From: Myxococcota bacterium
GTDB lineage: Bacteria > Myxococcota_A > UBA796 > CAJQPC01
NCBI GenBank assembly: GCA_023150845.1
Contig: JAKLKD010000016.1
Span: 1 to 52,388 of the forward strand
Direction: 5' to 3'
Length of the DNA: 52,388 nt
How positions within the stretch are numbered: the first letter of the stretch is position 1; each line of letters opens with the position of its first letter. The position numbers and the translations under genes are program-made. This document shows, one piece after another, positions 1 to 52,388 of the stretch. The notes beneath the pieces are model-generated. The model saw only the letters and a list, made by a program, of their open reading frames with translations, ran no database searches and was not told the DNA's origin.

Positions 1-743
1 CTCGCCGCGCTGAGCCGCAGCCAACCCAAGGATCGGGCCGCCGCGCCGCGCACGCCCGCGTCGGCGTCCCCGCGGAGCGCGGAGATGAGGGCGTCCCCGA
101 GCTGGGCCCCCTGGGGGTGCACCCCAGCGGCGGCGGCGGCCTCGGCGCGCACCAAGGCCGAGGGGTCGCTGAGGCCCTGGCGGAGGAGCTCAAAGGTCGC
201 CGCGGCGTCGGGGTGTTTTCGGGCGCCGACGAGCATCGCCGCCCGGACCTCCGCCTCGGCCTCGGCGGCGTAGAGCCCGCGCAGGGTGTCGCCGGAGAGG
301 GCCTCGTCCGCGCTCACGGCCCGGGCCAGAGACACCCGCATCGCCTTGGACTCGCCGCCGTGAAGCAGGCGGTCCACGAGGATCGGCAAGGCGAGGTCCT
401 CGCTGAGCAGCGGGGAGCTGAGCGCCGGGGTGCCCGCCCGGGTCGTCACCGGCGGGAGCGCCGCCACGCGGCCCGCGAGCTCCGGGTCGGCGCGGAACGC
501 CAAGATGACCTCGGCCTGGTGGCGAACCCGCCAGTCGGCGTGGGCGGTGAGTGCCTCCAGCTCGCCAAGGCTAAGGGTCGGGCTCACGACGAGCTCATCC
601 CGGGCCAGCTCGTACTGGGTGGCGGTCTGGAAGGTGGTGAGGAGCGCGGCGGCGTCTTGGGCCGAGGCGGCGGGGGCGGCGGCGGCCAGGGCGAAGGCCA
701 GGCCCGCGAGGCGCGCGACGAAGGAGGTGCGGCGGTGGGTCAT
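1..743 (-). CDS. Exported HEAT-repeat protein, 3' end beyond the window
   Basis: Reading from the ATG at 743 down to the left edge gives about 247 codons with no stop, so the C-terminus is missing. Residues 1-28 form a signal peptide (basic MTHRR start, long Ala/Leu core, cleavage near ASA|QD). The rest is alpha-helical repeats of the HEAT/PBS-lyase kind: recurring blocks such as HADWRVRHQAEVIL, EVRAAMLVGAR and LVRAEAAAAAG, roughly 30-35 residues apart. It is probably a periplasmic protein-interaction scaffold. Its start is 4 bases after the stop of the arginine deiminase gene upstream, so the two are probably co-transcribed. The function is not known, and the HEAT assignment is by pattern only. 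Confidence 0.75.
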   Translation of the reverse strand, partial: MTHRRTSFVARLAGLAFALAAAAPAASAQDAAALLTTFQTATQYELARDELVVSPTLSLGELEALTAHADWRVRHQAEVILAFRADPELAGRVAALPPVTTRAGTPALSSPLLSEDLALPILVDRLLHGGESKAMRVSLARAVSADEALSGDTLRGLYAAEAEAEVRAAMLVGARKHPDAAATFELLRQGLSDPSALVRAEAAAAAGVHPQGAQLGDALISALRGDADAGVRGAAARSLGWLRLSAA

Positions 744-747
744 GGGC

Positions 748-2415
748 TCAGTCCTGCAGGAGGTGGAGGCCGACCGTCCACCAGTCGGCGAGCGGGGCGC
801 GGGAGACGTTGGTGCCGCAGTGAACCTCACCGAGACCCATGTGGTAGACGTACCAGTCGTCCAAGAAGACGGCCTCGACGCTCGGGGGCATCAAGGCGCG
901 CACGGCGGCGATCATCGGGTCGGCGCTCTGATCGACGCCTTCGCCGCGGATGAAGGGGTCGGCCATGAACAGCTTCACGCCCTCGCCTTCGGGGTTCCAG
1001 ACCGTGAGGTTCGCCATGCCCGGCAAGAGGGCGACGGCGCCGTAGGCTTGGCCCCAGGGCTCGTAGAACAGGCCGGGGATACGGATGACGTCGGACTCGC
1101 TGAGCCCGAGCTCGGTCAAGAACAGCTCCAGGTTCGGCTCGACGTGGTCCCGGGTGATGTCCTCGTTCAGCTCGCGCAGGCCGGGCTCGTTGAGGATGTC
1201 GCCGACGGTGTCCATGTCGTGCCCCTCGTAGCGCGACTCCCGGCCGTTCCAGCGGGTGAGCTCGGTGTCGGGGTCGAGGGACTCCAGGACCTCCCAGGCG
1301 ACGTTGGCGTCGCTGACGATGACCCAGAAGCCGTGGGGGGCCGCCGGGTCGGGGATGGTCGAGATGAACTCATCGACGTGGCCGACGATGAGCCAGGAGG
1401 TGTCGAGGGAGAACGGGCGCTGGAGCTGCTGGGCGTCGAGCATCTCCTGCAGGGCCTTGACGGGCCCACCCGTGGGGCCGATGCCGTAGTAGACGCGGCC
1501 GAAGGGGTAGTCCACGCCGTCTACCGTGACCGGCGGCGAGCACTCGAGGTTGCCAAAGCTGTCCTGGCTCGTGGCCCGGGAGCCCGCGCCCCAGGTGGCC
1601 CGGCCGAAGTCAGCGTCCTCCATGAAGTCTTCGGGCACGTCGTCGAGGCCGCGGCCCCCGCCGCTGCGGATGCTGTCGATGACGAAGTCCATGAAGGACT
1701 CCGGGGCGCTCATGGTGCCGAGCTCAAGCTCGTCCTGCACCCAGACGTCATAGCCGTAGGACCCGCCGGGGATCGGCGTGAAGTCGTCGCCGAGCTGCTC
1801 CGAGATCTCGGAGATCATGCTCGTGTTCTGGTAGGAGTCGCCGAGCCCGCCGCTTGAGACCGACATCGCCCAGAGGTGGGTGGCGGGCTGGAGGTGGTGG
1901 TTCAACAGGAGCGGCGCGCCGCGGAACGGCACCACGAGGGGCTCGCCCTCGACGCCCTCCTCGTCCACATCGACGAGGGTGAGGCTCGCCGCGCCGAGGG
2001 GATCGCGGAGCTGCACCGCCAGGCTGACCTCACGCTCCCCGGCGGGGAGCTCAAAGCTCGACTCGCCCGGCTCTTCAGCGTCGAGGATCACCTCGCCGTT
2101 GCGCCAGAGCCGCGCCCCGCCAGCGGTAGAGGAGAAGGTGAGGCGAACCGGCTTATCCTTGATCGAGAGCAGGAGGATCGCCTGATCATTGCCGACGGCG
2201 GCGCGCTGCTCCCAGTCGATCACGCCGTCGCGGTCGTCATCGTCAACGTCGGCGGTGAGGGGCACGCCGGGATCCGCGAGCACGTCGCCCCCCGCGTAGA
2301 CGCCTACGGGCGTGGCCAGGGAGAAGCTGGGTGGCGGCGCCTTGTCGCAGGCCGCGAAGGCGAGCAGCACCAGGGGGGCGCACGCGCCGAGGTGGGGGGC
2401 TCTGGGCTGGGGCAA
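748..2415 (-). CDS. Lipoprotein protein-arginine deiminase (PAD family)
   Basis: Predicted to convert peptidyl-arginine to citrulline. All PAD landmarks are present in the C-terminal half: VWVQDEL with Asp near 228, GHVDEF with His and Asp near 346/348, and VHCGTNV with the nucleophilic Cys near 533. These match Asp350, His471, Asp473 and Cys645 of human PAD4. An acidic stretch near residues 56-67 (DVDDDDRDG) looks like a calcium-binding loop. The TTG at 2415 is preferred because a GGGAG ribosome site lies just upstream and it starts a lipoprotein signal ending AFAAC. An in-frame ATG at 2523 would add 36 residues before the signal and is less likely. It is co-directional with the HEAT protein gene 4 bases downstream. 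It is likely surface or periplasmic, attached by lipid. The start codon is the main uncertainty. Confidence 0.88.
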   Translation of the reverse strand: MPQPRAPHLGACAPLVLLAFAACDKAPPPSFSLATPVGVYAGGDVLADPGVPLTADVDDDDRDGVIDWEQRAAVGNDQAILLLSIKDKPVRLTFSSTAGGARLWRNGEVILDAEEPGESSFELPAGEREVSLAVQLRDPLGAASLTLVDVDEEGVEGEPLVVPFRGAPLLLNHHLQPATHLWAMSVSSGGLGDSYQNTSMISEISEQLGDDFTPIPGGSYGYDVWVQDELELGTMSAPESFMDFVIDSIRSGGGRGLDDVPEDFMEDADFGRATWGAGSRATSQDSFGNLECSPPVTVDGVDYPFGRVYYGIGPTGGPVKALQEMLDAQQLQRPFSLDTSWLIVGHVDEFISTIPDPAAPHGFWVIVSDANVAWEVLESLDPDTELTRWNGRESRYEGHDMDTVGDILNEPGLRELNEDITRDHVEPNLELFLTELGLSESDVIRIPGLFYEPWGQAYGAVALLPGMANLTVWNPEGEGVKLFMADPFIRGEGVDQSADPMIAAVRALMPPSVEAVFLDDWYVYHMGLGEVHCGTNVSRAPLADWWTVGLHLLQD

Positions 2416-2592
2416 ACTGGCTCCCGATGTCAGGTTCTGTTGGTCAAGTCCAGAATAGACCGCTTTCGAATGTCCTGTATTTGAGGGGAAAAAAAGCGCG
2501 CGTCCTGTCGATGCTTCGCTCATCGGCTCGGCCCCCCTCGCGCGCCGCGGGATCCATGCGTTAGAGTGCTTGCTTCGGAGGCTGCCCCCGCA

Positions 2593-3858
2593 ATGATGCT
2601 GACTATTCTGGGTCTCGCGCTCGTGAGCGAACCCGCCCAGGCCAAAGAGCTCAAGGTCCCCGGCCTGGAGATCACGGTGACGGTGCCCGACCCCGAGGAG
2701 GGGCAGCCAAACCCTTGGGGCTGGACGCTCGGCGACCCCACCACCGACATCCGCCTCGCGATGCGGAAGGCCGAGGCCTACACCGACCTCACCTTCATGG
2801 GCGTCAACTGGCAGTGGGACTCGGCGCAGCCCCTTGAGAACCCCGCGTCGATGGTCCTCGACTTCAACGAGGCGACCCTCAAGTACACGCCGGGCCCCCA
2901 GCTCGTCGTGGACCACCCCACCCTCGGCAAGACCGTGCGGCAGCGGGTGGACGTGCAGGACACCTGGATGGAGCGCCAGCTCTACATGGAGCTGATCGTC
3001 TTCTCCTTGGGCGGCTCCGCGGCGGTGGTGACGTCTACGAGCTCCGAGAGCTACGAGCGCGCCGTCGAGGTGCTCGACGAGGCTCTGGGCATGGTGACCG
3101 TGAAGGCCCCGCCCCTGCCCAGCTCGGAGCTGCGCTACGGCGAGGTGACCGCCGACGCGGGCTACACCATCACCCTGCCCGAGGGCTGGCGCGCGCTCAC
3201 CCAAGAGGAGACGCGAAAGATCGACTCGACGCGTATCTCCGGCGAGGGCGCCTTCGCCGGGCGCATGACGAACCTCTTCATCATCGACGCCACCCACCTC
3301 TCCCGCAGCGTCTTCCAGTGTAAGGCCGAGGCCGTGGGCACCTTGGAGATCCTCGATCCCAAGAAGTCCCCCGTCGCGCTGGAGAACTTCAAGACCTACG
3401 CCCGGGTCGCCCTGCGCGGCGGCCGCTACAAGCTCATCTCCGGCTCGGAAGAGGCCCAGATCGACATCGCGAACCTCGACCCCGTCACCCCCAAAGAGGA
3501 GGGTGAGGTTGAGCTGGTGCAGCTTGGCACCCACGAGGCCTACTACTGGCCCGTGAAGGGTGAGCAGTACGACGTGCCCGCCGAGGGCGCGATCTTCTAC
3601 ACGGCCTACGGCGACGTCGGGCTCACCTGCGTCGGCAGCTTCACCGATAAGGAGCCCGGCGCCTTGGCGCGGTTTGATCAGGCCGTGCGCAGCATCAAGA
3701 TCCTCGACGGCGAGAAGCACCCGATGCCGCTGTCGATGCGGGCCAAGTACATCCGCTGGTGGCCCTACTCCCCCTACGTGAACCCCTGGTTGCAGCTCTA
3801 TTGGGTGCCGATCCCCATCGTGCTGCTGGCCGTCTGGCTCATCACGAAGGACGAGTAG
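2593..3858 (+). CDS. Exported protein with C-terminal membrane anchor, unknown function
   Basis: 421 aa from an ATGATG start; a CGGAGG ribosome site ends 11 bases upstream. Residues 1-18 are a short signal peptide with cleavage at AQA|KE. The C-terminus carries one hydrophobic segment (WVPIPIVLLAVWLI) followed by a short charged tail, so most of the protein is probably periplasmic and tethered to the inner membrane. The body looks like two similar alpha/beta segments (YTDLTFMGVNWQW... and YTITLPEGWRALTQEE...), as in proteins with repeated PsbP/DUF1795-like stress-response folds. That fold is a guess from sequence texture. It is divergent from the arginine deiminase gene across an AT-rich 177-base gap that probably holds both promoters. 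Family not recognised. Confidence 0.78.
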   Translation: MMLTILGLALVSEPAQAKELKVPGLEITVTVPDPEEGQPNPWGWTLGDPTTDIRLAMRKAEAYTDLTFMGVNWQWDSAQPLENPASMVLDFNEATLKYTPGPQLVVDHPTLGKTVRQRVDVQDTWMERQLYMELIVFSLGGSAAVVTSTSSESYERAVEVLDEALGMVTVKAPPLPSSELRYGEVTADAGYTITLPEGWRALTQEETRKIDSTRISGEGAFAGRMTNLFIIDATHLSRSVFQCKAEAVGTLEILDPKKSPVALENFKTYARVALRGGRYKLISGSEEAQIDIANLDPVTPKEEGEVELVQLGTHEAYYWPVKGEQYDVPAEGAIFYTAYGDVGLTCVGSFTDKEPGALARFDQAVRSIKILDGEKHPMPLSMRAKYIRWWPYSPYVNPWLQLYWVPIPIVLLAVWLITKDE

Positions 3859-3899
3859 CGCACATCGACGGCGCGTAGGCGCCACGATACCTCGGGGCC

Positions 3900-4733
3900 G
3901 TGCCTCTCCTCACGGTCGTGCTCACCTCGGCGCTGTTCGCGGGCCTCGTCGCCGTCGGCGCCACCGTGGCCGTGGAGCGGCTCGGCGGGCGGGTCGGCGG
4001 CGTGCTCGCCACCACCCCCTCGACGATCCTCGCCGCCGCGGCGGGGGTCTACGCCGCCGCGCCCACGGAGGCGGCGTTCCAGGCGGCGATGTCGGCCACC
4101 CCGGCGGGCATGCTGCTGAACGCGCTGTTCTTGTGGCTGTGGCGCCTCGTGCCGCCGCACCTCCCGGCCCGGGGCCTCGGCGCCCGCCTGGTGATGATGA
4201 CGACGCTCTCCTTGGGCGCCTGGCTCCTCGGCGCCTTCGGGGTGGTGACCGTCCTCGGGCCGATCCGCGCCGCCGGGGACACGGCGAGCCTGCTCTGGAT
4301 CGGCCTCGGGCTCACCGTCGCGGCGATCTTGCTGGGGCTCATCACGAGCCGGGGGGTCGCCCCGTCGGCCAGCGCGCCGCGCCCGGTGCCCCTGGGCGTG
4401 CTCATCGCCCGGGGCCTCTTCGCCGCCATCGCCGTCTCTGTGGCCGTGGTCTGGAGCCGCCTCGGCGGACCCCTCGCCGCGGGCATGGCCTCGGTGTTCC
4501 CGGTGATCTTCCTCACGACGATGGTGAGCTTGTGGCTCAGCCAAGGGGAGGCCGTGCAGAGCGGCGCCGTGGGGCCGATGATGCTCGGCTCCACCGCGGT
4601 CTCCGCCTTCGCGCTCATCGCCGCGTTCGCCCTGCCCGCCTTCGGGGTGGTCCTGGGCTGCGTGGTGAGCTGGTTCGGCGCCGTGCTGCTCGTGTCTCTG
4701 CCCGCCGCCGCCTGGGTGCGGCGGGGGCGGTGA
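3900..4733 (+). CDS. Multi-pass membrane protein, unknown function
   Basis: 277 aa with a GTG start 41 bases after the preceding stop. About eight hydrophobic segments fill the whole length. There is an internal two-fold look: an N-terminal block with ERLGGRVGGVLATTPSTILAA and a second block with WSRLGGPLAAGMASVFPVIFL, suggesting an inverted or tandem repeat as in small transporters. No transporter signature is recognised. It probably follows the upstream exported protein in the same transcript. It is convergent with the zinc-finger gene, with only three bases between the stop codons, so there is no room for an ordinary terminator between them. Confidence 0.72.
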   Translation: MPLLTVVLTSALFAGLVAVGATVAVERLGGRVGGVLATTPSTILAAAAGVYAAAPTEAAFQAAMSATPAGMLLNALFLWLWRLVPPHLPARGLGARLVMMTTLSLGAWLLGAFGVVTVLGPIRAAGDTASLLWIGLGLTVAAILLGLITSRGVAPSASAPRPVPLGVLIARGLFAAIAVSVAVVWSRLGGPLAAGMASVFPVIFLTTMVSLWLSQGEAVQSGAVGPMMLGSTAVSAFALIAAFALPAFGVVLGCVVSWFGAVLLVSLPAAAWVRRGR

Positions 4734-4736
4734 CGG

Positions 4737-5654
4737 TTAGGCCAGCCCTAGTTTAATTTTCATACACTTCGTGGGAGGCTTGGCTCGATGCTGCTGCTTT
4801 GCCTTGCTGGTGGGAAACACTTCTTCGCAATAGGGACAACTCCATCTCTGTCCGTCCGCGACGGGAGACGTCTTTGATGCAACGTTGCCGGACTGCGGCG
4901 CCTTTGACCCACCCGCCTGCGCTGGCGCTTGGCGTTTCGCTACCCAAGTTCCATCACTGGCAGCCTTTGCGCTCCTACTGACCATAGGACGGCTACCGGA
5001 TTTCTGCGCGGATGTCTGCTGTGGGACCGCCGCTCTCGTACCTGTACGCCCTTTGCCGCTATTGGGAGCATTTCGGCTCGGTTGCACCCCAGCGATCATC
5101 TTGGGATTCTGCGCGGCGGGTCGCACCAGTGGGGACAGCGCACGCGCACCTACAGCAATGTGGAACCGGACCGCACGCTGACGGCTCCCGAGCTTAAAGG
5201 TAAGCTGTTCTCCATACTGATCTTCCTCAAAATCAACCTTTGACCAGTCTAATATCACACACTTCTTTACACTCTCAGGGCCCGGCTCTCTCAGCTGTAG
5301 GCACATCGGACAATTTTTGCGCTTCGGATCGCGCTCACCATCACCTTGCCAGCCTATCTCACGTCCTTCATGATGAATCCAGAAGATCTGCGATGACGTT
5401 CCTTTACGAGCCTTCGATATAAACGATCCATTCTCACAAATTGTCGCATCAGCAAAGTGGTCCGTCAAATGGGCAACAGCCTCCTCACTGACCAATTCAT
5501 CGTTACCACAGATCGGACAACGCCACTTCATCCCACCGCGCCGCTGCTGCGCCATCTGACGTTGTTTCTCAGTTAGAAAGTGATCCTCAGGCTGCTCAGC
5601 GCGTTCCCGTGCCCTTTGGTTTCGGGTCACCTTCTCCTGGTCCAGCTTTGCCAT
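4737..5654 (-). CDS. AT-rich zinc-finger protein at the 3' end of the retron operon
   Basis: 305 aa. The N-terminal half has a C2H2-type finger near residues 45-66 (CPIC ... HLTDH) and another CPMC pair near 115-118. The C-terminus has CPYC ... H ... C near 273-297, the shape of a finger that could bind nucleic acid or protein. Residues about 175-265 are a low-complexity linker rich in Ser, Ala, Gln and Pro. Base composition is clearly lower in GC than every neighbour, and the stop is TAA, both signs of separate acquisition. It starts 29 bases after the RT stop on the same strand and is the last gene of the run. I do not recognise the family. An effector, nucleic-acid-sensing or accessory role in the retron unit is inferred from position only. 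Confidence 0.75.
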   Translation of the reverse strand: MAKLDQEKVTRNQRARERAEQPEDHFLTEKQRQMAQQRRGGMKWRCPICGNDELVSEEAVAHLTDHFADATICENGSFISKARKGTSSQIFWIHHEGREIGWQGDGERDPKRKNCPMCLQLREPGPESVKKCVILDWSKVDFEEDQYGEQLTFKLGSRQRAVRFHIAVGARALSPLVRPAAQNPKMIAGVQPSRNAPNSGKGRTGTRAAVPQQTSAQKSGSRPMVSRSAKAASDGTWVAKRQAPAQAGGSKAPQSGNVASKTSPVADGQRWSCPYCEEVFPTSKAKQQHRAKPPTKCMKIKLGLA

Positions 5655-5683
5655 TGGCCCACCGCAGAGAAAAACCAGCGCGA

Positions 5684-7066
5684 TTAGGAATTTACCGCCG
5701 CGCCGGTGATCTTCTGGAGCTCGGCGTAGAGGCGCTCGCCCTCCTGGGGCATGGTCATGCGGATGTAGGCGATGAGGCCGGCCACCCGCTCGACGGTCTC
5801 ACCCTCGGGCAAGGGCTTGCCGTGGGCGAGGTGGTGGAGGGCGGCGCGCACCCGGCGGCGCAGCTCACGGGGCGGGCGCGGGCCCTGGTCGCCGTTGATG
5901 ACTAGGCCGGTGACCGCCTGACGACCGCCGGAGCGGGCGACGCGGGTCTTGTCGGGGTGGACGATGAAGCCCTCGTCCTTCACGACCTCGTGCACCACGC
6001 CGAGCAGCTTGGAGAGCCGGGCGGCCGGGGCCTGGGAGGGCGTCGGCGCGGTCTCGGCGGCCTTCTTACCTTTGGCGGGCTTGGCCACGGGAGCAGCCTC
6101 AACAACCGGCGCCTCCGCCGGGCGAACCCGGGAGAAGGTGAGGTCGTCGGCGTAGCGGGTGTAACGCCAGCCAAGCTTCGCCGCCGCGCCCGCGAGGCGC
6201 CGGTCGAGGCGCATACACACGGCGTTGGTGATGGCCGGGCTCGTCGGCGCGCCCTGGGGCAGACAGCGCGGCCCCAAGGCCACAAACAGGCGCTTGCCGT
6301 CCTGCTCGACGATCTCCCGGGGGGACTCGGTGCACAAGAGCGCGAGTAAGGTCGCGACCTGCTCCCGGTAGCCCGCCCGGCGGAAGAGGCCCTTCACCCG
6401 GGGCAAGGTCAGCGTCGGGAAGAAGTCCTTGAGGTCGAGCTTGAGCACGACCAAGGCGCCGTTGTGGGCGGCGGCGTTCGTGGCGATGGAGCGCCCGGCC
6501 AAGAAGCCATGCGCCGCGCCGTGAACGGGCAGCTTCTCGACGATCTCCCGGAGGATCCAGCGCTGGGCCTTCTTGAGCTTCGGCATCGGCGCCCAGATCG
6601 CGCGCTCACCGCCCGTCCGCTTGGGGATCGTGAAGCGGCGGTAGTGGATGCCCGTGGCGAGGTCGCGGTGCCAGGCGAGCCAGCGCAGCTCGACGATGCT
6701 GAGGCCCAAGGACTCCGCGAGCTTCTTCGGGGTGTCGATGGGCGGCAGACCGTTCTCGGCCTGGCGCTCCTCGGGCTGGGGCACGTCGAAGCGGTCGAGG
6801 TCGTCGGCGTCGTTCCAGTAGACCCCTTCGCCCAGATGCACGACGTGGTTGGCCTTGTGGGCCTTCCACGCCGCCGCCCGCAGCGCCCGGGCCTCGGCGG
6901 CCTCTCGCTTGAGCTCCTGCTTGTACTTCTCCAGCTCCTTCGGGCTCATCCCGTCGGTGGGGCGGCGCTTCACGAGGAAGCCCTTCGCCTCAAGCTGCTG
7001 CCGGACGTAGTTGTCGACGCTGCCCGCGGAGCGAACCGCGAGCCACAGCGTAGTCAAGTCGCTCAT
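5684..7066 (-). CDS. Retron-type reverse transcriptase
   Basis: 460 aa. Synthesises msDNA from a structured RNA in retrons. Seen in order: an N-terminal extension of about 140 residues, as I recall for myxobacterial retron RTs; NAAAH at 197-201, the retron-specific NAXXH motif; the catalytic LKLDLKDFFP at 208-217; QGAPTSP at 271-277; the active-site YADD at 305-308; an Ala/Pro/Lys-rich insertion at about 313-350; and VTG at 385-387, the second retron hallmark used in template recognition. The start ATG overlaps the stop of the SWIM-WGR gene by four bases (ATGA), so the usual upstream msr-msd position is occupied by coding sequence. With SWIM and HEAT neighbours it resembles type XIII retrons (recalled, not searched). 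Confidence 0.93.
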   Translation of the reverse strand: MSDLTTLWLAVRSAGSVDNYVRQQLEAKGFLVKRRPTDGMSPKELEKYKQELKREAAEARALRAAAWKAHKANHVVHLGEGVYWNDADDLDRFDVPQPEERQAENGLPPIDTPKKLAESLGLSIVELRWLAWHRDLATGIHYRRFTIPKRTGGERAIWAPMPKLKKAQRWILREIVEKLPVHGAAHGFLAGRSIATNAAAHNGALVVLKLDLKDFFPTLTLPRVKGLFRRAGYREQVATLLALLCTESPREIVEQDGKRLFVALGPRCLPQGAPTSPAITNAVCMRLDRRLAGAAAKLGWRYTRYADDLTFSRVRPAEAPVVEAAPVAKPAKGKKAAETAPTPSQAPAARLSKLLGVVHEVVKDEGFIVHPDKTRVARSGGRQAVTGLVINGDQGPRPPRELRRRVRAALHHLAHGKPLPEGETVERVAGLIAYIRMTMPQEGERLYAELQKITGAAVNS

Positions 7067-8943
7067 GCTCCACCTGCCGTGGCGTCGAGGAAGCCCCGTG
7101 CCTCTAACGTGTCCACGCGCCCAAAGTAGGCCGCGCGGGCCTCCGCCTCAGTGTTGAAGACCAGGTTCTGGGCCCGGAGGCTCTCGCCCCGGCTGCCCCA
7201 GCGCACCCGCAGCTTACGGAGGTCAAGGGTGAGCTGAAAGACCTCCTCCGTCGCGCCCTTTCGTTTGACGTAGGTGCGAGTCTCGACGGTGATGGTGTCC
7301 CGGCTCTTGCCGCGGTTGGCGAGGCGCTCGGCCTCGACCCGGGCCTGCTGGAGCCGCAGAGCGATGAGGTGCGCGCAGGGGCCCTCCTTGAGCCCGTGCT
7401 GGCGGACCTGGGCGCAGGTGCAGGTCGCCTTACGCACCCGGCCGTCGTCCATGAGCAGGAGCTCGGGGCGGTACTCACGCTTGTCGGCCTCGACCACCAC
7501 CTTGCCGATGAGCTCTAAGCCCTCGCCGTGGATGTGGTTCTCCTTGATGACCTTCACCGCGCCCTTGACGTTGAGCAGGTCAAACGCCGCGCGCTCGCGG
7601 TCGTTGCGGTACTCCAGGCGGGTGAGGTCGGGCAGCTCGGCGAGCACCGGGCGCAGGCGGTAGACCCCGCCGGGGAGGTCGATCATCACCTGACCGAGCT
7701 GGGTGCCGAGCTGCAAGGCGGCGAGCACCCGGTCCATCGTTAGGCCCGTCGTCTTGGCCAGAGCCTCGGCGGAGGCGACCCGGGGGCCCGCGAGGGCCTT
7801 GAGCACCGCAGGGAGGTCGGAGTCGTCCCGGCCAGCGCGGGGCAAGAGCAGGTCGAAGCTCACCGACTGCGACCAGGCCGCCGAGGTGAAGCCCGAGAGG
7901 CCCAAGGTGAAGGTGATCGGCCCGGCGCGCAGCACCCAGAAGCTCGGCAGGCCCGAGCCCAAGAGGTGAAGCTCGACGGAGTCCGAGAATGGCAACAGCC
8001 GCCGCATCATCATCAGGCGGCGGCGGCCCCAGAGGCGCAGGACCTCGGCGCGACGGCCGGTGTAGGCGGCGCCGTGGCTGGGCAGCACGAGCTCCCAGGG
8101 CTCCAAGACGAGGCGCGGGGCCTCGCCAGGCACAAGCTCGACGCGCAGGCCGCGGCCCTTGTTCTTCTGGTCGGCGTTCAGGCGCAGGTGCCGCAGCACG
8201 TTGTAGAGGTCGAGCGGCGCGATGCTGACCTTGGTGGTCGGCAGGCTCGCCGCGGACTGCACCTGCAAGAAGCCGCGCAGCCAGGAGTCCGGCACGCTGA
8301 TGCGCTTCTCTAAGGTGCTGGCCTCCCCCGCCGTCAGGCGCACGGCCTCTTGGCCGACGCTGATGCGGGTGGGGCGGTAGCTCCGCATACGCTGCACGCT
8401 GTCGTGGAGCGCCTGGGAGAAGTCGATGTGGGTGGTGCCGCAGACGGGCTCGCCCTCGATCTCCAAGGCGTCGCGCTGAATCGCGAGCCGGGCGTAGCTG
8501 CCCTCGTCCTTGGAGAACACCTCAAAGGACAGCTCGTCGGGGAAGACCGAGACGAGCGGGTCGAGGAGGATGAACGCCAGGGGATCGTTGCGCAGGAGCC
8601 AGTCGAAGTAGGCCTTTCGCGCCGCGGCGCTGTTCGCCGCCGTGCCCGACTGCTGGCGCATCCGCTGGAACGCCAGCCAGGCCGTGCGGTCCTTGGGCTG
8701 GTACGAGAAGTCGCTGGAGACGACCTCGTACAAGGCCGCCAGGGCCTCGCGCAGCCGCACGGGGTCCTTCACCCGGGCGTTGAGCTGAACCGGCGCCCGC
8801 TTGAGGTCGCCGAACAGCGCCAGCACCGTGTCGCCGTCTTGGGTCTTGAGGCCGCTGTCCCCGCCGTAGGCGAGGTCAACGGCGGTGCGCTCCACCTTCG
8901 GCGGCTCGACGGCCGCCGGGGTCTCAGGGGTGTTGCCGCTCAT
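7063..8943 (-). CDS. Winged-helix / SWIM zinc-finger / WGR protein (retron-associated)
   Basis: 626 aa. Residues about 375-435 look like a winged helix (LPAVLKALAGPR ... GGVYRLRPVL). A SWIM zinc finger follows: C508-x-C510 ... C523-x-H525, the CxC-xn-CxH signature of a DNA- or protein-binding finger. Residues about 550-622 match a WGR domain (LRVRWGSRGES ... EARAAYFGRVDTLEARGF), the nucleic-acid-sensing module known from PARPs and some bacterial proteins. The N-terminal 370 residues are unassigned. ATGA overlaps couple it to both the giant HEAT gene before it and the RT after it. A winged-helix-SWIM protein is, as I recall, a standard component of type XIII retrons. Its exact role there is not established. 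Confidence 0.85.
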   Translation of the reverse strand: MSGNTPETPAAVEPPKVERTAVDLAYGGDSGLKTQDGDTVLALFGDLKRAPVQLNARVKDPVRLREALAALYEVVSSDFSYQPKDRTAWLAFQRMRQQSGTAANSAAARKAYFDWLLRNDPLAFILLDPLVSVFPDELSFEVFSKDEGSYARLAIQRDALEIEGEPVCGTTHIDFSQALHDSVQRMRSYRPTRISVGQEAVRLTAGEASTLEKRISVPDSWLRGFLQVQSAASLPTTKVSIAPLDLYNVLRHLRLNADQKNKGRGLRVELVPGEAPRLVLEPWELVLPSHGAAYTGRRAEVLRLWGRRRLMMMRRLLPFSDSVELHLLGSGLPSFWVLRAGPITFTLGLSGFTSAAWSQSVSFDLLLPRAGRDDSDLPAVLKALAGPRVASAEALAKTTGLTMDRVLAALQLGTQLGQVMIDLPGGVYRLRPVLAELPDLTRLEYRNDRERAAFDLLNVKGAVKVIKENHIHGEGLELIGKVVVEADKREYRPELLLMDDGRVRKATCTCAQVRQHGLKEGPCAHLIALRLQQARVEAERLANRGKSRDTITVETRTYVKRKGATEEVFQLTLDLRKLRVRWGSRGESLRAQNLVFNTEAEARAAYFGRVDTLEARGFLDATAGGA

Positions 8944-11900
8944 GCGTGGGTCTCCTGCGCCCGGGTGCGCTGGCGGCGCGCGCGCCGCAAGGCCCGCCAG
9001 GCCGCCTTCCGAAGCTCCTCATCCTCTGCCGCGCTCGTGGCGACGGCCCGCAAGGGCGCCTCCACCGCCGGATCCTCAAGCCGACCTAAGGCCTCGATGG
9101 CCCCGAGCCGCGCCGCCTCGGGCAAGGCGCGGTCGCCGAGCGCCGCCGCGAGGCCCGCCACGTCGCCGCGACCCACGAGGATCGGCAAGACCGAGCCCAG
9201 CCAGGCCGTCTTGCTGAGCCCCGCCCGCAGGGCGTCGGACGCCCCGCCCGCCCCGATGAGCCGGGCGAGCCGCACCGGATCCTCCAGGGCCCCCGCCGCC
9301 AAGGCCTCGGCCCGGCCAACGTTGAGGCCCCGCAGGCCGTGGGCCGCGAGGCTGCGCTCCTCGGCGTCGCCCTCGGCGGACACACGCTCCAGGGTGGTGA
9401 GGCCCGCCTCGCCGCCCAAGCCCGCGCCGATGGCCAAGAGCGCCGCCCGACGCAGGGCGCCGAGCGCGACGCCCGGCAGGCTCACCAAGGGCAGCACCCG
9501 CTCCGCGCCGACGCCGAGGCGTCCGCAGGCCCAGACCAGGGGCTCCAAGGCGAGGGCGATCTCGGGCAGCTCCTCCTCGGCCTCGGAGTCCGCGCCGCGG
9601 GCCAGCCGGGCGCGTAAGGCGTCGAGCTGGTCGCAGAGGCGACCGAGGGCGGTGAGCAGCGCCGGGCCGTGGGAGGCGTCGGCGCCACGACCCACGAGCC
9701 GCGCCGCCAAGGTGACCACGGCGCGCCGGTCCGAGGCCAAGGCCGCGGCGGCCTCGACAGCGGGGGCGGGCTTGCGGCCCAAGAGCGCCACGGCGACGGC
9801 CTCGATGACCGGCTGGTGGTTGTAGCGGTCGGGGTTGAGCTCGTTGAGCAAGGAGAAGAGCTGCGCCGCCGTCGCCCGGGTGACGATGCGCTCCAAGGCG
9901 CCCTCGTCGTCGTCCAGGCCCCGCTGGGAGCGCGCGGCGAGGAGGTCGGGCTCCAGAGAGTCGGGGCCGAGCCGAGCGCGGAGGCTGGTCACCGCCGCGC
10001 CGCTCACGTCGCCGTCACGATCCTCAACGAGCTTCCGCAGCACGTCGAGCCCCGCCTCGGTGCGCTCGTCGGCCAGCACCTCGGCGATGACCTCCCGCAC
10101 CCTCCAGTTGTCGTCCTTCGCCCGGGCCCGCAGGATGACCCAGGCGGGCTCGCTGCCGAAGTGGCGCAGGCCGGAGAGCGCGCTGAGCGCGACCTCACCC
10201 TCACCCTCGGCGAGCTTGGTGAGGGTCTTGAGCACCTGCTCGGCGCGGTCGCCCGTGGAGAGGTGGCCGAGCGCCTCGGCGGCGGCCTCCTGGAGCGCGT
10301 GGCCCTCCTCCGTCGCGAGGCGGGAGAGCAGCTCCAGAGACCGCGCGTCGGCCAGGGGCCCCAGCGCCTTGACCGCCCGCACCCGCCAGTCGAGCTCCGG
10401 CATGAGCTCCACCGCCGCGAGCAAGGCCGCCGCGCCGTCGTTCCGACCGGCGAGGGCGAGGCCCTCCGCGGCCAAGAAGCGCAGCTCGACCTCGGGGCTC
10501 TGCAAGGCCCGCAGGAGCGTGTCCGCCGGGCCCGCGCGCTTGCGCAGGCGCCAGCCGATGGCCTCGATGACCTCCTGGCGCACGTCCGGCTTGCTGTAGC
10601 CGACCAAGGCCGCCAACGCCGCGTCTACGACGCTGCTCGGCGCCCAGCGCAGGGCCGGGATGAGCTCGTTGGAGAGCATCCGGTCCTCGCCCAAGGCCGC
10701 GGCCTTACGGGTCAGCTCGACCAGGCCCTCGTCGCTGCGGGGGTGCTGATCCTTGAGCCAGGCGCGATCGTGAAGGCGCTCGTCCTCGGTGTCGTCAATG
10801 TCTTGGTCGTAGCCGGTGACGGTGAGCGCGCCGTAGAGCGCCGCGCGGCGGAGCTCCTTGACATCGGTGAGCTTGAGCAGGCGGCTGAGGCTGCCGGGCT
10901 GGCGCAGGTCGGCGGCGAAACGGATGAGCTCGTCGCCGAGGCCCGCGCCCTTGTCGGGGCGGTCCACACGGTCGAGCAGCGCGTCCACCACCCGGGGGTC
11001 ACCCAAGGCGATGAGGCCATCGCGAGCCTCGCGCATCTGGCGGGTGTCGTCGCCGTTGAGCACCTTCACCAAAAGATCCCAGGCCGCGCCGTCGCGGCGC
11101 TCGGCGAGGCGGCGGGCCGCCCCCAAGCGCACTTCAGCGTGGCGTGAGCCCAAGGCGGCGCGCAGGGCGTCTACGGCGGCCGGCTCCGTCGGCGCCATCT
11201 TCGCCAGCCAGGCGAGGCCCTGCTGGCGGAGGTTGGCGTCCCGGGCGTCGAGCACGAGGCGACCGGCGGCCACCTCGCCTTGGCGCTCGGCGATGAGGTT
11301 CGCCGCCGGGGTCTGCATGCCGTCGGTGCGCTCCAAGGCGACGCGGCGCAGGATGCTGACGGCGGCGTCCCCGCCGGCCTGCTCGGCGAGCACCCGCATG
11401 CCCAAGGCGCCGACGTCTTGGTGAGACGCGGCGAGGGCCTCGGCGCCGAGGCGCGCTGGCTCCATGCCGAGGCGCTGCAGGGCGTTGAGCGCGGTGATGC
11501 GCACCGGCGCCATCGGGTCGGACAGGGCGAGCACCATGACGGGCTCGACGGAGGCGCCCAAGGCGGGCTCCTCGACGGCCATGGCCAAGAGGCGGCTGAG
11601 CGCCTTCACCCGCACGCTGGCCTCCCCGGACCCACCCTCACGGGCGAGGCCGACGCAGGCGCCGAACACCACGGGGCGCAGCGTCGCCTCGGTGGGGCGG
11701 GGGTCGTGCTTGAGGCGGCGCTCCAGCTCGGCCCGGCCCGCGTCTAAGGCGGCGGCGGCCCGGGCGCGAAGGGCCTTCCACTCACCCTCAAAACGCTCTT
11801 GGGTCGGCAGCTCTAGGCCGGCGAGGGCGGCGGCGCCCCGGGCGCGGAGCTGGGGATCCGCAGAGGCCAAGGCGGCGGTGAGGTCCATCACCACGCCCTC

Positions 11901-14900
11901 GGCGACGGTCCACGGGGGCACGGAGCCCGCGCGGCCCGGCGTCGTGACGAGGCTCATCAGCTCGGACTGGGAGATCGGCGTCGCCCAGCTCCGGTCGTTG
12001 ACGCGCTCGACGGCGGCGGCGCGGAAGTCGGCGGCGTCGGGGCAGCGCTCCAGGAGCTCGGCGGCGGCGAGGCGGACCACGCCCGTCGAGGCGGAGAGCG
12101 CCGAGAGCAGGCGGCTCGGGGGATCCTGGGGCTCAGCCAGCTCCAAGAGCGCCACGGCGAGCAGGGCCCGGCGGCGCACGATGGCGTTGTCGGAGTCGAG
12201 CAGGCTCAACAGCGCGCCACGCCCGGTCTCCCCCAAGGCCAAGGCCGCCATGAGGCGCTCGGGCTCACCGAGGGTCGGCTCGGCGGGGGCGGCGGGCTGG
12301 TTGTTGCGCTTGTTGCGGTTGTTGGAGGTGTCCGGCGCCTTGGGGCGGGCGAAGAGCAGGCTCACCCCGGCGGCGTCGCCGTTGATCGCCAGGCCGAACG
12401 CGGCCTTCAACCGAACTTCAGCGTCGCTGTGGCGCAGCGCGGCGCGTAGGGCGTCGAGCTGGCCGGGCCGGGAGATCCAGGCCAGGGCCTCGACAGCGGC
12501 GAGGCGGATCTTCGGCTGCTCGCGGCTGAGCAAGGCGGCGACGGGCTCAAGCGCCCCGGGCTCACCCAGGCCACCCAGGCCGCCCAGGGCCGTGATGACC
12601 CGAGCCTCCCACGCGGCGGGATCCCCCTTGCCGGGCTCCGGCTTCGCCTCGGTGGCGACCTCCAGGAGCGGGCCCAAGGCCGCCGGGTCGCCATGCGCCG
12701 CACGGGCCGAGGCCGCGCGCACCCGCACGTCGGGCCAGCGCGCGGTGAGCGCCGCCGACAAGGCGTCGTGGGCCTCCGCGGTGACCAAGGCGCCGATGGC
12801 GAGGCTACGCACCTCGGCGTCGTCGTCCTCAAGCGCCTTCACGAGGAGGGCCTGGCCGCCGTCGCTGCGCTTCTCGGCGAGCTCCTTGGCCGCCCGGCGC
12901 CGCAGATCGGCGTGCTGGCAGCCCAAGGCCGCGGCGAGGGGCTCCAGGCGACGGCTCTTGGCGCGCTTCTGGGCGAAGGCGAAGGCGTCGCTGCGCAGAG
13001 TGGCGTCGGGGTCGTCGAAGAGCTCCAGCAGCAGGCCCCAGGCCCAGGGCTCATCAGGCCGGGCCATGATCTCGGTGAGCACCTCGCGGCGCACGTCCAC
13101 ATGCAGCGAGCGCAGGGCGAAGCGCTGGGTGTTCGCGCCGCCGCCGGAGACGCCCAGGTTGAGCGCGGCCTTGAGGGCCTCGCCGCGCACCCCGGCGTCG
13201 ATGTCGTTGAGCGCGAGCTGCAAGAGCGCGATGGCGGCGGGATCCTCGACCTTGGTGGCCCGGAGCTTCGCCGTGAGCACCTGCAGCGCGCGCTTCCGCA
13301 CGTCGTCGTGCTCGGCGTGGAGCCCGGCGTCAGCGGCCTCCAGAGGTGTGGCCTCCAGGATGCGGGTGAGCGCCGAGAACGCCGCGTCACGCACCTCGGG
13401 GGCGGCGTCGCGGATCATGAGGCGCAGGCGGTTGAGCGCGCGGGCGTCGCCGAGGGCCTCAAGCGCCTTACAGGCCTGCACCCGGGCGGACTTGTCGCCG
13501 TCGCGGCTGAGCTGCAAGAGCGCGCCGAGGGCCCGGGAGTCGCCCAGCGACGCGAGGCCGACGGCGCCGCGCAGGCAGGTGTCCAGCGCCCGGGAGGCCA
13601 TCGCCTCCAAGAGCGGGCGGAGGTCATCGCCGCCGAGCGCGCTCGCCTCGACCTTCTTCGTCTTGGGCGGCTTACGGTCGGGGTCGTCGGGCAGGCCCCA
13701 GGTGTCGAGCTCAAAGAGCTGGCGGTGCAGGTCGCGGTCGCGGTGGCGCAGGGCCTCGGCGAGGAGCGGCCGGGACGAGACGTTCACCAAGAACGCCATC
13801 ACCCGCACGTCGGCGTCTTTGTCTTCGCCGTGGCGACGGAGCGCGATGCCCGTCTCGGCGAGGTGCAGGAGCCCGCGCTGCTTGAGGCGTAAGAGCGCCA
13901 GGCGGCGCACGTCGGCCCGGTTGGAGTCGAGCGCGAGCAGGTCCGCCGCGGGGTCGCCGTCGGGGTGGATCGCCTCCAAGGCGAAGAGCGCCGCGGTGCG
14001 CACCTCCTGGGGCTCATCGCGCAGGGCTTGGACGAGCCGGGCCATGGCCAGCTCATCCGTCGGGGCCATGCCCTGGAGCACCTTGACCGCCGCCTGGCCA
14101 AGATCGGCCTTCTTCGCCGAGAGCGCGGCGTTGAGCGGGTCGAGGCTCTCCGGCCCGGCGATGCGGCGCAGGCCGTTGAAGGCGTTCAGCCGCACGACGG
14201 CGTCGTTGGAGCTGAGCAGGCCGGTGAGCAGCTTGCGGGCGCTGGGGTGGTCGCTCTGGCCGAGGAGCTCGGCGGCGAGGCCACGCAGGCTCACCTGCTC
14301 GTCGCTCTTGGCGCGCTCGCTGAGGCGGCTGACGCTCTCGGCGTCCCCCCAGCGGGCCAAGGCGCGCATGGCGTCCTCACGCTGCTGGGGCTCGGAGCGG
14401 CCGAGCTCGGCGTCCGCCCAGGCCAAGGCGCCGCGGGCGGTGATCGCCGCCTCGCCGACCTTGCCCGAGGCGTCCATGAGCAAGATGCGGATCGAGCCGT
14501 CGAGGAGCGCCAAGGCCAAGGCCGGGCGCGACTTGTAGCGCACGACGATGAGGCCGACGCTCTTGGCGATCCAGTCCTTCGTGGTGGTCGGGCGCTTGCG
14601 GCCCGCGCCCAAAGGCCAGGCCTTGAGCACGCCGTCGTCACCGGCGGTGTAGAAGCGGCGGTCGCTGTGCTCCTCGGCGCCGACGGCGATGCCGCGCACC
14701 GGGCCGTCATGCGCCGCGCCGCCGCCGCGGTCTTCAGGCTCCAGCCGCCCGCGCAGGTGCGTCGAGAGCAGCTTGTTGTCGACCCCCGCCGAGAGCACCC
14801 GCAGCTCGCCGGGCTCAAAACACAGGGTCGTGACCGCGCCCTCGTGGGCCTTCACGGCCTCGCCGCCCAAGAAGCGGGGCTTGTCCTCGTCGTCGAATGC

Positions 14901-15374
14901 GCAGAGCTTGCCGCCCGCGGTGCCAACGGCGATCCAGTGGCCCGTGGGGTCGGCGACGATGGCCGTGCCCGCCTCGGGGAGCTCCAGGTCTTGCAGGACG
15001 GCGCCGTCCGCCGCGCTCACGATGCTCAACAGCGCCCCGCGCAGCACGCCGAGGCGGCCGTTCGAGAGCACCGCCAAGGCCGTGCCCGCCGGGCTCAGCG
15101 CCGGGCCGATGGGCGCGAGCGCCGACTCCCCCGCCCGGAGGCGGTAGATGTGGCCGTCTTCAGCGGTGACGAGGAGGTCCTCGCCGTCCGGGTCGAGATC
15201 GAGGCCGCCGCAAGGCAGCGGGTACGCCTTCTGCTCGCCCTTGTCGAGGTCCAGGCGGTAGAGCGCCGTGGCGTGGCCCTCGGCGTGCCGGGTGGTGAAC
15301 CAGAGCGCGTCCCCTTGGGCGCGGAGCCCGGTGACCGCGCCGCGGTGCTGGAACATACGATCGACGTGGGCCAT
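8940..15374 (-). CDS. Giant WD40 + HEAT-repeat protein (retron-associated scaffold)
   Basis: 2144 aa. Residues about 1-330 form a WD40-like beta-propeller, with blades such as KAHEGAVTTLCFEPG and HDGPVRGIAVGAEE ... RFYTAGDDGVLKAWPL. From about 340 to the end there are several dozen HEAT/armadillo repeats of about 31 residues with the recurring pattern D-x-x-V-R-x-x-A-x-x-x-L. A Lys/Asn-rich linker lies near residue 1020. No catalytic motif was seen, so it is probably a very large platform for partner or nucleic-acid binding. The start overlaps the preceding stop by one base (TGATG) and the stop overlaps the SWIM gene start (ATGA). It fits the armadillo-repeat component of type XIII retrons. 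A long open frame on the opposite strand is a GC-driven shadow. Confidence 0.88.
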   Translation of the reverse strand: MAHVDRMFQHRGAVTGLRAQGDALWFTTRHAEGHATALYRLDLDKGEQKAYPLPCGGLDLDPDGEDLLVTAEDGHIYRLRAGESALAPIGPALSPAGTALAVLSNGRLGVLRGALLSIVSAADGAVLQDLELPEAGTAIVADPTGHWIAVGTAGGKLCAFDDEDKPRFLGGEAVKAHEGAVTTLCFEPGELRVLSAGVDNKLLSTHLRGRLEPEDRGGGAAHDGPVRGIAVGAEEHSDRRFYTAGDDGVLKAWPLGAGRKRPTTTKDWIAKSVGLIVVRYKSRPALALALLDGSIRILLMDASGKVGEAAITARGALAWADAELGRSEPQQREDAMRALARWGDAESVSRLSERAKSDEQVSLRGLAAELLGQSDHPSARKLLTGLLSSNDAVVRLNAFNGLRRIAGPESLDPLNAALSAKKADLGQAAVKVLQGMAPTDELAMARLVQALRDEPQEVRTAALFALEAIHPDGDPAADLLALDSNRADVRRLALLRLKQRGLLHLAETGIALRRHGEDKDADVRVMAFLVNVSSRPLLAEALRHRDRDLHRQLFELDTWGLPDDPDRKPPKTKKVEASALGGDDLRPLLEAMASRALDTCLRGAVGLASLGDSRALGALLQLSRDGDKSARVQACKALEALGDARALNRLRLMIRDAAPEVRDAAFSALTRILEATPLEAADAGLHAEHDDVRKRALQVLTAKLRATKVEDPAAIALLQLALNDIDAGVRGEALKAALNLGVSGGGANTQRFALRSLHVDVRREVLTEIMARPDEPWAWGLLLELFDDPDATLRSDAFAFAQKRAKSRRLEPLAAALGCQHADLRRRAAKELAEKRSDGGQALLVKALEDDDAEVRSLAIGALVTAEAHDALSAALTARWPDVRVRAASARAAHGDPAALGPLLEVATEAKPEPGKGDPAAWEARVITALGGLGGLGEPGALEPVAALLSREQPKIRLAAVEALAWISRPGQLDALRAALRHSDAEVRLKAAFGLAINGDAAGVSLLFARPKAPDTSNNRNKRNNQPAAPAEPTLGEPERLMAALALGETGRGALLSLLDSDNAIVRRRALLAVALLELAEPQDPPSRLLSALSASTGVVRLAAAELLERCPDAADFRAAAVERVNDRSWATPISQSELMSLVTTPGRAGSVPPWTVAEGVVMDLTAALASADPQLRARGAAALAGLELPTQERFEGEWKALRARAAAALDAGRAELERRLKHDPRPTEATLRPVVFGACVGLAREGGSGEASVRVKALSRLLAMAVEEPALGASVEPVMVLALSDPMAPVRITALNALQRLGMEPARLGAEALAASHQDVGALGMRVLAEQAGGDAAVSILRRVALERTDGMQTPAANLIAERQGEVAAGRLVLDARDANLRQQGLAWLAKMAPTEPAAVDALRAALGSRHAEVRLGAARRLAERRDGAAWDLLVKVLNGDDTRQMREARDGLIALGDPRVVDALLDRVDRPDKGAGLGDELIRFAADLRQPGSLSRLLKLTDVKELRRAALYGALTVTGYDQDIDDTEDERLHDRAWLKDQHPRSDEGLVELTRKAAALGEDRMLSNELIPALRWAPSSVVDAALAALVGYSKPDVRQEVIEAIGWRLRKRAGPADTLLRALQSPEVELRFLAAEGLALAGRNDGAAALLAAVELMPELDWRVRAVKALGPLADARSLELLSRLATEEGHALQEAAAEALGHLSTGDRAEQVLKTLTKLAEGEGEVALSALSGLRHFGSEPAWVILRARAKDDNWRVREVIAEVLADERTEAGLDVLRKLVEDRDGDVSGAAVTSLRARLGPDSLEPDLLAARSQRGLDDDEGALERIVTRATAAQLFSLLNELNPDRYNHQPVIEAVAVALLGRKPAPAVEAAAALASDRRAVVTLAARLVGRGADASHGPALLTALGRLCDQLDALRARLARGADSEAEEELPEIALALEPLVWACGRLGVGAERVLPLVSLPGVALGALRRAALLAIGAGLGGEAGLTTLERVSAEGDAEERSLAAHGLRGLNVGRAEALAAGALEDPVRLARLIGAGGASDALRAGLSKTAWLGSVLPILVGRGDVAGLAAALGDRALPEAARLGAIEALGRLEDPAVEAPLRAVATSAAEDEELRKAAWRALRRARRQRTRAQETHA

Positions 15375-18300
15375 CAGCGGCTCCCCTCTTGGGCGTCTAA
15401 GCCGGGGTGGGCGTGGCGAATTCGGGTGAGCGCGACGAAGCAGGCCGCGCGCTCAGACGCGCCCCGGCTCTCGGAGAAGTCGCGGAGCACCGGGGTGACC
15501 ACGGCGGCCAAGGACGCGTCCTCGACGGCGAGGTCGCGGAGCACCTCAACCAAGGCGAGCTTGGCCTTCCGCGCGGGCAAAGGCCGCAGCTTGGGGCCCC
15601 GATCAACCTCTTTGGGTGGACGGGCCGGGGGCACACCGTAGAGCGTCTGGCGTAAGAACGCCGCGAGCTGCTCGGCGCTGGCGGGGTGCGCGGCGGGCCG
15701 AGGCGGCGGGCCAGCCGGGGCCACGGGCGCGGCGCTGGCGGCTTTGCCTAAGGTCGAGGCCGGGGGCGGCGCGGGCTTCCAGCCCTCCGTGATGCCCCGG
15801 TCGCGGTAGAGCCCACGCACCGTACGCACGACGAAGGCCCGCACGTTGCGGTCGGGGGACTCGCTGAGGCGGAACAGCTCCTCGGGCAAGGCGAGGTGTT
15901 TGTGGCGGCCGATGAGGTCCATGCCCAAGGCGCGGGTCTCGGCGTCGAGGGACTCGCAGAAGCGGTAGACGGCCTCGGGGGTGAGCCGGGCGGGGTCGAT
16001 GCGGATGCGTTTGTTGTCGGGGTGCTCGTCCGCGGTGAGGGCCTTCCGAACAAAGGCGCGGACCTCGGCGTAAGAGACCTCGGAGAGCTGCACGAGGTCG
16101 GGCATCGGCGGCTGCCAGCGCGCCATCTCGAAGCGGGCGAGGTCCAGGGCCAGCTCACGGAGCTGGGCGCGGGGGTCCAAGAAGAGGGGCTTCACCCGCT
16201 CGAAGGTCAGCCAGTCGGCGGGGATCTCCGCGCCCGGGTCTACGGGGCGGTCGGTGAGCTCCAGGCCGAGATCGACGTGGTGGCGGCGCACATACCGCAG
16301 GGCGAAGCGGCCGAGGGGCGTGTCGCCCGGCGCCAGGACCATGTCCCACAGGGCCTCGCAGCCCGCGCTCGTCGTGTCGGTGTCGAAGGTGCGCTGCTCA
16401 CCCGCCAACATCTGCAAGAACGCCGTCTCGGAGATGATGCGGATCGGCGCGCCCTTGGCCATGAGCTGCTCGGCCTTCACCTGCTTGGAGCCCTTACGCC
16501 CCATGCCGTAGAGCGGCGAGCCCTCGTCGCCGATGACGAGGTAGTCGAGCTTGGGGCTCACGCCCGCGGCGTTGGAGCCGCCCGCCGAGGTGACCTTCCC
16601 CTCAGCGACGTCCCGGGTCATCGTGTTGAGCTTGCCGGTGAACAAGAAGCTCGCGCCCCCGAGGTCCACCTTCGCCGGGGCGGCGGCGCTGGGCGCGGCC
16701 TCGACGGGGGCGGCGTCTTTGGGAGCGAAGTCCGCGGGCAAGAAGGCCTTGACCATGTATTCGACGGCGAACTCGTGGTGGTGGGCCTCACCGCGCTGGA
16801 TGAGCTCCATCAGCCAGCCGAAGCCCAAGGCCGAGGGTGAGAAGCGCCGCACGTCCTTGAGCCAGCCCAGGGCCCGCTGAGAGAGCTCGCTGTTGAAGGA
16901 GAGGTCCCGCGCCCACTTGCGGCCGCTCGCGAGCAGCTCATTCCAGAAGGCCGAGGTGAGCCAGGTGGGCTCAAAAGCCACGGCCTTGATGAAGTCGGCG
17001 CCGAGATCGACGGCCTTCACGCGCTCCTGGTCCACCCAGGCCGCGGCCTGGGACCAGGTGCGGGGGTGGACGAGCAGGCGGCGGATGGCCTCGATGCCCA
17101 GCTCATCGGGGGAGAAGCGGCCCAGCGTGTCCATCGCCCAGCGGGCGACGTCGTAGTCGAGGCGGTCGTCGTCGAGGAGATCCCGGAAGAACGCCGCGCC
17201 GAGCTTGTTGAGCGGGTGGACCTTCACGAGCAGGTCCGAGGCGAACTCAAAGACCGTGTCGTCGCCGGAGAGCAGGCGCTCGCGGAACCAGTCCGTCGTG
17301 AGCTCCCGGGCGCCGAAGTGTTTGCGGATCGCCGCGGCGGCGAGGTCGTGGCCATACTCGCTGCCGAGCAGGCGCCCCCAGCCCTCCAGGCCTACGTCCG
17401 CGCGGGGGTCGCGGTCGGAGAGCAGGTCCCGGGCGAGGAGGCGCACGGCCTCGACCTCGTTGTTGGCGAGCTTGATGAGCCGGTCCAAGGAGAGGTCACG
17501 GGCATGCGTGCGCGCGTAGCCCGCCGCCCAGGTCGCCGCGTCGCTCGACGGCGACTCGAGGAGGCTCAGCACGGGCTCGTGCAGGCCCAGCTCACGGAAG
17601 CTCGCCTGCTCAAAGCGGGGCACGTTCTTGAGCAGCCACACGACGAAGTCGTGGACCTCATCGGAGATGACCACGGTGAGCCGGGCCACCCAGGCGGGCT
17701 CGACCTCACGCAGCTCGGCGCGGAAGTCGGCGCGCAGGGCGTCGGCGGCGAAGCGGCGGGCCTGCTCGGCCTGGGCCGTCTCCAGGAGCGAGAACAGCGG
17801 GCGGGGCGACCGGCGCCAGAGCTCCGGCGCGTAGCGGTACTTGAGCAGCGTGCTCGGGCGCGGGCTCAGCCGGAAGCCGCGTCGGCCGTACTGTTTGGTC
17901 TCGTGGTAGAAGATGTGAGAGGCCACCCACAGCTTCGCCCAGTTGGCGCTGTCGCTATAGGCCCGGAGCACCTGCACCGCCGCGTCGGCGTAGGCCGCGG
18001 GCAAGGTGAGGCTCAGGCCACGCAGGGTGCGCCAGGCGCGGCGCACGAGGTAGCTCAGGGTGACCTTGCGCACCTCTTGCTCGCGGAAGGACGTGGCGCA
18101 GGTGGTGTCGAGGCGGGCGACGATGGCGCCCCAGACCTCGTAGTCGCCCTTGGCCTCGGACTCCTTAAACACACGCTTGATGGCGCGCCAGGGGCCCCAG
18201 CGGAGCGCGACGTCGCGGATGACGGCGAGGAGGGCCGACCGGGCCCAGGGCTCGTCCGTGCGCCAGAGGGTGAGGATGACCTCGTCGAGGCGCAGGCGGT

Positions 18301-18619
18301 CCGGGGGCGGCACCTCGGCGTCGGGGCCGAGCACCGCGGCGAGGCGGGTCTCGCGCAGGCGGCGGCGCTCCTCGGCCTTCATCTGGTGGCGCACCTTGTG
18401 GGTGCGCAGCTCGGCGATGACGCCGTCGTAGGTGATCGCCCCGGGGCGCACCGGCGCCGTGACGCGGGGCTCATCGGACTCAGCGAGGGCACAGATGAGC
18501 TTCGGCAGCTCAGGGTCGCGGCAGGCCAGGGCCTCGCGCACGTCAGACAGTCGGATCGCGGCTTCCAACACACCCTCCTGGGGAGGCCAGCCCAGCACGT
18601 CTGAGGTGGTGGCCACCAC
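15374..18619 (-). CDS. Large HEAT-like protein with internal BRCT domain (retron-associated)
   Basis: 1081 aa. Residues about 1-625 and 750-940 are helical, HEAT-like. Residues about 650-740 form a BRCT domain of the DNA-ligase/RFC kind: SFLFTGKL ... KVTSAGGSN ... VSPKLDYLVIGD ... KAEQLMAKGAPIRIISETAFLQML. BRCT modules bind phosphopeptides or DNA ends. Ala/Pro-rich linkers flank it (630-648 and 950-982). The start is uncertain: GTG at 18619 has no clear ribosome site, while an in-frame TTG at 18568 has AGGAGG five bases upstream and would remove 17 residues. The stop overlaps the giant HEAT gene start by one base. No enzymatic motif seen; it is probably a DNA-damage or DNA-end sensing scaffold (inference). 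Confidence 0.82.
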   Translation of the reverse strand: MVATTSDVLGWPPQEGVLEAAIRLSDVREALACRDPELPKLICALAESDEPRVTAPVRPGAITYDGVIAELRTHKVRHQMKAEERRRLRETRLAAVLGPDAEVPPPDRLRLDEVILTLWRTDEPWARSALLAVIRDVALRWGPWRAIKRVFKESEAKGDYEVWGAIVARLDTTCATSFREQEVRKVTLSYLVRRAWRTLRGLSLTLPAAYADAAVQVLRAYSDSANWAKLWVASHIFYHETKQYGRRGFRLSPRPSTLLKYRYAPELWRRSPRPLFSLLETAQAEQARRFAADALRADFRAELREVEPAWVARLTVVISDEVHDFVVWLLKNVPRFEQASFRELGLHEPVLSLLESPSSDAATWAAGYARTHARDLSLDRLIKLANNEVEAVRLLARDLLSDRDPRADVGLEGWGRLLGSEYGHDLAAAAIRKHFGARELTTDWFRERLLSGDDTVFEFASDLLVKVHPLNKLGAAFFRDLLDDDRLDYDVARWAMDTLGRFSPDELGIEAIRRLLVHPRTWSQAAAWVDQERVKAVDLGADFIKAVAFEPTWLTSAFWNELLASGRKWARDLSFNSELSQRALGWLKDVRRFSPSALGFGWLMELIQRGEAHHHEFAVEYMVKAFLPADFAPKDAAPVEAAPSAAAPAKVDLGGASFLFTGKLNTMTRDVAEGKVTSAGGSNAAGVSPKLDYLVIGDEGSPLYGMGRKGSKQVKAEQLMAKGAPIRIISETAFLQMLAGEQRTFDTDTTSAGCEALWDMVLAPGDTPLGRFALRYVRRHHVDLGLELTDRPVDPGAEIPADWLTFERVKPLFLDPRAQLRELALDLARFEMARWQPPMPDLVQLSEVSYAEVRAFVRKALTADEHPDNKRIRIDPARLTPEAVYRFCESLDAETRALGMDLIGRHKHLALPEELFRLSESPDRNVRAFVVRTVRGLYRDRGITEGWKPAPPPASTLGKAASAAPVAPAGPPPRPAAHPASAEQLAAFLRQTLYGVPPARPPKEVDRGPKLRPLPARKAKLALVEVLRDLAVEDASLAAVVTPVLRDFSESRGASERAACFVALTRIRHAHPGLDAQEGSR

Positions 18620-18705
18620 CCGATCCCGTCTGGGCGAACCGGCTCTTTCTACCCCATCTCCAGGGTAAACGGGCGCCGCCCGCGCAAGAAAAGTTGGGCG
18701 CCCTG
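18620..18705 (-). other. Largest gap inside the defence operon; possible internal promoter or RNA leader
   Basis: These 86 bases (137 if the downstream gene starts at its TTG) are the only real gap in the ten-gene run. On the minus strand a 7-bp inverted repeat (GGGCGCC / GGCGCCC, about 19-base loop) sits just after the DUF5522 stop. A perfect 14-base palindrome covers the candidate GTG start. I could not find paired a1/a2 ends or a branching-G context that would make this a convincing retron msr-msd. An internal promoter or an RNA element remains possible. Confidence 0.3.
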
Positions 18706-18915
18706 TCAGCGCGCGCCCGGACGCCCCGCGCGACGCTGCTCTTCGGGGGGGTAGGGGCAGTGGCGGCAGCCGTTGCCGCAGCAGTGGCCGCGCGCGGCCA
18801 AGGCGCCCGCGGTGAGCACGGTGTAGCCCGACTGCGGATCGATGTAGGTGGGGCGACCCAGCTTCTGGGCCAGCTCATGCGCGCGGAGCGCGGCGGGGCT
18901 TGGGGGTGCGCCCAC
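18706..18915 (-). CDS. Small DUF5522-type cysteine-rich protein
   Basis: 69 aa from a GTG start with a strong GGAGG ribosome site five bases upstream, lying inside the 3' end of the nuclease gene (41-base overlap). The C-terminus carries the family signature CCGNGCRHCPYPPEE, four closely spaced cysteines plus histidine that could bind a metal. Upstream of it is LGRPTYIDPQSGYTVLTAGALAARGHC, also typical of this small family. Such proteins occur widely in bacteria as stand-alone genes, often of unknown role. The overlap with the Bax1-like gene means translation is probably coupled. Any functional link with the helicase-nuclease pair is inference. Confidence 0.8.
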   Translation of the reverse strand: MGAPPSPAALRAHELAQKLGRPTYIDPQSGYTVLTAGALAARGHCCGNGCRHCPYPPEEQRRAGRPGAR

Positions 18916-20155
18916 GGGGGCCTCCTTCTTCGGATTGGGGCGTTGGAGCGGCGACGATCGGCGGCGCGAGGCGCTCGATGGCGGCGAGCACGTCCTTCGC
19001 GGGCACGACCTCTTTAAAGGGGATGATCTGGCCCTTGAAGCCCTCAATGCCGCCCTTCGCGGCGTCGAGGCGGCTTGAGACGGCGAGCACGAGCCGCGCG
19101 GACCCAGCGCCCTTGAGCGCGGTGAGCCGCCGCTTGAGCCAGTCCTTGCGCCAGAAGCCGACGATCTCCAGGTGTGCCACCCGCTCCCCTTGGGTGAAGG
19201 TGAAGCAGGGAAAGAGCAGCTCTTGACCCGTCAACTTCAAGGGCTGGCCGCCGCGGGAGAGCGTCCAGGGGCTCTCCAGGGCCAAGAAGCGCTCCTGAAA
19301 CCACTCCTCGACCCGGGTGACGTAGGCGCCTTGGTCGCGGGTGTAGGGGCGCAGGCCGGTCTCGGAGCTGAGGTTCAGGGTGTGCCGCACCTTCCGCACG
19401 CCCCAGCGGATCTCGGCCTCCAGGCGCCAGGGGCAGGTCTGGAGCAGCAAGGTCGGCAGCCACGAGGCCAAGGCGAGCCCGTAGCGTGTGCTGTGTTGCA
19501 GCAAAGAGGTGGGCCCATCGAGCTGAAAGCGCCAGCCGCCCTCAGCCGGGGTCACCCGCGCCATGAGGCCGTGGAACTTCACCGCGCGGTAGAGCTGCTG
19601 CAGGCGCTCGGGGCTCGGCCCCTCCAAGGTCACGGTCAGCTCTTGGCAGCGTAAGAGCACGGACTGCACCAAGGACACGTTGTAGCGTTGCAGGAGCCAG
19701 GCGCCGTCGGGCACGTCGAAGGCGCGGAGGGTCTGCTCATCCTTACGGTCGCCGAAGAGCGCCCGGCGAAGCTCCTCTTCCGGCCGGTCGTACATCACCG
19801 CGAGCTCGGCCCAGACCTCGTTCGCGCGCTGAATCGACGGCGTAGGCCCCACCCGCTCAAAGAGGCGGCGACGAAGCTCATCTGAAGGCACCGTCGGCTC
19901 CGCCGTCCACTCGGCGCGGTCCTCCAAGACCTTCGCCAGCCCGCGCACGACCTTCACGTCGATGCCGTCGCCGATGAGATCCTCGACCTCCACCCGCAGC
20001 TCGCCAAGGCTGAGGCCCCTCGTGAGGCCGCCGCGGAAGATCTCGACGAGCTCGTCCGCGCGCTCGATGTTCGCGGGCTTGGTCACGTCCAAGAAGGACG
20101 GATGAAGCTCACGCTCCTTGTTGACCCGCACCCGGATCAGCTCAGCGGTAAGCAT
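18875..20155 (-). CDS. Bax1-like DUF790 nuclease, partner of XPB helicase
   Basis: 426 aa, full length for DUF790. Bax1 is known in archaea as the structure-specific endonuclease that binds XPB and cuts DNA bubbles. Family features seen: an N-terminal PFAM-like block LHPSFLDVTKPANIERADELVEIF and, near the C-terminus, VAHLEIVGFWRKDWLKRRL, whose acidic residue lies in the PD-(D/E)XK-type core. The C-terminal tail (about 395-426) is basic and Pro-rich. Its ATG lies 14 bases inside the end of the XPB-like gene, so the two are translated together. Pairing with XPB is the strongest support. The catalytic set was not checked residue by residue. Confidence 0.87.
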   Translation of the reverse strand: MLTAELIRVRVNKERELHPSFLDVTKPANIERADELVEIFRGGLTRGLSLGELRVEVEDLIGDGIDVKVVRGLAKVLEDRAEWTAEPTVPSDELRRRLFERVGPTPSIQRANEVWAELAVMYDRPEEELRRALFGDRKDEQTLRAFDVPDGAWLLQRYNVSLVQSVLLRCQELTVTLEGPSPERLQQLYRAVKFHGLMARVTPAEGGWRFQLDGPTSLLQHSTRYGLALASWLPTLLLQTCPWRLEAEIRWGVRKVRHTLNLSSETGLRPYTRDQGAYVTRVEEWFQERFLALESPWTLSRGGQPLKLTGQELLFPCFTFTQGERVAHLEIVGFWRKDWLKRRLTALKGAGSARLVLAVSSRLDAAKGGIEGFKGQIIPFKEVVPAKDVLAAIERLAPPIVAAPTPQSEEGGPRGRTPKPRRAPRA

Positions 20156-21506
20156 CGTGCTCGTTCCGTCGCTCGCTGGTGAGCTGCTCGGTGGTGTCTA
20201 AGGTGACGACCTCGTAGAGCACGGCCCGTTTGCCCGGTTTTGGCCGCAAGATTCGACCAAGGCGCTGAACGTGCTCTCGCACCGTGGCCGTGCCCGAGAG
20301 CACCACGCCCACCTGGGCCGCGGGGATGTCCACCCCCTCGTTGAGCACCCGGGAGGTCACCACGGCCATGTAGCGCCCGGCCTCGAAGCGCTGGAGGATC
20401 TCCCGGCGCTCGTCCGCCGCCGTCTCATGGGTGATGCAGGGGATGCCGAAGGCGCGGCTGATGCGGTAGACCGTGGCGTTGTCGTTGGTGAAGATGATGG
20501 TGCGCTCACCCTCGTGCTGGCGGAGCACCTCGTCGAGCTCATCGAGCTTCGCTTGGGCGCCGTGCATCACCCGCCGGGCCTCGCGGTGGGCCCGCAGCGC
20601 CGCCCGGCCCGCCTTCGAGCGGGAGGCGACCTGCAAGAAGCGCTGCCAGCCCTGGGGGCCGCGCATGTTGATGCGCTGGGCGGCGACGAAGCTCCGGTAG
20701 GTCTTGCGGGCCTCGTCGTAAGCGGCCTGCTCCTCTGCGGAGAGGCAGACCTCAAGGCGCATCACCTCATACTCGGCGAGCACCTGGCCGGAGAGCTCCT
20801 TGATGCCCTTCTGGTAGACCACGGGGCCGACGAGCTCATCGAGGCGCTGGTGCAGGCCGTCCGGGCGCTCCGGCGTGGCGCTGAGCCCCAGCCGCCACGG
20901 CGCGAGGCAGAGCTCGGCGACCTGGGCGTAGCTCTCTGAAGGCAGGTGGTGGACCTCATCAAAGACGATGAGCCCGAAGCGGTCGCCGTAGCGGTCCATG
21001 TGCAGGTAGGCGCTGTCATAGGTCGAGACGGTGAGCGGCCGGATGTCGTGCTGGCCGCCGCCCAACATGCCCACCTCCAGGCCGAAGGCCCGGCTGAGCA
21101 CACCGTGCCACTGGTTCACGAGGTCAATCGTCGGGGCGACGACGAGGCAAGAGCGCCGGGCGTCGGCGAGGCAGAGCTCGGCGACGAAGGACTTGCCCGC
21201 GCCCGTGGGCAGCACCACCACCCCGCGCCGCCCGGCCTTGCGCCAGGCCTCGACGGCCTCGGCCTGGTAGTCCCGGGGCGGGTGCTTCGTGGCGTGCACC
21301 AGCTCGTCCAGGCGGGTGTAGGCCCGGGCGGCGTCCTGCAGCGGCTCCCCTCGGGCGTGAAAGTCGAGGATCAGCTCGTGGTAACGCCGGGCCTCACCCC
21401 GGGGCATGTCGACGCGGTCATCCCAGACGAAGCCCGGCGGCAAGGCCCGGGCGCGCTCAAAGCCCCGGAGGAGGAGCGTGCCGCGATCGTACTGGAGGGT
21501 GATCAT
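20142..21506 (-). CDS. XPB-like superfamily 2 DNA helicase
   Basis: 454 aa, the short bacterial/archaeal XPB type. Motifs seen: Walker A PTGAGKS at 100-106, APTIDLVNQW (Ia), DEVHH at 183-187, GLSATPER at 207-214 and, near the end, NEGVDIPAAQ and QRLGRILRP, the motif VI form typical of XPB. A thumb-like helical insertion lies at about 255-320. It unwinds DNA for a partner nuclease; in known systems this is Bax1, encoded next here with a 14-base overlap. An ATGA overlap with the HNH gene upstream ties it to the Septu-like pair. It could serve nucleotide excision repair, but its place inside a defence operon argues for recruitment to immunity (inference). Confidence 0.9.
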   Translation of the reverse strand: MITLQYDRGTLLLRGFERARALPPGFVWDDRVDMPRGEARRYHELILDFHARGEPLQDAARAYTRLDELVHATKHPPRDYQAEAVEAWRKAGRRGVVVLPTGAGKSFVAELCLADARRSCLVVAPTIDLVNQWHGVLSRAFGLEVGMLGGGQHDIRPLTVSTYDSAYLHMDRYGDRFGLIVFDEVHHLPSESYAQVAELCLAPWRLGLSATPERPDGLHQRLDELVGPVVYQKGIKELSGQVLAEYEVMRLEVCLSAEEQAAYDEARKTYRSFVAAQRINMRGPQGWQRFLQVASRSKAGRAALRAHREARRVMHGAQAKLDELDEVLRQHEGERTIIFTNDNATVYRISRAFGIPCITHETAADERREILQRFEAGRYMAVVTSRVLNEGVDIPAAQVGVVLSGTATVREHVQRLGRILRPKPGKRAVLYEVVTLDTTEQLTSERRNEHDAYR

Positions 21507-22285
21507 GCCGGGAGCGCATAACGTGGTGGGGGCGGGTCGGGGAGCTTGGTGAGCAGGGAGGCGGCGGTGGTCGGGTAAGTCGCGCAGAAGGTGTTGAACG
21601 GAGAGAGCTCTCGACCCTCACGATCAAGCGCCCACACCACGAGCTCCGGGCGATCTGCCTCGTGTACCGCGGAGGTGAGGCGGCGCTCCTGCTCGGCGTC
21701 TGGACGCGCCAAGAACTCGGCCACGGCCTCAGACAGCGCCCGCCACGCCCGCCGGCGGCCGAGGGTGACCGCCTCGATGTTCAGCGGCAAGAGCTTGGGC
21801 GAGCAGGTCGCGTCACCGACCGGATCAGGCGCGCCCGTCTCGGGGTCCAACCGCGCCACGAGCTGGCCAGTGTCCGGCTCAAAGACAAGGTGATCCCAAG
21901 GATCTTGGCGGGTGGGGTCCAGGAGCAGCGGCGTGCCGTCCGCCGCCACCGGGAGCTGCGCGCCCTTCTTGCGGTTGCAGGGCGTGCAGACCCACAGGAG
22001 GTTCTCCCAGACGAACACCACCTCGGGATACCGGGCTTTGGGGCGGTAATGTTCAACATCGGCGGCGCGGGAGTCGGCGCACCAGACGCAGCGCTCGCGG
22101 GGACCCACCATCTGCTGTAGCGCCGAGATGACCCCGCCCATCTCTTTGGCGCGGCGGTGTTTGTCCCACCGTTGGTTGACGTCGGGCGAAATTCCAGACG
22201 CGCGCTCGGCGTCTAGCTCGGCTTGACGGGCCTTGAGCCAGCCCTCCGGCGCCTCATGGAGCGCAGGGCGATACAAACGCCGCAT
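21503..22285 (-). CDS. ptuB: HNH endonuclease, Septu PtuB type
   Basis: 260 aa. The HNH core lies at about 66-110: CVWC, then VEHYRPK, then WENLLWVCTPCNRKKG. The two Cys pairs (66/69 and 100/103) would hold structural zinc, and His79, Asn95 and Asn104 form the His-Asn-His-type centre. This matches the HNH family called 'retron system putative HNH endonuclease' and PtuB of Septu. The start shares one base with the stop of the ATPase gene (TGATG), the normal PtuA-PtuB arrangement. The C-terminus overlaps the XPB gene start by four bases. Predicted to cleave nucleic acid when the ATPase partner releases or activates it. Confidence 0.87.
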   Translation of the reverse strand: MRRLYRPALHEAPEGWLKARQAELDAERASGISPDVNQRWDKHRRAKEMGGVISALQQMVGPRERCVWCADSRAADVEHYRPKARYPEVVFVWENLLWVCTPCNRKKGAQLPVAADGTPLLLDPTRQDPWDHLVFEPDTGQLVARLDPETGAPDPVGDATCSPKLLPLNIEAVTLGRRRAWRALSEAVAEFLARPDAEQERRLTSAVHEADRPELVVWALDREGRELSPFNTFCATYPTTAASLLTKLPDPPPPRYALPA

Positions 22286-23538
22286 CAGGGATCCGCGCCA
22301 AAGTAGAGCGCGGTGAGCTCTTCCAAGCGGGCACGTTGGGCCTCAGACATCGGCGCGCGCTGACGATCTCGGGCGCGAAGGCTGGCGTACTCGGCCTGCT
22401 CAGTGACGGCCTCATCGGAGCGGGTGTGCTCTAAGCCGAAGGCGTCGCTGGTGAGGATCTCGCTGGCGGTCTGGCGAACGATGCGCGCGCGCTCGGCCTC
22501 GGGCACACGCAGGGCGTCGAAGCCGCCGTCGGGATCAGGCAGGCGGTAGAGCCCGCCGGGATCCGTCGCCTGGACCACGAGGGGGCTGTGTGAGGTCACC
22601 AGGAACTGCACCGCCGGGAAGCGCTCCTTGAGCCAGAAGCCGATGCGGCGCTGCCAAGACGGGTGCAGGTGCGCGTCGACCTCGTCGATGAGCACCACGC
22701 CAGGGTGAGGGACGACGAGGCGCTCACCGCTCCACTTGACTAGACCCAGTGCCCCGTAGGTGTTGCTCATGTGGCGCAGGAGATCGATGAGCAGGGCCAA
22801 AGCCGAGCGATAGCCGTCGCTCATGTCGTGAAGCGAGAGCTCCACGCCGCCAGGCCCGGAGAGCTGCACACCCTCGGAGCTGACCTTCACCACCCGAAAC
22901 CCTTGCTGCAAGAAGTCGTCGTTGAGGAGATCGGTCACCTGACCAAGCAGCGCCTCGGCGGACTTGTCACCCTCTAACGCCTTAAACTTTAGGGACTTGA
23001 GCCACTCCGTCGAGTCGGCGAGGGTGGCGTCTTCACGGAACAGCGTCGCGAAGCGAGGGGCCGGGCCGGACGCGGCCATGAGCGTCGCGGCCTCAGACGT
23101 GGACGCGGAGAGGCGACGGAAGGGGCCGTAGCCTGCGTAGAAGGCGGATTTTTCAAGGAGACGCCACATGCGACCGGAATCACCATAGATAAGCGTGTAT
23201 GGGCCTTCGAGGGAGACTTGGTCATTACGGTATTCAACCCCGACAGCGAAGCCGACCCGCTCAACTCCCCTGTCCGGCGATGTCGCCACCGTCAGGTCAA
23301 GGGTGATCTCAGCGATCTTGGCGTTTTTCTGGAGCAGCTCGCCGTCATTCTGGAGCTCATTCCCACGGGTTGTCCCCATCAATCCCCACGCCACCGCCCG
23401 CAGCAACGTCGTCTTCCCCGACCCGTTCACCCCCGCGAAGACGTTCCACCCCGCGTAAGAGCCATCAGGCCGCTGCAGAGGGAACTCCAAGGCGGTGAAG
23501 CCTCGGACGTTCGTTAAGCTCAGCGCGTGGATGTACAC
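22285..23538 (-). CDS. ptuA: AAA/ABC-type ATPase, Septu PtuA type
   Basis: 417 aa. Walker A GVNGSGKTTLL at 36-46, an ABC-like signature LHDMSDGYRSALALL, Walker B GVVLIDEVDAHLHP and a switch histidine in LVTSHSPLVVQ place it with the RecF/OLD-like ATPases. Together with the adjacent HNH gene it forms the two-gene Septu pattern, where the ATPase senses phage and controls the nuclease. ATPase plus HNH sets also occur with type I retrons, so the gene could instead belong to the RT further along the operon. The GTG start at 23538 follows an AGGGA site. It is the first gene of the run; the 73 bases upstream should hold the promoter, but no convincing -35/-10 pair was seen. Confidence 0.87.
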   Translation of the reverse strand: MYIHALSLTNVRGFTALEFPLQRPDGSYAGWNVFAGVNGSGKTTLLRAVAWGLMGTTRGNELQNDGELLQKNAKIAEITLDLTVATSPDRGVERVGFAVGVEYRNDQVSLEGPYTLIYGDSGRMWRLLEKSAFYAGYGPFRRLSASTSEAATLMAASGPAPRFATLFREDATLADSTEWLKSLKFKALEGDKSAEALLGQVTDLLNDDFLQQGFRVVKVSSEGVQLSGPGGVELSLHDMSDGYRSALALLIDLLRHMSNTYGALGLVKWSGERLVVPHPGVVLIDEVDAHLHPSWQRRIGFWLKERFPAVQFLVTSHSPLVVQATDPGGLYRLPDPDGGFDALRVPEAERARIVRQTASEILTSDAFGLEHTRSDEAVTEQAEYASLRARDRQRAPMSEAQRARLEELTALYFGADP

Positions 23539-23611
23539 GAAGGATCCCTGGGTTCAGCACGGCGACTCGACGACCACCATAACCCAGCCTACGCGCGCTG
23601 ACGCCTCCCCC

Positions 23612-24331
23612 TCACCCCCCACAGCACCCCAGCTCAGAGACGGTCCCGCCCCAAAACAGCCGCTCTCGGCGACCGCCCGGGCACTCCATCTCTATCCCTT
23701 CTTTCGGGGCGGGCTCGACCACAAACGCCGCCTCTGGGGCTGGGTCGGCGTCGAGGCTCACCGCGCCGGAGCGCGACGGGTCAGTGAGCTCAGGGAGCGC
23801 CGGGTCACCCGTAGGCACGACGTAGCCGACCAAGGCGCCGGTCTTCGCCGAGAGCTTCATCGGCGGCAGGGGCAAGGTGACCGTCGGCAGGTGCTCGGGG
23901 CCCCGGGGCCCAGCGCAGGTGTAACGTAGGGTCACCACGTCGTTGTAGGGCAGCTCCGCGATCACCGCGCCGTCGAGGCCACGCAGGGTGAAGGCCTTGG
24001 GCGGGGCGACGTGGCGGATGGTCGTCGGGCCGAAGGCGCTGGGGTGATCGGCCGTGTGCACCGCCTCAGCGGGGAAGGTCACGGTGAGCCGCGGGGCCCC
24101 GTCGGCGCCAGGCTCGGCCAGGGTGGCCACGCCCACGGCGTCAGCGCGCAGAGCCCGCCACAAGGGCGGCAGGCCGTCCTCCTTGAGCGGGATCGTCGGG
24201 CCCTTGGGGGCCTCGGCGGCCGCGGGCGCCTCCACAGGAGGAGGCGGCGGGGCGGGCGGCGGGGCCTCCGGCGCGCAGGCGCTGGTGAGGAGCAGGGCGA
24301 GAAGATGCGGGGCGGAGAGTTGACGGCGCAT
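23612..24331 (-). CDS. Proline-rich lipoprotein, unknown function
   Basis: 239 aa. Lipoprotein signal at the N-terminus ending in LLLTSAC (Cys about 19), followed by a Pro/Ala-rich spacer (about 20-45) that would hold the folded part away from the membrane. The remainder is beta-rich, with no recognised domain. It contains a CAGPRGPEHLP block and ends in a Cys/Gly-rich tail (ELGCCGG). It is co-directional with the Septu-like ATPase gene but separated by 73 bases, so it may or may not feed into the defence operon. It is divergent from the beta-propeller gene, with only 42 bases between the starts, so the two share a promoter region. Confidence 0.75.
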   Translation of the reverse strand: MRRQLSAPHLLALLLTSACAPEAPPPAPPPPPVEAPAAAEAPKGPTIPLKEDGLPPLWRALRADAVGVATLAEPGADGAPRLTVTFPAEAVHTADHPSAFGPTTIRHVAPPKAFTLRGLDGAVIAELPYNDVVTLRYTCAGPRGPEHLPTVTLPLPPMKLSAKTGALVGYVVPTGDPALPELTDPSRSGAVSLDADPAPEAAFVVEPAPKEGIEMECPGGRRERLFWGGTVSELGCCGG

Positions 24332-24373
24332 GACCTGATCAATAGCCAACAACGCTCCCCGAGGCGCGCTCGC

Positions 24374-27103
24374 TTGAACCTCCTGCTGATGATCGGGCTG
24401 GCAAACGCCGCCGGGCCCGAGTGGACCCTCACCCGCGCCCTGGAGCCCACCGCCGTGGCCTGGCGCGGGGACACGATCGTGGTCGCGCAGAGCGACGGCG
24501 AGGTGCTGATCCTCGACGGCTCCGGCCACGAGCGGCGCCGCGTGAAGGTCGGGCGACGCGCCGTCGAGTCCGTGGGGCTCAGCGCCGACGGCCAGCGCCT
24601 CGTCGCCGTCGAGACCTGGGGCGACGTCACCGTCTGGGACGTCACGACCGGCGCGCGCCTCGACCGCCACAAGGGCGGCTGGCTCCAAGGCGGGCAGCAG
24701 GCCGTCCTCACCGACGACGGCGCGGCGCTGCTGCTCCTCAACGGGGGCGGCGAGCTGCTCCTCGATCCCGTCGGCGACGGCCTCCCCACCTCGCTCACCA
24801 CCAACTTTTACGCCGCCCCCGGCCAGCTCGGCGTGCGCGGCGGCGAGGCCTGGGCGCTCTCCGGGGAGCAGCTCCTGCGCTGGCCTCTCAGCGGCGGCGC
24901 GGCCGTCCCCCCGCTGCACGTCGGCGCCAGCGCCCAGAGCGCCACGCCCACGACCGACGGCCTCGTGCTGCTGAACCACCTCGGCGCAGGCTGGAGCGTC
25001 AACACGGCCACGGGGGAGCGCGCCCGGGTCGAGCTGAGCGGCTTTCAGGGCTGGCAGGTCGCGGCCCACCCCCACGAGCGCCAGCTCGCGTACCTCAGCC
25101 TCGGGCCGGGCTCCAAGCAGGCCGTGGTGGTCTGGGATCTCGTCACCGAGCGGCCCCTCGCGGCCTTGCCCGCCACGGTCGGCTACGTCGCCGGGCTCAC
25201 CTGGAGCCCCGAAGGTGACCGCCTGCTCATCGTGGGCTCCCAGGGGCTCACCGTCGTCTACGCCCCCCGCGACGACGCGCCCCAGGCCAAGCCCCACCCC
25301 AACCTCCGCGTGAGCCTCGTGGGCTTCGACGAGGACGCCAAGCGCGCCCTGGCGGTCTTCGCCGACGGTGATCTGCTCCTGTGGGAGCTGGGCACCGGCC
25401 AGCTAGACGGCCGACGCACCCTGTCGATGGCCCCGGCCTATGGCGCCGATCCCGTCGTCGCCCTGCGCCACGACGGCGAGGTCGTCGCCGCCTTGACCCC
25501 GTCCGGCGCCGCCGAGCTCTGGCGCCTCGACGCCGCCGCCCCGACCGCCGCCGTCGTCGGCCTCGACCAGGCCGGGCTCTCCTTCACCCGCGACGGCCTG
25601 CTCGTCGTGCGGGACCCCCGAGGCGTCTCGGTGTGGTCCGGCGAAGGCGCCGCGCCGCGCCGCGCCCACGTCGATCCCGGGGTCACCGCCGTCTCCCCCA
25701 GCGGCGCCCGGGTCGTACGTTTCGCCTGGGACGGCGCCATGACCGTCCTGGAGGGTGACCGGGTGCTCGTCAGCCGCGGCACCGAGAGCGGCCCCTTCGT
25801 GGTCTGGACGGCGTTCTTTGACGAGGACACCCTGCTCACCCTCGACGTAGAGGGTGAGCTCCGCCGCCTGCCCCTGCTCGGCGGCGAGGGCCCCGTCCCC
25901 GAGCCCCTGAAGCTCCACCCCGGCCCGGTCACCGCGGTGATGGACCACTGGGGCCACCGCCTGCTCGTCGCCCACAGCGACGGCTCCTTGAGCCTCATCG
26001 ACCTCGACAACCTCCGCGTGCTCAGCCGGGCCCGGGAGAGCGCGGGCGGGCTCACCGCCGCCACCATCGACGCCCTCGCGCTCCACCCCGACGGCCAGCG
26101 CGCCCTCATCGCCGGGAGCCACGGCGAGGTGCAGCTCTGGGACGTCGCCGCGGGCAAGCTCCTCCGCACCTACACCGGCGCCCGCCCGGGGGGCCTCGCG
26201 CTCACGGCCTTGGCCGCCCAAGACGCCGTGCTCGTGTCCTGGCGCGGCGGCGCGCTGCGGGTCTTCAACGCCGCCGACGGCGCCGAGCGCCTCGCCCAGA
26301 CGAGCCCCGAGGAGGTGACGGCCCTCGCCTCCCTCGACGGCGGCGCCAGCGCCGTGAGCGGCTCGGCGAGCGGCGTAGTCTCCGTGCTCGACGCCCAGCT
26401 CAAGCCCCTCTGGTCCTCAGAGCCCGCTGGGCAGCCCATCATTCAGCTCGCCGTCGCCCCGGACTCCAGCCAGCTCGCCGCCCGCCTCGCCGACGGCTCG
26501 ATCCTACGCTTCGCCCGGGCCGCCGAGGGCGGCTTCACCCCCATCGTCGGGGAGTCGCTCTGGGGCCAAGGCATGAGCTTTGACGCTGAAGGCGCCCTCA
26601 TCACCGTGAGCGGTGGCGCCGCTTATTTAGGCGACGCCCTCGTCCCCGGGCCCAGCCGCCGGTCGAGCCTCGCCGGGCCCGTCACCCGCTGTGACGGCGA
26701 CGGCGCCTTGGTCTTCGGGCTGAGCGCCTGGGACGTGGAGCAGGCGAGCCTCTGGAGCCCCGGGGCGCGCCCGAGCGGCGAGGGCCTCGGCGAGGCCCTC
26801 AGCTTGGCCTGCGACGCCGGGCTGCTCCTCCACCAGGGCTGGGCCGGCCAGCTCACCGTCGTGGACCGGGCCAGCGGGGCGACGCGGCTGCGCACCCAGC
26901 TCGACGGGGAGCCCCTCGCCGGGGTCGTGGCGCCCTCCCCTACCCGGATCGTCGCGCTCTCGACGAGCGGCCAGCTCCGCGCCTGGGATCCCCAAGGCCA
27001 CGCCGTGCGCTGGTCCGTCACCCTCACCGATGAGCCTGGAGAGCGCCTCCCCGTCGAGGTCATGCCCGTGGAGCCCGTCACCGAGGAGCGCATCGGCGAC
27101 TGA
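24374..27103 (+). CDS. Exported beta-propeller (WD40-like) protein
   Basis: 909 aa from a TTG start chosen because it begins a short signal peptide (MNLLLMIGLANAAG) and has a GAGG site about nine bases upstream. The open frame extends further upstream, but that part lies over the divergent lipoprotein gene. The whole protein is a chain of WD40/YVTN-type blades with recurring phrases such as VAWRGDTIVVAQSDGEVLIL, GDVTVWDVTTG and GEVQLWDVAAGKLLRTY, enough for two propellers. No catalytic motif. It is predicted periplasmic and may be a protein-protein interaction platform. The 148 bases after it hold the promoter and operator of the Isc operon. Confidence 0.8.
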   Translation: MNLLLMIGLANAAGPEWTLTRALEPTAVAWRGDTIVVAQSDGEVLILDGSGHERRRVKVGRRAVESVGLSADGQRLVAVETWGDVTVWDVTTGARLDRHKGGWLQGGQQAVLTDDGAALLLLNGGGELLLDPVGDGLPTSLTTNFYAAPGQLGVRGGEAWALSGEQLLRWPLSGGAAVPPLHVGASAQSATPTTDGLVLLNHLGAGWSVNTATGERARVELSGFQGWQVAAHPHERQLAYLSLGPGSKQAVVVWDLVTERPLAALPATVGYVAGLTWSPEGDRLLIVGSQGLTVVYAPRDDAPQAKPHPNLRVSLVGFDEDAKRALAVFADGDLLLWELGTGQLDGRRTLSMAPAYGADPVVALRHDGEVVAALTPSGAAELWRLDAAAPTAAVVGLDQAGLSFTRDGLLVVRDPRGVSVWSGEGAAPRRAHVDPGVTAVSPSGARVVRFAWDGAMTVLEGDRVLVSRGTESGPFVVWTAFFDEDTLLTLDVEGELRRLPLLGGEGPVPEPLKLHPGPVTAVMDHWGHRLLVAHSDGSLSLIDLDNLRVLSRARESAGGLTAATIDALALHPDGQRALIAGSHGEVQLWDVAAGKLLRTYTGARPGGLALTALAAQDAVLVSWRGGALRVFNAADGAERLAQTSPEEVTALASLDGGASAVSGSASGVVSVLDAQLKPLWSSEPAGQPIIQLAVAPDSSQLAARLADGSILRFARAAEGGFTPIVGESLWGQGMSFDAEGALITVSGGAAYLGDALVPGPSRRSSLAGPVTRCDGDGALVFGLSAWDVEQASLWSPGARPSGEGLGEALSLACDAGLLLHQGWAGQLTVVDRASGATRLRTQLDGEPLAGVVAPSPTRIVALSTSGQLRAWDPQGHAVRWSVTLTDEPGERLPVEVMPVEPVTEERIGD

Positions 27104-27142
27104 TCCCGGGTGACAATTCCCGGCGCCGCCCAGACAAAGGCG

Positions 27143-27173
27143 TTGACATCCGCGGGCCCCGGTGGCAGATTAA
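27143..27173 (+). promoter_or_regulatory. Candidate promoter of the Isc operon
   Basis: TTGACA at 27143-27148 is a perfect -35 box. A weak -10 candidate (AGATTA or GATTAA) lies 18-19 bases downstream, and the long spacer would suit a MerR-type activator. The spacing and -10 match are not decisive. Confidence 0.45.
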
Positions 27174-27177
27174 CCCT

Positions 27178-27201
27178 GACTCTAACGTTAACGTAAGAGT
27201 C
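27178..27201. promoter_or_regulatory. MerR-type operator palindrome upstream of the Isc operon
   Basis: A 24-base dyad: outer arms GACTCT / AGAGTC are perfectly complementary and the centre ACGTTAACGT is a perfect palindrome. Only one symmetric A/A mismatch pair breaks it. Sites of the form ACGTTAACGT are typical of MerR-family regulators such as LiuR. It lies 51 bases before the merR-type gene, so autoregulation of the Isc operon is likely. Confidence 0.75.
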
Positions 27202-27251
27202 TGAGTTCAGCCTCCTGCGCACGCCCCAGACTCGGGGTCACGGCCTACCCG

Positions 27252-27752
27252 ATGAACACCACGTCCTGCGAGAGCGGCCTCCTCAAGATCGGTGATCTTG
27301 TGCGCCTGACGGGCAAGACGCCGCGCACGCTGCACTTTTACGAGGAGCTGGGCCTCCTGCGCCCGGTGTCCCGCACCAAAGGTGGCTTCCGCCTCTACGG
27401 CGAAGAGACGCTCCTCCGGGTGCGCTGGATCGAGCGCCTGCAAGAGCTCGGCTTCTCGCTCCCCGAGATTCAGGACTTCTTGACCCGCCTTCAAGAGCAC
27501 GCCTACGGCCCCGAGGCCATGCAGCGCCTCGGCGACTTCTACACCGTGAAGCTCGCCGAGACCCGCGCCACCTTGGCCCGGCTCCAGGCCCTTGAGCGCG
27601 ATCTTCAAGACTCCATCGACTACCTCAACGGCTGCCGCACCTGCGAGCCCCTCACCCACCGCGCCCGCTGTGTGGGCTGCGACACGAAGCACCACGAGGG
27701 CCGCGCCGCCCCCGAGCTCGTCGCCGCCGTTCATGACTCCACCACCCCCTGA
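27252..27752 (+). CDS. MerR-family regulator with four-cysteine C-terminus, probable Isc regulator
   Basis: 166 aa. Residues 10-80 are a MerR winged helix-turn-helix (LLKIGDLVRLTGKTPRTLHFYEELGLL, then FRLYGEETLLRVRWIERLQELGFSL). A dimerisation coiled coil follows at about 95-125. The C-terminus has C128xxC131 ... C140xxC143, a spacing fit for an iron-sulfur cluster or zinc. It is the first gene of the iscS-U-A-hscB-A run, 30 bases before iscS, in the position IscR holds in other bacteria. A cluster-sensing regulator in place of IscR is therefore likely, but the ligand is inferred. The palindrome at 27178-27201 is its probable binding site. Confidence 0.88.
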   Translation: MNTTSCESGLLKIGDLVRLTGKTPRTLHFYEELGLLRPVSRTKGGFRLYGEETLLRVRWIERLQELGFSLPEIQDFLTRLQEHAYGPEAMQRLGDFYTVKLAETRATLARLQALERDLQDSIDYLNGCRTCEPLTHRARCVGCDTKHHEGRAAPELVAAVHDSTTP

Positions 27753-27782
27753 GCCTTCGCCTCGACCCAGAAGGAACCCCCC

Positions 27783-29006
<1,224 letters not shown>

Positions 29007-29076
29007 GCCCATCGCGCCGCTTCACCCCCTTCTATCCCCGCATCGGCACGCCCCTTCGGGCAAGAGGAACCCCACC

Positions 29077-29481
29077 ATGGCCTATTCCGACAAGCTCATC
29101 GAGCACTACGAGAACCCCCGCAACATGGGCTCCCTGGACAAGAACGCCGACGACGTCGGCACCGGCCTCGTCGGCGCCCCGGCCTGCGGCGACGTGATGA
29201 AGCTCCAGCTCAAGATCAACGACGACGGCATCATCGAGGACGCCAAGTTCAAGACCTTCGGCTGCGGCTCGGCCATCGCGTCGAGCTCGCTCGTCACCGA
29301 GATGGTGAAGGGCAAGTCCATCGACTTCGCCGAGGGCATCAAGAACACGATGATCGCCGAGGAGCTCGCCTTGCCCCCGGTGAAGATCCACTGCTCCGTG
29401 CTCGCTGAAGACGCGATCAAGGCCGCCATCGCCGACTACCGCAAGAAGCAGGCCGAGCGCGCCGCCACCCCCTCGGAATGA
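29077..29481 (+). CDS. iscU: Fe-S cluster scaffold IscU
   Basis: 134 aa. Scaffold on which IscS and an iron source build [2Fe-2S] clusters. The three ligand cysteines are C37 (PACGD), C63 (FGCGSAIASSS) and C106 (KIHCSVLAEDAI), with the conserved Asp39. The HscA-recognition motif LPPVK is present at 99-103, which agrees with the hscB/hscA genes downstream. The C-terminal tail (about 122-134) is a short basic/Ala extension. A terminator-like hairpin follows within ten bases. Confidence 0.97.
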   Translation: MAYSDKLIEHYENPRNMGSLDKNADDVGTGLVGAPACGDVMKLQLKINDDGIIEDAKFKTFGCGSAIASSSLVTEMVKGKSIDFAEGIKNTMIAEELALPPVKIHCSVLAEDAIKAAIADYRKKQAERAATPSE

Positions 29482-29489
29482 GGCCTAGG

Positions 29490-29524
29490 GCCCAGGACGA
29501 GCGCCTGGGCTGTGTTTACTTTCT
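29490..29524 (+). terminator. Intrinsic terminator or attenuator between iscU and iscA
   Basis: A perfect 7-bp stem (GCCCAGG at 29490-29496, CCTGGGC at 29504-29510) with a 7-base loop, followed by a T-rich run. It sits between iscU and iscA, so it may let more iscS-iscU than iscA-hscBA be made. Confidence 0.65.
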
Positions 29525-29569
29525 CGACTGACGCCGCCCCACCCCGGCGCCTCTCCTCGTGGAGCACCT

Positions 29570-29896
29570 ATGGCCATCAACCTCACGAACGCCGCCGTCG
29601 AGCGCATCAATGAGCTGAAGCGTAAACGGCAGACCCCCGACTACTTCTTGCGCCTCGGCGTACGCGGCGGCGGCTGCTCGGGGCTCAGCTACGTGCTGGA
29701 CTTCGTCGAGACCCCCGAGCCCAAGGACAAGATCTTCGACCTCAACGGCGTGAAGGTCGTCGTGGACCGAAAGTCCTACCTCTTCGTGAACGGCACCGAG
29801 ATCGACTACAAGAAGGGCCTCATGAAGACGGGCTTCGAGTTCAAGAACCCCATCGCGTCGGGCTCTTGTAGCTGCGGCGAGTCCTTCTCGGTCTGA
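29570..29896 (+). CDS. iscA: A-type Fe-S carrier IscA
   Basis: 108 aa, typical for the family. Receives or delivers clusters, especially [4Fe-4S], in the Isc pathway. The three ligand cysteines are C36 (GGGCSGLSY) and C100/C102 in the C-terminal GSCSCGESF. It starts 88 bases after iscU, beyond the terminator-like hairpin, and ends 18 bases before hscB. The YxLDF core and NP preceding the last Cys pair are conserved. IscA is favoured over ErpA or SufA because of the operon. Confidence 0.95.
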   Translation: MAINLTNAAVERINELKRKRQTPDYFLRLGVRGGGCSGLSYVLDFVETPEPKDKIFDLNGVKVVVDRKSYLFVNGTEIDYKKGLMKTGFEFKNPIASGSCSCGESFSV

Positions 29897-29914
29897 GCGG
29901 CGAGGCAAGACGCG

Positions 29915-30475
29915 GTGATCTGCTGGAAGTGCCATGAGCGGCTCTCGACGCTTCGCTGCGCGAGCTGCGGGGCCCTCGCGCCTCCCCCGGCGCAGCCCGA
30001 GCTGTTCGGGGCCTTGGGCCTCGACCGGCGGTATCACCTCGACGCCGAGGTCATCGACGGCGCCTGGCGCAAACGCTCCAAGGACACCCACCCCGACCGT
30101 TTCGCCGCCGCCTCCGCCGTCGAGCGCCGCATGGCCTTGCAGTGGACGGCGACCTTAAACGAGGCCCGCCGCGTGCTGCGTGACCCTGTCACCCGCGCCT
30201 GGTACCTCGCCACGGGCAAGCCCCACCCCGCCGAGACCGGCGGTCCCAAGCTGAGCCCCGAGTTTCTGGAGGAGATCTTCGAGCTGAGGATGGCCGCTGA
30301 CGACGCCCCCGCCGCTGTGCGCGACACCGCCGCCCAGCTCCGCGCCCGTCTCGACGCCGACCTCGAGGACCTCTTCTCTCGTTGGGAGCGCGGCGAGGGC
30401 GACCTGGCCCCCGTGCCCGAGCGCCTCTCCCGCCTCAAGTACGTCGACAACCTCTTGCGTGAGCTGCCCGCCTGA
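29915..30475 (+). CDS. hscB: Co-chaperone HscB with N-terminal zinc ribbon
   Basis: 186 aa from a GTG start. The J domain at about 28-90 contains the HPD triad at 59-61 (THPDRF) that stimulates HscA ATPase, and the C-terminal helices bind IscU. Ahead of it are C3xxC6 ... C15xxC18, a four-cysteine ribbon like that of eukaryotic HSC20 and absent from E. coli HscB. The GTG start is needed to include the first Cys pair, which supports the choice. It lies between iscA and hscA with gaps of 18 and 33 bases, in the normal order. Confidence 0.93.
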   Translation: MICWKCHERLSTLRCASCGALAPPPAQPELFGALGLDRRYHLDAEVIDGAWRKRSKDTHPDRFAAASAVERRMALQWTATLNEARRVLRDPVTRAWYLATGKPHPAETGGPKLSPEFLEEIFELRMAADDAPAAVRDTAAQLRARLDADLEDLFSRWERGEGDLAPVPERLSRLKYVDNLLRELPA

Positions 30476-30508
30476 AGCGCGGCGCCGCACGATCTTAAGG
30501 TCTCCTTC

Positions 30509-32352
<1,844 letters not shown>

Positions 32353-32356
<4 letters not shown>

Positions 32357-32427
32357 TGAGGGCCCGGTGGACGCCGGACGGGCTGGAGACCATAGGTGCC
32401 AGCGCCCACCGGGCTCTCTCTTTCGAT
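32353..32427 (+). ncRNA. Structured element, copy 1 of a tandem pair
   Basis: About 75 bases beginning at the hscA stop. An outer stem of 13 pairs (32358-32370 with 32406-32418, one G-U) closes a 25-base core at 32376-32400 that is identical to copy 2 and contains a small TGG-AGA-CCA hairpin. It ends with CTTTCGAT, also shared. The strand is assumed from the neighbouring genes. It might act as a terminator, RNA processing site or riboswitch-like element. Not recognised as a known family. Confidence 0.6.
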
Positions 32428-32440
32428 CGCAGTTCACGAG

Positions 32441-32517
32441 CTGACGAGGGCCCGAGCTGGGCTGGACGGGCTGGAGACCATAGGTGCCTGCCCCGACTCG
32501 GGCCCTCGCCTTTCGAT
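32441..32517 (+). ncRNA. Structured element, copy 2 of a tandem pair
   Basis: About 77 bases with the same plan as copy 1. A perfect 12-bp outer stem (32445-32456 with 32497-32508) has partly different sequence from copy 1 but keeps pairing, so the stems covary. The same 25-base core is at 32464-32488, and the same CTTTCGAT end. The remaining 99 bases before hrpB hold no other clear structure. Confidence 0.6.
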
Positions 32518-32616
32518 GAACCATGCACATTCTTGCATACGTCGTCCGCCCCGTCGGCGTGACAACGAGGGTCGCGCAATTTCTTGACCCCGCGCAGAGC
32601 GGGTTAAGCGGGCGGG

Positions 32617-35067
32617 ATGCCGAGCCTGCCGCCGCTCCCCATCGACGCCGCGCTGCCTGAGGCCATCGCCGCGCTCAAGGCCAGAGGCGCCTTGGTCGTC
32701 GTCGCCCCGCCGGGCTCGGGCAAGACCACGCGCCTGCCCCCGGCGATCCTCGACGCCTGCCCGGAGCGGGAGGGCCGGGTGCTCCTGCTCCAGCCGCGCC
32801 GGGTGGCCGCCCGACTCGCGGCGAGCCGCATCGCCCAGGAGCGAGGCGGGGAGGTCGGCGGGGAGGTCGGCTACCAGGTGCGTTTTGAGCGCCGGGTGAG
32901 CGCCGCGACTCGCCTGGAGATCTTGACCGAGGGCCTGCTCACCCGGAGGCTCCAGGACGACCCCTTCTTGGAGGGCGTACACACCGTCATCCTCGATGAG
33001 CTGCACGAGCGCAGCCTCACCCTCGACCTCGCCTTGGCCTTGTGCGCTGAGGTGCGGCGGGAGGCCCGGCCCGACCTCTGGCTCGTCGTGATGTCGGCGA
33101 CGATGGACCCCGAGCCCGTGGCGCGCTTCTTGGACGCGCCGATCCTCCGCGCCGAGGGCCTGGCGTTCCCGGTGACCGTCCGCCACGACCCGCGCCCCGA
33201 CGAGCGGCCGCTGCCCGAGCGGTTGGCCGGGGCGATCCGCGCCGAGCTGCCCGAGGAGGGCCACCTGCTCGCGTTTTTGCCCGGCGTCGGCGAGATCGAG
33301 CGGGTGATGGAGCGCCTCGGCGACCTGCCCGGCGTCGAGGTGCTGCCCCTGCACAGCCGCCTGAGCCTGGAGCAGCAGGCCCGGGCCCTGGCGCCGTCCC
33401 CGGGCCAGAAGGTCGTGCTCGCCACGAACATCGCCGAGACCTCGGTGACCTTCCCCGGGGTGCGGGTGGTGGTGGACTCGGGCCTGGAGCGGGTGATCCG
33501 CTTCGACCCGGCGCTCGGCCTGGAGCGCCTGGAGCTCGGGCCCATCGCGCAGAGCTCGGCGGACCAGCGCGCCGGTCGCGCCGGGCGCACGGGCCCTGGG
33601 CGCTGCCGCCGCCTGTGGACCGAGGCCGAAGACCGCCAGCGCCCCGCCGCCCAGACCCCGGAGCTGCAGCGGGCCGACCTCAGCGGCCTCTGCCTGGAGC
33701 TGCGCGCCTGGGGCGCCGACCCTCGGAGCCTCGCCTGGCTCGACGCGCCCCCGGTCCCCGCCGTCGAGCGCGCGGAGGCGCTCCTGCGCTCGTTGGGCGC
33801 CTTAGACGACCACGGGGTGACCGCGCTCGGGCGTGAGCTCTCCCGGCTGCCCCTGCCGCCGCGGGTGGGGGCGACGCTCCTCGCCGGGCGCCGCCTGGGC
33901 GCGCCCCGGGCCGCCGCCGCCGTCGCGGCCTTGCTCACCGAGCGGGATCCCTTCGCCCAAGAGCGCCACCCCGACGCCGCCGACCTCGGCTGGCGGGTGG
34001 AGCAGGTGCTCGGCGGCGGCGCCGGAGATCGCCGGGCCCTGGCCGCCGTTCGCCAGGTCAAGGACGCGCTGCTGGAGGCCCTCGGCGGTCGCCTCGGCCC
34101 GGAGCGACCGCTGACCGACCCCTTGCTCGCCGAGCTGCTCCTCGCGGGCTTCCCCGACCGCGTGGCCCGGCGGCGGCCCGGCGAGGCCCGGCGTTACCTG
34201 CTCGTGGGCGGCGCCGGGGCGACCTTGGCCGAGGGCCAGCTCCCCGCGGAGCTGATCTTGGCGGCGACGATGGAGGCTGGCCGCCGGGGCGAGCGCGTCG
34301 AGCACGTCATCCGCGTGGCCTTGCCCCTGGAGGAGTCCTGGCTGCCCGTCGTCGAGCGCCGGGCCCTGGAGTTTGACGAGGCCCGGGAGGCCGTCGTGAG
34401 CCGCCGGGTGTGGCGCTTCATGGACCTCACCCTGCGGGAGGCCCCAGATCCCAGCCCGCCGGAGCCCGTGGCCGCCGCCACCGCGCTCCTCCGCGCCGCC
34501 CAGGCGAGGCCCGAGCGCGCGCTCACCCTCGACGACCGCCTGACGGGGCTCCTCGCCCGGGTGCAGCTCCTCGCCGAGGTGATGCCGGAGCTGGAGCTCC
34601 CCGCCCTCGCCGAGCCCGCGGCGCTCTTGCCGAGCTTAGTGGAGGGCCGCCGCTCCTTCGCCGAGCTCCGCGCCGTGGACCTCCGCGACGCCTTGCTCGG
34701 CCAGCTCAGCTACGCCCAGCGCCGGGCCCTCGACGAGCATGCCCCCGAGCGCTGGACCGTGCCCAGCGGCGCCAGCGTGCCCGTGGTGTACACCCCTGGC
34801 GAGGCGCCGCTGCTCGCGGCGCGGGTGCAGCAGCTCTTCGGCATGAGGCGCACCCCCCGCATCGCCGCCGGGCGTGTGCCGGTGAAGGTGCAGCTCCTCT
34901 CCCCGGGCAACCGCCCGGTGCAGACCACCCTCGACCTGGAGAGCTTCTGGACGCGCACCTGGCCCGAGGTGCGGAAGGAGCTGCGCGGGCGGTATCCCCG
35001 CCACGCCTGGCCCGAGGACCCCACCGACGCCATCCCCGAGGACCGGCCGAAGCGGCGGGGGACGTGA
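32617..35067 (+). CDS. hrpB: ATP-dependent RNA helicase HrpB (DEAH-box)
   Basis: 816 aa, full HrpB length. Motifs: Walker A PPGSGKTT at 31-38, LLLQPRRVAAR (Ia), DELHERS (DEAH box variant typical of HrpB), VVMSATMD, then VVLATNIAETSVT, and QRAGRAGRTGPGRCRRL (motif VI). The helicase-associated region and an HrpB C-terminal domain ending PRHAWPEDP complete it. Predicted cytoplasmic RNA helicase; the cellular role in most bacteria is unclear. The ATG follows a GCGGGCGGG stretch. It lies directly downstream of the tandem structured elements. Confidence 0.95.
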   Translation: MPSLPPLPIDAALPEAIAALKARGALVVVAPPGSGKTTRLPPAILDACPEREGRVLLLQPRRVAARLAASRIAQERGGEVGGEVGYQVRFERRVSAATRLEILTEGLLTRRLQDDPFLEGVHTVILDELHERSLTLDLALALCAEVRREARPDLWLVVMSATMDPEPVARFLDAPILRAEGLAFPVTVRHDPRPDERPLPERLAGAIRAELPEEGHLLAFLPGVGEIERVMERLGDLPGVEVLPLHSRLSLEQQARALAPSPGQKVVLATNIAETSVTFPGVRVVVDSGLERVIRFDPALGLERLELGPIAQSSADQRAGRAGRTGPGRCRRLWTEAEDRQRPAAQTPELQRADLSGLCLELRAWGADPRSLAWLDAPPVPAVERAEALLRSLGALDDHGVTALGRELSRLPLPPRVGATLLAGRRLGAPRAAAAVAALLTERDPFAQERHPDAADLGWRVEQVLGGGAGDRRALAAVRQVKDALLEALGGRLGPERPLTDPLLAELLLAGFPDRVARRRPGEARRYLLVGGAGATLAEGQLPAELILAATMEAGRRGERVEHVIRVALPLEESWLPVVERRALEFDEAREAVVSRRVWRFMDLTLREAPDPSPPEPVAAATALLRAAQARPERALTLDDRLTGLLARVQLLAEVMPELELPALAEPAALLPSLVEGRRSFAELRAVDLRDALLGQLSYAQRRALDEHAPERWTVPSGASVPVVYTPGEAPLLAARVQQLFGMRRTPRIAAGRVPVKVQLLSPGNRPVQTTLDLESFWTRTWPEVRKELRGRYPRHAWPEDPTDAIPEDRPKRRGT

Positions 35068-35134
35068 GAGAATCTTGAGGACCTCTCGGCGCGCCTTGAG
35101 GTCCATGGGGCGAGGCCCGCCCTCGGAGCGCCGT

Positions 35135-35938
35135 ATGTCCTTCGCCCTCTTCGCCCTCTTCGCCTGCCACAGCGCGCCCGCGGCGACGCCGACCGACGCC
35201 GCGACCGACGCTAGGCCCACCGCCGTCGAGGCCGAGGGGAGCACTGTGCGCGCGGCCTTCCCGCCTCCCGCTGGGGCGACCCGGGTGCCCGGCGACGCCT
35301 TCGGGGAGTCTCTGGGCGGCCTAAGCCTCGCCCCGGCGGCAGACCCGGTGCTCACCTACGACGGCCGACCGACCCACCACCACGCCCGGGTGATCTCCTT
35401 GCCGTTGGTGCCGGGGGACCTCCAGCAGTGCGCCGACAGCGCCCTGCGGGTGCGCGCGGAGTGGCGGCGGGCCCAGGGCCTCCCGGTCATGATGTACGCG
35501 ACCTCCGGGGACCCGATGCCCTGGAGCCGCTGGCAGGCCGGGGAGCGCTTCACCGCCGCGGGGAACAAGCTCGTCTGGCGGGGCGGCGGCGCCAAGGGGG
35601 ACTCCGCCGAGAGCTGGGAGCGTTACCTCGCAGCGGCCTTCACCTACGCGGGCACCCTCTCCCTCCAGCACTACGAGACCGTCGCCGCCAAGGATCCCCG
35701 CCCCGGCGACGTGCTCGTCGTCGGCGGCTCGCCGGGCCACGCCGTGCTCATCCTGGAGGTCGCCCAGGCCCCCGACGGGCGGCGCTGGCTGCTCATCGCT
35801 GAGGGCTACATGCCCGCCCAGAGCTTCCATGTGGAGCTAGGCCCCGTCGACGGCTGGTGGCCCTGGGATGCAGAGGACGGCCTGCGCCTGAGCCACTGGC
35901 ACCTCCCCGGCTCGAGCCTGCGGAGGTTTAAGGACTAG
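35135..35938 (+). CDS. DUF4846-like lipoprotein
   Basis: 267 aa. The ATG at 35135 has GGAG six bases upstream and starts a very short lipoprotein signal, MSFALFALFAC, making the in-frame upstream ATG at 35075 less likely. After a Pro/Thr/Ala spacer the body shows the DUF4846 pattern: PGDLQQCADSALRVRAEWR, then a KDPRPGDVLVVGGSPGHAVLILEV block resembling a papain-like (NlpC/CHAP-type) core with conserved His, and HFHVELG-like text near the C-terminus (SFHVELGPVDGWWPWD). A hydrolase role on peptidoglycan or protein is possible but unproven. Its stop overlaps that of the convergent membrane gene by about 11 bases. Confidence 0.8.
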   Translation: MSFALFALFACHSAPAATPTDAATDARPTAVEAEGSTVRAAFPPPAGATRVPGDAFGESLGGLSLAPAADPVLTYDGRPTHHHARVISLPLVPGDLQQCADSALRVRAEWRRAQGLPVMMYATSGDPMPWSRWQAGERFTAAGNKLVWRGGGAKGDSAESWERYLAAAFTYAGTLSLQHYETVAAKDPRPGDVLVVGGSPGHAVLILEVAQAPDGRRWLLIAEGYMPAQSFHVELGPVDGWWPWDAEDGLRLSHWHLPGSSLRRFKD

Positions 35939-37685
35939 GGGCGCATCGCAGGGCCGCGGCGCCGTACCCGCCGTCCTCCCAAGGCGCGGCGCCATACACC
36001 ACGACCTCGGCGCAGCGCTCCCACACGAAGCGCGCCGTGGCGGCGCCGCGCTCGTCATCGACGCCGAAGGGCCGCCCCCCGCTGGAGTTCGCGTCGTCGT
36101 AGATCCACACCACCCAGTCCGGCGGGCGCTGGCGCAGGGCCTCCAGCATGACGTCCTCGCCGAAGCGGGCCCGGGCGCTCTCGCTCCAGGAGAGGTAGGC
36201 CGTGGGGGAGATCGTGCGGGTCCAGACGTTGAGCAGCGCGCCCTCGGGCAGCACCAGCACCCGCTCACCGGGGCGGATCGTCTCGACCAAGAAGCCCTGG
36301 AGCCGGGCCAAGGACGCGCTGCGCGGGGACTCGTTCGGTGGGTACACCCACAATGAGTCTGCGTCTCCGCCGAGCTTGTAGGTCTTTCGTTGGTAGAAGC
36401 TCGCGCTCACCCCGACGTGGATCAGGAGCCCGCAGGCCACGGCCCCCCAGCCCAGGCGCCGGGCCACCTCGCCGCCGCCCCAGCCCCAGCGCGCGAGCTC
36501 GGGCACCCCGGCGACGAGCCCGGCGACGGCGCACAAGGTCGCTAAGGCGCCGAGGGTGTAGCCGTCTCCTTGAATACGCCCGTTGAGGGCGATGGGCGCG
36601 ATCATCACCGCCGCCGCCGCCGCCGCGGCCAAGGGGGTGGACAGGCGGCGCCGGGCCTCGGCGTCCCCCCAGCGGCGCCAGGCGACGAGGAGGCCCACGA
36701 CCACGGTGATCGCCATCATCAGCGGCAGGGGCCGCCCGACCTGGCTCCAGCGCACAAAGACGAGCAGGCCCGGCACGAGCAGGAGCCAGGCCAGGCCCTC
36801 GATGAGCCGGGCAAAACGTGGCCAGCGCGCGGTCCAGCGGTCGATGATGAGCACACAGAGGGTGACGGCGAGGCCGTAGGCCGTGGCGACGGCGAGGCGT
36901 GAGGCGTTCTCGGCGGGGGCCTCGAAGCCGAAGCTCACGACCGCGCCACCATCGACGGCCCGGGCCCTGAGCCCGGCGAAGGCCACGTCGAAGCCCCAGA
37001 CCAGGGCCGCGAGGCCGACGAGCCCCTCCCCGACCACAAAGATGAGGAGCTGAATAGACGGGCGGGCGCCGAGTAAGGTCAAGGCCAAGGCCGTCGCGAC
37101 GAGGCCCGCCAAGAAGGGCTCCGCCCGGGTGAGCGCCAAGGCGCCGAGGCAGAGCCCGATGACCGCGGCGCGACCGGGACCCAGCGGCGTCGGCGTGTCG
37201 AGGGCGACGAGCAGCATCCCCAAGAGCCACAGCCCATGCGCGGCCTCGGGCACACCCGGCGCGACGAGGCTGTAGTTCCCCAACGACGTGAGGTGTGGGA
37301 ACACGAAGCCCACGAGCAAGGTGAGCCCGACCATCATCGCGGAGTAGACGGGCATTCGCGGCCGGGTGAGCCGCCAGCACGCCGCGAGGCCGACGGCCCA
37401 GAGCAGGTGGTTCAGGACGCCGAGCGCGACGACGCTCGGCCCGGTCACCCAGAACAGCGCGCCCTGCACGACCGTCGAGAGCGGGCCGTCGGGCAGGATC
37501 AGCGCCTCGCCCAGCCGGTCCCCCTCAGCGAAGCGCCAGGCGGCGTAGACCTGATCCCCGTAGTTGATCACCGGGTCGGGGCCGCGGCCCCAAGCCGTCG
37601 CGGCGAGGCCCACGAACGCGGTGATGAGCGCGGCGAGGGCCGGGCGGTCCCCGGCGAGGCCTCGCGACCCCTCATCCGAGCCCAT
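35928..37685 (-). CDS. Polytopic membrane protein, GT-C glycosyltransferase-like
   Basis: 585 aa. About 11-12 membrane segments occupy residues 15-460, followed by a soluble C-terminal domain of about 125 residues. The N-terminal text (DPVINYGDQVYAAWRFAEGDRL ... LPDGPLSTVVQGALFW) follows the pattern of GT39/DUF2029-like lipid-linked sugar transferases, where an acidic residue in the first periplasmic loop is catalytic. The family call is by resemblance only. Its ATG lies 14 bases inside the end of the sigma-54 regulator gene on the same strand, so the two are translationally coupled, suggesting a regulated envelope polysaccharide or glycan function. Confidence 0.72.
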   Translation of the reverse strand: MGSDEGSRGLAGDRPALAALITAFVGLAATAWGRGPDPVINYGDQVYAAWRFAEGDRLGEALILPDGPLSTVVQGALFWVTGPSVVALGVLNHLLWAVGLAACWRLTRPRMPVYSAMMVGLTLLVGFVFPHLTSLGNYSLVAPGVPEAAHGLWLLGMLLVALDTPTPLGPGRAAVIGLCLGALALTRAEPFLAGLVATALALTLLGARPSIQLLIFVVGEGLVGLAALVWGFDVAFAGLRARAVDGGAVVSFGFEAPAENASRLAVATAYGLAVTLCVLIIDRWTARWPRFARLIEGLAWLLLVPGLLVFVRWSQVGRPLPLMMAITVVVGLLVAWRRWGDAEARRRLSTPLAAAAAAAVMIAPIALNGRIQGDGYTLGALATLCAVAGLVAGVPELARWGWGGGEVARRLGWGAVACGLLIHVGVSASFYQRKTYKLGGDADSLWVYPPNESPRSASLARLQGFLVETIRPGERVLVLPEGALLNVWTRTISPTAYLSWSESARARFGEDVMLEALRQRPPDWVVWIYDDANSSGGRPFGVDDERGAATARFVWERCAEVVVYGAAPWEDGGYGAAALRCAPSP

Positions 37686-39024
37686 AACGCGCCATCTTGT
37701 TGAGCAGCCCTTGCCGGGACAGGCACAGGCGCCGGGCGGCGCGGCTCCGGTTCCCGCCCTCGGCGGCCAAGGCCGCGGCGATGCTCCGTCGCTCTAGCGC
37801 CTCGACCTGGGCCTCTAGCCCCTCGCCGTCCGGCGCCGCCGTGGGCCCGAGGCCGAGGTCTTCAGGCACGATGACCGGCCGGGCCCCGGCCATGACCGCC
37901 CCGCGCTGCACGGCGTGGCGCAGCTCGCGCAGGTTCCCCGGCCAGGGGTGCGCCAGGAGCGCCTGGGCGGCGGCGTCGGAGAGCTCGTGGCGGCGGCCGA
38001 TGAGCCGCTCCTGGGCGCTCAAGAAGGACCGCGCGAGGAGCAGCACGTCCTCCCCACGATCCCGGAGGGGCGGCAGGGTGATCTCGACGCCGCGCAGCCG
38101 CCAGTAGAGGTCGTCGCGGAAGCTGCCCTCACGGAGCATGGAACCCAGGTCGCGGTTCGTCGCCGAGATGAGGCGCACGTCGACGGTGATGGGGCGGTCG
38201 GCGCCGACGGGCAGGATCTCCCCACGCTCCAGGGCGCGCAGGAGCCGCACCTGGGTCGCGGGCTCCAGCTCCCCGGCCTCGTCGAGGAACAGGGTGCCCC
38301 CGTCGGCCTCGGCGAAGAGGCCACGCCGGGCGCGGTCGGCCCCGGTGAACGCGCCTTTGGTGTGGCCGAAGAGGGTGCTCTCCAGGAGCGTCGGGGGCAA
38401 GGCGCCGCAGTTGACGCTCACCAGGGGCCCGCGGGCGCGGCGGGAGGCGAGGTGCACCCGGCGGGCGAGGAGCTCCTTCCCCGTGCCGTTCTCGCCGGTC
38501 AAGAGCACGGGGAGGTCCGTCGGAGCGACGCGGTCGGCGAGGTCCAGCGCCGCACGAAAGGGCGGAGAGCTCCCCAACATCTGGTCTTCAGGGCGGGCGA
38601 CGGCGAGCTGCTCCCGCAGGGCGCGCACCTCGGCCTCCAGGGCGGCCCGGGCGGCGGCGCGCTTCACGACGACGAGGAGCACGTCGGGGTCTACGGGCTT
38701 GCTCAGGAGGTCGTGGGCGCCGCGGCGCACCGCCTCCAAGGCCGCGGCTTTGCCCCCGGCGCCGGTGACGACGACGACCAGGGGCGGGCTCGGCGAGGCC
38801 ATGAGCGCGTCGAGCACGCCGAGGCCCTCGTCGATGGACTGGGTCGGCGGCAGCATGAGGTCGAGGAGCACGACGGCCGGTGGGCGGGCCCGCGCCGAGG
38901 CCAGGGCGCTGGCGGCGTCTTCAGCCTCGGCGACGTCGAAGCCCTCCGCGCGGAGCAGGCCACGGGTGAGGCGCCGCAGCGCGGCGTCATCTTCGACCCA
39001 CAAAAGCGGCGTGGTCTCGGTCAC
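37672..39024 (-). CDS. Sigma-54-dependent response regulator (NtrC family)
   Basis: 450 aa with the standard three-part layout. Receiver domain 1-125 with the acidic pocket (VEDD) and phosphoacceptor Asp55 in LLDLML. AAA+ domain at about 145-375 with Walker A GENGTGKE, the sigma-54 contact loop FGHTKGAFTGAD, Walker B GGTLFLDEAGEL and the arginine-finger region FRDDLYWRL. Fis-type helix-turn-helix at the end (NRSRAARRLCLSRQGLLNKMARYG). Activates sigma-54 promoters when phosphorylated; no partner kinase is in the window. The last 14 bases overlap the membrane GT-C-like gene, a likely target or partner. Confidence 0.95.
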   Translation of the reverse strand: MTETTPLLWVEDDAALRRLTRGLLRAEGFDVAEAEDAASALASARARPPAVVLLDLMLPPTQSIDEGLGVLDALMASPSPPLVVVVTGAGGKAAALEAVRRGAHDLLSKPVDPDVLLVVVKRAAARAALEAEVRALREQLAVARPEDQMLGSSPPFRAALDLADRVAPTDLPVLLTGENGTGKELLARRVHLASRRARGPLVSVNCGALPPTLLESTLFGHTKGAFTGADRARRGLFAEADGGTLFLDEAGELEPATQVRLLRALERGEILPVGADRPITVDVRLISATNRDLGSMLREGSFRDDLYWRLRGVEITLPPLRDRGEDVLLLARSFLSAQERLIGRRHELSDAAAQALLAHPWPGNLRELRHAVQRGAVMAGARPVIVPEDLGLGPTAAPDGEGLEAQVEALERRSIAAALAAEGGNRSRAARRLCLSRQGLLNKMARYGLG

Positions 39025-39066
39025 GTCGGCAGGATCGCCGAGGGGGCGGCCCGACGCAAGGGCGCG

Positions 39067-39501
39067 CTACAACATCTTCTCTAGGGTCCAGTCGCACTCG
39101 CCGTCGTTGAGGTACATCCCGGAGAAGCTCCCGAGCAGCTCATCATCGCCGGAGTCCCACTCCGCGGCGCCGGACCAGCAGTTCACCTCCCCCGTCGAGG
39201 TGATCGTGCAGTCCTGGACGTCGACGTCGAGGGGCACCAGGTCGCCGCTGCCGCCCTCGTCCGAGGCGCTGAACACCAGGGTGAAGTTGAAGTCCTCTTG
39301 GCCCTCGGTGGTGGTGACGCTGAGCAAGGCCGGGCCGGAGAACTCCTCTCCGTCGGCGTCCCCGGCGAGCTCAACCCGCCAGGCGAGGGTCGGTGAGCCC
39401 TCCCCGCAGGTCATCTCGCCGGTCCAGTCGCCGGTGAGCTCGACCTCGGGCCCGCAGGCCGTGAGCACGGTGAGGAGGGGGACGGCGAGGCGCACGTTCA
39501 T
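39067..39501 (-). CDS. Small lipoprotein, unknown function
   Basis: 144 aa from the ATG at 39501 with GGAG six bases upstream. Lipoprotein signal MNVRLAVPLLTVLTAC (Cys16). The mature part is acidic, beta-rich and contains several cysteines (MTCGEG, VQDCTI, VNCWSG, GECDW), suggesting two disulfides in a small beta-barrel or lipocalin-like fold. That kind of text (LTGDWTGEMTCGEG ... GSFSGMYLNDGECDW) is common in myxobacterial lipoproteins. A longer frame to 39573 would put residues ahead of the signal and is unlikely. It is 42 bases downstream of the regulator start, so probably not in its transcript. Confidence 0.72.
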   Translation of the reverse strand: MNVRLAVPLLTVLTACGPEVELTGDWTGEMTCGEGSPTLAWRVELAGDADGEEFSGPALLSVTTTEGQEDFNFTLVFSASDEGGSGDLVPLDVDVQDCTITSTGEVNCWSGAAEWDSGDDELLGSFSGMYLNDGECDWTLEKML

Positions 39502-39621
39502 CGGAGGCTCCGAGGCGAGAAGGGGCGAACCCACAGGCACCCACAACGTGTCCTCCGCGGCGGCGTTGGGCAAGCGGCGCGGCGCCTAGGACGACAGGAT
39601 AGGCTCCCGGCGGAGGCCCCG

Positions 39622-40161
39622 ATGATCCCCTTCCGGCTCCGGCCGCTCACCCCCGACGACCTCGACCACCTCGTCACCTTGGACCAAGATCCCGAGGTGA
39701 CACGCTACATCAACGGGGGACAGGCGACGCCACGCGCCGCCTACGTCGAGCTCCTGCTCCCCCGGATGCTCGGCGCGGCCACCCGCCCGGGCCTGGGCTT
39801 CTTCGCCGTGGAGTCCCCAGAGGGCGACTTCATGGGCTGGGTTCACCTGCGAGAGGACAGCTTCGAGCCCCGCTACGCGGAGATCGGCTACCGCCTCGCG
39901 CGGGCTTACTGGGGCCAAGGCGTCGCCACGGCGGCGTCGCGGCTGCTCATGGCGCGGGCCTTTGAGGAGCTGGGCTTTGAGGTGGTGAGCGCCCGCACCC
40001 TGCTTGAGAACCGAGCGTCGCGGCGGGTGATGGAGAAGCTCGGCCTCAGCGAGTCCGGGCGCTTCGTATACCCGGCGCGCACGGTGGCGGGGCTCACGAC
40101 GCCGGAGCTTCCTGCGGTGTTGTACACCCTTCATCGCGGCGACTGGGCGGCCCCTCGTTGA
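39622..40161 (+). CDS. GNAT-family N-acetyltransferase (RimJ/RimL-like)
   Basis: 179 aa. Starts FRLRPLTPDDLDHLVTLDQDPEVTRYINGG, the RimJ/RimL-type opening. Motif A for acetyl-CoA binding is AEIGYRLARAYWGQGVATAAS, and motif B follows with ARTLLENRASRRVMEKLGLSESG. Transfers an acetyl group to an amine; the substrate (ribosomal protein, small molecule or antibiotic) cannot be told from sequence. It stands alone on the plus strand and converges with the small Rpn-tail ORF, with nine bases between the stops. Confidence 0.92.
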   Translation: MIPFRLRPLTPDDLDHLVTLDQDPEVTRYINGGQATPRAAYVELLLPRMLGAATRPGLGFFAVESPEGDFMGWVHLREDSFEPRYAEIGYRLARAYWGQGVATAASRLLMARAFEELGFEVVSARTLLENRASRRVMEKLGLSESGRFVYPARTVAGLTTPELPAVLYTLHRGDWAAPR

Positions 40162-40170
40162 GGCCGCGCA

Positions 40171-40449
40171 TCAGGCCGACGAGCCGCCCTCAAACACCTC
40201 GGCCAACGAGCGCGCGTCCAAGAGGCGTGAGGTCCACAGGTTCAGCTCGTCGAGCTGCGCGGCCTCCACACGACCGGCGACCTCCGGCGGCAAGCTCCCG
40301 AAGCGCTGGCGCAGGAGCCGGACCAGCAGCTCACGGACGCCGAGCGCTTTGCCGAGCTCTTTGCCAAGCTCTTTGCCGCGCGCCTCGATCGCGGCCTCTT
40401 GGCGGGCGTCGATGGCGCGAAGAAACTCGCTCTCGGGCTGCCAGTCCTT
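40171..40449 (-). repeat. Direct repeat copy A (3' end of the Rpn-like gene)
   Basis: About 279 bases nearly identical to 40462-40764 in the same orientation, differing by two 12-base gaps and scattered substitutions. The intact reading frame in both copies shows either recent duplication or selection. Confidence 0.85.
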
Positions 40450-40455
40450 AAACAT
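40171..40455 (-). CDS. Stand-alone duplicate of the C-terminal domain of the Rpn-like nuclease
   Basis: 94 aa, nearly identical to the last about 100 residues of the 310-aa protein encoded just upstream. It differs by two 4-residue gaps (a GEAR-type unit and AAKG) and a few substitutions (A/Q, D/E). It has its own ATG, and its ribosome site GAGG overlaps the TGA stop of the long gene (six bases between stop and ATG), so translation is probably coupled. It lacks the N-terminal nuclease core. Duplication could have left a dead fragment, but the open frame, start and ribosome site are intact. It may bind the matching domain of the full-length protein (inference from Rpn small-protein biology). 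Confidence 0.7.
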   Translation of the reverse strand: MFKDWQPESEFLRAIDARQEAAIEARGKELGKELGKALGVRELLVRLLRQRFGSLPPEVAGRVEAAQLDELNLWTSRLLDARSLAEVFEGGSSA

Positions 40456-40461
40456 TACGCC

Positions 40462-40764
40462 TCAGGCCGACGAGCCGCCCTTCGCGGCGCCCTCAAACAC
40501 CTCGGCCAACGAGCGCGCCTCCAAGAGGCGTGAGGTCCACAGGTTCAGCTCGTCGAGCTGCGCGGCCTCTACGCGCCCGGCGACCTCCGGCGGCAAGCTC
40601 CCGAAGCGCTGGCGCAGGAGCCGGACCAGCAGCTCACGGACGCCGAGCTGTTTACCGAGCTCTTTGCCGAGCTCTTTCCCGCGCGCCTCACCACGCGCCT
40701 CGATCGCGGCCTCTTGGCGGGCGTCGATGGCGCGAAGAAACTCGCTCTCGGGCTGCCAGTCTTT
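40462..40764 (-). repeat. Direct repeat copy B (inside the full-length Rpn-like gene)
   Basis: About 303 bases forming the 3' end of the 310-aa gene, repeated immediately downstream as copy A. Homology begins at the codons for KDWQPES. Confidence 0.85.
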
Positions 40765-41394
40765 GATCATCAGCTTCTCCAGCGCGCGCCGCGCGGCGCG
40801 GTTGAGGTGTTGGAGGATAAGGTCAGTGTACAGCCGACGGCGCTCGGCGTCCAGTGTGCGCGCGGCCTCCGCCGCCACCCGCCCGACTTGGGCGCCTACC
40901 TTACGCCGCCCATGCGCCAACGCCGACAAGACCGCGATCTCTGGGTTCTCTTGCGCCTGGGCGAGCTCGGTCACCACCGGCAGGCTCTTGGGGCCGATCA
41001 CGACGGGGCGTAAGGTGCCCGTGATCCCGACAGGGACGGGCTGAGCGGCCCAGCGCGCCGTGGACTCGTTCAGGGTGAGCACGAGCAAGGCCACCTTCCC
41101 GCGCCGCTGGGATTGCGCGACGGAGACATACACCGGCCAGGAGTAGGCCTTGGTGGGGTCGGGCTGGAGCTGGGCCTCGACGATGACGGTCATCTCGGTG
41201 GCCCCGGTGAGCCTCACGACGACGTCAGCGCGGTACTCCGGCGCGGCGGACTGGGAGAGATCCCCCGGGAGAAGCTCCCCTTGAACCTCCTCAGCGCTCG
41301 GCAGCAGGCGCGCGGACGCCAACAGCTCCGCGGCGAGGTGCGGCCGCGCGTGAAACAGCTCACAGAGGGTCTGGTGCAAGGCAGAAGGCATCAT
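40462..41394 (-). CDS. Rpn/PDDEXK-family putative nuclease
   Basis: 310 aa. The N-terminal half has a PD-(D/E)XK-like core: D57 in YRADVVVRL and E73-x-Q75 in MTVIVEAQLQP, the ExQ form used by Rpn/transposase_31-like proteins. The middle (about 175-210) is helical. The C-terminal 100 residues carry Lys/Glu/Gly-rich short repeats (GEARGKELGKELGKQ) and a helical tail with LLRQRFGSLPPEVAGRVEAA, found in many multi-copy proteins of this kind. An AGGAG site precedes the ATG. Rpn proteins are recombination-promoting DNases, and some act in phage defence. The family call rests on motif shape, not a search. The last third is duplicated as the next ORF. Confidence 0.75.
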   Translation of the reverse strand: MMPSALHQTLCELFHARPHLAAELLASARLLPSAEEVQGELLPGDLSQSAAPEYRADVVVRLTGATEMTVIVEAQLQPDPTKAYSWPVYVSVAQSQRRGKVALLVLTLNESTARWAAQPVPVGITGTLRPVVIGPKSLPVVTELAQAQENPEIAVLSALAHGRRKVGAQVGRVAAEAARTLDAERRRLYTDLILQHLNRAARRALEKLMIKDWQPESEFLRAIDARQEAAIEARGEARGKELGKELGKQLGVRELLVRLLRQRFGSLPPEVAGRVEAAQLDELNLWTSRLLEARSLAEVFEGAAKGGSSA

Positions 41395-41485
41395 AAGCTC
41401 CTGCCCCGCGATTATCCATGTGGTGGAGAGATGTAAATCCAGATTCTCAGGTGGGGCGCGTTTTCTGGCACAAACGTCAAACGCC

Positions 41486-43051
41486 TCAACGGAGGATCGT
41501 CACCCGGTACTCCCCCTTCACGCCGCCCTGGCCGTCGGGGGTGGGGTGCTCGGCGACGGCGACGCGCCCATCGACGCTCATCACCGGACGGAAGAAGATC
41601 GGCGAGGCCGTGGCGCAGAACGCCTCCAGGCGCTCCTCCCCTCCCCGGCCCGCGTCGCCGCCGAGGTCAAAGACCAAGGCGCCGAAGAGGTCCTCCCGGC
41701 GGTCGGCGTCCCGCACCCCGGCGCCGACGAGCAGGTGCCGCCCATCCGCCGCGAGGCTCACGCCGTCGAGGGCCTGGGGCCCCGTCCAGGTCCAGCGCGT
41801 CTCGCCGTCGGGGCTCACCACCCAGAGCGCGTTCTCGTTGGGGTGCGCCGTGGGCGGGCGCAGCTCCGGGGCGGCCGCGCCCCAGGGGATCGTCGTCCGT
41901 GAGGTGAGGTAGACCACGTCGCCGCCGTGGATGAGCGCGTGGCCCACCGACGCCGAGATCGGCACCTCCCCGGCCATGACCGGCGCCCCGGCGCTGAGCG
42001 TCGCCCGTTCGCCGCCGTCCAGACGCCGCAGGAGCACCCGCCCGTCGCCGAGACCGAGCACGATGAGGTCGTGCTCACGGGACACGGCGCTCGCCTCCCA
42101 CACAAACACGGACTCAAAGTGCGGCGCCAGGGGCTCGGCGCGCACCTGGGCCACGGGGCTCAGATCGACCAGATCGAGCACGATCATCCCGCCGTAGGGC
42201 AGGCCGGGCGGGGCGTCCCCCGAGGCCGAGCGGGTCACCGAGAGCGCGACGAGGCCACCCTCCAGGTCGAGCTGGGGGTGCAAGAAGATCCCGTCGGCGG
42301 CGGTCTCGGGGAAGCCCGCGACGAGCTCGCCGTCCGGGGAGAGCCGCAGCACCCGGGAGCGGTTGAGCCGGGCGCCGCCCTCGTCGTTCCAGCCGTGGGA
42401 CGCGGCGACGAGGAGGTCGCCGCCGGGCAGCACCTCCAGGCCATACGCCGTGGGCAGGCTGTACACGCCGAAGAGGTCCACCCCCGCCGGGGCCGGGGAG
42501 CTGCCGACGTCATCGGCGAGGCGGCGGCTCCACCGGGGCTTGAGGCTCACGGCGTCCAGGGCCCAGATCATCGCGTCCGGGGACTGCTCGGCGGCGTAGA
42601 GGGTGCGGCCGTCAGGCGACCAGGCGACCCGCTTGATGAGCGCCTCGGGCACGGTCTTTCGCCGCAGCACCTCGCCGGTCCAGGCGTCGAGCACGAGCAG
42701 CTCACCGAGGTAGCTCCCCACGGCGAGCAGGCGGCCGTCCGGGGAGAAGGCGAGGCTCGTGTCCGGCGGCGAGCCTCCAGCGGCGATGAGCCGGGACACG
42801 TCGCCGAGGGGCGCGTGGGCGAAGGGCACACACTCCGCGCGGCTCGGCGCCTGGGCCCCGAGCCCGCCGAGCTCGACGGTCTCCCCCGAGCGCCACAGCC
42901 GCGCCACGAGCGCCCGCCCGCCCGGCAGGGCCCGGGCGCCCTCGATGGGCATCCCGCCCTCGACGATCACGCCGCCACGCACAAAGATCAGCGCTCCCGG
43001 GGGCTTCTGGGCGTCTTTGCAGGCGAGCAGGGCGAGCAGGGTGAGCAGCAT
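41486..43051 (-). CDS. Beta-propeller lipoprotein
   Basis: 521 aa. Very short lipoprotein signal (MLLTLLALLAC, Cys11). The mature protein is a WD40/YVTN-type propeller: TSLAFSPDGRLLAVGSYLGELLVLDAWTGEV, VAWSPDGRTLYAAEQSP, and later LSPDGELVAGF and VSPDGETRWTWTG. No catalytic residues seen. Probably a surface or periplasmic interaction protein. It is divergent from the NAD(P)-binding gene across 72 bases, and 91 bases separate its end from the Rpn-like gene start, in which no clear terminator was found. Confidence 0.78.
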   Translation of the reverse strand: MLLTLLALLACKDAQKPPGALIFVRGGVIVEGGMPIEGARALPGGRALVARLWRSGETVELGGLGAQAPSRAECVPFAHAPLGDVSRLIAAGGSPPDTSLAFSPDGRLLAVGSYLGELLVLDAWTGEVLRRKTVPEALIKRVAWSPDGRTLYAAEQSPDAMIWALDAVSLKPRWSRRLADDVGSSPAPAGVDLFGVYSLPTAYGLEVLPGGDLLVAASHGWNDEGGARLNRSRVLRLSPDGELVAGFPETAADGIFLHPQLDLEGGLVALSVTRSASGDAPPGLPYGGMIVLDLVDLSPVAQVRAEPLAPHFESVFVWEASAVSREHDLIVLGLGDGRVLLRRLDGGERATLSAGAPVMAGEVPISASVGHALIHGGDVVYLTSRTTIPWGAAAPELRPPTAHPNENALWVVSPDGETRWTWTGPQALDGVSLAADGRHLLVGAGVRDADRREDLFGALVFDLGGDAGRGGEERLEAFCATASPIFFRPVMSVDGRVAVAEHPTPDGQGGVKGEYRVTILR

Positions 43052-43123
43052 GGAGGGCTCCGGGGCAGGAAGCGGGCTAGACTATCTCCGCCGCGCCTCC
43101 CTGGCGCGCCGAGGGTCCTCTTC

Positions 43124-43786
43124 ATGCGTGTCCTGCTCACTGGCCCCACGGGCACCGCCGGGAGCGCCACGCTCCTCGTGCTCCTGGCCGATCCCGGCGT
43201 CACCTCGGTCACCGCGCTCAGCCGCCGCCCCATCGATACCCAGCACGAGAAGCTCCGCGTCGTGCTCCACGACGACTTCACCGACCCCGCGCCCCTGGCC
43301 TCGCTCCTCGCCGAGACCGACGCCTTGTTGTGGTGCCTGGGCATCGGCCAGAACGACGTGCCCGAGGCCGAGTACATCCGCATCACCTACGACTACACCT
43401 TGGCCTTCGCCCGGGCCCTGCTCGTGGCCAACCCCAAGGCGACCTTCATCTTCCTCTCCGGCCAAGGCTCGGACCCCACCGAGCGCAGCCGCGCCCTCTT
43501 TGGTCGGATCAAGGGCCGCACCGAGCGCGCCGTGGACGGCCTCGGCCTCGCCCGCCTGCACCACGCCCGGCCCGGCTACATCCACCCCACGACGGAGAAG
43601 CCCAGCCGCAAGGCCCTGGAGCGCTTCTCGATGTTTGTGGAGCCCCTGTTTCGGGCCCTGTTCCCCCGCCACATGATCGACGCCGACCAGCTCGGCCGGG
43701 CGCTCCTCGCCGCCGCCCGCGGCGCGACAGAGGAGCGAGTCCTCGACAACGTCGCGCTGCAGCGCCTCGCGGCGGGCGCCCCCTGA
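43124..43786 (+). CDS. NAD(P)-binding Rossmann-fold protein (atypical SDR)
   Basis: 220 aa. Starts MRVLLTGPTGTAGSA, a GxxGxxG-type nucleotide-binding loop, then VTALSRRPI where an Arg favours NADP, and LLWCLGIGQNDV. It lacks the YxxxK pair of classical dehydrogenases, as do related NmrA/HIM1-like proteins. The C-terminal HARPGYIHP is typical of this atypical group. The ATG at 43124 has GAGG nine bases upstream; the much longer frame upstream is a shadow of the divergent lipoprotein gene. It is followed by two more plus-strand genes with short gaps (45 and 9 bases), a possible three-gene operon. Confidence 0.85.
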   Translation: MRVLLTGPTGTAGSATLLVLLADPGVTSVTALSRRPIDTQHEKLRVVLHDDFTDPAPLASLLAETDALLWCLGIGQNDVPEAEYIRITYDYTLAFARALLVANPKATFIFLSGQGSDPTERSRALFGRIKGRTERAVDGLGLARLHHARPGYIHPTTEKPSRKALERFSMFVEPLFRALFPRHMIDADQLGRALLAAARGATEERVLDNVALQRLAAGAP

Positions 43787-43831
43787 CTCATTCAACACAG
43801 TCGCCTCTCCACTTGGATCTCGGAGCCCCTC

Positions 43832-44296
43832 ATGCACCCCAACGCCCAGCTCATCACCCGCTTCTACGAGGCCTTCGCCAAACGCGACGGACTCACCATG
43901 GCCGGGTGTTACCACCCCGAGGCCAGCTTCCAGGATCCGGCCTTTACGCTCCAGGGGGAGCAGGTCGGCCGCATGTGGCGCATGCTCTGTGAGCGCGGGA
44001 AGGACCTCACCCTGACCTTCTCCGACGTCGAGGCGGACGACACGACGGGCTCGGCGCGGTGGGAGGCGAACTACACCTTCTCCGCCACCAAACGCCAGGT
44101 GCACAACATCATCTCGTCGAGCTTCACCTTCCGCGACGGGCTCATCTACACCCAGAACGACAGCTTCGACTTCTGGCGCTGGTCTCGCCAAGCCCTCGGC
44201 GCGCCGGGGATCTTCTTGGGCTGGTCGAGCTTCTTGCAGAGCAAGGTGCAGGCCCAGGCCATGGCGGGCCTCGCGGCCTGGAAGCCCAAGGAGTAG
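43832..44296 (+). CDS. SnoaL-like / NTF2-fold protein
   Basis: 154 aa. The opening NAQLITRFYEAFAKRDGLTMAGCYHPEASFQDPAF is the standard SnoaL/NTF2-like start, followed by the beta-sheet FTFRDGLIYTQNDSFDFWRW. Proteins of this fold are small enzymes or ligand binders of many functions, so no substrate can be named. It lies nine bases before the bestrophin-like gene and 45 bases after the SDR gene, all in the same direction. Confidence 0.85.
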   Translation: MHPNAQLITRFYEAFAKRDGLTMAGCYHPEASFQDPAFTLQGEQVGRMWRMLCERGKDLTLTFSDVEADDTTGSARWEANYTFSATKRQVHNIISSSFTFRDGLIYTQNDSFDFWRWSRQALGAPGIFLGWSSFLQSKVQAQAMAGLAAWKPKE

Positions 44297-44305
44297 GGCC
44301 CGCAG

Positions 44306-45241
44306 ATGCTGATCCGCCCGCCTCGACGGTTCCCCAGCTCGATGTTCACCTGGCGGGGGAGCGCGCTCGCTGAGTCGTGGAAGCCGCTTCTGGGGCTGTT
44401 CATCGCCTCGGAGCTGCTCACCTGGAACTACGAGCGCTGGGACCTCGGCCGCTTCTCGTTGACGCTCACGCCCTTCACCCTCGTGGGCCTCGCGCTCTCG
44501 ATCTTTCTGGGCTTCCGCAACAACGCCTGCTACGACCGCTGGTGGGAGGCCCGCCGCCTCTGGGGCGGGCTCATCAACACCACCCGCTCCCTCGCCCGGC
44601 AGATGCTCACCTTGCCGAAGGCCCCCGAGGCCGACGCCGAGGCGCTCCGGGCGCTGCAGGAGCGTTTTGTCTACGGGGTCATCGCCTTCGCCATCTCGCT
44701 CAAGCTGCACCTCCGCGCCGAGGGATCCTTCACCGACCTCCAGACCCTCCTGCCGCGCCCGGTCTGGGAGTCGCTGCTCCAAGAGCGGAACGCGCCCAAC
44801 GCCGTGACCTACTGGCTCTCGTCCCAGGTGCAGGAGGCCGCCGCCCAGGGCTGGCTCCACCCCATCCACCAGGACGCCCTGGAGCGGGGGATCACCGAGC
44901 TGACGAACATCCAAGGCGGCTGCGAGCGCATCAAGAACACGCCGGTCCCCCTCACCTACACCGTGCTCACCCACCAGATCGTGCTGCTCTACTGCTTGTC
45001 TTTGCCCCTGGGCATCATGAGCACCGTCGGCGAGATGACCCCCTTCGTGGTGCTCATCGTGAGCTTCGCGTTCTTGGGCCTTGATGAGGTCGGGACACAG
45101 ATTGAGGATCCCTTCGAGACCGACGCCAACGACCTCCCCCTCGACGCCTTGTGCCGCGTCATCGAGGTCAACCTCCGGCAGCGCCTCGGGGAGACGAACC
45201 TGCCGCCGGACGCGAAGCCCGTGAAGGGCGTCTTGTATTAA
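44306..45241 (+). CDS. Bestrophin-like ion channel
   Basis: 311 aa, the usual bacterial bestrophin (UPF0187/YneE) length. N-terminal RFPSSMFTWRGSALAE, a first membrane helix near 28-45, then SIFLGFRNNACYDRWWEARRLWGGLINTTRSLARQ, the most conserved stretch, and the C-terminal LGLDEVGTQIEDPFETDANDLPLDALC, which is diagnostic. About four membrane helices form a pentameric anion or cation channel in the inner membrane. It is the last gene of the SDR-SnoaL-bestrophin run. A T-rich stretch right after the stop could end transcription, but the preceding hairpin is weak. Confidence 0.93.
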   Translation: MLIRPPRRFPSSMFTWRGSALAESWKPLLGLFIASELLTWNYERWDLGRFSLTLTPFTLVGLALSIFLGFRNNACYDRWWEARRLWGGLINTTRSLARQMLTLPKAPEADAEALRALQERFVYGVIAFAISLKLHLRAEGSFTDLQTLLPRPVWESLLQERNAPNAVTYWLSSQVQEAAAQGWLHPIHQDALERGITELTNIQGGCERIKNTPVPLTYTVLTHQIVLLYCLSLPLGIMSTVGEMTPFVVLIVSFAFLGLDEVGTQIEDPFETDANDLPLDALCRVIEVNLRQRLGETNLPPDAKPVKGVLY

Positions 45242-45269
45242 CGTTTTTTATAACCTTTTTCATAATATG

Positions 45270-45283
45270 TGACGCTCACGTCA
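45270..45283. promoter_or_regulatory. Inverted repeat TGACG-n4-CGTCA before the MBL-GAF gene
   Basis: A perfect 5-bp inverted repeat in the AT-rich 118-base gap. It is followed immediately by TTGCCA (45285-45290), a possible -35 box for the gene starting at 45360. Possible repressor site; short enough to be chance. Confidence 0.3.
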
Positions 45284-45359
45284 TTTGCCATGAAACCTCC
45301 CGAGGCGTCGTGTAGCATGTGCGCGATCACCCACCGCGCGCGACCGCACAGGACGACTC

Positions 45360-47198
45360 ATGAAGATCCGTTTCTGGGGCACACGAGGCTCCATCGCCAA
45401 GGCCGGCCCCACGACGTTGAGGTATGGCGGCAACACCTCCTGCGTGGAGGTCCGCTCCGCCGCCGGAGACCTGCTCATCCTCGACGCCGGGACGGGGATG
45501 CACGGCCTCGCCCAGGCGCTCATCCGTGAGCCGACCGCCCCGCGCACGAGCACCCTGCTCCTCTCCCACACCCACTGGGATCACATCCAGGGTCTCCCCT
45601 TCTTCACGCCGCTCTTTGTGCCGGGCCAGCGCTGGTCGATCTACGGGCCCTCCGGCGCGCACAAACGCCTCGACGAGCTGCTCCGCGAGCAGATGAGCCG
45701 GGACTACTTCCCCGTGGGCATGGACGACCTGAGCGCGAACGTCGGCATCCACAGCCTCAAGGAGGGCCACTTCACCATCGGGGACATCTCGGTCACCACA
45801 CGCTTCCTCAACCACCCCGGCGTGACCCTCGGCTACCGGATCGTCGTCGATGGCAAGACCCTCGTGTACTCCACGGACCATGAGCCCCACAGCCGCCACC
45901 TCGCGAGCTGCGGCGGCGCCCCCGCCAAAGGCAGCGAAGACGCCAAACACGGCGAGTTTTTGGCCGGGGCCGACGTCGTCATCCATGACGCACAGTACAC
46001 CGCCGAGGAGTACCACAGCCGCGTCGGCTGGGGCCACAGCACGATGGAGTACGTCACCGACCTCGCCCAGCACGCGGGCGTGCGCCGCCTGATGCTCTTC
46101 CACCACGACCCCAACCGCGGCGACGCCGACGTCGACCGCCTCGTCGAGCGCGCCCGCGCCCGGGTCTCGGGCCGGCCCGGCGCCACGCTCATCGACGCCG
46201 CCGCCGAGGGCCAGCAGCTTGAGGCCACGCCCAGCCGGGTGTGGGCCGTCGCGCCGGAACGCCCCCAAGGGGAGGAGGACTCGGCCTTGGGCGAGAGCCC
46301 CCGGGGCGCCAACATCCTCATCTTCGCCCCGTCTTACCCGAGCCTCATCGACGCCGCCCGAGAGGTCGGCCAGCGGCCCCAGGTCGCGAACCAGCTCCTT
46401 GAGGCCGAGGCCGCCTGGCGGGCGACCCACCCCACCGTGGTGATCATCGAGGCGAAGGGCCCCGAGGAGTTCAACCAGCGCTGGCGCTTCATCAGCGCGT
46501 CGGGTGGCTGGCCCTCGGCGATGACCCGGGTGATGGTCTGCAACGATGAGCCCGAGCCCGAGCAGCTCCGGGGCGTGCCCGTCGATTCTGTGCTCGTCGC
46601 GCCCTTCTCCCCGTCCTACGCCTGCAGCCGGATGCTGGTCTGGACGACGAAGACCCCGCCCCTCTGGGAGCGCCCGCCCCGGCCGCCGACCGAGGCCCAG
46701 CGCCTGCGCCAGGTCGACCGCGCCCGCCGCGCGCTGCAGGCCGCGGAGCTCCGGGACGAGCTCCAGACCCACGTCGATCTCGCCCGGGCGCTCCTCGCCG
46801 ACGTCGCCTCCGACGACCTCGTCACCGCCATCCACCTCATCGGCGCCGAGGCCCAGGAGTCCATGGCCCGGGCCGACGGCCCCACGCCGACCTTGGCGCC
46901 GAGCGGCGGGGTTCACCGCGACGACACCTTCTGCGGCCACGTCGTCGCCCGCGACGCGCCGCTTGAGGTCGAGGACACCCTCAACAGCGCGGACTTTCGC
47001 TACCACCCCCACGTGCTCGGCAGCGCGGCGCTGCGGGCCTACGTCGGCGTGCCCCTGCGGATCCAGGGCCAGTGTGTCGGCACGCTCTGCGCCTGGGCGA
47101 GCCACCCCTTCAGCCTCAACGACCGCCACCGCGCGAGCTTCCACCAGCTCGCCCGGCTCATCAGCCTGCGCCTGCAGCTTGAGAGCAGCACGACCTGA
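45360..47198 (+). CDS. Metallo-beta-lactamase hydrolase fused to pseudo-receiver and GAF domains
   Basis: 612 aa. Residues 1-280 are a metallo-beta-lactamase fold of the phosphodiesterase type: FWGTRGS, GGNTSC, the metal motif HTHWDH at 70-75, STDHEP and FHHDP. Residues about 312-440 look like a receiver-type alpha/beta domain (NILIFAPS ... PTVVIIEAKG) without an obvious phosphoacceptor. A short helical link follows, and residues about 540-610 are a GAF domain (DDTFCGHVV ... AYVGVPLRIQGQCVGTLCAW). This suggests a ligand- or light-regulated hydrolase of a phosphodiester or nucleotide. The ATG at 45360 follows a GGACGA site. Confidence 0.87.
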   Translation: MKIRFWGTRGSIAKAGPTTLRYGGNTSCVEVRSAAGDLLILDAGTGMHGLAQALIREPTAPRTSTLLLSHTHWDHIQGLPFFTPLFVPGQRWSIYGPSGAHKRLDELLREQMSRDYFPVGMDDLSANVGIHSLKEGHFTIGDISVTTRFLNHPGVTLGYRIVVDGKTLVYSTDHEPHSRHLASCGGAPAKGSEDAKHGEFLAGADVVIHDAQYTAEEYHSRVGWGHSTMEYVTDLAQHAGVRRLMLFHHDPNRGDADVDRLVERARARVSGRPGATLIDAAAEGQQLEATPSRVWAVAPERPQGEEDSALGESPRGANILIFAPSYPSLIDAAREVGQRPQVANQLLEAEAAWRATHPTVVIIEAKGPEEFNQRWRFISASGGWPSAMTRVMVCNDEPEPEQLRGVPVDSVLVAPFSPSYACSRMLVWTTKTPPLWERPPRPPTEAQRLRQVDRARRALQAAELRDELQTHVDLARALLADVASDDLVTAIHLIGAEAQESMARADGPTPTLAPSGGVHRDDTFCGHVVARDAPLEVEDTLNSADFRYHPHVLGSAALRAYVGVPLRIQGQCVGTLCAWASHPFSLNDRHRASFHQLARLISLRLQLESSTT

Positions 47199-47273
47199 CG
47201 CGGGGCGGTTAACGCCGGGAGCGGCGGGCACACTCCCGGCGTGTATTGTGAGGAGGCAGGCCGAGGTCCGTCG

Positions 47274-47912
47274 ATGCTGTTGACTCTGCTCATCACCCTG
47301 ACCGCCCTGGCCGCCCCGATCACCGAGGCCGAGGCCGAGGCCCTGGCCCGGGCCTACTACCCGAGGCTCGGCCAGCCCCTGCCCGCCCCGGCGCTCCTCG
47401 CCGACGACGTCGCGGCCTTGGTCGAGACCGGGCGTGACGCTGAGGAGCTCGGCGTCGTCTTGGACCACCTCCGCGCCTTGCCCGGCGCCCGCGGGGCCAC
47501 CTTGGGCGCCTTGGTGGAGAGCCACCTCGCCGCGGCCTTGGGTGAGGCGGAGCAGCTCACCCCCACCGCGCTCGCCGCCCCCGACGCCGCCTTGGCCGCG
47601 GCGCCAAAACCCCGGGGCGACACCCTCAACGACGCCGCCCGAGACGAGGTCCTGACGCGCTTCTACAAGGGCACAGGCCGGGCGCCGCCCGCGCCGCCCT
47701 TGGCCGTCGACGTCGCGGGCTTCGTGCTCTTGGAGGAGGAGGGCTGGCTCTCGCCGGGGGTGTACGCCTTGGGCGACTGGGTGCCCCGGCACGTCCGCGG
47801 CGCGGAGAGCATGACCTTCGGCCAGGTCGCCCGGGTCGCCGTCGAGAAGGGCTTCAACGGCGGCCCGACCCGCGACGGCAGCTTAGAGACGCTCAAGGGC
47901 GTCGGCGGCTAA
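47274..47912 (+). CDS. Small exported protein, unknown function
   Basis: 212 aa from the ATG at 47274, with GAGG about eight bases upstream and a clear signal peptide (MLLTLLITLTALAAP, cleavage near residue 15). An in-frame ATG at 47241 would only add residues before the signal. The mature protein is Ala/Leu-rich and helical in the first half and has a compact domain at about 150-205 (LLEEEGWLSPGVYALGDWVPRHVRG). No family recognised. The 126 bases before cphA show no definite promoter or terminator. Confidence 0.72.
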   Translation: MLLTLLITLTALAAPITEAEAEALARAYYPRLGQPLPAPALLADDVAALVETGRDAEELGVVLDHLRALPGARGATLGALVESHLAAALGEAEQLTPTALAAPDAALAAAPKPRGDTLNDAARDEVLTRFYKGTGRAPPAPPLAVDVAGFVLLEEEGWLSPGVYALGDWVPRHVRGAESMTFGQVARVAVEKGFNGGPTRDGSLETLKGVGG

Positions 47913-48038
47913 AGACGCCCTGGCGGGCCCCCCAAGGCGCCTAAACGGGGTCTGGAGGGAGGTGGCGATTGGGCCTCTTCCCTACTGCGCCCGCCTTGAT
48001 GTATGCTCCGGCGGCTTTCCCCTCCCTCTGGAGCGCTG

Positions 48039-50849
48039 ATGCAGGTCCTCGACAAGCGCAGCTACGTCGGCCCGAACCTCTACGCCAACTTCCGCGTGAT
48101 CCGCCTCACGATCGACCTCGGCCCCCTGGAGCAGGCCCCGAGCGCGACGATCCCGGGCTTCGTGGATCGCCTCGTGGAGGCCGTCCCCTCCCTCTCCGAG
48201 CACGGCTGCTCCTACGGGGAGCCCGGCGGCTTCATCCGCCGCATGCGTGAGGGCGAGGGCACCTGGCTCGGGCACATCCTGGAGCACCTGGCCATCGAGC
48301 TGCAGAACCTCGCGGGCGTGCAGGTCACCTTCGGCAAGACCCGGGGCGCCGGGGCCGTGGGCCGTTACCACGTCGTCTACGAGTACGAGGAGTCCTGGGT
48401 CGGCGAGCAGGCCGGTGAGCTGGCTCTGCGCCTCCTGCACCACCTCCTGCCCGTCGAGCTGCGCGGCGGCGCCACGGTGCCCGACGACTTCAACTTCCAG
48501 CGTGAGCTAGAGGACCTCATCCGCGGCGCCCAGCGCCGGGCCTTCGGGCCGTCCACGGGCTCGTTGGTGCGCGCCGCCGAGCGCCGGGGCATCCCCTGGA
48601 TCCGCCTCAACGAGCACAGCCTCGTGCAGTTCGGCCACGGCCGCCTGCAGAAGCGTATCCAGGCCACGGTGACGAGCGAGACGCGCCACATCGCCGTCGA
48701 GATCGCCTCGGACAAGCAGCTCACGAACAAGATCCTCGGCGACATCGGCCTGCCCGTGCCCCGCCAATACCAGACCTACAGCGCTGAAGAGGCCACGCGC
48801 GCCGCCCGGCGCCTGGGCTTCCCCGTCGTCGTGAAGCCGCTCGACGCCAACCACGGCCGCGGCGTCTCCATCGGCCTCGAGACCGAGGAGCAGGTCGCCG
48901 TCGCTTATGACCAGGCCCGGCAGCACAGCCGCTGCGTGCTCGTCGAGACCTACATCAAGGGCCTCGACCACCGCATCCTCGTCGTGAACGGCGAGGTCGT
49001 CGCCGTCGCCAAACGTATGCCGGGCCACGTCGTCGGTGACGGCGTGCACACCGTCGCGGAGCTCGTGGACATCGTCAACCAAGACCCCCGCCGGGGCATC
49101 GGCCACGAGAAGGTGCTCACCCGCCTGGAGCTCGACCACCAGGCCGAGCGCCTCTTGGAGCAGGCCGGGCACACCTCCGCGACGGTCTTGCCCGCCGGGG
49201 AGATCTTCTTCTTACGCAGCACGGGCAACCTCTCCACGGGCGGCACGGCGATCGACCTCACCGACACCTGCCACCCCGACAACAAGGAGATGGCCGCCCG
49301 GGCCTGCGCCGCCATCGGCCTCGACGTGTGCGGCGTGGACTTCTTGACCACGGACATCACCCGCTCCTACAAGGAGATCGGCGGCGGCATCTGCGAGGTG
49401 AACGCGGCGCCGGGCTTCCGGATGCACGTCGCCCCCAGCGAGGGCACCCCCCGGGACGTGGCCGGCGCCGTGCTCGACATGCTCTTCCCCCAAGGCGCGC
49501 CTAGCCGCATCCCCATCGCGGCGATCACCGGCACCAACGGCAAGACCACGACGACGCGTATGTTGGCCCACATCCACAAGCTCGCCGGGGCCACTGTGGG
49601 CATGACCACCACCGACGGCGTGTACATCGACGGCCGCCGCACCGTGGAGGGTGACATGACCGGGCCCCAGGCCGCGGGCATGGTGCTGCGCGACCCCACG
49701 GTCTCCGTCGCCGTGCTGGAGACGGCGCGGGGCGGGCTCTTACGCTCGGGCCTCGGCTACAAGCAGCCCGACGTGGCCTGCTGCCTCAACGTCTCCGGGG
49801 ACCACCTCGGCCTCGGCGGCATCGACACCTTGGAGCAGCTCGCCCAGGTCAAGCGGATCCCCATCGAGGTCGCCCGGGACACCGCCGTGCTCAACGGCGA
49901 CGACCCCCTCTGCCTGCGGATGGCCGAGTACACCCAGGCCAAGCACCTCTGCTACGTCACGATGAACGCCGACAACGCGCTCGTGCGGGAGCACATCCGC
50001 GCCGGGGGCCGCGCCGTGGCCCTGGAGGCCGGGGTGAACGGCCAGATGATCACGCTCTTCGACAAGGGCGCGCACATGCCGCTCTTGTGGACCCACCTCA
50101 TCCCCGCCACCGTCGAGGGCCGGGCCCTGCACAACGTGCAGAACGCCATGTTCGCCGCGGCCATGGCCTACGCCATGGGCGTGAAGCTCGACGACATCCG
50201 CCACGGCCTGCGCACCTTCGACAGCACCTTCTTCCAGACCCCGGGCCGGATGAACGTCTTCGACAACCTCGGGTTTAAGGTGATCCTCGACTACGGGCAC
50301 AACCCCGCCGCCGTAGACGCCATGTGTACCCTCGTGGACGGCCTCGCCGCCGGGGGCGCGGTGAAGGCCGGTGGCAAACGGGTGGTGGTGCTCGCCGTGC
50401 CCGGTGACCGCCGGGACGAGGACATCGCCGCCATCGCCCGCCGCGCCGCCCGGAGCTTCGACCGCTTCATCTGCCGCCGGGACGACAACCCCCGCGGCCG
50501 CGGCGAGGACGAGGTGCCGCGGCTCCTGCGCGACGCGCTGCTCGCCGAGGGCGTGGCCCCGGAGCGTATCGAGCTCGTCATCCGCGAGCCCGACGCCATC
50601 GACCACGCGATCAAGCTCTGCGCCCCGGGCGACCTCCTGCTCCTCTTCGTGGACCAGGTGACCCGCTCGTGGAAGCAGGTGATCTACGCCGGGGGTCGCC
50701 GCCCGGAGGACGAGGCGCCCCGCCCCGCCGCCCAGGCCGTGGTGATGTCGCCGACGCCCGCCGCCCCGGCGCCGTCCTTGGCCTCGCTGAACCTCGTGCG
50801 GGATGAGCGCGGCGTGCGCCTCGCGGGGGCCAACGAGGAGGCCGACTGA
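48039..50849 (+). CDS. cphA: Cyanophycin synthetase CphA
   Basis: 936 aa, within the CphA1 range. Makes cyanophycin, a polymer of aspartate with arginine side chains used as a nitrogen and carbon store. The N-terminal domain has IPGFVDRLVEAVPSLSEHGCSYGEPGGFIRRMREG and the catalytic GxWxGHxxEH-type text (TWLGHILEHLAIELQ). An ATP-grasp domain spans about 220-480 (KPLDANHGRGVSIG). A Mur-ligase-like domain starts with the P-loop GTNGKTTTTR near 498 and contains ETARGGLLRSGLGY and the late ILDYGHNPAAVDAM. A GGAG site six bases before the ATG fixes the start. Its stop is one base before the next gene, a second Mur-ligase-type protein. No cyanophycinase gene is in view. Confidence 0.95.
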   Translation: MQVLDKRSYVGPNLYANFRVIRLTIDLGPLEQAPSATIPGFVDRLVEAVPSLSEHGCSYGEPGGFIRRMREGEGTWLGHILEHLAIELQNLAGVQVTFGKTRGAGAVGRYHVVYEYEESWVGEQAGELALRLLHHLLPVELRGGATVPDDFNFQRELEDLIRGAQRRAFGPSTGSLVRAAERRGIPWIRLNEHSLVQFGHGRLQKRIQATVTSETRHIAVEIASDKQLTNKILGDIGLPVPRQYQTYSAEEATRAARRLGFPVVVKPLDANHGRGVSIGLETEEQVAVAYDQARQHSRCVLVETYIKGLDHRILVVNGEVVAVAKRMPGHVVGDGVHTVAELVDIVNQDPRRGIGHEKVLTRLELDHQAERLLEQAGHTSATVLPAGEIFFLRSTGNLSTGGTAIDLTDTCHPDNKEMAARACAAIGLDVCGVDFLTTDITRSYKEIGGGICEVNAAPGFRMHVAPSEGTPRDVAGAVLDMLFPQGAPSRIPIAAITGTNGKTTTTRMLAHIHKLAGATVGMTTTDGVYIDGRRTVEGDMTGPQAAGMVLRDPTVSVAVLETARGGLLRSGLGYKQPDVACCLNVSGDHLGLGGIDTLEQLAQVKRIPIEVARDTAVLNGDDPLCLRMAEYTQAKHLCYVTMNADNALVREHIRAGGRAVALEAGVNGQMITLFDKGAHMPLLWTHLIPATVEGRALHNVQNAMFAAAMAYAMGVKLDDIRHGLRTFDSTFFQTPGRMNVFDNLGFKVILDYGHNPAAVDAMCTLVDGLAAGGAVKAGGKRVVVLAVPGDRRDEDIAAIARRAARSFDRFICRRDDNPRGRGEDEVPRLLRDALLAEGVAPERIELVIREPDAIDHAIKLCAPGDLLLLFVDQVTRSWKQVIYAGGRRPEDEAPRPAAQAVVMSPTPAAPAPSLASLNLVRDERGVRLAGANEEAD

Positions 50850-50850
50850 G

Positions 50851-52329
50851 ATGAGCGCGCCGCGCGTCAGAGAGGTCCGCCGCATCACCGGCCGTCACCC
50901 GCTCCTCCCCGGGGCGGGCGCGGCGGCGGAGCTCGTGGGAGAGGACGTCTCCGACGCGCTGCCCTCCTTGGCGCCGCGGCTCGCCGAGGCCCAGCGCGCC
51001 GTCGGCGGCGCGGGCGCCATCACCCTGCGGGCCTGGGCGGGCGGCGCGTCCGTGGCCTTTGAGGCCCCGCCGGACACCTTGGAGCAGGCCGTCTTGGCCT
51101 TGGAGTGGGCGCTCGGCGTCGAGGGCGCCCCGTCCCTGGACACCATCGCCGCCGAGGCCGAGGCCGCGCGCTCCCCGGCGCTGCGGGCGCTTCTGGCCGC
51201 CGCCGAGGCCCTGGACCTCCCGGCCTTCTTCGATGACGAGGGCCTCACCCTAGGCTTAGGCGCCCGGGGCCGCACCTGGGCGCTCACCGAGCTACCCTCC
51301 CCCGACACGCTCCCCGGCCTCGGCCTGGGGCGTATCCCCTTCGTCTTCGTCACCGGCACCAACGGTAAGACCACGAGCGCCCGGGCCCTGGCCCGCATCG
51401 CCGCCGAGGCGGGCCTCGTCGCCGGGAACACGTCGAGCGACGGCGTCGTCGTGCGCGGCGAGTGGTTAGAGCGCGGCGACTGGACCGGCCCTGGCGCGGC
51501 CCGCACCCTCCTGCGCCACCCCGAGCTGACCTTCGCCGTCTTAGAGACCGCCCGTGGGGGCCTCATGCGCCGGGGCCTCGCGCTCAACGGCGCCGACGGC
51601 GCGCTGCTCACGAACGTGAGCGACGACCACCTCGGCGACTGGGGCCTCCTCACCCTCGAGGACATGGCCTGGGCCAAGGCCACCGTCGCCGAGGGTGTGC
51701 GCCCCGGCGGCGCCGTCGTGGTCAACGCGGGCTGCCCCTTGTGCCAGGCCGCCGTCGCCGCGCGCCTGCCCGCCGGGGTGCGGTCCTTGCGTTTCTCGGC
51801 GAGCGCCGACCCCAGCGCCGCGGCCTGGGTGCAGGACGGCCAGCTCTGGCTCGGCGACGCGCCCCTCGCCCCCGTGGCGGAGCTGCCGATCACCTTGGGC
51901 GGCCTCGCCAGCCACAACGTCGAGAACGCCTTAGGCGCCGCCGCCTTGGCCGCCGCCGTGGGCCTGCCCCGGGCGGCCATCGCCGCGGGCCTGCGCGGCC
52001 TGCGCCCCACGGTCCACGAGAGCCGCGGCCGACTGAACATGTTCAGCGTCGGCGGCGCCTGGGCCATCGTCGACTTCTGCCACAACCCCGACGGCATGCG
52101 CCGCCTCGCCGCCGTCGCCCGGGCCTGGCCCGCCAAGCGCCGCCTCGTGCTCTTGGGCCAGTCCGGCGACCGCAGCCAGGCCCAGCACGACGCGCACGTG
52201 CGAGAGACCTTAGGTGCTGTGCCCGACCGCGTGATCGTCAAGGAGCTGCCCCGGCACCTCTTGGGCCGCGCGCCCGGCGAGATTACCGAGTTGTTCTCCG
52301 CGCTGCTCCGCGCCCGTGGCCTGCCCTAG
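50851..52329 (+). CDS. Mur-ligase-type protein related to CphA, lacking ATP-grasp
   Basis: 492 aa. The ATG comes one base after the cphA stop, so the two are translated together. Residues about 165-490 repeat the CphA Mur-ligase half: GTNGKTTSARALARI, NTSSDGVVVRGEW, LETARGGLMRRGLALN, NVSDDHLGDWG, IVDFCHNPDGMRRLA. Residues 1-160 look like a shrunken version of the CphA N-terminal domain, with no ATP-grasp domain. It may add one of the two amino acids, shape primers, or form a complex with CphA; none of this can be decided from sequence. The pairing of cphA with such a gene is the main clue. Confidence 0.87.
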   Translation: MSAPRVREVRRITGRHPLLPGAGAAAELVGEDVSDALPSLAPRLAEAQRAVGGAGAITLRAWAGGASVAFEAPPDTLEQAVLALEWALGVEGAPSLDTIAAEAEAARSPALRALLAAAEALDLPAFFDDEGLTLGLGARGRTWALTELPSPDTLPGLGLGRIPFVFVTGTNGKTTSARALARIAAEAGLVAGNTSSDGVVVRGEWLERGDWTGPGAARTLLRHPELTFAVLETARGGLMRRGLALNGADGALLTNVSDDHLGDWGLLTLEDMAWAKATVAEGVRPGGAVVVNAGCPLCQAAVAARLPAGVRSLRFSASADPSAAAWVQDGQLWLGDAPLAPVAELPITLGGLASHNVENALGAAALAAAVGLPRAAIAAGLRGLRPTVHESRGRLNMFSVGGAWAIVDFCHNPDGMRRLAAVARAWPAKRRLVLLGQSGDRSQAQHDAHVRETLGAVPDRVIVKELPRHLLGRAPGEITELFSALLRARGLP

Positions 52330-52388
52330 ACCGGCCACGCCCAGGCCACGATCGAGCCCGAGGCCGTCGCCCAGGCCTTGGCTTGGGC
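52330..52388. other. Right-edge stretch after the Mur-ligase gene
   Basis: 59 bases after the last stop. No clear start codon with a ribosome site, hairpin or T-run is visible before the window ends. Confidence 0.4.

What the first reader, a model, noticed from the sequence alone, without database searches (positions are those of the whole stretch)
5684..18619. Type XIII-like retron core with an extra BRCT-HEAT component
The RT has both retron hallmarks (NAAAH at 197-201, VTG at 385-387) plus YADD. Its neighbours are a winged-helix SWIM protein and a large armadillo/HEAT protein, the pair I recall as type XIII retron components. The 1081-aa BRCT-containing HEAT protein translationally coupled ahead of them may be an additional part that senses DNA ends.
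Basis: partly seen in the sequence, partly recalled or inferred. Interest (0 to 1): 0.8.

Follow-up and report, generated by a model that had tools for sequence, protein, structure and literature searches.

The report
Retron whose RNA template lies elsewhere
This is a four-gene bacterial retron, a reverse-transcriptase system of a kind that usually defends against phages, whose RNA template is not beside the enzyme gene as usual but far away in the genome, and in relatives exists in several copies that differ mainly in one hairpin.

Summary
Four overlapping genes (5684-18619, minus strand) encode an intact retron RT and the PADLOC type XIII proteins. The "extra" 1081-aa gene is not extra: PADLOC already models it as HEAT-ARM_XIII, and its homologue occurs in every four-gene locus whose contig covers that end. 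Only the BRCT domain is special: an insertion in 8 of 14 proteins of the window's subclade and 0 of 11 in the sister subclade.

The real surprise is the missing msr-msd RNA. Canonical type XIII retrons carry it between the SWIM and RT genes; here those genes overlap by 4 nt. A covariance model built from relatives finds no copy in the window but one strong copy on another contig of the same genome (C10:29570-29785, 152 bits), with an a1/a2 stem and its own terminator, at the syntenic place in a second species too. Most relatives in the subclade show the same unlinked layout; some genomes hold 2-4 copies. Paralogous copies differ mainly in a 28-bp msd stem that keeps Watson-Crick pairing with almost no G-U, as expected if it acts as DNA. 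In six of these genomes a canonical type XIII retron keeps its RNA in cis. msDNA production and defence were not shown.

The parts
5684..7066 (-). Retron reverse transcriptase, type XIII-like. Its presumed cognate msr-msd RNA is NOT in this window; it is at G000:C10:29570-29785 (+), read here as L147:9771-9986
   Evidence: PADLOC RT_XIII 6.9e-157; NAAAH 197, YADD 305, VTG 385; only RT_XIII match in the genome; ncRNA
7063..8943 (-). Winged-helix SWIM protein with a WGR-like C-terminal domain
   Evidence: PADLOC SWIM_XIII 1.8e-178; weak SWIM and DprA_WH hits
7078..7290 (-). WGR-like domain at the C-terminus of the SWIM protein (residues about 552-622)
   Evidence: AlphaFold model of the 23-sequence alignment, pLDDT 86.5, four strands and a helix; Foldseek best hit 2ra8, weak PARP2 WGR hits; Pfam WGR 0.057 in homologue L086
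8940..15374 (-). 2144-aa protein: N-terminal WD40-like part followed by HEAT repeats
   Evidence: PADLOC HEAT-ARM_XIII PDLC02919 E=0; HEAT_2 1.1e-63 and weak WD40 hits at 120-202
15374..18619 (-). 1081-aa HEAT protein, first gene of the operon
   Evidence: PADLOC HEAT-ARM_XIII PDLC02921 E=0, residues 21-1075
16406..16666 (-). BRCT domain inserted in the HEAT protein (residues about 652-738)
   Evidence: PRK06195 and LigA models; absent from homologues outside part of the window's subclade; PDB profile hits

Best explanation
The operon is the protein half of a split type XIII-like retron. Its template RNA (msr-msd) is a separate small gene, encoded in trans on another part of the chromosome, with its own terminator. 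The RT finds this RNA by its structure, primes on it and makes an msDNA that ends in a long perfect DNA hairpin. Inferred, not shown: the RT-msDNA complex is held by the two HEAT proteins and the SWIM protein, whose WH, WGR-like and BRCT domains touch DNA, and phage attack on the msDNA or on DNA ends releases the effector activity. In several relatives one RT operon is accompanied by 2-4 template genes whose hairpin stems differ in sequence, so one RT would make several msDNAs. Shown here: gene content, RT type, absence of the RNA in cis, presence and conservation of the RNA in trans, co-occurrence, covariation. Inferred: that this RT uses this RNA, msDNA production, and defence.
For: Canonical type XIII and most sister-clade loci hold a structured RNA in the SWIM-RT gap. 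A model of it (R1, 40 of 59 pairs with two-sided changes) finds nothing real in the window (best 12 bits) but 152 bits, E=2.6e-36, at G000:C10. G000 has one RT_XIII match. The trans copy has an a1/a2 stem, fold z=-10.4 and an intrinsic terminator 31 nt after the model hit. In the other species of the genus the same RNA sits at the syntenic place: flanks 82.6% identical, RNA parts 98-100%. Unlinked in G365, G218, G214, G058, G184, G122, G078, G189, G063, in lineage G160/G236/G327, and 100 kb away in G170. RT tree: 0 of 19 loci of the window subclade have a gap RNA. Internal control: six genomes (G365, G214, G058, G078, G309, G319) also carry a canonical type XIII retron with its RNA in the gap. 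Co-occurrence 18/23 against 1/261 genomes. All 25 unlinked sites tested lie between genes. 97.8% of pair cells paired against 65% shuffled over 52 rows.
Against: No expression, msDNA or phage data. Pairing of RT with RNA rests on homology and co-occurrence: the RT/RNA distance correlation (r=0.77, p=2e-4) is not significant inside the window subclade once close pairs are removed (r=0.10, p=0.25). Most genomes are draft assemblies, so true distances are not known. Four loci of the subclade (L060, L097, L098, L100) have no RNA found. The branch-point motif TAGC of other copies reads CTGC-like in G000. A terminator was detected after only 8 of the copies by a crude scan.
Confidence: 0.85

Rival explanations
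1. The RT uses a different, unrecognised msr-msd hidden in the operon, and the dispersed RNAs are leftover or retrotransposed copies without function.
For: Lampson and Rice 1997, as cited in PMC6868368, describe msr-msd repeats without a near RT in Nannocystis exedens as a possible retrotransposition event. Synonymous change in the first 90 RT codons is a little low.
Against: Upstream of the operon only 87 nt separate it from a DUF5522-like ORF. In the sister species a convergent gene starts a few bases after the RT. The trans copies tested keep a1/a2 pairing, which msDNA-derived copies would lack, and covarying structure. The G000 copy is nearly unchanged between two species although its flanks diverged 17%.
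Confidence: 0.08
2. Binning artefact: the C10 contig belongs to another organism in the metagenome.
For: G000 is a 444-contig draft with 4.16% estimated contamination.
Against: The same split is seen in the sister species at a syntenic place and in more than ten genomes of other families, including G365 (about 40 contigs) and G170, where both parts lie on one contig 100 kb apart.
Confidence: 0.03
3. One reading: the BRCT-HEAT gene is an additional sensor of DNA ends added to a standard type XIII retron.
For: The BRCT profile resembles those of DNA ligase and RFC1; a WGR-like domain sits in the neighbouring SWIM protein.
Against: The gene is a standard part of four-gene type XIII loci. BRCT is in 8 of 14 subclade members and 0 of 11 sister-clade members, so it is an optional insertion.
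Confidence: 0.3

Closest known systems
Type XIII retron (PADLOC retron XIII models; three-gene loci here, and by recall Mx162/Sa163-like myxobacterial retrons)
   Same: RT_XIII, SWIM_XIII and HEAT-ARM_XIII proteins; same RNA family by covariance model (R1 hits most canonical gap RNAs, 24-62 bits)
   Different: Canonical loci have WGR-HEAT, SWIM, RNA, RT with one RNA in the SWIM-RT gap. Here there are two HEAT genes, a WGR-like domain at the end of SWIM, a BRCT insertion, no gap, and the RNA unlinked
Retron-Nex1 (Ne160) of Nannocystis exedens
   Same: msr-msd repeats without an RT within a kilobase have been reported there (PMC6868368)
   Different: In the accessible summary it was read as duplication and insertion by a distant RT or another element.
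Retron Ec86 (Eco1)
   Same: Best PDB relative of the RT (1e-38); NAXXH, YADD, VTG motifs
   Different: Different accessory genes; its RNA lies beside the RT (established knowledge)

Membership tests
Retron (general) | Retron-type RT with NAXXH, YXDD and VTG | tested here: met
Retron (general) | Structured msr-msd RNA with a1/a2 inverted repeats | tested here: met
   Present in the genome, but in trans:
Retron (general) | msr-msd adjacent to the RT gene | tested here: not met
   No copy in the 52-kb window; copy on another contig
Retron (general) | Production of branched msDNA | not testable with these tools
   Needs wet work; near-absence of G-U in msd helices is indirect support that the msd acts as DNA
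Retron type XIII | RT in the type XIII clade | tested here: met
   RT_XIII 521 bits, next model 319; tree with canonical loci (no RTs of other retron types were included in the tree)
Retron type XIII | SWIM protein | tested here: met
   SWIM_XIII 1.8e-178
Retron type XIII | HEAT/ARM protein | tested here: met
   Two proteins, E=0 each
Retron type XIII | RNA in the SWIM-RT gap, as in canonical loci | tested here: not met
   SWIM and RT overlap by 4 nt; 0 of 19 loci in the subclade
Anti-phage defence system | Protects against phage | not tested
   No phage data

The most novel reading that the evidence does not exclude
A single retron RT operon serves a dispersed family of template genes whose msd stems are hypervariable DNA hairpins, a repertoire of different DNA baits or decoys made by one enzyme, widening what the defence can sense.
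Probability: 0.3. Interest if true: 0.9.

Novelty: new variant of a known kind. Interest (0 to 1): 0.75.

Why it matters
Retron searches usually look for the RNA next to the RT. A clade where it is encoded far away would be listed as RNA-less and left out of functional work. It offers a possible explanation for the orphan msr-msd repeats reported in a myxobacterium in the 1990s and makes that old puzzle testable. A natural RT that accepts templates in trans, with freely variable stems, is also of use for making DNA in cells. The stem variation raises a concrete question: is the hairpin sequence itself what phages act on?

Tried and rejected
Rfam: no family match in the window or at the C10 RNA. 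Synonymous-change scan of window against L105 for an RNA embedded in coding sequence: no clear signal. Half-site AAGGTAAGCTGTTC at 5197: inside the zinc-finger ORF with no partner half, judged chance. Repeats upstream of L050 and L056: not matched by the RNA model in those loci. Stem of the G000 RNA as a spacer-like copy of other DNA: found only in itself in the genome, and no exact match in viral contigs. BRCT structure model: pLDDT 50, not used for fold search. An alignment row (L101) given on the wrong strand was corrected. One PADLOC scan failed because of my coordinates.

Full report
What is in the window. Four overlapping minus-strand genes at 5684-18619 are as described. PADLOC names them RT_XIII (6.9e-157), SWIM_XIII (1.8e-178) and HEAT-ARM_XIII twice (PDLC02919 and PDLC02921, both E=0). 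The RT has NAAAH, YADD and VTG at the stated residues and is closest to retron RTs among solved structures. Its homologue was found in 24 other four-gene loci, all those whose contigs reach that end. The BRCT domain is an insertion in it: 8 of 14 proteins in the window's RT subclade have it, none of 11 in the sister subclade. BRCT identity rests on LigA and PRK06195 models and on PDB profile hits to ligase and RFC1 BRCT domains; the AlphaFold model was poor. The C-terminus of the SWIM protein folds as four strands and a helix with pLDDT 86.5, nearest to 2ra8 and weakly to the PARP2 WGR domain. Pfam sees a weak WGR there in a homologue (0.057). In the canonical three-gene loci the WGR domain is instead at the N-terminus of the HEAT protein (0.01 to 3e-6).

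Relatives. A SWIM_XIII scan of 379 genomes of the phylum gave 67 positives. Flanks of about 75 loci were fetched. The RT tree (65 rows) gives a four-gene clade (31 rows, support 100/99) beside the canonical three-gene loci. Inside it are the window's subclade (19 rows, 100/98) and a sister subclade (12 rows, 99/91).

The missing RNA. Canonical and most sister-subclade loci have a gap of about 70-790 nt, mostly 190-400, between SWIM and RT holding a strongly folded RNA. In the window the two genes overlap by 4 nt, 87 nt separate the operon from a small DUF5522-like ORF upstream, and in the sister species (L105) a convergent gene begins just after the RT. In other relatives the RNA turned up outside the gap: three copies upstream in L059, one upstream in L053 and L062, one downstream in L063, two downstream in L082, and one in the gap plus two downstream in L081. 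A covariance model from 18 of these (R1) recovers most canonical gap RNAs too, so all belong to one family. In the window its best score is 12 bits.

The RNA in trans. In the window's own genome R1 finds one strong copy, C10:29570-29785, 152 bits, E=2.6e-36. C10 is a 35-kb contig; the window is all of C372. The RNA lies between an ABC-type transporter gene and an XRE-type regulator gene (my reading of the translations), has an a1/a2 stem (TGGCAATGGACTGTGAGG with CCTCACTGTCCATGCCA, read), folds far better than shuffles (z -10.4), and is followed by a terminator-like hairpin and T run. In the other species of the genus the same RNA is at the syntenic place (flanks 82.6% identical, RNA 98-100%). 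Among further subclade genomes the RNA is on a different contig in G365, G218, G214, G058, G184, G122, G078, G189 and G063, about 15 kb away in G374, and 100 kb away in G170. The lineage G160/G236/G327 in the sister subclade shows the same with 2-4 copies. All 25 sites tested lie outside called genes. In G365, G214, G058, G078, G309 and G319 a canonical type XIII retron is also present, and there the RNA is in the SWIM-RT gap. Canonical-type RNAs (model R2) are single-copy wherever clearly found. This argues against a detection or assembly artefact. Across 284 genomes the RNA occurs in 18 of 23 genomes with four-gene loci and 1 of 261 others (Fisher 5e-23). The set membership was inferred from handle numbers, and the single exception, G257, fits the canonical model R2 (145 bits).

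The variable stem. Over 52 aligned rows 97.8% of pair cells are paired against 65% in shuffles (the alignment is fitted to the model, and four rows are antisense matches). Copies within one genome are 85-100% identical at the msd base but mostly 33-63% in the 28-bp stem. G-U pairs are 2 of 1254 cells in that stem (outermost pair left out) and 9 of 2379 in all msd helices, against 19 of 329 in the msr hairpin (Fisher 6e-12, which treats related sequences as independent). A helix selected as RNA tolerates G-U; one selected as DNA does not. So the pattern supports, indirectly, that the msd works as DNA. A mutational rival, correction of imperfect palindromes by template switching, is not excluded. 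Orthologous copies in the two species of the window's genus have identical stems. The G000 stem is found nowhere else in its genome or in viral contigs, so there is no sign of spacer-like capture.

How it likely works. Shown: protein set, RNA in trans, conservation, co-occurrence, covariation. Inferred: the RT uses this RNA to make msDNA; the HEAT proteins are scaffolds; WH, WGR-like and BRCT domains bind DNA or the msDNA; the system guards against phages as other retrons do. No catalytic effector domain was recognised. The RT-RNA distance correlation is strong over all loci (r=0.77, p=2e-4) but not inside the subclade without close pairs.

Precedent. A review (PMC6868368) notes that Retron-Nex1 (Ne160) in Nannocystis exedens has several msr-msd repeats without an RT within a kilobase, citing Lampson and Rice 1997. 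I could not compare its sequence. In the literature searched I found no report of a retron clade with trans-encoded, multi-copy RNA, but that library lacks most subscription papers, so novelty is provisional.

Noticed in passing
window 4737-5654: A gene with two zinc-finger-like motifs sits in an insert of about 940 bp (GC 0.56 against 0.71 for the window) between the RT and the next gene. The insert is absent from the sister species L105, and no clear homologue was found in the other type XIII loci fetched.
   Followed up: partly
window 18875-22285: Just upstream of the retron operon lie a DUF790/Bax1-like nuclease gene, a helicase gene of the type expected as its partner, and an HNH-like gene, on the same strand. 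Bax1 models come from archaea.
   Followed up: no
L081:14457-14970 and L082:16806-17334: Tandem pairs of msr-msd copies downstream of the RT; L081 has a third copy in the SWIM-RT gap.
   Followed up: partly
A4 alignment, msd stems: Stems of unrelated copies often share G-rich cores such as GGGGGTACC or GGGGTGCC, judged by eye; meaning unknown.
   Followed up: no
L085:4369-13386: The two HEAT genes appear as one 3006-aa open frame in this locus; could be a fusion or a gene-calling effect.
   Followed up: no
L060, L097, L098, L100: Four loci of the window's RT subclade have no recognisable RNA anywhere in their genomes with R1; it may be diverged, lost or unassembled.
   Followed up: partly

Follow-up and report, generated by a model that had tools for sequence, protein, structure and literature searches.

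Organization of the locus

The window, i.e., the whole stretch of 52,388 nucleotides that was analyzed, carries on its minus strand a long gene for an RpnL-like, divergent PD-(D/E)XK protein with a DUF4351 tail (40462..41394, 310 aa), followed on the same strand by a mini-gene for a free-standing RpnS-like DUF4351 protein (40171..40455, 94 aa). The predicted N-terminal nuclease core of the long protein spans residues 1-140 (40975..41394, minus strand), with D57, E73, and Q75 as motif residues and structural matches over residues 1-138. Its tail contains an internal RpnS-like ORF, presumably translated, that runs from the ATG of M209 to the shared stop codon (40462..40770, minus strand, 102 aa) and whose start aligns with that of the mini-gene. 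A GGAG six nucleotides before this ATG (40777..40780, minus strand) is its likely ribosome site. The corresponding site of the mini-gene is likely to be a GAGG (40460..40463, minus strand) that shares bases with the long-gene TGA (40462-40464), as an earlier note on this DNA had stated. The two genes are coupled through the junction TGAGGCGTAATG, which comprises the long-gene stop, this GAGG, four bases, and the ATG of the mini-gene. On the plus strand, a gene for a GNAT acetyltransferase (39622-40161) converges on the mini-gene, with 9 bp between its end and the mini-gene stop.

The duplication of the tail is evident at the DNA level. Comparison of the window with itself revealed a direct repeat of 226 nt (40161-40386 and 40464-40689, 92% identity) and another of 116 nt (40340-40455 and 40655-40770, 90% identity), and their length and identity exclude a chance match. 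The earlier note had described the last 100 residues of the long protein as repeated in a 94-aa ORF; the repetition was confirmed, and the duplicated part was found to comprise 102 aa, namely, residues 209-310, beginning at the internal ATG with its own GGAG. All 94 codons of the mini-gene align with the long tail, with two in-frame gaps of 12 nt (four residues) each: the mini-gene is without one EARG tetrad of the helix and one AAKG near the end, both of which are present in the long tail. In consequence of the former, the tetrad array of the long helix has five units (EARG EARG KELG KELG KQLG, 40642..40701, minus strand), and that of the mini-gene has four, one fewer (EARG KELG KELG KALG, 40339..40386, minus strand). 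The start peptides are MFKDWQPESEF in the mini-gene and MIKDWQPESEF in the long gene (residues 209-219), and the 12 substitutions in the alignment are 8 synonymous and 4 nonsynonymous ones. Pfam recognizes DUF4351 in both copies, at residues 247-298 of the long protein and in the mini-gene product with an E value of 3.1e-07 (30.8 bits, cut-off 25). The genome is a draft of 444 contigs, but the two copies are not identical, and an assembly error that collapsed or expanded one and the same repeat is therefore unlikely.

Relationship of the long protein to Rpn nucleases

Several lines of evidence bear out the earlier designation of the long protein as Rpn-like. Alignment of its family to canonical Rpn proteins using hhalign gave a probability of 97.9% (E value of 5e-13, 290 columns), to which the shared tail contributes; the canonical alignment combined E. 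coli RpnE with five long proteins from the window's genus, and the two of the five that were checked both match PF04754. The residues D57, E73, and Q75 are invariant across 13 aligned relatives of the long protein. In RpnA, the PD-(D/E)XQ residues are D63, E82, and Q84, the final glutamine being characteristic of the Rpn family (PMC5350276). E73 and Q75 align with the canonical E-x-Q in the hhalign comparison, and the equivalence of D57 to RpnA D63 was read from the motif. The long protein itself had no match to PF04754 at an E value of up to 1, DUF4351 being its sole Pfam match, and TIGR01784 aligned at the catalytic motif with an E value of 0.28 and 10.9 bits, far under its cut-off of 52.1.

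The AlphaFold model (pLDDT 82) contains a helix at residues 218-264. Its VIA-align matches were EndoMS/NucS-type nucleases with Z scores of 8.7 and 8.5, over residues 1-138, and further structural matches were the restriction enzymes PaqCI and BspD6I and other PD-(D/E)XK enzymes; Foldseek alone gave weak matches (best E value of 0.028). Sequence and model together identify the long protein as a divergent relative of Rpn, outside PF04754 and with a predicted PD-(D/E)XK fold; it is a probable DNA-cutting defense protein. PADLOC matched neither it nor the mini-gene product. RpnA requires D11 (PMC5350276), and the aligned place is occupied by Q8 in the long protein and by E, D, K, R, or Q in its relatives, so that nuclease activity of the long protein is not assured. 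The same N-terminal branch was found in Myxococcota and in actinomycetes (Nocardia and Microbispora). A search of genome contigs with the single long protein as query returned zero loci, and one with the 13-sequence alignment returned 41.

The mini-gene is very probably a duplicated RpnS

In E. coli, RpnS is made from an internal start within the nuclease gene (PMC10327210). Internal starts of this kind are frequent among the relatives of the long gene: an in-frame Shine-Dalgarno sequence with ATG (SD+ATG) was found in the tail interval of 71 of 107 DUF4351-tailed long genes scanned from the phylum, versus 8 of 214 control intervals of equal size taken upstream in the same genes. The loci retrieved with the long-protein alignment form a second, named set, which partly overlaps the first and gave 33 of 40 versus 1 of 80 controls. 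The P values of these scans overstate independence, since the genes are related, but the contrast is large nonetheless. The mini-gene begins at the position equivalent to M209 and is thus a duplicated RpnS rather than a different route to a small protein. In the earlier note, the second ORF was proposed as such a different route to a toxin-inhibitor pair; that it replaces the intragenic small protein is not supported, as the long gene keeps its internal start and separate RpnS genes have already been published (PMC10327210). We consider the mini-gene very probably an RpnS-type duplicate of the long-gene C-terminus. Its product may act on its own nuclease, a prospect that we rate at somewhat below even.

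The substitutions of the window pair give a low dN/dS of 0.17 (Fisher P of 0.002; P of 0.03 against a neutral-mini model in which half of the changes fall in an unconstrained copy). For seven close pairs, the pooled value was 0.43 (P of 0.15 against the same model); locus L018 was left out of this comparison, its alignment being out of register (4% identity). The pooled ratio was considered as proof of functional minis and rejected as such, being compatible with neutrality. The predicted structure of the mini-gene product (pLDDT 80) has helices at residues 8-52, 57-65, 68-78, and 84-88. A Foldseek search with this model returned nothing at an E value of up to 0.001, and the RpnA-S crystal structure 7TH0, a three-helix bundle, was absent from the results. 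A search of solved structures with the mini sequence likewise gave nothing convincing, and a YpaA query finds RpnA 7TH0 with an E value of 3.4e-04. The tetrads begin about 23 residues past the start, in the five-unit array of the long gene and in the four-unit array of the mini-gene; RpnS antitoxins are characterized by a variable number of 4-aa repeats 8-20 residues past the start.

Recurrence in Myxococcota and actinomycetes

Of 377 genomes from the phylum, 45 contain the DUF4351 family PF14261. When the surroundings of these places were searched with a profile grown from seeds, 108 long genes were found, 103 of them with at least 500 nt downstream, and 12 of these 103 are followed by a mini. 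Initially 14 loci were flagged, of which L105 (a 31-aa fragment) and L138 (two domains, one overlapping ORF) were dropped; L064 stands outside the 12, its long gene being cut by the contig start. Minis follow 6 of the 13 long genes of the window's genus versus 6 of 90 elsewhere (Fisher P of 0.0008), a comparison slightly biased in that some congener loci entered the survey through their similarity to the window protein. In the named set, a downstream tail copy was found behind 6 of 40 long genes (L222, L230, L239, L248, L249, and L214, the last of which coincides with L018), five of the six being from actinomycetes; not counted were the tandem full-length copies at L225 and L244 and a match at L228 that lies on the wrong strand and has an E value of 0.01. 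For most minis the closest match is the long gene of their own locus, an indication of separate duplications; this does not hold for L065, L160, the L069/L179 pair, and L063, whose two units are near-identical. Arrays also occur: the long gene of L179 is followed by three minis, and those of L069, L065, and L160 by two each.

Several side observations concern these loci. L134 (G240:C7:152800-160200) has three tandem full-length rpn-like genes whose last ~50 residues are identical and whose helix tetrad arrays differ. The mini at L018:1172-1477 resembles its own long tail over the last ~45 residues (74% in the domain), and its helix part is quite different, a pattern as after partial gene conversion; the scan of the named set found no internal SD+ATG in the L018 long gene. 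In several draft genomes, contigs end in DUF4351 tail repeats, and arrays are probably undercounted in short-read assemblies.

The orthologue of the long gene in the only congener ends at residue 179, at a contig end and before the repeat, and a downstream flank of this orthologue was not found in the congener genome. More can be learned from a sister rpn locus that is syntenic in the window's own genome (L069, C370) and the congener (L179, C128), with DNA identities of 86% over 2.9 kb and 80% over 2.3 kb. Its long proteins are 87% identical, and its minis number two in L069 versus three in L179. The identity from mini to mini is only 48-62%, so that they diverge far faster than the nuclease part. 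The presence of minis in both congeners, together with their low identity, indicates that the arrays are kept but change fast.

Helix-length mismatch and tail exchange

For RpnC, only RpnS with an equal number of 4-aa repeats blocked the nuclease (PMC10327210, Fig. 4D legend). Among 16 long-mini pairs, the helix length differs in 14 and is equal in two (L230 and the second mini of L160). In the nine pairs with tails at least 80% identical (the window, both L063 units, L064, L066, L067, L068, L230, and L239), eight have helices of unequal length, and in seven of these the offset is a multiple of four residues. The rpnE/ypaA loci of E. coli gave the same picture: among 28 rpnE loci, picked nonrandomly for differing match patterns, the 22 loci with both copies readable provided 11 distinct repeat-number combinations, none of which is equal (in K-12, rpnE has 0 and ypaA 1). 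Random pairing of these 11 combinations would yield 0.91 matches and zero matches with a P of 0.33; active selection for mismatch in E. coli was considered and rejected on this basis. Matching of repeat numbers is thus not maintained, which is hard to reconcile with a simple extra antitoxin. A statement of this mismatch was not found in the main text and legends of PMC10327210, nor was a further paper on free-standing RpnS found. A natural matched case is L230:3464-3920 of Nocardia flavorosea, where the mini has the helix length of the long gene and a different tetrad sequence.

The suggestion of the earlier note that such copies could serve C-terminal exchange found a counterpart in E. coli. 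All 22 two-copy loci have an rpnE-type end on the long gene and a ypaA-type end on the small one, and in all five single-copy rpnE loci that were read, the long gene itself has the ypaA-type end, the outcome to be expected of a recombination event that joins the two copies and deletes the intervening segment. A single-copy pattern (one place, 446-470 bp) was seen in 16 of 40 evenly spaced rows from 5,371 E. coli genomes. We read the single-copy alleles as recombined tails. RefSeq marks the downstream rpnS as incomplete or as a pseudogene in many E. coli strains (L187, L188, L195, and others), and the ORF from the internal-type start is intact there.

Possible roles of the mini-gene

We favor, with some reserve, an account in which the mini-gene encodes a free-standing second, non-identical RpnS that arose by tandem duplication and that also feeds tail exchange. 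In this account, tandem duplication of the segment from internal start to stop of an Rpn-like nuclease gene generated the mini-gene, and the locus has three predicted products, i.e., the nuclease RpnL, an internal RpnS that starts at M209 and shares the nuclease's helix, and a 94-aa RpnS' from the coupled ORF, with an oligomerization helix one 4-residue unit shorter. The small proteins may pair with the nuclease via the tetrad helix and keep it inactive until infection or another stress releases it. Because its helix length differs, RpnS' is read as a second pairing specificity and not as more of the same antitoxin; it could be a partial or conditional inhibitor or the partner of another tail variant. 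Under the RpnC rule, should it hold for this locus, the difference of one tetrad would leave RpnS' unable to block its own nuclease. The tandem copies may in turn be a substrate for recombination that replaces the nuclease tail. Expression, binding, inhibition, and phage defense in this organism are what we infer. More tentatively, free-standing RpnS proteins may be helix-length variants rather than surplus antitoxin, forming arrays of alternative tails (up to three per nuclease) that are usually unmatched to the resident nuclease and that would represent other pairing specificities, swapped on by recombination.

Other explanations have to be weighed against this account. The mini-gene might provide plain dosage, as an extra antitoxin of the same specificity that ensures an excess of inhibitor over nuclease, and the coupled translation, the published function of RpnS, and the conservation of DUF4351 in both copies would fit such a role. 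However, matched pairs would be expected under selection for matching, whereas 14 of 16 pairs and all 11 E. coli combinations are mismatched, contrary to the equal-number rule (PMC10327210), which makes this explanation rather unlikely. A better case, though still a doubtful one, can be made for a mini-gene that is mainly donor sequence with little protein function, where deletion between copies swaps the nuclease tail together with its pairing specificity. The ends of the five single-copy and 22 two-copy E. coli alleles, the frequency of single-copy patterns (16 of 40 rows), and the differing number and fast divergence of the sister-locus minis (two versus three) are what this explanation would predict. 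On the other hand, theory predicts only weak selection for future exchange, the dN/dS of the window pair is low, and the YpaA protein is made in E. coli (PMC10327210).

A fast change of repeat numbers would suit a neutral by-product, i.e., a short-lived, functionless tandem duplicate arising from frequent recombination of rpn tails. The tandem full-length duplications of L134, the pooled dN/dS of 0.43, and the E. coli repeat numbers, which resemble independent draws (0.91 matches expected, P of 0.33 for zero), are in line with this. The open frame with its ribosome site and the window dN/dS of 0.17 speak against it, as do the presence of minis behind 6 of the genus's 13 long genes and also in Nocardia and the intact minis at the sister locus of two congeners, and we consider this explanation improbable. 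Finally, two strain variants of the tail might have been joined in tandem during metagenome assembly, for which the 444-contig draft and the tail repeats at contig ends in several genomes could be cited. Yet the junction yields a coupled ORF with a ribosome site, and the same arrangement exists in many other genomes, among them the complete chromosome of E. coli K-12, so that an artefact is highly improbable.

In the anti-phage toxin-antitoxin system RpnL/RpnS, the toxin gene usually also encodes the antitoxin. The data indicate that tandem duplications beginning at the internal start have repeatedly given rise to a second small protein, in an N-terminal branch of the family outside PF04754 that is found in Myxococcota and actinomycetes. 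The frequent mismatch turns the equal-repeat rule into a direct question, namely, that of the effect of a mismatched RpnS, and the E. coli recombinant alleles are a natural set for the study of tail exchange. If the more tentative reading of helix-length variants is true, arrays of alternative tails would let a nuclease change its tail while its catalytic part stays unchanged.

Comparison with known systems

The separate downstream RpnS gene as such is already known. RpnS binds RpnL in a complex and inhibits it, and some RpnL proteins protect against phage (PMC10327210). Published downstream genes are ypaA behind rpnE and a second rpnCS behind rpnC in some strains; these two cases are of independent origin, and the downstream rpnS has in some instances been lost or fused in E. 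coli (PMC10327210). New are the nuclease branch, the phylum-wide recurrence with arrays, the near-general helix mismatch, and the interpretation of single-copy alleles in E. coli as products of tail recombination.

The closest parallel in E. coli is rpnE-ypaA, which shares with the window a small ORF at most 12 nt after the long gene, a start equivalent to the internal one, and tetrads in the first helix; in the complete K-12 chromosome, ypaA starts at the equivalent of the rpnE internal start, with a one-tetrad difference. In contrast, rpnE belongs to PF04754 and its tail has no match to PF14261, whereas the N-terminus of the window protein falls outside PF04754 and its tail is DUF4351. RpnA-L/RpnA-S (PMC10327210; 7TH0) is similar in that a C-terminal small protein with a long-helix oligomerization domain is made from an internal start, but no downstream rpnA copy is described in the main text and legends of PMC10327210, and RpnA has D11 where the window protein has Q8. 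Within the genus, the canonical Rpn loci L068, L069, L175, and L179 have tails that are DUF4351-type by profile match and coupled or overlapping minis at or near the internal start, but their N-terminus is of the PF04754 type (checked for L068) and their duplications were other events. The N-terminal branch, internal start, and downstream mini of the window are all shared by Nocardia puris, N. flavorosea, and N. xishanensis, where the helices differ by +4, 0, and -4 aa, respectively.
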